Origin: Gluconacetobacter aggeris
Lineage (GTDB): Bacteria; Pseudomonadota; Alphaproteobacteria; Acetobacterales; Acetobacteraceae
Assembly: GCF_014174395.1 (NCBI RefSeq)
Contig: NZ_JABEQD010000023.1
Span: forward strand, 1-34,392
Reading direction: 5' to 3'
Length of the DNA: 34,392 bases
A program made the position numbers and the translations under genes. The notes beneath the pieces were generated by a model that made no database searches, had not been told where the DNA came from, and saw nothing but the letters and a program-made list of their open reading frames with translations. Positions 1 to 34,392 of this stretch are shown piece after piece; positions within the stretch are counted from its first letter, which is position 1; the number at the start of each line of letters is the position of its first letter.

Positions 1-2
1 AG

Positions 3-101
3 GACTACGAAAGATACGCGACCACGCTCGCAGGCTTCCACGTCATCGCATTCGTCGGATACATGCTCAAACATGCCGCACAGATGGTCCAATGTGCATA
101 A
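3..101 (+). pseudogene. C-terminal end of an IS5-type transposase (cut by window edge)
   Basis: An open frame enters from the left edge and stops at TAA 99-101. Its 32 residues (DYERYATTLAGFH, then VIAFVGYMLKHA) match the usual C-terminal end of IS5-family DDE transposases, where a DYER motif with the late catalytic Glu is followed by TLAGxHxxAF. Only this end is visible, so it cannot be said whether the element is intact. No terminal inverted repeat was recognised in the bases that follow. Confidence 0.7.
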
Positions 102-126
102 CACCCTCTAGAATGGAGACACTGTT

Positions 127-429
127 ATGATTACTAAAGAGAAAGTTCTTTTGGCCTGGTCCAATCTGAAGGAAGCGGGCGCTTCAGGCAGTCGAATGAC
201 AGAGACTCTTCTCCTTACAGAATGGGCGATCAATCAACACCAGGACGGAATCACCTTGGTATCCCTTTATTCTGAGATGCGGAGGATATTTAGCTATCTA
301 AGAAGTGTAACAACAACCAATGGCAGTGAAACAGAGGTAAAGGCGGCCGTTGAAGGGTTATTGACCGCCAATAGAATTCGTGGTGAGGGGGTTTTTCTTT
401 ACCCACACGAACAACAGCCGCAACAATAG
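127..429 (+). CDS. hypothetical protein, 100 aa
   Basis: This is a short gene of unknown function. A GGAG motif lies 8 bases before the ATG, which supports the start. The product is soluble, with no signal peptide or membrane segment, and is mostly helical in appearance (KEKVLLAWSNLKEAG near the start). Its base composition is clearly lower in GC than the large methylase-helicase gene that converges on it, which suggests a separate origin. It lies directly behind the transposase end at 1-101. No family was recognised. Confidence 0.55.
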   Translation: MITKEKVLLAWSNLKEAGASGSRMTETLLLTEWAINQHQDGITLVSLYSEMRRIFSYLRSVTTTNGSETEVKAAVEGLLTANRIRGEGVFLYPHEQQPQQ

Positions 430-563
430 TCTTGAGCCCGTCCGGGCGACCAATGTGAACCCAAGAGCAGCTACTGGCGCAGACTTTTTCGGGAGCGTTC
501 ACCTCCTCAGAGCTACAGGAGTTGCCCGCTCCTTCCCAGCTATCTTTCCTTTGCCTGCTTTCC

Positions 564-3500
564 TTACGCCGCAGCCGCGCTGTCCCCGGCCGCTGCATTA
601 TTCACCGGGTCCGCTTCATTGTCGTTCCCGGCAGGGTTGGCCGTTGCCGCAAGCTCGGCCTCCAGTTCGGCCAGCGCGTTCCGCTTCTCGCCGAGCAGCG
701 TCTGCTCACGGAACGGCACGTCGAGCCGGGCCCGATAGGCGGGCAAACGGCCCTCGGCGTCCGCTCTACTGCGCAGCGTCTCGGCGTGAGTAGAGTCCAG
801 ACGCAACAGCGCGTGCTCGATTTTGGACACAATCCCCAGCGGCCTGGTCTCGGAATCAAACTCTACCCCCGCGATTCCGTGGCTGAAGTCGATCGCCAGC
901 GTGGCCTCGACATTGCGCTTCTCGTCCAGACCGAACCGCTGCACCCACGCTTCGAGCACGATGTCGAAACCGCCGATGCGGCCGAGGACCCAGCGTCCCT
1001 CCTCCCCCTGCTTCTCGGCCATCCGCGCCTGCCCCAGGAGAAAGGCCCCTGCCCTCTCCCGCTCTGCCATGGCGCCACGCGGCGCCTCGAAGCGGAATGC
1101 GTCGCCACGGGTCGGCTCCCGGCGCGCAATGTCCGCCTCGATCTTCGGAAGCAGCTCGTTCGCCCTGGCGATGTCCCGCTCGCCCGCCTGGATCGCGCGT
1201 CGCACCGCGAACTGGTCGTCGTAATGCGCGGCATGGAGCCGCTCGAGCCGGGCCAGTTCGGCCTCCAGCCCCGCCTTCTGCATCAGCCGTGCATCGCCTG
1301 ACGCGAGGGCCTTGGCCATGGCGAACTGGTTGCCGTCGTCATTGACGTCCTCGATGCGCCGGATCGAGCGGTCCCCCGACATGGCGAGCGAGATGAAGCG
1401 CAGCTTGCGCTCCAGCAACTGCCAGTTCGTGGCGTCCACCGATCCCTCCTGGGCGTAGGCGTAGATGTGGATGACCGGATTCTGATTGCCCTGGCGTTCG
1501 ATCCGCCCCTCACGCTGGATGATATCGGAGACCAGCCAGGGCACGTCGAGGTGGTGCAGTGCGATCAGCCGCTGCTGGGCATTCACGCCCGTCCCCATGG
1601 TGGCCGTCGAGCCGATCAGGATCCGCTTGCGTCCGCTGTTGAGGTCGCCGAACAGGCGGAGCTTGGCCGCTGCCCGTTTGTGATCCTGCATGAAGGCGAT
1701 CTGGTCGCGGGGGACGCCAAGCCGCACCAGTTCGTCGCGCATCCACAGATACGCCGAGAAGCCGCGCTTCCCTTCCGCGGCCGGGGTGCCGAGATCGGAG
1801 AACACCATCTGCACGGCGCCGGGCAGATCATATGGACGGCCGGTTTCCGGGTTGGTGTAGCGGTTCGCCGACGTCTCCTGCCAGATCCGGAACACGTTGC
1901 GGATCATGACGTCGAGCTTGCTGGGCGCATTCTCGTTCGCGGGGGCGCGCTCGACGAACCGCAGATCAATCGCGGCGTGCCGCGCGTCGTTGATCACCGA
2001 CAGAAGGATGTCGTCGCCTTTCTGGGGACGCGCCTTCCGGTTTTCGATGACGCGGATACGCTCGGCCAGCACCCTCTGGTAGGCGCGGAAATCATCATTT
2101 GCGGGCGCAACGACGATTTCCCGGTGCCCGCCATGAATCGCCGGCAGCTTCACGTAGCGGCGCAGATCCTCCTGCTGCACGACATCGGCAAAATGCAGAT
2201 ACATCGCCATCAGATCGGCGACGTTCACGAACTCGGTAAAGCGCGTGACCGGCTTGTAAAGGCCGCTCGGCTGCAGTTCGAGTTCGGTGCGGGTTTCCCC
2301 GAAATTCGCCGCCCACGGATCGAACTCGTGCAGATAGCGTTCCTGCAGGCTCTCCAGCGCCATGTAGCGCTGCACGGTGTAGAGCTCGCCAAGCGTGTTG
2401 GTGATCGGGGATCCAGACGCCAGGATCAGCGGACGCTCCGGATTCCGCGCCGCCAGATAGCGCGTCTTCACGAACAGGTCCCACGCCCGCTGGCTGCCGC
2501 TCGGGTCGATGCCCTTCAGGTCGGACTGGTTGGTCGCGAAACTGAGCTTGCGAAACTGCTGCGCCTCGTCGACCAGGATCTGGTCGATCCCAATCTCGCC
2601 CAGATGCACCAAATCATCCTTGCGGGCAGCGAGGCCTTCGAGCTTTGCCTCCATACCCTCCTTCATCCGCTCGATGCGCTTGCGCGACAGACGGTCCTCG
2701 CCGTCCACCTGGTCGAGCAGTTCCTCGTATGAGGCGATCTGCGCTTCGATCATCTGTCGCTCGAACGCGGCTTCGACCGGAATGAACTTGAACGCATCGT
2801 GGGTGATGATGATCGCGTCCCAATTCCCTGTCGCGGCGCGCGCCAGGAACCGCTGGCGTTTCTCCTTCACGAAATTGGTCTCGTCGGCGACCAGAATCTT
2901 CGCGGTCGGGTAGAGCATCAGGAACTCGCGCGCCATCTGCGCCAGGCAGTGACCAGGCACGACGATCATCGCCTTCGAGATCAGACCGAGGCGGCGCTGC
3001 TCCATCACGGCCGCGCACATCGAGAACGTCTTTCCGCTCCCCACGGCGTGGGCGATGTAGGTGCCCCCCGTGGCGATAATCCGCCAGATGACCCGCTTCT
3101 GGTGCTCGCGCAGTCGGATCGTCGTGCTGGCGCCCGGCAGGCGGAGATGCGCGCCGTCGAATTTGCGGGCGACCAGGTTGTTGTAGGTGTCGTTGTAGAG
3201 CCGCACCAGGCGATCCGCACGCTCGGCGTCCTGCCACACCCAGGTTGAGAACGCGCTCTTGATCGCCGCCAGCTTTTCCTTGGCGGCCTCTGTCTCCTTG
3301 GTGTTCAGTTCACGATGTTCGCCCTGATCGTCGGTCCAGGTGTCGTAGATCTTCGGGCTGGCCTGGGTCAGCGCGTCTTCCAGCAGTTCGCCCGCGTGGC
3401 GGCGCTCCGTGCCCCAGACCGACGTCGCCTCGGCCTTGCCGGCAAACGGCAGTTTGTCGACGCTCCAGCACGCCACCTGAGCGGTGTGGTGGATCCGTGT

Positions 3501-5687
3501 CTCCACCCCGAGCACCTCGCGAACGAAATCCGCGACGTCGCTCACCGGAAGCCAGGGCGCGCCCAGTCGGGCGGTGATATCGGAGGGCCGCAGGTCTTCG
3601 GGCTGCACCGCCTCCAGCGCCGTCACGTTGCGGGCGTAGCGGCCATCATGGCTGGCGGCCTCGCGTGCCTGCGCCAGCTTGGTCCGCACGGGTCCACTGA
3701 GGTAGGCGTCGGCCGTGGCGTAGGAATCCCGGCCCGGCAAGGTAAAGGCGGGATCGAGAAAGATCGCCGAGCCGAGTTCCGTCACCACGTCGCTCTCGGA
3801 CCGCCCGAGAAGCTCCGCGATCAGCGGAATGTCGACGCGGCCGGTATCGTGCAGGGAGACCGCCAGGGCGTCGTGAGCGGAATGGATTTCCGGCTCCACC
3901 GGCGCATGGATGACGCGATCGGTGAACAGCGGTCCGGGCCTGCCCGTCTCCGTCGCTTCGTCATATTCCTCGATCGAACTGACCAGCCACACATCCGGGT
4001 CATCGTAGAACGGCTGCAGGTTCGGGCGCCGCTGTGTCTCGGTCTCGACGCCTGTGGTCTCATTCACCCGCACCGTCGTCTTCGTCAGGTTGATCGGTCC
4101 GAACTGCCGCACGAACGCCTGATAGGCGCGCTTCAGGTCCCCCTGCCCTTTCGCGAACGGCTGGTTTTCCATCTGGGCGCGCAGCACGCGACGCGCAGCG
4201 TCACGCACTGGAATCAGCGCCTCGATGATGCGCGCGTGCTTCTGGAACAGGCCCTCCTTCTGCTCGCCTCTCCGGATCAGGACCCGGCTCGAACGTCCCG
4301 CGACAATCTGGTGCAGCACGCCGCCTTCCAGGAAGTAGCTGCCCTCTTTCAGATCGGCACCATCGGCCGCGGTGCCGATCTGGCGGCCGTCGGCCGCCGG
4401 CGCCACGATCCGACCGGTCGGCGCCGGGAAACGGACGTCCGGTGCGATGCGGCCGAGCGCGATCGGCAGCGCCTCGTCCAGGGCGATGCCGGCGATCGGC
4501 TCGCAGGTATAGTCCGGCCCGAACTGGGTCGTGGTCCAGGCATGGCGCCCGAGAACCTGCTCGCCATGATCCAGATAATAGCGGTTCACGCGCAGGGCGC
4601 CGTGGCCATGATCGGTGTCCGGAATTTCCACGGTCTCCAACCAGCGGTCATCGCCCGGCAGCTCGCCGATCCCGCGCCGACGGAAGACCAGGACGTCGAC
4701 CACGACGTCGGTTCCGGCGTCGGCGCGCATCGCCGTTGCCGGTAGCCGGACCGCACCAAGCAGGTCTGCCATCCCCTGCATGTGTGTCCTTGCCGTCGTG
4801 CTGCTCTTGTCGAGCGTATGACGCGAAGTCACGAACGCCGCGATCCCGCCTGGCCGCAGGGCCTCGATCGACCGGGCGATGAAATAGTCGTGGAGGCTGA
4901 AACCCCAGAGGGCACGGTCGTCAGCGTTATGGACGGTCCGGTTGGAGAACGGCGGATTGCCGATCGCGAGGTCGTATCCGCTGTCGAGCTTCGCCTTGGT
5001 GAAATCCTCCTGGCGGATCCACTGCCGGGGATACAGGCGCCGGGCGATCCGTGCAGTCACGGCGTCCATCTCGATGCCGGTGAATGCGATGGCGCCGTCG
5101 AGCTTCGCGGGTCGCGTTGCGATGAACAGGCCGGTGCCGCAGCCAGGCTCGAGCACCGAGCCGCCCTGGAAGCCGCGCGCGAGCAGGAAGTCCCAGATCG
5201 TATGCACGATATATTCCGGGGTGTAATGGGCGTATTGCACCGCCCTCGCCAGCGCCGCGCGCTCGGTCTCGCTGGTGCAGGCGGTCAGCTCGGCGCCGAT
5301 CTCTTCCCAGCCGCGGCCAACGGTGTCGCCTGCGCGGGGGAACAGATTGTTGGCCAGATCGCCGGCGCCGAAGCCGACGAAGCGACTGAGGGTCTCCTGC
5401 TCGATCGCGGTCGCGTTGCGCTCCTCTCGCTCAAGCTCTCCCAGCAGCCGGATGGCGGCTACGTTATCCCGCGCGCGGGCCTGCCAGCCTGCGGCCAGGC
5501 CACGGAGACCCGTCAGGCGGAAATCGCGCTGCGGCACGACGGCCGGTGGTTCGGCGAGAGCCTTGGCGAGCGCGGTAGGCTGAGCCTCCGCGTCTTCGCC
5601 GTCCAGGTCGCCCCAATAGAGGCAGGTATCTTTCCCGCTGAGGGGCGTGCTGTCGAAGAGGCTGAACTGGGTTCCGAAAACGGCCAT
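564..5687 (-). CDS. DarB-like N6-adenine methylase / SNF2-type helicase fusion, 1707 aa
   Basis: This very large protein joins a DNA methyltransferase to a superfamily 2 helicase. The SAM-binding motif EPGCGTG is near residue 182 and the catalytic NPPF motif near residue 245, which marks an N6-adenine methylase. The helicase has Walker A (HAVGSGKT) near residue 882, Walker B (DEAQQF) near 1041, and a C-terminal motif VI (QREGRIERQGN) near 1396. The layout recalls phage P1 DarB and plasmid relatives that protect incoming DNA against restriction. That role is inferred from architecture. I chose the ATG at 5687 because GGAG lies 7 bases upstream. An in-frame GTG at 5759 would add 24 residues but has no ribosome site. 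It lies downstream of the 141-residue gene on the same strand. Confidence 0.85.
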   Translation of the reverse strand: MAVFGTQFSLFDSTPLSGKDTCLYWGDLDGEDAEAQPTALAKALAEPPAVVPQRDFRLTGLRGLAAGWQARARDNVAAIRLLGELEREERNATAIEQETLSRFVGFGAGDLANNLFPRAGDTVGRGWEEIGAELTACTSETERAALARAVQYAHYTPEYIVHTIWDFLLARGFQGGSVLEPGCGTGLFIATRPAKLDGAIAFTGIEMDAVTARIARRLYPRQWIRQEDFTKAKLDSGYDLAIGNPPFSNRTVHNADDRALWGFSLHDYFIARSIEALRPGGIAAFVTSRHTLDKSSTTARTHMQGMADLLGAVRLPATAMRADAGTDVVVDVLVFRRRGIGELPGDDRWLETVEIPDTDHGHGALRVNRYYLDHGEQVLGRHAWTTTQFGPDYTCEPIAGIALDEALPIALGRIAPDVRFPAPTGRIVAPAADGRQIGTAADGADLKEGSYFLEGGVLHQIVAGRSSRVLIRRGEQKEGLFQKHARIIEALIPVRDAARRVLRAQMENQPFAKGQGDLKRAYQAFVRQFGPINLTKTTVRVNETTGVETETQRRPNLQPFYDDPDVWLVSSIEEYDEATETGRPGPLFTDRVIHAPVEPEIHSAHDALAVSLHDTGRVDIPLIAELLGRSESDVVTELGSAIFLDPAFTLPGRDSYATADAYLSGPVRTKLAQAREAASHDGRYARNVTALEAVQPEDLRPSDITARLGAPWLPVSDVADFVREVLGVETRIHHTAQVACWSVDKLPFAGKAEATSVWGTERRHAGELLEDALTQASPKIYDTWTDDQGEHRELNTKETEAAKEKLAAIKSAFSTWVWQDAERADRLVRLYNDTYNNLVARKFDGAHLRLPGASTTIRLREHQKRVIWRIIATGGTYIAHAVGSGKTFSMCAAVMEQRRLGLISKAMIVVPGHCLAQMAREFLMLYPTAKILVADETNFVKEKRQRFLARAATGNWDAIIITHDAFKFIPVEAAFERQMIEAQIASYEELLDQVDGEDRLSRKRIERMKEGMEAKLEGLAARKDDLVHLGEIGIDQILVDEAQQFRKLSFATNQSDLKGIDPSGSQRAWDLFVKTRYLAARNPERPLILASGSPITNTLGELYTVQRYMALESLQERYLHEFDPWAANFGETRTELELQPSGLYKPVTRFTEFVNVADLMAMYLHFADVVQQEDLRRYVKLPAIHGGHREIVVAPANDDFRAYQRVLAERIRVIENRKARPQKGDDILLSVINDARHAAIDLRFVERAPANENAPSKLDVMIRNVFRIWQETSANRYTNPETGRPYDLPGAVQMVFSDLGTPAAEGKRGFSAYLWMRDELVRLGVPRDQIAFMQDHKRAAAKLRLFGDLNSGRKRILIGSTATMGTGVNAQQRLIALHHLDVPWLVSDIIQREGRIERQGNQNPVIHIYAYAQEGSVDATNWQLLERKLRFISLAMSGDRSIRRIEDVNDDGNQFAMAKALASGDARLMQKAGLEAELARLERLHAAHYDDQFAVRRAIQAGERDIARANELLPKIEADIARREPTRGDAFRFEAPRGAMAERERAGAFLLGQARMAEKQGEEGRWVLGRIGGFDIVLEAWVQRFGLDEKRNVEATLAIDFSHGIAGVEFDSETRPLGIVSKIEHALLRLDSTHAETLRSRADAEGRLPAYRARLDVPFREQTLLGEKRNALAELEAELAATANPAGNDNEADPVNNAAAGDSAAAA

Positions 5688-5813
5688 GGAAGGGCTCCGG
5701 GCATGCGCGATCGCCCGGCGCAGCAAGCTGGCCGGGGGCGCGAAAGGACGAACGGCCACCAGAAGGTGGCCGCTATGACGGGTCAGGTTGGTGGGGGCAG
5801 GTGCGGGGAGGCG

Positions 5814-6239
5814 CTAATGCTCCAGCCCCTCGCTGGCATCGATAATTTCGAGCGCGGTCGCGCCGGCGTCACGTGCTGCGTCGGCCGAGCGGGCGAGTGC
5901 GTCCAGGATATCCGGCAGCGGTTGCGCCGTCGGATCGCTTGGCTCGATGAAGGCCGTCGTCGCCCGTTTGAGCGCGCGCAGGGCCCGCTCCTTCGGGGTC
6001 TCCTCGGGCGTCAGTTCGCCTTTTGCGATCCGGTCATGGACGTGGCGGTGGAGGGCCTCCTGGCCGCGGCGGACGCGATACTGCGGGGGCAGATGGTTAA
6101 ATCGGCGCCAGAAGGCCGCCCGGTCGCTGACGCCCGCCAGTGTCTCGAGTTCGCTGAGTGCGTCGAATTGGCGACCGGCCACAGGTCGCGCGGGTCCGTC
6201 CGGATCTGGAAGGCCATGGGCGAAGATGTGAAGCGTCAT
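5814..6239 (-). CDS. hypothetical protein, 141 aa
   Basis: This small soluble protein has no recognised family. The frame opens at 6299, but the ATG at 6239 is preceded by AAGGA with 9 bases of spacing, so I start there. The product begins MTLHIFAHGLPDPDG and has a charged helical middle with many Arg and Glu residues. It lies 126 bases upstream of the methylase-helicase gene on the same strand and is probably its operon partner. Similar small genes precede such plasmid helicases, but I cannot name this one. Confidence 0.6.
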   Translation of the reverse strand: MTLHIFAHGLPDPDGPARPVAGRQFDALSELETLAGVSDRAAFWRRFNHLPPQYRVRRGQEALHRHVHDRIAKGELTPEETPKERALRALKRATTAFIEPSDPTAQPLPDILDALARSADAARDAGATALEIIDASEGLEH

Positions 6240-6271
6240 TGTCTGGGTCCTTTTCTCTCTTGACCCATTCG

Positions 6272-6401
6272 CGCGACCACATAGAGGAGAGCGGATCATA
6301 CGGCGGCGCTTGGCGCCGGGACCGCAGGCACGCGCAGGCGGCGCAGCCGGCGAGCATGACGAGGACCCACCCGGTTGATCCGCTGTCCTCTATGTGGCGC
6401 G
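6272..6401. repeat. long inverted repeat, arms about 26 bp
   Basis: The left arm at 6272-6298 and the right arm at 6376-6401 are reverse complements except for one mismatch and one extra base. The shared core reads CCACATAGAGGA, then AGCGGATCA. A GC-rich 77-base segment separates them. The repeat lies in the divergent space between the minus-strand methylase operon and parA. It could be a regulatory site, a structured origin-like element or a degraded small mobile element. The function is unknown. Confidence 0.7.
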
Positions 6402-6579
6402 TCCTCCTCCCTTCTGTTTTCGCCTCTTCTGCCTTTTCTCCTCTGCTTCCCTCTTCCGTGTGTCTTGGACTTGCCAGACAGATGGAAGACCCTTTTTGCG
6501 CTAGGCAGGAAAGGGGACGTCCGCCGGGGATTGGTTTTTTTGAAGGGTGGCGCGCAAAAAAACAGGGAGAGGTTGCCGC

Positions 6580-6613
6580 ATACACGTTGACACTCCGGGT
6601 AGAGGTGTATTTA
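6580..6613 (+). promoter_or_regulatory. candidate parA promoter
   Basis: A perfect -35 hexamer TTGACA lies at 6587-6592. A weak -10 candidate, TATTTA, is at 6608-6613 with a short 15-base spacer. The -35 region is bracketed by the inverted pair ATACAC (6580-6585) and GTGTAT (6605-6610). It lies about 140 bases before the parA start and just upstream of the two palindromes, so a site repressed by the partition proteins is plausible. The -10 match is poor. Confidence 0.35.
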
Positions 6614-6630
6614 CGTATCGGAGCAGGTCA

Positions 6631-6648
6631 TTTTTACACATGTAAAAA
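6631..6648. promoter_or_regulatory. 18-bp palindrome, copy 1 (partition site or operator)
   Basis: The arms TTTTTACA and TGTAAAAA flank a CA centre, and the pairing is perfect. It is one of two nearly identical sites before parA. Partition operons commonly carry such sites as operator or centromere (parS/parC) for the ParA or partner protein. That role is inference. Confidence 0.65.
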
Positions 6649-6697
6649 TGACCCGAGAGTTTCACAGGCGGCACGTGTGTCGACGGCCATCATGACC

Positions 6698-6713
6698 TTT
6701 TACATGTGTAAAA
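6698..6713. promoter_or_regulatory. palindrome, copy 2 (partition site or operator)
   Basis: The arms TTTTACA and TGTAAAA flank a TG centre. Read on the other strand, it is the same site as copy 1, so the two copies face each other with centres 66 bases apart. This copy ends 36 bases before the chosen parA start and overlaps the upstream in-frame ATG at 6714, which argues against that ATG as the true start. Confidence 0.65.
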
Positions 6714-6749
6714 ATGGCCGCCCGTGCGCACAGAATTGTGGAGTTAACG

Positions 6750-7403
6750 ATGGCTTCAGAAGCAAAGACCATTCTTATCGCGAGCGTGAAGGGGGGGACG
6801 TCAAAATCTACCCTTTCGCGCTGCATCTCGGTATGCGCCGCGCGGGAAGGACTCGATGTGGCGGGGATCGATTTCGATCCGCAACAAACCTTCTCAAAGT
6901 GGTCAAGCGCACGTCACGAGACGAAGAAAGTGATACCCAGCGTTTCGGATTTCCCTGTCATCGCAATGTCTTTGAACAAGTGGAGGGGAGCAGAGGACGT
7001 TGTTGACGAACATGAAATCGTTATTATAGACACACCTCCAGCGCTGGAAAACAACGCGGACGCGTTCCTGGGTCTCGCAGAGATGGCTGATATAGTCCTC
7101 GTACCCACAGGATCGACTCACGACGACATATCGAGCAATACGCCCTACCTGCTCTCGTTAAAGAAAGCAGGAATAAGGTCATTTGTGGTGTTCTCGAGGG
7201 TTAACCGCCAGACGAAGAGCTTCAGGCAAGCCAGGCAGCAGATCGCAAAGTTCGCTCGAGTGTTGCCTGTTGAAATACCCGTGGCTGAAGACATGCATGT
7301 TCATAACGACGGCGGGTTGACGGCCGTCGATATTAAGGACGCTCGAGGATCCAAGGACGTCGAACTTCTGTGGGATTTGATTAAGCATGAGGTGGACCTG
7401 TGA
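6750..7403 (+). CDS. parA: ParA-type plasmid partition ATPase
   Basis: This is a 217-residue ParA/MinD-type P-loop ATPase that would move plasmid copies apart over the nucleoid. The deviant Walker A box KGGTSKST sits at residues 14-21. It is followed by the GIDFDPQ segment near residue 41 and the Walker B region IVIIDTPP near residue 91. The length fits the short ParA class (type Ib), which lacks an N-terminal DNA-binding domain. The ATG at 6750 has GGAG 6 bases upstream. An in-frame ATG at 6714 lies inside a palindrome and has no ribosome site. The next gene overlaps by four bases, so the two form an operon behind the paired palindromes. Confidence 0.92.
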   Translation: MASEAKTILIASVKGGTSKSTLSRCISVCAAREGLDVAGIDFDPQQTFSKWSSARHETKKVIPSVSDFPVIAMSLNKWRGAEDVVDEHEIVIIDTPPALENNADAFLGLAEMADIVLVPTGSTHDDISSNTPYLLSLKKAGIRSFVVFSRVNRQTKSFRQARQQIAKFARVLPVEIPVAEDMHVHNDGGLTAVDIKDARGSKDVELLWDLIKHEVDL

Positions 7404-8149
7404 CCGTGAAGATCTCCAGAAATGCGGCTCGCAAACTCAGAGGAAATGAGGAGCCGCTCACCGCTGAAAAGGCGTCAGAAATTATGGCGTCCGACATGCG
7501 CAGTGTCGCACAAAACGAATTGATCGAGATCGACGAAGAACTTCTGATGACACTTCGGGAGGTCTTTGGTGACACCGGATTGATCGAAGACGAAGCGAAG
7601 CTTCGCGAGCTGATAAAACAACGTAAGATAATCTATAGAAATTTCATAAAGTCTGGGCACGCGTCTCTTGCTATGGGAAACGCGCTGTTGAGCCTCGACG
7701 CGTCCCTTAACGAAGAGCAAAGAGACCGTCTCAAAGGCAGTTCTGAGAAAATCCTTCCATTTGGCGACACCGTTGCATCCATGCTTCGTAGCGTGGCTCG
7801 TTTCGTTCAGGCAGGAAAAGTGCCGGAGGAGCAACTGCCGGCGAGTTATTCGGCAGCCTACGTCCTGACAAGTATGACGGATACTGAACTCGAAGCTGCG
7901 AAGTCGAACGGCTTAATTCGACCCGAGGTAGGTAGGCCTAGACTATTAAAGTTTAGAAAGGAATTTCGGGAGCAGGCGAAGGCTGATGATACAGGGAAGG
8001 GAGGCGTAATCGATATTGAAAAACTTGTTTCTCAGCGGACCCGCTTGAATTCCCGGAGACGGAAGATCTCGGCGGAATATTTCGCGTTAAGTCGGGATGT
8101 GCGGGAGATATCTCAGGTACTCGCGAAGCTTCAGAAGCGGCCAGGTTAA
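7400..8149 (+). CDS. probable partition partner protein (ParB-position), 249 aa
   Basis: The GTG start overlaps the parA stop as GTGA, so the two genes are translationally coupled. No ParB HTH or ParB/Sulfiredoxin motif is evident. The product is helical and highly charged, with a segment VGRPRLLKFRKEF near residue 178 and a basic stretch LNSRRRKIS near residue 214 that could bind DNA. In ParA operons the second gene usually encodes the centromere-binding partner, and the two palindromes upstream of parA are the obvious candidate target. The assignment rests on position rather than sequence similarity. Confidence 0.6.
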   Translation: MTVKISRNAARKLRGNEEPLTAEKASEIMASDMRSVAQNELIEIDEELLMTLREVFGDTGLIEDEAKLRELIKQRKIIYRNFIKSGHASLAMGNALLSLDASLNEEQRDRLKGSSEKILPFGDTVASMLRSVARFVQAGKVPEEQLPASYSAAYVLTSMTDTELEAAKSNGLIRPEVGRPRLLKFRKEFREQAKADDTGKGGVIDIEKLVSQRTRLNSRRRKISAEYFALSRDVREISQVLAKLQKRPG

Positions 8150-8519
8150 GGGTTCGACGGGCAGGAGCATAGCGCTTTGAGTCACGCTCGCTGCGGCCAA
8201 CAACCACCACTCCTACCCCCGTGGGGAAGGTTGGGCATGCGAACGGATTGCGCTGTGTTCCGTCTGTGAGACCGTCGAGGGGTCATGTTACGGTGAGGGG
8301 GACGGCGGGTTCGTCAGCTCACAGGATGACGTCGTTGCTTGAGCATTTTTAGCCGGCCGGACTTCGGAAGCTCCTCAGGTCGCGTAGCTGGGGCGGGTTA
8401 GGGCAGGGGAGCAAGACCAAAAGCCCAAGTGCGACGTCGAAGAATCAAGAGGGTATCGCTAGCACGCACTGCTCCTGACGCCGCCGGGTTCCCCTCAGGC
8501 GGCGACAACGGGAGCCGCC
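8150..8519. other. non-coding stretch between partition operon and iterons
   Basis: There is no convincing gene here; the frames are short and have no ribosome sites. One degenerate iteron-like match in inverted orientation (CCAAAAGCCCA) sits at 8417-8427. No clear terminator was seen after the partition operon. Confidence 0.5.
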
Positions 8520-8955
8520 GTGGGCTTTTGGGGCGTGTTGCAAGCGCACTTCGCCAGCTTAATCGGTGTGTGGCATTTTGGGGCGCTCTAACAGCACAGG
8601 CGCTGGTTCGATGGTATCGCTGTGACGTCGCTGCCATCCAGGTTTGTCGCCGATGTTGTCAGAGCGTGGACTTTTGGGGCGCACCGCGGTTTGATGCCGA
8701 CATCGGACCGATCCTGATATCTTCAGACCGAAGTGCCTTGAGTTTCGAGGCATTCTCGATCCGTGGACTTTGAGGGCGGATGGGCGACCGGCAGGTCTTA
8801 CTTTGGCTTCGTTGGTAATATGATGCCAGCTTAACAATGTGGGCTTTTAGGGCGCGGGTTGCTCGGGTGACAGAGCGGCGCACCGGAAACGGCGTCCGAG
8901 CCTGAGTTTCGTATCGGAATGCTGTAGCCACGTTCCCGTGTGGGGTTTTAGGGCG
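8520..8955 (+). repeat. left iteron group, six copies downstream of repA
   Basis: Six 16-bp repeats with consensus GTGGRCTTTTRGGGCG lie in the same orientation at 8520, 8570, 8666, 8763, 8839 and 8940 (start positions). Each keeps the TTTT-purine-GGGCG core apart from small changes. They are widely spaced (50, 96, 97, 76 and 101 bases) and the DNA between them is unrelated, so this is not a simple tandem array. They match the iterons on the other side of repA and are the likely binding sites for RepA. Confidence 0.85.
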
Positions 8956-9032
8956 CGGCGAGGAGGATATTCGCGCTCTAATGAGAATTCATTTGTATCG
9001 GGGCGATGAGCTGCCGATCCTGGATCGGTGGG

Positions 9033-9956
9033 CTACTCAGAGATTAACAGGCCTGCCTTCCTGGCAAGCCTCTTCGGGACCGCAGGATGTGATTGCCGCA
9101 GTATCAACCCGTGCTCATTGGCCGTGACATCGGCTTCTGGATAAACCGCGAGCGCGATCTTCAAGCTGTCCAAAAAGTTTTCGCGGAATTTCCGCAGTCG
9201 TGCATAACTGCGTCCAAACTGCGCATACAAGGCAGGCCATGAGATCTGGCAATCGCTTGGCAGCGCATGGAGCCTATAAGCGAGCCAGCAATAGATATCG
9301 AGTGCCTGACTATTGTTCGAGATGGCGCGGATCGCGGACTCTTGCAGTGGTACGGGATGATGCTTCAATTGCTCAAAAAAACCTTCAGACAGCTTCACAG
9401 TCTCAAGTAGAGCACCTGTATCGTCATTAGTGAAAAGAGCAGTGTCGACGATATTTTGATTGACGATCCCGGTTTGTTTACCTTTGGCGACTTGGAATGT
9501 CATCCGGCATCTTGAAAGCCTAAGAGCTTGATCTCTGACTTCCTTCATACTCTTGCCGCCGATGGAGACTCCCAGCTTTCCGAGCCATACTCTTAAACTC
9601 CGACCGAGTTCGATCTCGCGGCTGTTTGTCTTTATCGCCTCGGTTTGCAGATAGAGGAGAATGAGTCTGGCGCGCGAACCGTAGGGAACGCCGACCCGGA
9701 CTACGCCTTTGCTCGTGTGTAAAGAACCGGGCTCAACAAGCAACTTTGTGTGGTCGGTCTCAATTACCCAAACGTGGTCGTCGGGCTGTTTTCGGTGTGG
9801 GAGTGCGGCCTGGCACCAGCCGCTGAAGAGGAATCCAACACCACCTGTTTCGTCGCTCATGAAGTCAAAAGCGACGTCGACCTCCTTGCGGTCTTCGACG
9901 AAAGAGAGCGCCCCTTGCCGTCCATGCTGCTCAATCAGGTTGTGGACACGTCCCAT
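9033..9956 (-). CDS. repA: RepA-type plasmid replication initiator
   Basis: This 307-residue protein resembles the plasmid RepA family (Pfam RepA_C). Family-like segments include VPYGSRARLILLYLQTEA near residue 90, LGVSIGG with LRLSRCRMTF in the middle, and QALDIYCWLAYRLHAL followed by SWPALYAQFG near residue 220. It would bind the iterons and open the origin. The ATG at 9956 has AGGA six bases upstream. The gene is read leftward, out of an AT-rich segment that holds iterons in both orientations, so it is probably autoregulated by RepA binding its own promoter. The iterons on both sides strongly support the call. Confidence 0.88.
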   Translation of the reverse strand: MGRVHNLIEQHGRQGALSFVEDRKEVDVAFDFMSDETGGVGFLFSGWCQAALPHRKQPDDHVWVIETDHTKLLVEPGSLHTSKGVVRVGVPYGSRARLILLYLQTEAIKTNSREIELGRSLRVWLGKLGVSIGGKSMKEVRDQALRLSRCRMTFQVAKGKQTGIVNQNIVDTALFTNDDTGALLETVKLSEGFFEQLKHHPVPLQESAIRAISNNSQALDIYCWLAYRLHALPSDCQISWPALYAQFGRSYARLRKFRENFLDSLKIALAVYPEADVTANEHGLILRQSHPAVPKRLARKAGLLISE

Positions 9957-10262
9957 GTCTCATCCTTTAGAGGGTAACGCACGATTATGTCGCCGTGGAC
10001 TTTTGGGGCGAAGAGCTATTTGTAGATTATTTGAATCTATATATTAGTTTGTGCCCTAAAAGTCCACGGGACAAAGCTAGTTAAGTCACTGACTTTTAGA
10101 AATTTCCGGATAATCGGCCGCCCTAAAAGTCCTCACGTCACGCCCTGAAAGTCCACATCAACATGGTGGGCAGTGCTGCGTTTTCCGCCCCAAAAGCCCA
10201 CAGCCTTCCGATTCGCATCCATCACGCTGAACAGTGAAGGTGCGGCGTGGACTCTTGGGGCG
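9957..10262. other. candidate origin (oriV) and repA promoter region with six iterons
   Basis: Iterons lie at 9995-10010 (plus), 10052-10067 (minus), 10119-10134 (minus), 10141-10156 (minus), 10186-10201 (minus) and 10247-10262 (plus). An AT-rich stretch at 10013-10051 contains the inverted repeat TAGATT/AATCTA (10023-10039) and is the best candidate for strand opening. The iteron at 9995 falls just upstream of repA, where it could repress transcription. Dense iterons, AT-rich DNA and adjacency to repA together suggest the origin. Confidence 0.75.
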
Positions 10263-10272
10263 GATGGGCAAT

Positions 10273-10291
10273 CGCACGGATCCTCCGTGCG
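10273..10291 (-). terminator. hairpin downstream of the recombinase operon
   Basis: CGCACGGA and TCCGTGCG pair perfectly around a 3-base loop. It lies about 160 bases past the end of the recombinase gene, in its direction of transcription. There is no T-run, so termination is uncertain. Confidence 0.3.
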
Positions 10292-10447
10292 CCGGCGGCG
10301 ATTTGTGCTCCTTGTCGGGCCGAGGCTTGAGGTACGGTAGCGTGCGAATTGCCGATTACCGGTATAGGTGCCATCCCGTATCCTCGATACTGGCGAGGAT
10401 TAGCGGGCGGAGGCAGGTCGAGGCGGGCGACAGGGACGTTGGCCCCA

Positions 10448-11884
10448 TCAGACCAGCTCCTTCAACGGATGCTCGGCGAAAGCATCGCCATGCTCAAGAT
10501 AATGGTCGAGCGGCGCATAGGATTTGTGGCGGCCCAGGCGCTTGAGCTGGGACGGATGCACCTGGTGCTGCATACCGGTGGTGAGAGCACCCCGCTTGAG
10601 GCTGTGGCCGCCGAATTCGGCCGGATCGAAGCCGGCCTTGGCCGCGTAGTGCTGCACCACGCGGGCGACCGAGCGGTCGGACAGCGCCGCGGTGCCGATC
10701 ACTGGTTCACCGCGTGTCAGGGCGAAGCGCCGCTTGGGGGGGACGAACACCCGGCGAAAGACGGGCCCCTCGCTAATCCCGGCGCGCTCGACCCAGGCGA
10801 GATAGGCCCTGACCGGGCATAGGGCGCGGCCGGTAGAGGGCAGGGCGATGTCGACGCCGGCGCCTTGGCGGTCGCCCTTGGACAGCGGGAGGCGAATAGT
10901 GAGGCCGCGCGCCTCGAGCGTCACGTGCTCGATGCGGATCGCCGCCAGCTCGCTGCGGCGCATGGCGCCGATGAAGCCGATCACCAGCAGGGCGCGATCG
11001 CGCACGCCGGCAAGGGTGGCGAGATCGATCTCCGCCAGCAGCGCCTGCAGCACGTCGAGGGCAGCGGCGCGCTTCGGTTTAGGGCCATGGCCACGGGCGG
11101 CGGCGTCGCGGCGGATCCCGGCCTGGGTGGCGGCGACGGCGCTGTCCTGGGTCGGCACCGGGCAGTCAGCGAGGCGGTGCAGATAGGTGAGGGCGGCCCG
11201 GCGCAGGTCGAGGGTGGTCGGCGACAGGCCGCGACCGCGCTCGGCGGCGAGGAAGGCGGCGATGTCCGGGCCCCGTGCCGGCAGGCAGGGCAGGGCGTGG
11301 CGCGCGCTCCAGGCGCACCAGGCGCGGATGCTGGCGCGATAGGCGCGCAAGGTGTTGGGGGCCGCGGCCCGCTGGGCATAGGCGCGGGCGGCGGCGCGGG
11401 CGGTCTCCAGCCGGTCATCGGCGTCCGGTACCGCCTGGCTGACCGTGGCCTCGAACCAGCGGCGCACCGCGGCGGCCGGCTGGCCGAGGGGAGGGGGCGC
11501 CGGCACTGCCGCCTCGGGGGCGCGCTGCCCCTGGTCGAGCCAGGCGACGAACACCGGCTCCGGGCCGAGTTCCAGGCCGATTTGCAGCGCGGGGTCGTCG
11601 GCGGCGCGGCCGAGGCGCGCGGCGGCGGCGGCACGGGCCTCGAGATAGAGGGTCAGCCCGTCGGCCAGCGGCCGGTTCGGCCGCAATTCCGGGCCGTCCG
11701 GTTCCTGCGGTGCCAGGTGCAGCGGAATCCCGGCCGGGAAGCGGGCGGTGGAGAGGATGCGGCGCAGGCTGTCCTGGTCGCGGCCGGCACCGGCCAGCCG
11801 CTCGCGGCTCAGCCGATCGACATGGCGCGGCAATTCCTCGAACACCCAGTCGGGATTGGTCAGGCAGCGGACATCGGACAGCAT
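10448..11884 (-). CDS. tyrosine recombinase / phage-type integrase, 478 aa
   Basis: The C-terminal half is a tyrosine recombinase catalytic domain. It has the first catalytic Arg in GAMRRSEL (R309), a candidate Lys in LSKGD (K336), His at H427 (GGHSLK), the H453 position in GRHKS, and the nucleophile Tyr at Y462 (DHYLEHGD). The usual HxxR box reads HSLK followed by R431, so the second catalytic Arg is either replaced by Lys or shifted by one residue. A core-binding SAM-like domain covers about residues 165-260. The first 160 residues are unusual and unassigned. Its start overlaps the stop of the next upstream gene. It may resolve plasmid multimers or move an element, perhaps acting at the 32-bp inverted repeat at 24139. 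Confidence 0.85.
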   Translation of the reverse strand: MLSDVRCLTNPDWVFEELPRHVDRLSRERLAGAGRDQDSLRRILSTARFPAGIPLHLAPQEPDGPELRPNRPLADGLTLYLEARAAAAARLGRAADDPALQIGLELGPEPVFVAWLDQGQRAPEAAVPAPPPLGQPAAAVRRWFEATVSQAVPDADDRLETARAAARAYAQRAAAPNTLRAYRASIRAWCAWSARHALPCLPARGPDIAAFLAAERGRGLSPTTLDLRRAALTYLHRLADCPVPTQDSAVAATQAGIRRDAAARGHGPKPKRAAALDVLQALLAEIDLATLAGVRDRALLVIGFIGAMRRSELAAIRIEHVTLEARGLTIRLPLSKGDRQGAGVDIALPSTGRALCPVRAYLAWVERAGISEGPVFRRVFVPPKRRFALTRGEPVIGTAALSDRSVARVVQHYAAKAGFDPAEFGGHSLKRGALTTGMQHQVHPSQLKRLGRHKSYAPLDHYLEHGDAFAEHPLKELV

Positions 11885-12684
11885 CAGGTATCATCCCGCG
11901 GGGTAAAGGGCAGGGCGGCCCAGCCGTCATCCCGCACGTCCGCGTCGCGCGGCCCCGAGCGTTGGACCGCCTGAAACACCTCGAGCAGCTGGGCATCGGT
12001 GAGCTGGATGGTGTCGGTCCAGTCGGCACGATAGTCGCTGCAATCGTGCGCAATGAGTTCGGGCCACTGCGCCTTGGGCTCGTGCCAGCGTTGCTCGCTG
12101 TTGTGCTTCAGCGCGTTGCTCAGGGTCGCAACCTGCCGCAGTGTCGGGTCGGGCGGAGCCGACAGTGCGCCGGCATGTCGGGCAAGCTCCTTGAAGCCGC
12201 GGGGAGCCTCCTCCTGTTTTGTTGCCTTGGTCTGACCGGACCCGGTTCTGGCGTCGGGGTGGGCGGCATGCCACCAGGCGCTCACCGAGCGCTCCCAATG
12301 ATGGTAGGCGGCGACGGCAAACGCCTTGCGCAGTTCGTTCAGTGAGGCGGCGGCGGCGGCGCGTTCGGCGTCAAGGCCCCAGACTGGGCTGTCGTTCTCC
12401 TCCGGTTCCCCTGCGGCGTTCAGCACCCAGCGGGGCGTGGCAGCCCGGGGCAGGGCCTCGATTTGCCCCAGTTTGCTGGCGACCTCGGCGCGGATGCCGG
12501 CAAGGCCGTGGGTGGCACCGATGCAGAGGAGGTTGAGGCCGCGAAGATAGGCGTCGCGATCACCCGGCAAGACGCGTCTCGCGGCCTCGGCGGCCAGCGC
12601 GCGGGCCACCCGCTCCTTGAAGGGCAGCGTGGGACCACCGCGCCGTCCTGGCAGCTTGGCTGACGGCTTGGCGGTCTCGGCCAT
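11884..12684 (-). CDS. hypothetical protein, 266 aa, upstream partner of the recombinase
   Basis: The function is unknown. The ATG at 12684 has AGGAG 9 bases upstream; the open frame extends further, across the transposon end, but without ribosome sites. The protein has a basic N-terminal part (KLPGRRGGP), a long helical middle (AERAAAAASLNELRKAFAVA) and a tryptophan-rich stretch HHWERSVSAWWHAAH. A later segment reads TLSNALKHN, followed by an acidic C-terminal part. Its stop shares one base with the recombinase start, so the two are co-translated and likely act together. The transposon's left end lies only 90 bases upstream of its start, so its native promoter region may have been disrupted. 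Confidence 0.7.
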   Translation of the reverse strand: MAETAKPSAKLPGRRGGPTLPFKERVARALAAEAARRVLPGDRDAYLRGLNLLCIGATHGLAGIRAEVASKLGQIEALPRAATPRWVLNAAGEPEENDSPVWGLDAERAAAAASLNELRKAFAVAAYHHWERSVSAWWHAAHPDARTGSGQTKATKQEEAPRGFKELARHAGALSAPPDPTLRQVATLSNALKHNSEQRWHEPKAQWPELIAHDCSDYRADWTDTIQLTDAQLLEVFQAVQRSGPRDADVRDDGWAALPFTPRDDT

Positions 12685-12774
12685 AGTGGCTGCTCCTGGT
12701 GGTGGGTGGCATGGTGATGATCCTGGCTGGCCCATCTGTCCACGGCCGCACATCGCATCAATCGGGACATTTTT

Positions 12775-12886
12775 TGTCGAATTCCCCCAAAAATGCGAAT
12801 AGAAATCACGATAAATCAATGGGATATATCTCCCCTAGTCGATGAGAAATTCCCTATTTGAGAGGAAATATGCCCTTATTGAGGGG
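12775..12886 (+). repeat. left transposon end with four transposase-binding-like repeats
   Basis: A terminal repeat starts at 12775, and internal copies have their C-rich cores at about 12832, 12852 and 12872. The best-conserved pair is GAAATTCCCTATTTGAGAG (from 12846) and GAAATATGCCCTTATTGAGG (from 12865), 19 bases apart. All face inward. The right end has the same motif and the same spacing pattern in mirror image. Confidence 0.8.
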
Positions 12887-12889
12887 ACA

Positions 12890-13182
12890 AATCTATCCTG
12901 CCGTTTCTATGGCAACGCCGAGACAGATTAGGTCCGCTTCTGCCCGCTACTAGCAGCATACGTGCCGATGAACAGCTTTCCGCACAGGTGACATAAGCAG
13001 CACGGTCTATCTTGACCGAGTTGGGGCCGGGAGACGTCGGTTCGCTTTCAGCCATCTCCCGCGATAGACATTGCAGCCCTCATCCTTATGGTTGAAGCTT
13101 GTGCTTGGCCAAGGTGGAGAAGTTGGCCTAAGTATCTCAGAATCATATGTGTGGATCGCAGAAAAAAGGCTGAGCGGCACAG
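12890..13182 (+). other. non-coding leader of the conflict cassette
   Basis: No gene is seen in these roughly 290 bases between the transposon end repeats and the first cargo gene. They should carry the promoter of the five-gene operon. The best candidate I see is TTGGCC, 17 bases, then TATGTG, ending about 35 bases before the first start codon, but the match to consensus is weak. No obvious operator palindrome was found. Confidence 0.4.
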
Positions 13183-14523
13183 ATGCTCACGGGGGAATTA
13201 GTGGCCACCGATATTCTGATACGTTTCCTTGGTGCCGGTCTCATCAACGTAGGTGGTGACGACGCCAAGCTTGACCGGCTGAGAGAAACAGCGGCCGACC
13301 TCGCGGCCACCCTCGAGAAAACGCCGTCCAAGGCCGCTGCGTTCGCACTCATCGCCTTCGACCCGGAGGCTCCCGTAGATGACCCGGTCATCAAGGAGAC
13401 AGCCGAAGCACTCCAGAAGCGCTGGGCCACCTACGTCAACACCTTCTCGGGAACGCCCGTCGCCGTGATCCGGGCGATACTGCTCGACGCTCTTGTCCAC
13501 GCAGCGGAAGATGACGACAAGGTCGGCGTCGCTTTCGTGACCTCCGCCCGCAATGCCTTACCCTTCATGGAGGCCGGCAACGAGCGCGCGATTTGGACCG
13601 ATGTGGTGGCGGACATCGAGCGACGCGTAGACGCGCGAGCCGAAGCAGAATGGGCGGCGCCGTCTTCGATCACCGTGCCAGCCATGTCCTTTGACGCTCC
13701 TAAAGCCGTCTCCACGGGGGTGACGTTTGGAAGCGTCGATAAGGCGGCGCTCACGGTGCAGGTTCTGGCGGCTGCCGGTCCTCAAACTGCCACCGGACAA
13801 GCGACCGGGGGCAACCAATACTGGCCCAATCAACATCCGCAGCAGTGGGCCCAGCAGTTCAGCACCCGCTTGGCCGCCGCCATTGCCGACGCGGTGGATG
13901 CGCTCGGCAAGGAGGCGAATGTCGAACCGATCGACCTGTCCGGCCCCTTGAAGGGCATTGCTCAAGCCGTGACGACGCATGTGGAAGCCACATTGCAAGC
14001 GGTGACCGGAGCCTCGGCTGGCCTTCAGCGACGCACGAACCTGATCTGGTGGAAGGAGACCCTTTACTCACCAAGCGCTCGCGTAAGCTATCGCGGGATG
14101 CCGACGTCGACCGCGGCGGCATTGATGGCGTTCGACCTGCATCAGCAGGTGCCGACCTTCTCGCCGGCCAGCGTCGCCGCCTTCCTTCATGAGGCGGTCC
14201 TGAGCCTACCTTCCCTCGATCCCGCCGAAGGGCGACCAATCCGCAGCCTTTTGGAAGAGGCCATGGCCTCTCCTGAACTCACGCCGTTGCGGGAAGCCGC
14301 AGCGCAGCTCGTTCAGGACCTGGCAGGCCGTGGGCCGGTATTGGCACTCCTCGGACACCGCTCCGGCCGCTCGACCCTCGACGATGACGGCTTTCGTGCG
14401 CATGTCGGCGTTCCGGCAGCGACGCCGCTGACCGTGCCTGGATGGGCGACGTGGCTCTTCAGAGAGTTGCAGGCCGCTCGTGCAGCACAAGGGGGGGGCG
14501 GAGGCCAAGAAGCGAGGACGTAA
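13183..14523 (+). CDS. GASH-like (GTPase-associated system helical) protein, 446 aa
   Basis: First gene of the cassette. It is an alpha-helical, alanine-rich soluble protein. The N-terminal segment IRFLGAGLINVGGDDAKLDR, a middle AQQFSTRLAAAIADAVDAL and the segment RRTNLIWWKETLYSPSARVSYR fit my recollection of the GTPase-associated system helical domain, which accompanies double-GTPases in predicted conflict systems. The role in the family is thought to be adaptor or scaffold rather than enzyme, and no catalytic motif is visible. The start is uncertain: the ATG at 13183 has only a distant AAGG, while an in-frame GTG at 13201 follows GGGGGA closely. Six bases separate it from the first GTPase gene. 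The family name rests mainly on context plus resemblance. Confidence 0.72.
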   Translation: MLTGELVATDILIRFLGAGLINVGGDDAKLDRLRETAADLAATLEKTPSKAAAFALIAFDPEAPVDDPVIKETAEALQKRWATYVNTFSGTPVAVIRAILLDALVHAAEDDDKVGVAFVTSARNALPFMEAGNERAIWTDVVADIERRVDARAEAEWAAPSSITVPAMSFDAPKAVSTGVTFGSVDKAALTVQVLAAAGPQTATGQATGGNQYWPNQHPQQWAQQFSTRLAAAIADAVDALGKEANVEPIDLSGPLKGIAQAVTTHVEATLQAVTGASAGLQRRTNLIWWKETLYSPSARVSYRGMPTSTAAALMAFDLHQQVPTFSPASVAAFLHEAVLSLPSLDPAEGRPIRSLLEEAMASPELTPLREAAAQLVQDLAGRGPVLALLGHRSGRSTLDDDGFRAHVGVPAATPLTVPGWATWLFRELQAARAAQGGGGGQEART

Positions 14524-14529
14524 ATCCTG

Positions 14530-15486
14530 ATGACCGCGTGCTCGCGACCTACGTGCTTCGCGCCCGAAAGCACCTGCGACCTGGGCTTCTTGGATCGCGC
14601 CAAATGCCCAGGGTGGAAGCGCCGGGACGAGGCAGCGGCAGCGCAGGGTGAAACGGAGACCGACGAACTTTTGCTCCCCTGGTCGGGAAGCGCCATCGGT
14701 CTCGTTGACCTCGGCTTCGTCGCCGGGCGAACAAAGCCGTTGGTCGTCGGTATCGTAGGGCCGCAGAATGCGGGGAAGACCACCTTGCTGGCTGCCTGGT
14801 ACCTGCTCATCGGCCGCGGTCTGACCGGTTCCGATCAGCGTCGTTTTGCGGGCTCCTACTCGCTCGCCGGGTGGGAAGCCGTGGCAAGCGCGTTGCGATG
14901 GACACCCGGGCATCAGCCCAGCTTTCCGCCGCACACGACCAGTCGCAGCGGCCGAGCGCCCGGCCTCCTCCACCTCGCGTTCAGGACCGCGAATGGCGAG
15001 GTTCGCGGGTACACGCTCACCGACGCTCCCGGCGAGTGGTTCCAGAAATGGGCAGTCAACCGCGAGGCTGTCGAAGGCGAAGGCGCTCGCTGGGTCGCGG
15101 AGCACGCTGACCTCTTCTTGCTCATCGCGGATCGCGAAGCGCTTTCTGGCCCAAACATGGGTTCGGCCCGCGGCTCGATTCAAATTTTGGCGCACCGCTT
15201 GGCTGCCGAACGCGCAGGGCGTCCGGTGGCGCTCGTCTGGACCAAGTCGGACGTCGCAGTGGCGACCGAGATGGAGAAGGCGGTCCGCGATGCCGTGCTC
15301 GGCCCTATGCCAGACGCTCACGAGTTCTCGGTGAGCATCGCGGCCAGCGCGGACGACGCCTCCGACACGGGTCAAGGTCTTCTCGAGCTCCTGGACTGGA
15401 CGCTCGAGATTCGGCGCGAGCGCGTGTCCCTGCCGCCTGTCGAGGCCTCAAGTTCTGACCCGCTCTTCATGTTCGGCGCGAGGTGA
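14530..15486 (+). CDS. double-GTPase-type GTPase (DO-GTPase2-like), 318 aa
   Basis: This is a P-loop GTPase of the TRAFAC-like double-GTPase group. Walker A is GPQNAGKTT at residues 77-85, the switch II segment is DAPGEW at 165-170, and the base-recognition motif is TKSD at 238-241 (in place of NKxD). A small N-terminal module has four cysteines (C4, C9, C16, C26) ending in CPGW and could bind zinc. No membrane segment is present. The stop overlaps an in-frame GTG of the next gene, and the second GTPase follows at once. In the predicted systems the two GTPases act as a pair, switching the GAP1 protein and its effector by nucleotide hydrolysis. That role comes from comparative genomics. Confidence 0.85.
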   Translation: MTACSRPTCFAPESTCDLGFLDRAKCPGWKRRDEAAAAQGETETDELLLPWSGSAIGLVDLGFVAGRTKPLVVGIVGPQNAGKTTLLAAWYLLIGRGLTGSDQRRFAGSYSLAGWEAVASALRWTPGHQPSFPPHTTSRSGRAPGLLHLAFRTANGEVRGYTLTDAPGEWFQKWAVNREAVEGEGARWVAEHADLFLLIADREALSGPNMGSARGSIQILAHRLAAERAGRPVALVWTKSDVAVATEMEKAVRDAVLGPMPDAHEFSVSIAASADDASDTGQGLLELLDWTLEIRRERVSLPPVEASSSDPLFMFGAR

Positions 15487-15488
15487 TC

Positions 15489-16322
15489 ATGAGCGCCAGC
15501 GACAGATCTATCCTGCTCATCGGCGAGTCAGGCGTCGGCAAGACGCACTACGGCGCACAGCTCCTGAAGCGGCTGATGAAAGGTGACGGCCAGCTGCGGA
15601 TGGACGGTGCGGCCACCAACCTGGAGCCGTTCGAGGCCGCAATGGAGAGCCTGAACGAAGGCATGGCGGCCGGTCACACGCCCACGACCACCTATGTCGA
15701 CAGCATCTGGCCGATCGCGGACGTCAGCGGTCGCAAGGCGGAGCTTGTCTGGCCAGACTACGGCGGCGAGCAGATCAAGACTATATCGTCGACGCGCCGC
15801 ATCCCTGCGGCTTGGCGCGCCCGCGTCATCGACGCACCTGCCTGGCTTCTGTTGGTCCGCCTGCAGCAAACGCGTGTGAGCGAGGACATCTTCTCGCGTC
15901 CGCTGAGCACGCTGAAAGGCGCCGGCGTTGAAAATCGCGAGGTTCAGGTCTCGGACCAGGCTCGGCTGATCGAGTTGCTCCAGATGCTCCTCTACATCCG
16001 GGGCGCGATCAGCATGAAGCCGTTGGAGAGCCCCCGCCTATGCGTTATCCTGAGTTGCTGGGACGAGTTAGGCACCGATGAGCAGCCCGCCGTGGTCCTG
16101 GACCAGCGGCTCCCCATGTTTTCGAGCTTCGTGCACAGCATATGGATCGAACCGAGCGTGCTCGGCCTATCCGCGCTGGAGCGGCCACTCAGTCCCCGTG
16201 ATCCGGATATGGAGTACGCGGCGCGCGGTCCCGAGCAATTCGGCTATGTCGTTCTTCCGGACGGCCAGCGCTCCACGGACCTTACGTTGCCGATCCAGCG
16301 CCTCTTAGCCGACACCCTCTGA
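15489..16322 (+). CDS. double-GTPase-type GTPase (DO-GTPase1-like), 277 aa
   Basis: This is the second P-loop GTPase. Walker A is GESGVGKTH at residues 12-20, switch II is DYGGEQ at 90-95, and a base-recognition-like motif CWDEL lies at 190-194. The DxxGGEQ signature is typical of this double-GTPase family. The ATG at 15489 has GAGG five bases upstream; a GTG at 15483 overlapping the previous stop is the alternative. The protein is soluble and shorter than its partner, with no zinc module. The tight coupling of the two genes suggests that the proteins work as a heterodimeric switch, with GAP1 as the output. Confidence 0.87.
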   Translation: MSASDRSILLIGESGVGKTHYGAQLLKRLMKGDGQLRMDGAATNLEPFEAAMESLNEGMAAGHTPTTTYVDSIWPIADVSGRKAELVWPDYGGEQIKTISSTRRIPAAWRARVIDAPAWLLLVRLQQTRVSEDIFSRPLSTLKGAGVENREVQVSDQARLIELLQMLLYIRGAISMKPLESPRLCVILSCWDELGTDEQPAVVLDQRLPMFSSFVHSIWIEPSVLGLSALERPLSPRDPDMEYAARGPEQFGYVVLPDGQRSTDLTLPIQRLLADTL

Positions 16323-16340
16323 GACCGAGGGCCGGCGTCT

Positions 16341-18827
16341 ATGAGAGTCGAGCAGGCGATATACGGTGAGGTGCGCGGCGGGCATGCTATGCGGCTGGCC
16401 AGCGACCGCAGCCGCGTTCCCGCCGAGCTGGCGTCGCGCCTCGACCTGCCCGACACAGCGCCTCCCGGGGTGGAGTGGTCACCCTTCGTCAGCGGCTTCC
16501 CACACGGCGACCGCTACGTCCTTGCCCGCACCTTCGCCGACCCGACGGCATCCCGGGCCGGGATGGTCCTCTCCCATGCTGTCATCGCTCCCCTCGAAGA
16601 AGTGACAACGATGGCTGACCTGCGGCCGCTTATCGCGCTGCTGATCGCGGCGCCCGAGCCGCCCGATGCGATTCAAGAGTGCGACGTGCCCACGTCCACG
16701 CTGGCGGCGCCCACGGCCGCGGACTTGGTACCGGCAGCCGAGGCCCTGACTACCAGGGGAACCGGGCCTGTGGTGCGGGTCGGCGTTCAAGGGTTTGAAG
16801 ACTTAGCCGTCGCCTTGTGGTTCCACCTCTGGCCCGAACTCCGCGCCCGGTTCGCGTTTCGGCTGAGCTTCGGTCCGCATGATGTGGTCGATGTGCCCCA
16901 GCCGTCGCTCATCTGCACACCCACCGCATTGGCGGCCCGCTGGACGGGTCATCGTATCATCGGGACCTCTGGTTCGGCCCCTGTCTCACGCGCGGCTGCG
17001 ATCTTGAGCGGAGGCGCGGAGGCCGAACCTAGCCTCGCTTTCGCCCAGGAGATCGGGGCGCGACTGGACCGCTTCGCGGACTTGCCCCTGCTCGAGCGCG
17101 CCTTTGAGCTCGGCTCCTCCTCGAGCCCGAGCTTTGACGACTGCGTAGCCGTCCTTCGGCTCGTCGAGCGCCTCTCGCCCGATCCCACCATGGGTACGGC
17201 AGGCAAGGCAAAGCTGATCGAGAGGCTCGCCTCGAGACTGCACGGTGCCGCGGTGGGGGGCATTCTCCTGCTCAGAAACCTGAGCACAACGGGACTCCCG
17301 GCCGCGAGCACGCTATGGACAGGCCTCGAATCTTGGGCGGTCGCAAACAAGTTCCCACAAGCTGATGATCCGGCCATGTTGTCCGCGATCGACGACGCCC
17401 TTTCGGCCACGACCGCGGTCGAACCGTGGCGCAGGGCGGTCCTCGCGGGAGTCGTTGCCGTAGCGCGCTCGACTTCGTGTGGGTTTTCGGCGGCGTTTTG
17501 GCGTTGGGCTGAGACTCGACCTGCTACGCTGAAAGCGCTGGCCGACCACCTCCCGCAGGATGGAGGTTTAGAAGCTCGGCTGTCTGACGCCGTACCTCGT
17601 AAGATCAGTCACGACGCCGGCAAAGCGGTTACGGGCATCGCACTCATGAAGGGATGGCTTCGCCTACACGGGGCTGCTGCCGGTGCGAGCCTCTCGCCAA
17701 GCGAGGCAGTCCGCCAACAGCTCTCTGTCGATGCCGATCCGGGCAACCTCGACGGGCTCAGAGCCGCGTTGCGGACCGCTACGCCGGCGCAGTCGCTCGC
17801 GATAGCGCTCGACACGGCTGAGCCGCGCATCCTGCACATCGCGGCCGAGGAGGTCGCGCGAAAGCCCCAGCTCTTGAAGGATGTCGATTTCAGCACCCTG
17901 CCGGCGCAGCAGCTTTGGGCTCAGGCCCTTGCCGCCAACGCCGAAGCGTGGCGGGGGCCAACCGACCCGCAGCGCTCCTTTATTTCGGTCGTCGAAAAGC
18001 ACCTCGACGGGGGCACCGTTGATCAAGAGCTGATCACGGTACTCGCCAAGAGCCCCTTGGCCGACCTGAGCGGCTATGCCCGTCGCGCCGAGGTCTGGCC
18101 GCGGCTCGCGGATCCCACCCGGACCAACCTCCTGAAAGCCACAGCCAGCGGCTGGCTCGATCGTGCCTCGACGGGTGACGTCGTCCGCGCACCGGACCCG
18201 CAGCTTGAAGCTGCAATCCTCACAGGTGATCGCCTAGACAGCATACTGCGGACGCTGGCGCCGACCGGCGTCAGCACCGTCGCCAGGATCGTCTCCGCCC
18301 TGCCAGGGGTTGACGAGCACCGCTTCCTCCGCTGGCTGGGGAGTTGGGCGGTGGCGCGACGATCACTGCGGTCGGATGATGCGGAGATGCTCGGTCGCCT
18401 GGTCCTTGACCGCCGCTGGCGCAGCGCCGTCGATGAGCTAGTCCGCCTCGCGCGCATGGGGCGCGACGACGTTAAGCCGGCGCTCAGGGTGTGCCATGAT
18501 ATGATAGGTATCTTCACGCGGTGGACGCTCGGGCTATCGGTAGTCTCCTACGAGGAAAAGTGGACAGTCCTGGAGGACCTTGCCGCCGACCTCTACCCAA
18601 ATGGGCCCGATTACAACGAAATCTGGGGTCGAGCCGGTGGACGAGACGCAGACCTGCAGAGCTTCGGTAGCGGGCGGTCCCGATGGCGGGATGCGATCGG
18701 GCAAATGAGGCGGGGCAGAGGACCTCGACCTGCTCAACTGCTCGATGAGATGAAGCGGGATTTTCCCCACAGTGATCAAGTTCGCTATCTCGCCAGCGAT
18801 CCCGATCTCGGAAAAGGTTACCGGTAA
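16341..18827 (+). CDS. GAP1-like (GTPase-associated protein 1) with C-terminal effector-associated domain, 828 aa
   Basis: The N-terminus, QAIYGEVRGGHAMRLAS with later RYVLARTFADPTASRAGMVLSHA, matches the GAP1 N-terminal domain as I recall it (a QxxYG...GH start). A long helical middle with no enzyme motif fits the GAP1 M and C domains. The last ~90 residues (about 738-818) form a separate effector-associated domain with LADLYP-like (LAADLYP), EIWGRAGG, GSGRSRW and DFPH motifs. The same domain ends the caspase encoded next. In the family, GAP1 is proposed to couple the GTPases to an effector through such homotypic contacts. Eighteen bases separate it from both neighbours. I infer that it is the platform that recruits the caspase. 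Confidence 0.85.
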   Translation: MRVEQAIYGEVRGGHAMRLASDRSRVPAELASRLDLPDTAPPGVEWSPFVSGFPHGDRYVLARTFADPTASRAGMVLSHAVIAPLEEVTTMADLRPLIALLIAAPEPPDAIQECDVPTSTLAAPTAADLVPAAEALTTRGTGPVVRVGVQGFEDLAVALWFHLWPELRARFAFRLSFGPHDVVDVPQPSLICTPTALAARWTGHRIIGTSGSAPVSRAAAILSGGAEAEPSLAFAQEIGARLDRFADLPLLERAFELGSSSSPSFDDCVAVLRLVERLSPDPTMGTAGKAKLIERLASRLHGAAVGGILLLRNLSTTGLPAASTLWTGLESWAVANKFPQADDPAMLSAIDDALSATTAVEPWRRAVLAGVVAVARSTSCGFSAAFWRWAETRPATLKALADHLPQDGGLEARLSDAVPRKISHDAGKAVTGIALMKGWLRLHGAAAGASLSPSEAVRQQLSVDADPGNLDGLRAALRTATPAQSLAIALDTAEPRILHIAAEEVARKPQLLKDVDFSTLPAQQLWAQALAANAEAWRGPTDPQRSFISVVEKHLDGGTVDQELITVLAKSPLADLSGYARRAEVWPRLADPTRTNLLKATASGWLDRASTGDVVRAPDPQLEAAILTGDRLDSILRTLAPTGVSTVARIVSALPGVDEHRFLRWLGSWAVARRSLRSDDAEMLGRLVLDRRWRSAVDELVRLARMGRDDVKPALRVCHDMIGIFTRWTLGLSVVSYEEKWTVLEDLAADLYPNGPDYNEIWGRAGGRDADLQSFGSGRSRWRDAIGQMRRGRGPRPAQLLDEMKRDFPHSDQVRYLASDPDLGKGYR

Positions 18828-18845
18828 TATGCTGCGAGTGCGACT

Positions 18846-19958
18846 ATGAACGACGATAATCGACCTAAGCCAATCGAAAAGGCCGGCTTCTCGGATGGGC
18901 ACGCCTTGTTGGTGGCCGTCGCGGCCTACCCCAAGGTATCGCCATTGCCCCCTGCGGTGATCAATGACGCTCGCGAGGTGACCGCCGTCCTGACCTCTCC
19001 TGCGTATTGCGGCTACGACCCAAAGAACGTGACGACGCTACTGGACAGCGAAGCCACGCTTGAAGCGATCCGTCGCGAACTCAGCGCGCTCGCCAGCCGC
19101 GCCAAGCCTGACGATACGGTCATGATCTTCTTCTCTGGGCACGGCGCGCGCCTTGGCGATCCGAACGGTCCTGAGAGCGCGCTGATGCCAGTCGATTGCG
19201 ATCCGGGCGATGTATCGGCAACCGTTCTGTTGGAGACCGAGTTATCTTCCCTGCTGGCCGACATCAAGGCTCAACGCCTCGTCGTCTTTATCGACGCTTG
19301 TCATTCCGGTGGAGCCGGTAGCTTCAAGGCAGTCGGGAACATCGCTGGTCTTGGCTTCAGCGAAAAGTCGTTGGACCGATTGGCGCAAGGGACCGGTCGC
19401 GTCCTGATCGCATCGTCGCGAGCTTCCGAAACCTCGCTCGTGCTCCTAGGCGCGAGCAACAGCCTTTTCACCGAGCACCTCGTGGGCGCTTTGCGAGGCG
19501 CGGCACGCACCCATGGCGACGGCTTGATCCGCATCTTCGAGATTTTCAACTACGTTGCCGAGAAGGTCCGTGGCGCAGCACCGGGACGGCAGCACCCGAT
19601 CTTCAAGGCAAGCGATCTGGAAGACAACTTTCCCGTCGCGCTCGATCGAGGAGGCGCCAAGGGCATAGCCGCCCATCAGAACCCCGCCGTATCTGGCGGC
19701 ATCTGGCGGGAGCTTGAGAACATACTCGCCGACCTGTACCCGGCAGGCCCTCTGGATCAAGAAATCTGGGCGCGTGCGGGCGGTGATGTTTCCCGTCTTC
19801 GCCTGACCGGCACGGGACGTGCCAGCTGGTTCGCAGCGATTCAAACCCTTCAACGGGGTGGTGGTGGTGCCCATATTAGTCAGAGTGCTCTAGTTCAAGC
19901 AGCCCTTCAGGATTTCCCTCACCACCTCGCACTGACACAAATGTCGCAGCGAAGCTAA
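18846..19958 (+). CDS. caspase-like (C14) protease with C-terminal effector-associated domain, 370 aa
   Basis: The N-terminal ~260 residues are a metacaspase/caspase-type domain: LLVAVAAYP near residue 21, INDAREVTAVL, the catalytic His in FFSGHGAR (H99) and the catalytic Cys in FIDACHSGGAG (C152). Residues 285-365 form an effector-associated domain (LADLYP, EIWARAGG, GTGRASW, DFPH) that closely resembles the one at the end of the GAP1 protein. It is the last gene of the cassette and the only clear effector. The protease would be held inactive and released or oligomerised through EAD-EAD contact, then cleave host proteins to cause arrest or death. That outcome is inferred from the family. There is no signal peptide. 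Confidence 0.92.
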   Translation: MNDDNRPKPIEKAGFSDGHALLVAVAAYPKVSPLPPAVINDAREVTAVLTSPAYCGYDPKNVTTLLDSEATLEAIRRELSALASRAKPDDTVMIFFSGHGARLGDPNGPESALMPVDCDPGDVSATVLLETELSSLLADIKAQRLVVFIDACHSGGAGSFKAVGNIAGLGFSEKSLDRLAQGTGRVLIASSRASETSLVLLGASNSLFTEHLVGALRGAARTHGDGLIRIFEIFNYVAEKVRGAAPGRQHPIFKASDLEDNFPVALDRGGAKGIAAHQNPAVSGGIWRELENILADLYPAGPLDQEIWARAGGDVSRLRLTGTGRASWFAAIQTLQRGGGGAHISQSALVQAALQDFPHHLALTQMSQRS

Positions 19959-20400
19959 CCTTCTGCAGGTAAGCAGAACATCGGCAGGCGGACAAATGTC
20001 CGCTCGCAGGTTGCGCCAGGAATGGATGAACGTCGACACCTTAGTTGCCAAAACGACCACAGATACTTTCCTGCCGTAGCAATGTCTGCTCTAGAGTGCG
20101 TGACCCAAGATAAAGAGCGGCGGGGTTGGGGGCGCATGTCGGTCCCAAGCATCGTGCATGTGATGGCAGCTTCTTGCTTACCGCGTCCGTCAGCGTAAAT
20201 TCCGCTTCCTTCCCCCGAAATGGCCGTTCGCCGCGTTATCGCAAATGCGGTGAGCCGGCATGCCCTGTGGATAAACGATTCGCTATCGGACGGTGCGCGC
20301 GATATGGTGCCTTGACGCCGAGAGGGGGCAAGGCCGCCGGGCTTGGACCTCGCCTGTTTTCTGAATCGCGTCTGGTTGTTCTTCCTCGCGGGAGCCGCCA
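19959..20400. other. non-coding gap between cargo operon and tniA
   Basis: About 440 bases without a credible gene. Just after the caspase stop lies a weak hairpin, TTCTGC/GCAGAA at 19961-19978. A second palindrome, GCGGACA-AA-TGTCCGC at 19988-20003, has perfect 7-base arms and may be an operator or terminator. A single TGTGGATAA at 20266-20274 equals the DnaA-box consensus on the other strand, but it stands alone. The gap should contain the tniA promoter; I saw no clear one. Confidence 0.45.
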
Positions 20401-22068
20401 ATGCAACAGTCCGCCAAGTCCAGGCGATCCGTTCTCGATGTAAGCAGCGCCGCGTGGGAGCTGGCCACCAAACGAAGCGAAGTTCTGCGTCCGCTGGTCG
20501 AGGCCGATCGCACCAGTAGGCTGGAGATTGCGCTTGCGGCACAGCGCCTGGGACTCAGCATCCAGCATACCTATCGTCTGATCAAGAAGCTCAAGGAAGA
20601 GCCGACGGCCTCGGCTCTGGTGCATCGGTCGCGCGGCCCGCGGCCTGGCAGCAAGCGCCTGCCGGATGCCGTGGAACGGCTGATCACGGTGGCGGTGGAG
20701 AAGAGCTACCAGCAGCGGGAAAAGCCAACGCTGAAGCGGGTCTACCGCGAGCTTTGCCAGGAGTGTCGGGCGGTAGGTCGCAGGCCGCCGTCGATGAAGG
20801 CGTTCCGGGCCCGGGTAGCGGTGGCCGACCTGAAAAAACTGGTGCGTCGCCGAGAAGGGCCTGTGGCGGCGGACGCGCGATTTCATCAGATCAGAGGCAG
20901 CCTGGAGGCGGCACAGCCGCTGCAAATAGTCCAGATCGACCATACCAAGGTCGATCTGATGCTGGTCGATGACCTCACGCGCAGCAGCATCGGCCGTCCG
21001 TGGCTGACCCTGGTCCTGGATGTCCATACCAGGATGGTGCTCGGCTTCCTGCTGTCGCTGGAGGCACCGAGTGCAGCGTCAGTGGCGCTGGCCGTGACGC
21101 AGGCGGTGCTGCCCAAGGACGGATGGCGCGCCGAACGGCTGATCGAGCAGAGCTGGCCGACCGCGGGGATTCCGACCGCGATTCATGTCGACAACGGTGC
21201 CGAATTCCACAGTCGTGCTTTCGAGCGCGGCTGTGCCCAGCACGGGATCGAGGTCCTCTACCGTCCGCCGGCAACCCCGCGCTATGGGGGGCACATCGAG
21301 CGGTTGATGGGCACGCTGATGGGGCGGATCCAGGCCCTGCCGGGCACCACCTTTTCGAACGTGGTGGCCAAGGGGGATTATCCCGCGGAGGCGCGGGCCT
21401 GCCTGTCCTTTCGCGAATTCGAACGGATCCTGGCGCTGGAGGTGCTGGGCCCCTATCACAACGAGATCCACCGTAGCCTTGGCTGTCCGCCGGCGGCGCG
21501 CTGGGCCAAGGCGACCCAAGGGGGCTCCCTGCGGCATCCGGTCGACGACCAGGGCTTCCTGCTCGATTTTCTGCCCTTCCAGGAGCGGGTGGTGCGCCGG
21601 GACGGCGTGCGGTTGTTCAACATCCAGTATCAGGACGGCGCACTGGCGCATCTGCTGGGACAGCCCGCAACGAAAATGCGGGTGAAATATGACCCGCGCA
21701 ACCTGGCGGCGGTGTTCGTGGAGCTGCCGGACGGCGATCATGTGCGCGTGCCCTATGCCGATCTGCGCCGGGCCCCGATCACCCTGTGGGAACATCGGGA
21801 GGCGGTGCGGGCGCTGCGGGACGAGGGCCGCCGCTCGGTTGATGAGCACGCAATCTTTGGCGCGATTGCAGCCCAGCGGGCCATTCTCGACGAGGCGAGG
21901 GGGGTGAGCCGCCAGGCGAGGCGTAACGCGGTCCGTCGCGAGATGGCGCATACGACGACCGTGCGGGGTGAGGCTGCCCCCGAGGCGGGGCACCTGCCGG
22001 CCGCAGACGACGACGCGCGGATTCCGCTGCCGCCACCCGGCATGACCAGCGGCGTGGAGATCTGGTGA
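20401..22068 (+). CDS. tniA: TniA / TnsB-family DDE transposase, 555 aa
   Basis: This is the catalytic transposase of the element (Mu/TnsB/TniA retroviral-integrase fold). Catalytic residues appear as D180 in QIDHT, D264 in HVDNGAEF and E300 in GGHIERL, giving the expected D-35-E spacing. An N-terminal helix-turn-helix region (LEIALAAQRLGLSIQHTYRL, residues 41-60) precedes the core, and a Mu-C-like beta region follows near residue 400. The length of 555 residues is typical. The ATG has GGGAG six bases upstream. It would bind the ~20-bp end repeats and perform strand transfer. The stop overlaps the start of tniB. Confidence 0.93.
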   Translation: MQQSAKSRRSVLDVSSAAWELATKRSEVLRPLVEADRTSRLEIALAAQRLGLSIQHTYRLIKKLKEEPTASALVHRSRGPRPGSKRLPDAVERLITVAVEKSYQQREKPTLKRVYRELCQECRAVGRRPPSMKAFRARVAVADLKKLVRRREGPVAADARFHQIRGSLEAAQPLQIVQIDHTKVDLMLVDDLTRSSIGRPWLTLVLDVHTRMVLGFLLSLEAPSAASVALAVTQAVLPKDGWRAERLIEQSWPTAGIPTAIHVDNGAEFHSRAFERGCAQHGIEVLYRPPATPRYGGHIERLMGTLMGRIQALPGTTFSNVVAKGDYPAEARACLSFREFERILALEVLGPYHNEIHRSLGCPPAARWAKATQGGSLRHPVDDQGFLLDFLPFQERVVRRDGVRLFNIQYQDGALAHLLGQPATKMRVKYDPRNLAAVFVELPDGDHVRVPYADLRRAPITLWEHREAVRALRDEGRRSVDEHAIFGAIAAQRAILDEARGVSRQARRNAVRREMAHTTTVRGEAAPEAGHLPAADDDARIPLPPPGMTSGVEIW

Positions 22069-22994
22069 CCATGCGAGATGCCGAGTGGTCGCACCTCCCG
22101 GAAGACGTGAGACCGTTGGCCGCCCTGGATGCCGAGCAGCGGATCGCGCACATCCGCGCCAAGCGCTGGGTCGATTATCCCCATGCCGCGCGGGTGCTGG
22201 GCCGACTGGAAGAAATCTATGCCCAGCCGCGCTCGGAGCGAATGGAAAATCTGTTGCTGATCGGCCAGAGCGGCATGGGCAAGACGACGCTGATCCGCAA
22301 ATTCGAACGTCAGTCGTCGGTGGTGATCAAGGGGGTCGGCACTTTCCGCCTGCAGCCGGTGGTGGTCATGCTGATGCCGCATGATCCGACCGGTCCCCGC
22401 TTCTTCTCGCAGTTGCTCAAGGCGGTCGGGGTGCCGCCGATCGACACGTTCGAAGTCGGTGCCCCGCGGGAATCCACGGTGCTTCGGGTGCTGGCGGAAC
22501 TGCAGACCAAGGTCATTGTCATCGACGAGCTGAATTCGGTCCTGGCCGCGTCGCCGCGGCAGCAACGCAGATTTCTGCAGTTGCTGCGGTGGCTGTCGAA
22601 TGAACTGCGGGTGGCGCTGGTTGGTGTCGGCGTGCCGGAGACCCGGCACGCCCTGCTGTCCGACGACCAGCTGCGCAGCCGGTTCATGAACCTCGACCTG
22701 CCGGAATGGGAGGAGGGGGCGGAGTTGACCCGGTTTGTCACCCGCCTGATCTGGAGCCTGCCGTTGCGGGGCCCGTCGCCGATCGACTCCCCCCGGGTGA
22801 TGCAGCTGCTGGTCGGTCGTACCGGCGGAATCACGCTGGGGATCTGCAAGGCGATCGAGCGGGCGGCGATCGCGGCGATCCGTTCCGGTGCCGAGCGGGT
22901 GGACTATGGCGCCCTGCAGAGCCAGGAGGTGTGGGATGGGCTTGAGCCGCCGCCGGCGACCGTCAGACGCCGGCAGCGGAGCGGGCGCGGGTAA
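22065..22994 (+). CDS. tniB: TniB-family AAA+ ATPase, 309 aa
   Basis: This is the transposition regulator ATPase that links target choice to the transposase. Walker A is GQSGMGKTT near residues 67-75 and Walker B is IVIDELN near 151-157, followed by a sensor-like segment VALVGVGVPETRHAL. These are the standard features of TniB/TnsC-type proteins. The GTG at 22065 overlaps the tniA stop (GTGA), and an ATG six bases later is a possible alternative start. Its stop shares one base with the tniQ start, so all three tni genes are coupled. Confidence 0.93.
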   Translation: MTMRDAEWSHLPEDVRPLAALDAEQRIAHIRAKRWVDYPHAARVLGRLEEIYAQPRSERMENLLLIGQSGMGKTTLIRKFERQSSVVIKGVGTFRLQPVVVMLMPHDPTGPRFFSQLLKAVGVPPIDTFEVGAPRESTVLRVLAELQTKVIVIDELNSVLAASPRQQRRFLQLLRWLSNELRVALVGVGVPETRHALLSDDQLRSRFMNLDLPEWEEGAELTRFVTRLIWSLPLRGPSPIDSPRVMQLLVGRTGGITLGICKAIERAAIAAIRSGAERVDYGALQSQEVWDGLEPPPATVRRRQRSGRG

Positions 22995-24019
22995 TGGCGC
23001 TCCGCGGGTTGCCGATCGTACCCGCGCCGTTCCGCGGCGAGGTGCTGTCGTCCTGGCTCGCCAGGCTGGCGGCACGCTACGACCTGCGCGCCAGCCATCT
23101 CCTCAGCCATGTCGGCTGCGATATGCCTGATGCCCGGGCGCTGGATTGGTGCGCGGCGCCGAGGGTGGACCGGGCGCTCGCCCGCGTCACCGGCGTCAGC
23201 GTGCAACGGCTTGCCGGGATGCGCTGCGGCGGGGCGGAGGCTTGGCTATGGGATCGGCCAGCGCCGGCATGGTGCCGGACGTGTCTACAGGCGGATCTGC
23301 TGGCGGGCGGAGAGACCTGGGAACGCCGGGCGTGGCGGAGTGGAGCGACGGCGCTCTGTGACCGCCACGGCCAACTGCTGGAAGAGGCCTGCCCCTGCTG
23401 CGGCAAGCGCGGAACGGGCTGTCTGTTTCAGAGCCAGGAAGGGAGGGTGCGCGCCCACTGTGCGACGCGGGATAAGCCGGTAAGCCTGTGGCGGCAGCGG
23501 CCGCCGCCGGGGTTGCCCTGGGGGCTGTGCCTTGATCCGCTGATGGCCCGCGCCATTGCTGGGCTGCAACGTGACCTGGGCCGGAGCCTGGGCGGCCGGC
23601 CATTGCAGGCTCGATGGCGCGGCGTGACGTGGGCGGCCGAGCTGCCGGCGCTGGTGGGGGATATTCTGCTGATGGTCGTGTTGACCCTTGGTCTGCGACT
23701 GCAGGCTGCGCCGCCGTTGTGGTGGCTGCAGCAGCGTGCGGACTGGCGCAGCGACTTCTCCTTCACGCCAGCGATGGTGCCGCTTGAACTGGCCGGAGGT
23801 GTTCTCGCGCTGGCGGCCATCATGCTGGGCGATCCGGACCGGTTTGCGGTCACCGACGGCCGCGTTGCCTGGTCTCCGTCGGGGATCGCGCAGGAACGCC
23901 AACCATGCAGCGTTGAGCGCTTTCTGGCCTGGCTGGATCCGGGGGTGGCCGGCTGGGGCCGGCGGCGGCTCGCCGGCGTTGGGGCCAGTAACCGAATTAA
24001 GGGCTCTTTTTCGCCTTAA
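22994..24019 (+). CDS. tniQ: TniQ-family target-selection protein, 341 aa
   Basis: The protein starts with the TniQ signature region PIVPAPFRGEVLSSWLARLA, followed by LSHVG and the zinc-binding pairs AWCRTCL near residue 91 and ACPCCGKRG near residue 132, with H124 between them (CDRHGQLLEE). In Tn5053/Tn402 and Tn7-like systems TniQ/TnsD proteins help choose the target site. At 341 residues it is on the short side. The last 26 bases overlap two of the right-end repeats, so coding and end functions share DNA. The start shares one base with the tniB stop. Confidence 0.9.
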   Translation: MALRGLPIVPAPFRGEVLSSWLARLAARYDLRASHLLSHVGCDMPDARALDWCAAPRVDRALARVTGVSVQRLAGMRCGGAEAWLWDRPAPAWCRTCLQADLLAGGETWERRAWRSGATALCDRHGQLLEEACPCCGKRGTGCLFQSQEGRVRAHCATRDKPVSLWRQRPPPGLPWGLCLDPLMARAIAGLQRDLGRSLGGRPLQARWRGVTWAAELPALVGDILLMVVLTLGLRLQAAPPLWWLQQRADWRSDFSFTPAMVPLELAGGVLALAAIMLGDPDRFAVTDGRVAWSPSGIAQERQPCSVERFLAWLDPGVAGWGRRRLAGVGASNRIKGSFSP

Positions 24020-24110
24020 CCAGGGGAATCTTTCTCCTGATTAAGGGGAATTTCCTGCAGCCTGGGGCCGCGGCGGACCGGGCGTTCTCGCCATTAAGGA
24101 GATTTCGACA
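23994..24110 (-). repeat. right transposon end with four transposase-binding-like repeats
   Basis: Reading inward on the minus strand from 24110, the terminal repeat (24091-24110) is followed by copies at 24036-24055, 24012-24034 and 23994-24012. The shared core on the minus strand is (G)AAATTCCCCTTAAT with variations. Cores are about 53, 21 and 21-22 bases apart, mirroring the left end (48, 20, 20). The two innermost copies overlap the end of tniQ. Confidence 0.8.
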
Positions 24111-24351
24111 ATTTTCGCCGGCAGTATGGCCGGCTTACGTATGTCCGACAAGAGACATTATCGGACATACAGTGCGCGGGAAAAGAGGGGAGGGGGCGGA
24201 GACGGAACGGCGGAATCCTCGGCCGCATATCTCCATTGACCGGCAGACCAGGTGTTAAGAACGAATCAATGCTGATCAATGGCGAATTGCCATACTGATT
24301 TCCCTGTCCTACCCTCAGTCGGCCGGCAGGCGCGCCGGGATGAGGAGCAGG
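24111..24351. other. non-coding leader of the RES operon, right flank of the transposon
   Basis: The region holds the 32-bp inverted repeat at 24139-24170 and then no recognisable gene up to the RES start. A TTGACC hexamer at 24236-24241 could be a -35, but no well-placed -10 follows. Before the transposon arrived, this DNA was probably the divergent spacer between the recombinase operon (now ending at 12684) and the RES operon. Confidence 0.5.
24139..24170. promoter_or_regulatory. 32-bp inverted repeat, possible recombination site or operator
   Basis: GTATGTCCGA and TCGGACATAC are perfect 10-base inverted arms around the 12-base spacer CAAGAGACATTA. There is no T-run, so it is not an obvious terminator. 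It begins 28 bases outside the transposon's right end, between a recombinase operon and a recombinase-like operon. It could be a core site for the tyrosine recombinase or an operator. Confidence 0.55.
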
Positions 24352-25671
24352 ATGACGGCTGAAATCTCCCCCCGATACGCTGGCGAAGCCCGGGTTTGTG
24401 CCGATTGCGTCGGTGACCCGTGGCTGCAAAAAGACATGTTCACCAGCGGCCGCGACCGGCGCTGCGCCTTCTGTGACCGCCCGGGGATCACCTGGGATGT
24501 GGCGGAGCTGGCGAGGCGGACCGATCGGGTCTATCGCCGGGTGGTGGGCAGGTATCACGATGCCGAGCATTGGCGCAGGCGCCGCGAGGCCCAGCATCCG
24601 CGGGAAATCGTTGAGACGCTGCTGCAATGCGACACGGAGCTTGCGGACGCCGTGCTCTCGGAGATGGGGGGCGGCGACGGCGCAAATGAACCGGACGAAC
24701 AGTACCTGATCACTATTCCCGCCGCCTCCTCTCATAGTGAGGACTGGCAAGGCTTCTGCCAAAGCCTGGAGAGCACCTCGCGCTTCTTCAATGACCAGGC
24801 GGCCCGCCTGCTGGAGGATCTGCTGGGCAGCCCGCCGGCAGAGGCGGTGGTGACCGTCGGCCCGGGGACGGAGCAGCCGCGGTTGTTCCGGGCCCGGCTG
24901 GCCGTCGACCCGGTCGAGGTGGCCAAAATGCTGGCGGATCCGGCGGCCCAGTTCGCGGCGCCGCCGCCGGCGCTTCGGCGGGCGGGGCGGATGAATGCCG
25001 CTGGGATTCCAGTGCTCTATCTCGCCTGCGAGGAGGAGACCGCGCTGGCCGAACTGCGGCCGGCGCTGGGTGCCGAGGTGGTGATCGCCCCGCTGGCGCC
25101 GCAGCGGCCGTTGCGGCTGCTCGACCTGTCCCGGCTGGGCGACAGCAAGGTCGCCTATTTCCACCCGGAACTGGCGCTGTTGGAGGGACGGCGGCGGTTC
25201 CTCGCGGAATTCGGCTGGCAGATCTCGCGTCCGGTGCCGCCGCACCAGGAGAGCATCGGCTATCTGCCCACCCAATGTGTCGCCGATTATCTGGCGAACA
25301 AGGCGAGCCCGCGCTACGACGGGGTGCTCTATCCTTCTGCCCTGCGCCAGCGCGGCCGCAACATCGTGCTGTTCGCCCATGCCTTGTCGGTCGGTGCGGA
25401 TGATCCGCGATTTCCCCTGGCGACCAAAGCGGTGCGGCTGGCCGGCTATCATCCCGAAGATCCCCCGGAATATGTGCTGTGCACCGGCGGGGCGGAGCAA
25501 CCGGGTTCATCGCCGAGCGCGGCGACGCTGCTGGTGCTGACCGAGGATCTGGTCGTGCATAGCGTGTCTGCACTGGCCTATACGTCAGCGCCGACGCATG
25601 TCAGCAAATTCGACAATCCTGCCGCCGAAGTCGGCGATGCGGCGACGGCAGACCTCGGGCTGGGATTGTAA
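24352..25671 (+). CDS. RES-domain protein with HEPN/RES N-terminal zinc module, 439 aa
   Basis: The C-terminal ~265 residues are a RES domain, a fold of NAD+-degrading toxins: Arg in RLFRAR (R180/R182), Tyr in PVLYLA (Y223), Glu in TALAELRP (E234) and Ser in LYPSALR (S329). The N-terminal part has two CxxC pairs (C16/C19 and C38/C41) followed by a helical region, as in the HEPN/RES N-terminal domain 1 class. No Xre-type antitoxin gene adjoins it, unlike classic RES-Xre pairs. I start at the ATG 24352, just after GAGGAGCAGG; an ATG four codons earlier is possible. It heads a four-gene operon. Confidence 0.82.
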   Translation: MTAEISPRYAGEARVCADCVGDPWLQKDMFTSGRDRRCAFCDRPGITWDVAELARRTDRVYRRVVGRYHDAEHWRRRREAQHPREIVETLLQCDTELADAVLSEMGGGDGANEPDEQYLITIPAASSHSEDWQGFCQSLESTSRFFNDQAARLLEDLLGSPPAEAVVTVGPGTEQPRLFRARLAVDPVEVAKMLADPAAQFAAPPPALRRAGRMNAAGIPVLYLACEEETALAELRPALGAEVVIAPLAPQRPLRLLDLSRLGDSKVAYFHPELALLEGRRRFLAEFGWQISRPVPPHQESIGYLPTQCVADYLANKASPRYDGVLYPSALRQRGRNIVLFAHALSVGADDPRFPLATKAVRLAGYHPEDPPEYVLCTGGAEQPGSSPSAATLLVLTEDLVVHSVSALAYTSAPTHVSKFDNPAAEVGDAATADLGLGL

Positions 25672-25677
25672 GGGGCC

Positions 25678-26409
25678 GTGTTGGACGACCAGCCGACAAG
25701 CCGGGGGCGGACGGTGGACTGCCGGCCAGCCAACCACGGCAGTGACCGCGGCGCGGCAACCCGCGCCACCTATGCCACCAGCTGGTCGGCCTTTGTCGCC
25801 TGGTGCGCGGCGCGCGCGGTGGCGCCGCTGCCGGTCGATCCGGCAGCGGCGGCGGCGTGGCTGCAGGCGCGTGCCCGCGCCGGCCGCAGCCAGGCCAGCC
25901 TGCGGGTAGATTGCGCCGCCCTGGCCGGGCAGCAGCGCGGCGCCGGTTTCCTGTGGGGGCGCGACGAGCGGATCGCCCGCGCCATCGCCCGCGGCCGGGT
26001 CAAGGCGCGGCCGGCCGATCCGGCCGCCGCCCTGCGGCGGGCGGCGGCCGGCTGCGACCACAGTCTGCGCGGCAGCCGGGATCGCGCGCTGCTGCTGCTG
26101 GCGGCGGAGCGCTTCACCGGCGCGGCGCTGGCGGCGCTCGATGTCGAGCATCTCGAACCGCTGGCCGGCGGCGGCCTGCGGGTGACCAGCTCCGCCCCCT
26201 TTACCACTATGCGGGCGGTCCGTGACCTGGCGCGTCGGCCGGGCGAGCCCGGCTGCGCGGTCGAGGCGGTCGAGCTGTGGCGCCGGCGCGGACAACGCCG
26301 GTTCGGTGCCCTGTTCACCAGCATCTCCCGTGCCGAGCGCCCGGGCGATCGGCTGTCGGCCGACATGGTGCGGCTGCTGCTGCGCCGCGCCAAAGCGGGT
26401 GCCGGGTGA
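25678..26409 (+). CDS. truncated, probably inactive tyrosine-recombinase-like protein, 243 aa
   Basis: The layout follows the N-terminal core-binding domain and the first part of a tyrosine recombinase: TRATYATSWSAFVAWCAAR near residue 30 parallels TLRAYRASIRAWCAWSAR in the recombinase at 10448-11884, and GSRDRALLLLA near residue 132 parallels GVRDRALLVIG. The first catalytic Arg (GAMRRSEL in the paralogue) is lost (RFTGAALAAL here). The protein ends before the His-x-x-Arg, His and Tyr boxes. It may bind DNA without cutting it. The GTG start has AGGGG four bases upstream, and the stop overlaps the next gene as GTGA, so it is translated as part of the operon rather than being random decay. Confidence 0.7.
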   Translation: MLDDQPTSRGRTVDCRPANHGSDRGAATRATYATSWSAFVAWCAARAVAPLPVDPAAAAAWLQARARAGRSQASLRVDCAALAGQQRGAGFLWGRDERIARAIARGRVKARPADPAAALRRAAAGCDHSLRGSRDRALLLLAAERFTGAALAALDVEHLEPLAGGGLRVTSSAPFTTMRAVRDLARRPGEPGCAVEAVELWRRRGQRRFGALFTSISRAERPGDRLSADMVRLLLRRAKAGAG

Positions 26410-26954
26410 GCGAGACCGAAATCCTGGCCCTGGCCACGCCGGACTGGATCGCCACCCGGCTGACCGTCAGCGGCCCGGGCGAGGAGGTGGCCCGCTTTCG
26501 CGCCGCCGCCCGCGGCCCCGGCCTGATCCCGTGGCTGATCGACTGGGATTATGAGGAAACCCGGCTGCTGGCCCCGATGGTGCAGGAGGGGCCGGCGGCG
26601 CGTACCCTGGCCCGGCTGCTGCGCCAGGCCGGCGAAGCCCGGGCCCTGCATGCCCGGGCGCAGACCGGCTGCCCGTTCGACCTGCATCGGCTGGTACCGG
26701 TGCCGGAGCGGATCCTGCAGCTGGGCGAGGATGCGCCGACCGCCCGCCGCTGGTTGTGGGAGCACTGGGGCACCACCTGGCCATTGCGTCAGGTGACCCT
26801 GACCGAGCGCGCCGATCGCCGGCGGCGCCACAGTGCGCGGCTGGAGATCGCCTTCGTCTCCGCCGACTGGACGCCGTGGCGGGCGTTGCAGCGGATCCGC
26901 GCCGACTGGCCGGCGCTGGAATTGGCGATGCAGCCGGCCCGCGATGGCGCCTGA
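26406..26954 (+). CDS. YubB/DUF1281 ferredoxin-like-type protein, 182 aa
   Basis: The start is a GTG overlapping the previous stop. The N-terminus DWIATRLTVSGPGEEVARFR and the later RWLWEHWGTTWPLRQV with FVSADWTPWRALQRI recall the YubB/DUF1281 ferredoxin-like proteins of plasmids, in which an early LTVxG strand, a central HWGTKW-like motif and a late W-P-W/P-F/W-P pattern recur. The function of that family is unknown. The ORF continues upstream in frame, but the operon overlap favours this start. It overlaps the ScpA-like gene by 11 bases. Confidence 0.6.
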   Translation: MSETEILALATPDWIATRLTVSGPGEEVARFRAAARGPGLIPWLIDWDYEETRLLAPMVQEGPAARTLARLLRQAGEARALHARAQTGCPFDLHRLVPVPERILQLGEDAPTARRWLWEHWGTTWPLRQVTLTERADRRRRHSARLEIAFVSADWTPWRALQRIRADWPALELAMQPARDGA

Positions 26955-27738
26955 GTCGGACGCGGAATGGGAGCGGTCGGCCCGCGCGCCCGGGATGCCC
27001 GAGCTGCATCTGGCCGGTTATGACGGGCCGCTCGATCTGCTGCTCGACCTGGCCGAACGGCAGCGCATCGATCTCGGGGGGATGTCGATGGCTGACCTCG
27101 CCGCCCAGTTCGTCGCCGGGCTGGCGGCCGCCCACCACACGGTGCCGCTGGAGCGGCGGGCCGACTGGCTGACCTGGGCGGTGCGGCTGGTGCTGCTGCG
27201 TTCGCGCCTGATGTTCGGGGCGGTCCAGGAACGAGAAGAGGCCGAACAGGAGGCCCGGCGCACCGCTGGCCAGCTTGAGGAGCTGCTGCGAATGCGGGCG
27301 GCCGCCGACTGGCTGGCACGGCGGCCGCAACTGGGCCGCGATGTCTTTGCCGGCACCACGGCGGGGGCGTCGCCGGTCGCGGGTGGCCGGCCGGCGGGCG
27401 GCTATTTCGAACTGATGGCGGCCTGCCTGACCGTGCTGGAACACGACCTTCCCGAGACCGCGCCGGCGGCGCTGCAGATCCGCTCGCTGGGTCTATGGAC
27501 CATCAGCGAGGCGCTGGCGCGGATCCGCGTGGTACTGACGACCGGCGCCGTGTGCCAGGGCTGGGCCCAGTTCCTGCCAGCGCTGCCCGACGGCCCCGAT
27601 CTGACGCTGCGCCGGCGGGCGGCGCTGGCCGGCACCTTCGTCGCTGCACTGGAGCTGGCGCGGATCGGGGAACTGGATCTTGACCAGGTGGTGGGTGCCG
27701 ACGCGCCGTCTCGTTCGCGACCGTCCGTAGCACGGTGA
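26944..27738 (+). CDS. ScpA-like segregation/condensation protein, 264 aa
   Basis: The segment LAGYDGPLDLLLDLAERQRIDL near residue 21 is the hallmark start of ScpA/kleisin proteins, followed by ADWLTWAVRLVLLRSRLMF, the usual L-R-S-R-L-L helix. The C-terminal region holds a winged-helix-like end. Chromosomal ScpA joins SMC and ScpB; no smc or scpB gene is seen here, so this plasmid copy may serve plasmid segregation or hijack host SMC. It is the last gene of the operon and begins inside the previous gene. Confidence 0.82.
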   Translation: MAPESDAEWERSARAPGMPELHLAGYDGPLDLLLDLAERQRIDLGGMSMADLAAQFVAGLAAAHHTVPLERRADWLTWAVRLVLLRSRLMFGAVQEREEAEQEARRTAGQLEELLRMRAAADWLARRPQLGRDVFAGTTAGASPVAGGRPAGGYFELMAACLTVLEHDLPETAPAALQIRSLGLWTISEALARIRVVLTTGAVCQGWAQFLPALPDGPDLTLRRRAALAGTFVAALELARIGELDLDQVVGADAPSRSRPSVAR

Positions 27739-27820
27739 GCGTCACCGGCCGCCTGCGCTCGTGATGCTCGGAATCTTAGTGAAGGCCGAATTGGGTCGTG
27801 AACCTATAAACTAGGCTCGG

Positions 27821-28228
27821 CTATTGGCCGTCCCGACCGATCAACTCCAGAATAGCGTCGAACGATGGCGCGATCGTTCGGACGCTCTCGAGCAGGTTGA
27901 TGTTTGTCATATCGAAGGCGACGATTGGATAGGGTTCGCTTTCGCGCAGGTCGAAAGCCACGGCTTCGCCGCCACCGTTGCCGCCAATCACGAACAGGTT
28001 CGCAAAGAACTCTCGGAAGGTGCCACGCCGTTCAATCTGAACGACTTCCTCAGCGGCGTACAGGCAGATCCAAAGTGGCTGAACCGCCAATGGTCCCTCG
28101 CCGCCGTTGCTGAAGCACAGCAGCGAATAGTAGCTTTCAGGGAGATCAACTGGGGCAGCGGATCTAAGCAGGTTCACCGCTTCTGACGAAGCCCCCTCGG
28201 TTCTATGCCATTCTCGATCTTCCAGCAC
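27821..28228 (-). CDS. SUKH-family (SMI1/KNR4-like) protein, about 135 aa
   Basis: LPESYYSLLCFSNGGEGPL near residue 32 is the typical SUKH core (a Pro-x-x-Tyr stretch then an NGG), followed by an Ile/Trp-rich strand region and FVIGGNGGGEAVAFDLR. SUKH proteins are often immunity proteins for polymorphic or contact-dependent toxins; no toxin gene is beside it. The frame is open upstream to 28423, but that part runs into DNA of an IS5 fragment. The GTG at 28228, with AAAGGA six bases upstream, is the best native start. The gene converges on the ScpA operon. Confidence 0.7.
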   Translation of the reverse strand: MLEDREWHRTEGASSEAVNLLRSAAPVDLPESYYSLLCFSNGGEGPLAVQPLWICLYAAEEVVQIERRGTFREFFANLFVIGGNGGGEAVAFDLRESEPYPIVAFDMTNINLLESVRTIAPSFDAILELIGRDGQ

Positions 28229-28298
28229 ATGCCATCCTTTGACCTTCACTACATGATGACGGCTTCTATCGCGGATCAGAAGCTGATTCAGCATCGGT

Positions 28299-28385
28299 AT
28301 GAGCCGATATAATCTGACCGCCTTCAAATGGCGCGTGATCGAGCGGCTGCTGCCCAACAAGCCCAGAGGCGTTCCGCGTGTCGAT
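28299..28385 (+). pseudogene. N-terminal fragment of an IS5-type transposase
   Basis: About 29 residues, including LTAFKWRVIERLLPNKPRG and VPRVD, match the start of IS5-family transposases. Identity stops abruptly after VPRVD, where the frame passes into unrelated sequence. The rest of the transposase is missing, so this is the scar of an insertion followed by deletion or recombination. Confidence 0.75.
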
Positions 28386-28790
28386 GAGCAGATGGTCCCG
28401 AAGAACGCCCTGGCGCTGCTCAATCAGTTCGTCGAGCGCGGCATCGTGGTCGAGGTCACCCATCGCAGCGCGCGCCGGCTGTTCGGGCTGAAGGGCCTGG
28501 CGCCGCTGGCCGACGAGGTGGCCCTGCCGCGTCGGGCGCGGCGCAGCGGTGGCCGGGTCGGTGCGCCGGAGGTCGAGGAGCCGTTGGTCGACAAAGCGCC
28601 GGCTGCCTTCTCGCCGTTGGCGCGCTGGCAGCCGGATTATGCGGATCTCGAGGCAGCGATGGCGGCGGCGGACCAGGCGGTGCGCAACGCGGGCTGCCGT
28701 CTCGGAGCCCTCGGCCTCGGCGGGCCGGGAGGGCGCGGCGGGTCAGCGCGTGAGCACCAGCAGGGAGAGGGCACCGAGGACGGTAAGTGA
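28386..28790 (+). pseudogene. C-terminal fragment of an unknown plasmid protein, fused in frame to the IS5 scar
   Basis: The frame continues from the transposase fragment into LNQFVERGIVVEVTHRSARRLFGL, which looks like the winged-helix or HTH end of a longer protein. A Pro/Ala/Arg-rich tail follows (ALPRRARRSGGRVGAPE). No start codon with a ribosome site exists in the fragment itself. The last 48 bases overlap the convergent gene at 28743-29558. I cannot name the parent family. Confidence 0.5.
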
Positions 28791-29558
28791 CGCCGCGCCG
28801 ACCAGCAGCGGGGCATAACGATACCAGATCTGCCGAGCGGCGAAGCGAAGCGGATGCGCGATTGCACGTTGCAGCTCGCGACGGAGAGCACGCTCGCGCA
28901 GCTGTATGGTTTGCTGGTCGAGACGCAGGACGGCGAGTTCGCGCTGCTGCTCGTCGAACGCCGCCTCGAGCGGGGTTACCGACAGATTGTCCGGCATGTG
29001 CTCCCAAGGTTTCAGTTGGCCGGCGCGCATCTCCATGGCAGTGCCCGCGGCTTTGGTGTCGTCCGTATAGGCGAACGCGATGCCGAACTGCTCGTAGAAC
29101 CGGTTGCGCCGGATCGTGTTCTCTCCACGCGCCTGGTGCGCAAGCAGGGTGATCGGGTTCACCTCGGCGTCCGGCCATCGCCGGGCCCAGGTCACGACTT
29201 GATTCATCAGGAACGAGCCGATCCGGTTGCCCTCCAGTCCCTCCAGGTCGAGAAAGACTGTCCCGCGATACGGGTCATGCGACGTCAGGCTGGTCCGGCC
29301 GCCGCCGTCCCATTGCCGTGCGTAGCAGGCCAGGAACCGGTGGGTCGGGTACGGGGGCTGGGATGGCGCGTCGGCCAGTCGCCGATAGCGGATCGTCAGT
29401 TGCGCGGAGACGATCGCGCCGGCGTCGTCACGGGCGATGTGCTCGTCCTGAGTGATCAGGATCCGGGCGAGCGGCGGCGCGTCAGGCGCCAGACGCGGCC
29501 GAACCGCCAGCAGCAGGGGCGGCGGGAGCAATACCGGGCTGCCTTCGGCCGCTTGCAT
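28743..29558 (-). CDS. membrane-anchored protein with GNAT-like segment, 271 aa
   Basis: The product has a central region DLEGLEGNRIGSFLMNQVVTW followed by NTIRRNRFYEQFGI, which resembles the CoA-binding helix and following part of a GNAT acetyltransferase. This is a resemblance only. A coiled-coil-like stretch (DEQQRELAVLRLDQQTIQLR, near residue 200) leads to one C-terminal membrane segment (APLLVGAASLTVLGALSLLVL), so it would be a tail-anchored membrane protein. It starts three bases after the stop of a truncated HU gene on the same strand, and the two may once have shared an operon. Confidence 0.6.
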   Translation of the reverse strand: MQAAEGSPVLLPPPLLLAVRPRLAPDAPPLARILITQDEHIARDDAGAIVSAQLTIRYRRLADAPSQPPYPTHRFLACYARQWDGGGRTSLTSHDPYRGTVFLDLEGLEGNRIGSFLMNQVVTWARRWPDAEVNPITLLAHQARGENTIRRNRFYEQFGIAFAYTDDTKAAGTAMEMRAGQLKPWEHMPDNLSVTPLEAAFDEQQRELAVLRLDQQTIQLRERALRRELQRAIAHPLRFAARQIWYRYAPLLVGAASLTVLGALSLLVLTR

Positions 29559-29561
29559 CGG

Positions 29562-29709
29562 TCAGACCAGCGTCTTGAGAAGCGGGCTGGCCTTGAAACG
29601 GACGGTCCTGCCGGCCCTGCCGGCGACGGGTGCGCCGGTCGCCGGATTGATCCGCGGCTGCGCCTTGATGGCGCGCACGGTGAAGGTCCCGAAGGAGGGC
29701 AAGGTGAAG
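29562..29709 (-). pseudogene. HU-family DNA-binding protein gene, C-terminal part only
   Basis: Reading leftward, the frame gives GFTLPSFGTFTVRAIKAQPR then INPATGAPVAGRAG and VRFKASPLLKTLV before TGA. This is the beta-arm and C-terminal end of an HU/IHF protein (GFGTF, RxNPxTG, VxFKxSxxLK). The first half is absent. The break coincides with the start of the tRNA fragment at 29710, where both sequences share GGCGG. Confidence 0.82.
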
Positions 29710-29758
29710 CCGCCCTCTCACGGCGGCAACAGGGGTTCGAATCCCCTATGGGACGCCA
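29710..29758 (+). other. 3' half of a tRNA-Glu(CTC) gene; attachment site of the integrase
   Basis: Anticodon stem CCGCC/GGCGG (29710-29714 with 29722-29726) encloses a loop with anticodon CTC at 29717-29719. The T arm AGGGG-TTCGAAT-CCCCT, the acceptor strand ATGGGAC and an encoded GCCA end (29755-29758) follow. The sequence matches alphaproteobacterial tRNA-Glu apart from the anticodon's first base. The 5' half (acceptor strand, D arm) is missing, so it is not a functional tRNA. It lies 88 bases before a tyrosine integrase gene, the usual place of an att site. Confidence 0.85.
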
Positions 29759-29846
29759 AGCTTTTCAAGAGCTTGCAGCAGGTTTATCTAAAAATCGTTG
29801 ATTTTTGAGCCAATCCCGAGCCAAACTGGGAGAGGACCAATCGACG

Positions 29847-30938
29847 ATGAGCAAAGCCCCAAAAGAGACCAACAAGGATCCGGTTACCGGAAAGCCCCTG
29901 CCCAAAGGCGTCTGGTATCGTGGACCGGGCCAGTATCAGGCCCGCAAGATGGTCGATGGCAAGCGGCATCGCGAGACCTTCGCGACCGCCAGCCTTGCAC
30001 GGCGCTGGCTCATGGACGTCCGGGCCAAAGCGCATGTCGGGCAGCTTGAGCCACCCGCGAGCCAGAGAAATCAGATCACCTTCAGGGAACTGTTCGAACG
30101 TTATGGACGCGAGCGCATGGCTGACCGTGACGCTGACCGTCGCGGCCACCTCCCCTCACTTCTTGCCTCGCGGATTGCCGACCTTAAGATCGGAAAATGG
30201 ACCAACGGCGATGTCCGTGTCTTTCGCGACACGATGCTGACCGATGGACTAGCCAAAGGAACCGTCGTCAAGCGACTGAACCTGATCGCAGCGATTGTCG
30301 AATACGCCAACTCGGAGTGGGACACGGACATCGTCAATCATGCCTCGGCGAAGCGAACCAAGCGACCAGAGGGGGCTGATCGGAAGCGGAACCGTCGACT
30401 ACACGATGGCGAGGAAGAGCTGCTTCTGCAGGCTGCTGCCGATCCCAATGGAGTTTTCCGCCACCACTCGGACGTCGTCTGGCTCATCAGGTGGTCGATC
30501 GAACAGGGATGCCGCCTCAGCGAATCCATCAGCCTGAGATGGAATGACATCAACTTCGCCCGGCAGACGATCTCCCTGGCCCGTGTAAAAAACGACCGAC
30601 ACCGCGACGAACTGGGGCCCGAGATCCGCCCCATGACAAAAGGTGCTCAGCGCGTCCTGACGGCAAAGCTCGATGCCATGGAAACAAAACCCGACGGAGA
30701 CCAACATATTTTCTCGGTTGGAGAACGCAAAGTGTTTTCGGTGCTCTTCGGACGCATGACCCGGCAGGCCGGAGTCACGGACATGACGTTCCATGATCTG
30801 AGACATGAGGCGACCTCGCGTCTGGCGCGCTATCTCAATCCGATCGAACTGACACGCGTCACCGGCCATCGTGACCTCAAATCGCTCAGTCGATACTACC
30901 AGCCCGTGCCCGCCGACATCGCGAACAAGACAAAATAA
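29847..30938 (+). CDS. int: tyrosine integrase of an integrative element, 363 aa
   Basis: This is a complete site-specific tyrosine integrase. Catalytic residues are R223 in QGCRLSE, K248 in ARVKND, H316 and R319 in FHDLRH, H341 in TGHRD, and Y350/Y351 in SRYYQP. An N-terminal arm-binding region (WYRGPGQYQARKMVDGKRHRETF) and a SAM-like core-binding region (ITFRELFERYGRERMADRD, then NLIAAIVEYA) precede it. The ATG at 29847 has AGGA ten bases upstream; a TTG at 29805 lacks one. The tRNA-Glu 3' half lies just upstream, as in elements that integrate at tRNA 3' ends. Confidence 0.92.
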   Translation: MSKAPKETNKDPVTGKPLPKGVWYRGPGQYQARKMVDGKRHRETFATASLARRWLMDVRAKAHVGQLEPPASQRNQITFRELFERYGRERMADRDADRRGHLPSLLASRIADLKIGKWTNGDVRVFRDTMLTDGLAKGTVVKRLNLIAAIVEYANSEWDTDIVNHASAKRTKRPEGADRKRNRRLHDGEEELLLQAAADPNGVFRHHSDVVWLIRWSIEQGCRLSESISLRWNDINFARQTISLARVKNDRHRDELGPEIRPMTKGAQRVLTAKLDAMETKPDGDQHIFSVGERKVFSVLFGRMTRQAGVTDMTFHDLRHEATSRLARYLNPIELTRVTGHRDLKSLSRYYQPVPADIANKTK

Positions 30939-31328
30939 TCCGCCCCCCCCCTTGTCAGAGGCATCCAGTTACTATGTTAAACGTCCGAACCTCGCACCAT
31001 CGGCATCCGCTTCCGCCCTCATCCGAGACATTAGGACCGTAAAGTGCTTTTCCGAAAAGCAGACATCATCAATAGCTAAAATTTCTAGGAAAAGTGCCTA
31101 CCCTCTATCGCAGATAGCCGACGACAAACTGAATCAGTGTTCCGCCTGGTATGCTGCATATCGGAAACGATAATTTTCGGTTCCTTCGAACAAGCTGGAG
31201 GGATCGAAGAACCGTCAATTGATGTGCGTGGCCTGTGATTTCTGGCTTTTGGCGATTTGATTGACGGTTTTTGCGATGGCATCCGGTCTACGTTTTGAGC
31301 AGATTGGGGGCTGTTACCCGCTTGATAG
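30939..31328. other. non-coding, lower-GC stretch after the integrase
   Basis: No supported gene was found here. The short frames have no ribosome sites. The stretch includes CTGGAGGGATCGAAGAACC at 31195-31213, which recurs with two differences at 31566-31584 beyond the transposase remnant. Confidence 0.4.
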
Positions 31329-31580
31329 CTACGCAGTGGTGCTGATCCGCTCCAAGAAGAGGAAGCGGCGCATATTATAGACGATATTGGCCAGCCCGAT
31401 CTTCATGGTGGCCTGGGTCATACCGACAGTTCGGATGAACAATCCCGTCTACGATTTCTGGTCGGCAAAGACATGCTCGACAGGGGATCGGATCACAGAC
31501 TTTCCGACATTCGATCTCTGGATATACCGAGGCATAGGTTTGAGATGAGGCTTTTTCCTGTGAACCTGGAGGGTTCGAAA
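31329..31580 (-). pseudogene. C-terminal remnant of an IS5-type transposase with an internal stop
   Basis: The minus-strand frame reads HRKKPHLKPMPRYIQRSNVG, SVIRSPVEHVFADQKS, a TAG stop, then TGLFIRTVGMTQATMKIGLA and NIVYNMRRFLFLERI before the final stop at 31329. This is the C-terminal third of an IS5-family transposase (VEHVFAxQK, GLFIRTIG, KIGLANLxYN). The in-frame stop and the missing N-terminal two thirds make it inactive. Confidence 0.82.
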
Positions 31581-31589
31581 AACCCTCCA
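31567..31589. repeat. perfect hairpin, 9-bp arms
   Basis: TGGAGGGTT and AACCCTCCA surround the loop CGAAA. It overlaps the edge of the IS5-type remnant and may be a terminal repeat or a rearrangement scar. There is no T-run after it on either strand. Confidence 0.5.
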
Positions 31590-31783
31590 TCTTGTTTAAA
31601 ATGCGCGAGCAGATAGAAATTCAGGACCAGTCGGCTTACCGGCGTCGACCTGCTTGATTCATTAGTTCAGCGTATGCGCCAAACAACCAACCTTTCCAGC
31701 AATCGATCTGAGTGACCTTGGGTTATTTTTATTATCGGTATCCTCGTTTATCTACCAAATTGAGTGCGCCAGTAAAGGCAAAA
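31590..31783. other. short non-coding stretch between the IS remnant and the VOC gene
   Basis: I see no gene, repeat or promoter that can be supported here. The base composition is AT-richer than the plasmid backbone and similar to the VOC gene that follows. Confidence 0.35.
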
Positions 31784-32191
31784 TTATTTGAGAATTTCGT
31801 TAAATTCCAGAACGTTTCCGTCTGGATCACGAATAAAACAGACGACGCGTCTGTCGTGTCCCATATGCACTGGGCCTTCTGTGATCGTAATCCGTTCCTG
31901 TTCCAGCCAGACCACAAAGCCCACCATACTTTCGATAATAAATGCCGCATGTGTGTAGCCTGGATATTTAACAGGAACATCCATCAGAACATTACCAGCC
32001 GGGTCTGATACACCATTAAAAATAAGATGAAGGCGAAGTCCTGATGGGTGATGTAGACCACAGGCTTTCACCGCTGGAGCGTATTCTTCTGGATCACGGA
32101 TGAAGCCAAATTTGACATAAAACCGTTCGGAAACGGCGAGATCCGTCACACGAATGCCTACATGATCTAGACTCAGATGAGAGAAGTTCAT
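31784..32191 (-). CDS. VOC-family (glyoxalase/bleomycin-resistance fold) protein, 135 aa
   Basis: The protein begins [19 protein letters not shown], the usual first beta strand of the VOC fold with a metal-ligand-type His. It ends with [18 protein letters not shown], the usual last strand with a metal-ligand-type Glu. Substrates range from methylglyoxal adducts to antibiotics; nothing here fixes the specificity. The ATG at 32191 has GGAG eight bases upstream. It overlaps the stop of a glutathione S-transferase remnant (ATGA), so the two were an operon, perhaps for glutathione-dependent detoxification. Its GC content is lower than that of most of the window. Confidence 0.85.
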
Positions 32192-32344
32192 TGCGCCTCT
32201 CCTGTTTTCAAATCCGCTACAATATTCGCGAATGGAACAAACCTCTCCAGGCTTTCCGTGCGCTGCAACCATCTACTAATGGCCTTGTATTCTGATAGAT
32301 CAACATTTCCTTCCGGAGCTCTCGCGACATAACTGTAAAGCGCG
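32188..32344 (-). pseudogene. glutathione S-transferase, C-terminal fragment cut by IS21 element
   Basis: The minus-strand frame gives [20 protein letters not shown], then [20 protein letters not shown] and a TGA that overlaps the VOC start codon. The pattern VDLSxYxxIxxWLxRxExLxxFVPF is the standard C-terminal helix region of bacterial GSTs. The frame is lost exactly where the IS21-type end starts at 32345. The rest of the gene should lie beyond the far end of that element. Confidence 0.8.
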
Positions 32345-32419
32345 TGTCAGGCGAAGTGAGCAAGTGACCCCCTGTCGCAATGAGGAACTGACCCCTCTTC
32401 GTTTTTGAAAGGGACACCG

Positions 32420-33712
32420 ATGACGGAAGAAGAGAGCATGATTTCCGCATTGTCTGGAACGATGCGGGGAACGGGGATGCTGCAACCCGAGGAAGTTGTC
32501 GCGATGATGCGGCTGCACGGGCTTGGCTGGGGAGCCAAGCGGTTGGCGCGGGAGTTTGGCTGTTCGCGGAACACGGCGCGACGCTATGTCCGTGCTGGCG
32601 GGGCGATCGCGTATCGGCAGCCTGAGCGGCGGTCGGCGTTCGACGGTCTGGACGACTGGCTTCGGGAGGGGTTTTTCCGGCACGACGGCAATGCCGACGT
32701 GATCCGCCAGGAACTGGCGAGCGAGCACGGGATCGTCATTGGGCTTCGCTCGGTCGAGTTGAAGGTCCGGCCGTGGCGGCGGGAGCTATTGGCCCGGAAG
32801 CGGGCGACGGTTCGCTTCGAGACGCCGCCTGGGCGGCAGTTGCAGATCGATTTCGGCGAGACGCGAGTGTGGATCGGCGATGAGCGGCTGCGGGTGTATC
32901 TGTTTGTGGCGACGCTCGGCTATTCGCGCCGCCTGCATATCCGCGCGTCGCTGAGGCAGGGACAGGCGGACTGGTTCGCGGGCATGGAGGGCGCATTCCT
33001 GCGGTTCGGCGGTGTCCCTGCGGAGATCCTGCTCGATAATGCGAAAGCCCTGGTCGAGCATCACGACGCGACGACGCGGGAGGTCCGTTTCAACGGGCGG
33101 CTGCATGCCTTTGCGCGGTATTGGGGCTTTGCGCCGCGTGCCTGCGCGCCGTATCGCGCGCGGACCAAGGGCAAGGACGAGCGCGGGGTCGGCTATGTCA
33201 AGAAGAACGCGGTCGCGGGACGGCGCTTCGCGAACTGGGCGACGTTCGAGGCGCATCTTGACCAATGGACGCGCGAGATCGCCGACCGGCGCGTGCATGG
33301 CACGACGGGCGTTGCACCGTCGGAGCGTTTCGCCGGCGAGGCCGAGGCCCTGCGCCCGCTCGGTGGACGCGCGCCGTTCGGCCAGTTGCGCGATCTGGTG
33401 CGCAAGGTTCAGGCCGATTGCGCGATCGACCTGGACACCAACAGCTACTCCGTGCCGTGGCGGCTGATCGGCGAGAGCGTGCAGGTCGTGGTGCTGGGCG
33501 GGCGCGTCGTCGTGCGTCATGCCGGGCAGGTCGTGGCGGATCATCCGCTTTGCGCGGGACGCCGGCAGCGGATCGTCGATCGGTCCCATCTCGCCGGCCT
33601 GGTCGGCGGACCGGCCGAGGCGCGCCCGCCGCGTGCAGGATTACCGTCCCCATTGCCCGACCTGCTCCGGCCGCTGGCCGAATATGAGGCTGTCGCGGGA
33701 GGGACCTGGTGA
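32420..33712 (+). CDS. istA: IS21-family transposase IstA, 430 aa
   Basis: This is a DDE transposase with an N-terminal helix-turn-helix (GWGAKRLAREFGCSRNTARRY, residues 36-56). Catalytic residues are D144 in QIDFGE, D206 in LLDNAK and E254 in KGKDERGVGY, followed by the YVKKNA segment typical of IstA. The C-terminal part has the ANSYSVPWRLIG-like segment (TNSYSVPWRLIG) common to the family. The ATG at 32420 has AAAGGG six bases upstream; a TTG at 32405 is less likely. The stop overlaps the istB start as ATGA. Confidence 0.93.
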   Translation: MTEEESMISALSGTMRGTGMLQPEEVVAMMRLHGLGWGAKRLAREFGCSRNTARRYVRAGGAIAYRQPERRSAFDGLDDWLREGFFRHDGNADVIRQELASEHGIVIGLRSVELKVRPWRRELLARKRATVRFETPPGRQLQIDFGETRVWIGDERLRVYLFVATLGYSRRLHIRASLRQGQADWFAGMEGAFLRFGGVPAEILLDNAKALVEHHDATTREVRFNGRLHAFARYWGFAPRACAPYRARTKGKDERGVGYVKKNAVAGRRFANWATFEAHLDQWTREIADRRVHGTTGVAPSERFAGEAEALRPLGGRAPFGQLRDLVRKVQADCAIDLDTNSYSVPWRLIGESVQVVVLGGRVVVRHAGQVVADHPLCAGRRQRIVDRSHLAGLVGGPAEARPPRAGLPSPLPDLLRPLAEYEAVAGGTW

Positions 33713-34392
33713 TGGCGGGCATGGATCATGAGGCCCTGGTCGGGATGCTGGACCGGCTCAAGCTGACGGCGATCCGCGACCAGCTGGACACGCTGCTCGA
33801 CGAGGCGGCGCGCTCGGACATGACGTTACGCGAGGCGCTGGCATTCCTGGTCGGGCGCGAGATCGCGCGACGTGACGAGCGCCGCATCGCCATGGCGAGC
33901 AAGATGGCGCAGTTCCCGTTCGTGCGGGAACTCGACGGCTTCGAGTTCGACGCCCAGCCGTCCCTCGATCCCCGGCAGATCCGTGACCTGGCCGAGTGCC
34001 GCTGGGTCGCGCACGGCGATACGATCTTGCTGCTGGGGCCGCCGGGAACGGGGAAAACGCATCTGGCCGTGGCGCTCGGGCGCGAGGCGATCCGGCGAAA
34101 CTACAGCGTGCAGTTCGTCACCGCCGCGACATTGGTCGCCATGCTGGCCAAGGCGCGCGCGGATGGCGCGCTGGACAAGCAACTGGCGCTCCTGTCGCGA
34201 CCGAAGCTGCTGATCATCGACGAACTGGGCTATCTGCCATTCGAGGCCAACGCCGCTCATCTGTTTTTCCAGCTCGTCTCAAGGCGCTACGAGCGCGGCT
34301 CGATCCTGCTGACCTCCAATCGCTCGGTCGGAGAATGGGGCGAGGTCTTCGGCGACCCGGTGGTGGCCACCGCCATCCTGGACCGCCTGCTG
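33712..34392 (+). CDS. istB: IS21-family helper ATPase IstB (partial, cut by window edge)
   Basis: The ATG overlaps the istA stop. The 227 visible residues include LDRLKLTAIRDQLDTLLDEA near the start, Walker A GPPGTGKTH near residue 109, Walker B IIDELGYLP near 168, and LLTSNRSVGEWGEVFGDPVV near the end. These are all standard IstB motifs. It is the AAA+ regulator that partners IstA in transposition. The frame is open to the last base, so the end of the gene lies outside the window. Confidence 0.93.
   Translation, partial: MAGMDHEALVGMLDRLKLTAIRDQLDTLLDEAARSDMTLREALAFLVGREIARRDERRIAMASKMAQFPFVRELDGFEFDAQPSLDPRQIRDLAECRWVAHGDTILLLGPPGTGKTHLAVALGREAIRRNYSVQFVTAATLVAMLAKARADGALDKQLALLSRPKLLIIDELGYLPFEANAAHLFFQLVSRRYERGSILLTSNRSVGEWGEVFGDPVVATAILDRLL

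What the first reader, a model, noticed from the sequence alone, without database searches (positions are those of the whole stretch)
13183..19958. Complete GTPase-GAP1-caspase conflict cassette
Five tightly coupled genes encode a GASH-like helical protein, two double-GTPase-type GTPases (GPQNAGKTT/TKSD and GESGVGKTH/DYGGEQ), a GAP1-like protein and a caspase with its His-Cys dyad. The order and parts match a class of NTP-dependent conflict systems predicted from comparative genomics by Kaur, Burroughs, Iyer and Aravind. To my knowledge, few if any members had been tested. The likely logic is that GTPase state controls GAP1, which then recruits and activates the caspase for abortive killing or arrest.
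Basis: partly seen in the sequence, partly recalled or inferred. Interest (0 to 1): 0.9.

Follow-up and report, generated by a model that had tools for sequence, protein, structure and literature searches.

The report
Plasmid GTPase-caspase defence-like cassette, predicted class
A plasmid-like piece of DNA, probably from an acetic acid bacterium or a close relative, carries an intact five-gene set in which two GTPase-like proteins and two helper proteins appear wired to a caspase-like protease, a kind of bacterial defence or self-destruct switch that was predicted by computer in 2020 and for which my searches found no laboratory test.

Summary
The genes at 13183-19958 match GASH, DO-GTPase2, DO-GTPase1, GAP1-N1+EAD1 and Peptidase_C14+EAD1, all above curated cut-offs. 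[quoted passage not shown] 2020 (PMC7159879), which already lists caspase effectors and EAD1 on GAP1 and effector: a new member of a known kind. My searches found no experimental test.

Added here:
- GASH-G2-G1 in this order in 81 of 81 loci examined; GAP1 in 79; a caspase in 54. Of 10 non-caspase loci scanned, several carry other effectors.
- Caspase dyad kept in 54 of 54, DO-GTPase2 zinc-ribbon-like cysteines in 81 of 81.
- The host genome shows only this caspase and these two EAD1s.
- A 7.25 kb block is shared at 93% with Bombella; flanks do not match.
- In 0 of 71 loci is GAP1's EAD1 closest to its own effector's EAD1; the caspase EAD1s form a separate lineage, often with reversed charges at two positions.

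Action as abortive defence is inference.

The parts
12956..20209 (+). Exchange unit: operon plus about 230 bp upstream and 250 bp downstream
   Evidence: One blastn block, 93.4% identical, with Bombella saccharophila L014:7495-14727; 13049-20031 at 89.1% with Poseidonocella L015:7572-14548; no other blastn match of the window to these two loci at E 1e-10
13183..14523 (+). GASH protein, helical, 446 aa
   Evidence: PF19994 E 1.2e-99; AlphaFold2 model mean pLDDT 89.5, mostly helix; no PDB fold match at E<=1e-3
14530..15486 (+). DO-GTPase2 (G2): N-terminal four-cysteine zinc-ribbon-like motif, P-loop G77-T84, D165xxG168E169, T238K239S240D241
   Evidence: PF19993 E 4.9e-64; C4, C9, C16, C26, K83, K239 in 81 of 81 aligned relatives
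15483..16322 (+). DO-GTPase1 (G1): P-loop G14-T21, D92YGG95E96Q, C192WD194E195 in place of N/TKxD
   Evidence: PF19975 E 8.8e-74; residue counts
16341..18827 (+). GAP1: beta-rich N domain (1-101), alpha/beta segment (about 120-205), helical solenoid (about 217-730), EAD1 (739-819)
   Evidence: PF20012 and PF19955; AlphaFold2 mean pLDDT 91.9, pTM 0.67; weak helical-repeat Foldseek hits
18846..19958 (+). Caspase (Peptidase_C14) with C-terminal EAD1; H99/C152 dyad, acidic D41 and D150
   Evidence: PF00656 and PF19955; H99, C152, D41, D150 each 54 of 54

Best explanation
It is a complete GAP1-N1-type GTPase-centric conflict system. Most likely mechanism: the two unlike P-loop proteins (DO-GTPase2 and DO-GTPase1) form a nucleotide-gated pair that, together with the helical GASH protein, holds GAP1 in a resting state. 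GAP1 reads the state of that pair through its conserved N domain and, on a trigger linked to an invader (phage or plasmid), exposes or clusters its C-terminal EAD1. That EAD1 binds the EAD1 tail of the caspase and brings caspase molecules together, which switches on a protease expected to cut after Arg or Lys. Cutting of host or invader proteins then arrests or kills the cell. Shown here: presence, intactness, co-occurrence, kept catalytic residues, EAD1 on both partners, different effectors in relatives, exchange as one DNA unit. Inferred: GTPase pairing, GAP1 as reader, EAD-EAD contact, trigger, substrates, outcome.
For: All five families match strongly. GASH-G2-G1 in order in 81 of 81 loci, GAP1 in 79, the other 2 cut by contig ends. 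The effector differs between relatives: of 10 non-caspase loci scanned, PNP in five (one fused to GAP1-N1), metallophosphoesterase, SEFIR/TIR, trypsin, a large AAA-type protein, and one with EAD1 only, much as Kaur et al. describe. Caspase H99 and C152 54 of 54; G2 cysteines and P-loop lysine 81 of 81. D41 and D150 54 of 54; in the metacaspase-1 alignment D41 lies in the IND motif, and D150 is two residues before the catalytic Cys. I equate them with TbMCA2 Asp95 and Asp211, named as S1-pocket acids in two papers (passages); the transfer of numbering is my inference. In the host genome the GASH, Peptidase_C14 and EAD1 searches hit only this cassette (1, 1 and 2 matches). dN/dS per gene is 0.15-0.37 in the three pairs among window, L014 and L015 (sub-regions of GAP1 up to 0.52). 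The commonest Pfam family among 112 flanking ORFs occurs in 4, so no sixth gene recurs.
Against: My searches found no anti-phage, anti-plasmid or killing test of any member. Sequence does not fix the direction of control (GTPases on GAP1 or the reverse). DO-GTPase1 lacks the usual guanine-recognition lysine, so a two-GTPase switch is not certain. The loci were found by similarity to this system's DO-GTPase1, so the caspase share (54 of 81) is biased. The neighbour scans have no control, so defence-island placement is not shown. PADLOC gave only weak P-loop matches to the GTPases (best 1.1e-3), nothing for GASH or GAP1, and a caspase model for the protease (7.2e-18). The two EAD1s of a locus are not closest relatives, which does not favour simple self-matching of EADs.
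Confidence: 0.66

Rival explanations
1. Plasmid addiction or competition between mobile elements: the cassette kills or arrests cells that lose the plasmid or take up a competitor; phage is not the target.
For: The window has RepA_C and ParA-like genes and its first 13 kb resembles Acetobacteraceae plasmids. DO-GTPase1 tblastn hit 13 plasmid records, 7 of them at 48% identity or more, and one phage record. The unit is shared with Bombella and Poseidonocella without matching flanks.
Against: Many relatives lie on contigs of over 100 kb in genome assemblies (replicon type not checked). There is no antitoxin-like pair. The effectors of relatives are those listed for conflict systems.
Confidence: 0.17
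2. A non-lethal stress or regulatory module: nucleotide-controlled, limited proteolysis that tunes metabolism or development.
For: An NTP switch and a caspase-like fold do not by themselves imply killing; non-death roles of caspase relatives are known (general knowledge).
Against: Patchy distribution: GASH over the cut-off in 2 of 385 genomes drawn from the class, one being this genome; near-identical copies in distant genera; different effectors in relatives.
Confidence: 0.12
3. Decayed or inactive copy.
For: None seen in the window.
Against: Five full-length ORFs, catalytic residues kept, dN/dS below 0.4 per gene.
Confidence: 0.03

Closest known systems
GAP1-N1-type GTPase-centric conflict systems (Kaur, Burroughs, Iyer, Aravind 2020, PMC7159879)
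   Same: GASH, two DO-GTPases (one with zinc ribbon), GAP1-N1, variable effector, EAD1 on GAP1 and effector, caspase among the listed effectors.
   Different: In none of the 71 loci with both EAD1s is GAP1's EAD1 nearest to its own effector's, whereas the paper says copies in adjacent genes tend to be closest relatives. GAP1-M/C models did not match.
Skermanella, Rhizobium and Mesorhizobium plasmid loci (L005, L006, L008), annotated from 'GTPase-associated system all-helical protein GASH' to 'caspase family protein'
   Same: Same five genes, same order.
   Different: DO-GTPase1 68, 64 and 61% identical to the window's; other neighbouring genes.
EACC1-caspase two-gene systems
   Same: The caspase domain matches NF047832 'caspase, EACC1-associated type' with 110 bits.
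   Different: Below that model's cut-off of 140 bits; the EAD1-bearing partner is GAP1. No EACC1 match was listed for the five proteins, but I did not check that those libraries hold an EACC1 model.
Orthocaspases/metacaspases
   Same: His-Cys dyad and two acidic residues at the predicted S1 pocket; phmmer match to metacaspase-1 7qp0, E 1.5e-8.
   Different: Carries a C-terminal EAD1 and is encoded in a GTPase operon.

Membership tests
GAP1-N1-type GTPase-centric conflict system | Two DO-GTPases | tested here: met
   PF19993 and PF19975
GAP1-N1-type GTPase-centric conflict system | One DO-GTPase with N-terminal zinc ribbon | tested here: met
   By motif only: Cys 4, 9, 16, 26 of DO-GTPase2 in 81 of 81, with start codons chosen by script; with annotated starts 3 of the 7 sequences (L005, L011, L012) begin after the motif or part of it. 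No zinc-ribbon model matched
GAP1-N1-type GTPase-centric conflict system | GAP1 with N1-type N domain | tested here: met
   PF20012 E 1.2e-27
GAP1-N1-type GTPase-centric conflict system | GAP1-M and GAP1-C domains | tested here: inconclusive
   No match to such Pfam models at E up to 1; the predicted structure has an alpha/beta segment and a long helical solenoid after the N domain
GAP1-N1-type GTPase-centric conflict system | GASH protein instead of an FNIII protein | tested here: met
   PF19994 E 1.2e-99; no FNIII match in the five proteins
GAP1-N1-type GTPase-centric conflict system | Variable effector coupled to GAP1 by fusion, EAD1 or GAAD | tested here: met
   EAD1 on GAP1 and caspase; other effectors in relatives
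GAP1-N1-type GTPase-centric conflict system | EADs of adjacent genes closest to each other (stated as a tendency, not a requirement) | tested here: not met
   0 of 71 loci by identity and by tree distance; L010 dropped by hand
GAP1-N1-type GTPase-centric conflict system | Action against invaders | not testable with these tools
   Needs phage or plasmid challenge
Caspase/orthocaspase (active type) | His-Cys dyad | tested here: met
   H99 and C152, 54 of 54
EACC1-caspase system | Caspase above the family cut-off | tested here: not met
   110 bits against a cut-off of 140

The most novel reading that the evidence does not exclude
In the caspase branch the EAD1 connector is a polarised plug and socket, not a symmetric self-match. 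GAP1-EAD1 and caspase-EAD1 are two old lineages kept apart across proteobacteria and actinobacteria, with reversed charges (GAP1 R768/D771 against caspase D314/R317) that help the right partner dock and keep the caspase from assembling alone. This would give a concrete rule for which effector a GAP1 can fire.
Probability: 0.33. Interest if true: 0.55.

Novelty: new member of a known kind. Interest (0 to 1): 0.42.

Why it matters
The class was predicted in 2020 and my searches found no laboratory test of it. This copy is a handy test case: complete, about 7.25 kb, shared between genera as one unit, under purifying selection, and in a genome where no other caspase or EAD1 protein was found. It would let one ask directly whether a bacterial GTPase switch can fire a caspase through a death-domain-like tail, the parallel with animal apoptosis that Kaur et al. 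proposed. The EAD1 lineage result gives a testable rule for effector specificity.

Tried and rejected
Cargo of the adjacent TniA/B/Q transposon: not supported. The block shared with Bombella ends at 20209, before tniA (20401), and no later part of the window matched that locus. No plasmid record matched 19700-26500 by megablast. I did not find transposon ends; the repeats shown (20 of at least 60 direct families, 25 of 100 inverted pairs) have no obvious terminal pair around the cassette.

GASH as a known fold: no Foldseek match at E<=1e-3, no PDB sequence match of the profile at E<=0.1. GAP1: no PDB sequence match and only generic helical-repeat hits (among the 50 listed, TM-score to the query 0.06-0.17; top hit a chain of a TBCD-Arl2-tubulin complex, E 9.8e-4). 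I read this as a helical-repeat solenoid at most and do not use the GTPase partners of those hits as evidence. The DO-GTPase2 profile matched ARF-like GTPases weakly (from 1e-3), DO-GTPase1 nothing convincing.

Charge reversal as proof of an interface: rejected as proof. The two positions are i and i+3; opposite charges inside one EAD occur in non-caspase loci too, and in 4 of 18 of those both partners have the same polarity. An internal salt bridge explains this as well.

Cognate EAD covariation: partial Mantel r 0.24, p 0.001 with G1 distance removed (51 loci), which may reflect imperfect correction for relatedness. Own pairs are only slightly more alike than mismatched pairs in caspase loci (0.376 against 0.362).

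Viral contigs: 17 pattern matches, none confirmed; one phage record hit.
Full report
Observation. Five co-directional ORFs at 13183-19958 match GASH, DO-GTPase2, DO-GTPase1, GAP1-N1+EAD1 and Peptidase_C14+EAD1 in Pfam, each above its curated cut-off. Neighbouring genes are 6 nt apart, overlap by 4 nt, or are 18 nt apart, as in one operon.

Setting. The contig (34,392 bases, G000:C23) has RepA_C (9033-9956, -), ParA-like (6714-7403, +), integrase, TniA/B/Q and RES genes. Its first 13 kb matches 39 plasmid records, 35 of them in the 60-80% identity band, chiefly Komagataeibacter and Gluconobacter. So it is probably a plasmid or part of one; a simple exact test found no overlap of the contig ends. 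In the host genome (completeness 99.98%) the GASH, Peptidase_C14 and EAD1 searches gave 1, 1 and 2 matches, all in this cassette.

Relatives. tblastn with DO-GTPase1 hit 13 plasmid records, 7 at 48% identity or more, and 1 phage record. A pattern scan of one genome for each of 84,980 species gave 71 confirmed loci out of 91 stretches; viral contigs gave none. I fetched 8 of the 13 plasmid records and the phage record. HMMs built from the window and 6 relatives (fewer for caspase and EAD), most of them then refined on the same ORF set, show GASH, DO-GTPase2 and DO-GTPase1 in this order in all 81 loci (window, 8 plasmid, 1 phage, 71 genome), and GAP1 in 79; L053 and L059 end before it. A few copies have GASH or GAP1 in pieces (L010, L036, L062, L074, L082). 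By my count, 54 of 81 carry a caspase after GAP1; 14 an EAD1 protein before GASH; 3 one after GAP1 on the same strand; 1 on the other strand; 6 a GAP1 of about 1,030 aa without EAD1; 3 are cut by contig ends. Ten of these 27 were scanned: PNP_UDP_1 in five (four separate proteins, one fused to GAP1-N1), metallophosphoesterase, SEFIR/TIR, Trypsin_2, an AAA-type protein of 2,155 aa, and one with EAD1 only, just under the cut-off. In L013, L073 and L075 the EAD was found by my own HMM but Pfam EAD1 was not listed at E 1e-3. GASH is rare: over the cut-off in 2 of 385 genomes drawn from the class, one of them this genome.

Exchange unit. The window and Bombella saccharophila share one block, window 12956-20209, at 93.4% DNA identity; Poseidonocella shares 13049-20031 at 89.1%; no other part of the window matched these two loci at E 1e-10. 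The operon with short flanks has thus moved as a unit between different alphaproteobacteria. dN/dS per gene is 0.15-0.37 in the three pairs; within GAP1 single stretches reach 0.52. Over 51 caspase loci GAP1 (mean divergence 0.65) and GASH (0.60) differ more than the GTPases (0.49, 0.50) and the caspase (0.53); within GAP1 residues 241-720 diverge most (0.66-0.72). If one part senses the invader, the GAP1 solenoid or GASH is the better candidate; this is inference.

Residues. DO-GTPase2: C4, C9, C16, C26, K83, D165, G168, E169, K239 in 81 of 81, D241 in 78. DO-GTPase1: K20 in 77, the other 4 rows being gaps there; G95, E96, C192, D194, E195 in 81; W193 in 66. So DO-GTPase2 keeps the usual GTPase motifs and DO-GTPase1 looks like an altered partner. 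Start codons in these alignments were chosen by script; with annotated starts some DO-GTPase2 sequences begin after the cysteines. Caspase: H99, C152, D41 and D150 in 54 of 54. D41 and D150 fall where metacaspases have S1-pocket acids (alignment; passages of PMC4357240 and PMC6426788), so cleavage after Arg or Lys is expected; the exact equivalence is my inference.

Structures. GASH model: mean pLDDT 89.5, mostly helix, no PDB match at E<=1e-3. GAP1 model: mean pLDDT 91.9, pTM 0.67; beta-rich 1-101, alpha/beta about 120-205, solenoid about 217-730, EAD1 at the end; only weak helical-repeat matches. Pfam GAP1-M and GAP1-C did not match.

EAD1. Seventy-one loci have an EAD1 on GAP1 and on an effector (53 caspase, 18 other; L010 dropped by hand). 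In 0 of 71 is GAP1's EAD1 closer to its own effector's EAD1 than to the nearest other GAP1 EAD1, by identity or by tree distance. Mean identity in caspase loci: own pair 0.376, mismatched GAP1-caspase pair 0.362, GAP1 against GAP1 0.45, caspase against caspase 0.54. All 53 caspase EAD1s form one exact split in the 142-leaf tree (support 0.84). The GAP1 EAD1s do not form an exact one there: the best split for all 71 has 86 leaves, so 15 non-caspase effector EADs fall with them; for the 53 GAP1s of caspase loci the best split has 54 leaves, 52 of them targets (support 0.83). In the caspase-locus tree (106 leaves) the two kinds separate fully (support 0.94), exactly in 78 of 100 bootstraps and with Jaccard 0.95 or more in 94. 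Kaur et al. say that EADs of adjacent genes tend to be closest relatives; here they are not. At two positions of caspase loci the two kinds tend to carry opposite charges: GAP1 K/R in 44 of 53 against caspase D/E in 51 of 53, and GAP1 D/E in 46 against caspase R in 37; in the window these are GAP1 R768/D771 and caspase D314/R317. The full reciprocal pattern is in 30 of 53 loci, or 13 of 25 clusters at 60% identity, and is not a rule in the 18 other loci. An internal i,i+3 salt bridge is an equally good reading. The separation of lineages is well supported; polarised docking is a hypothesis.

Context. Of 112 flanking ORFs scanned (of 186 listed), the commonest Pfam family, Phage_integrase, is in 4 and the commonest PADLOC family in 3. 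Transposase, relaxase, Abi_2, RhuM and YhcG-nuclease matches also occur; no control was run.

Comparison. The system is what Kaur et al. 2020 call GTPase-centric subsystem 1 (section 28 read whole; section 30 whole; passages of others; abstract and outline). Their text lists caspases among the effectors and EAD1 on both GAP1 and effector. My searches for tests of it showed no experimental paper; apart from passages of PMC10910872 and PMC11237479 I saw only listings there. One search was swamped by other uses of 'GASH' (2,419 papers, 15 listed) and adds little. The library lacks most subscription papers and holds no bioRxiv collection.

Verdict. Real, complete and correctly recognised: a new member of a known class for which I found no test, with one modest new result on EAD1 lineages.

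Noticed in passing
window 564-5759 (-): 1,731-aa methylase-helicase fusion (Eco57I, ResIII, Helicase_C matches); about 75% identical DNA on Gluconobacter and Komagataeibacter plasmids, where it is annotated DEAD/DEAH helicase, methyltransferase or even lactate dehydrogenase. It recalls DarB-type phage antirestriction proteins (from memory, untested).
   Followed up: partly
window 20401-24019 (+): TniA, TniB and TniQ genes directly after the cassette; no plasmid record matched 19700-26500 by megablast.
   Followed up: partly
window 24340-25671 (+): RES domain protein with a HEPN/RES N-terminal match (below that model's cut-off), toxin-like.
   Followed up: no
L010:12737-15213: GAP1 of the Enterobacter kobei IncHI2A plasmid pCTX-M_SCLZS19 is annotated as two ORFs; described only.
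   Followed up: no
L013:9787-17238: Leptospira phage LkmZ_Bejolso9 carries GASH-G2-G1-GAP1 with a phosphorylase gene (EAD found by my HMM; not listed by Pfam) next to an integrase gene.
   Followed up: partly
L073:1209-7676: A 2,155-aa AAA-type protein with an EAD (own HMM) sits upstream of GASH.
   Followed up: no
window 19326-19328, caspase K161: Lysine nine residues after the catalytic Cys, kept in 53 of 54 caspases; possible self-processing site, untested.
   Followed up: no
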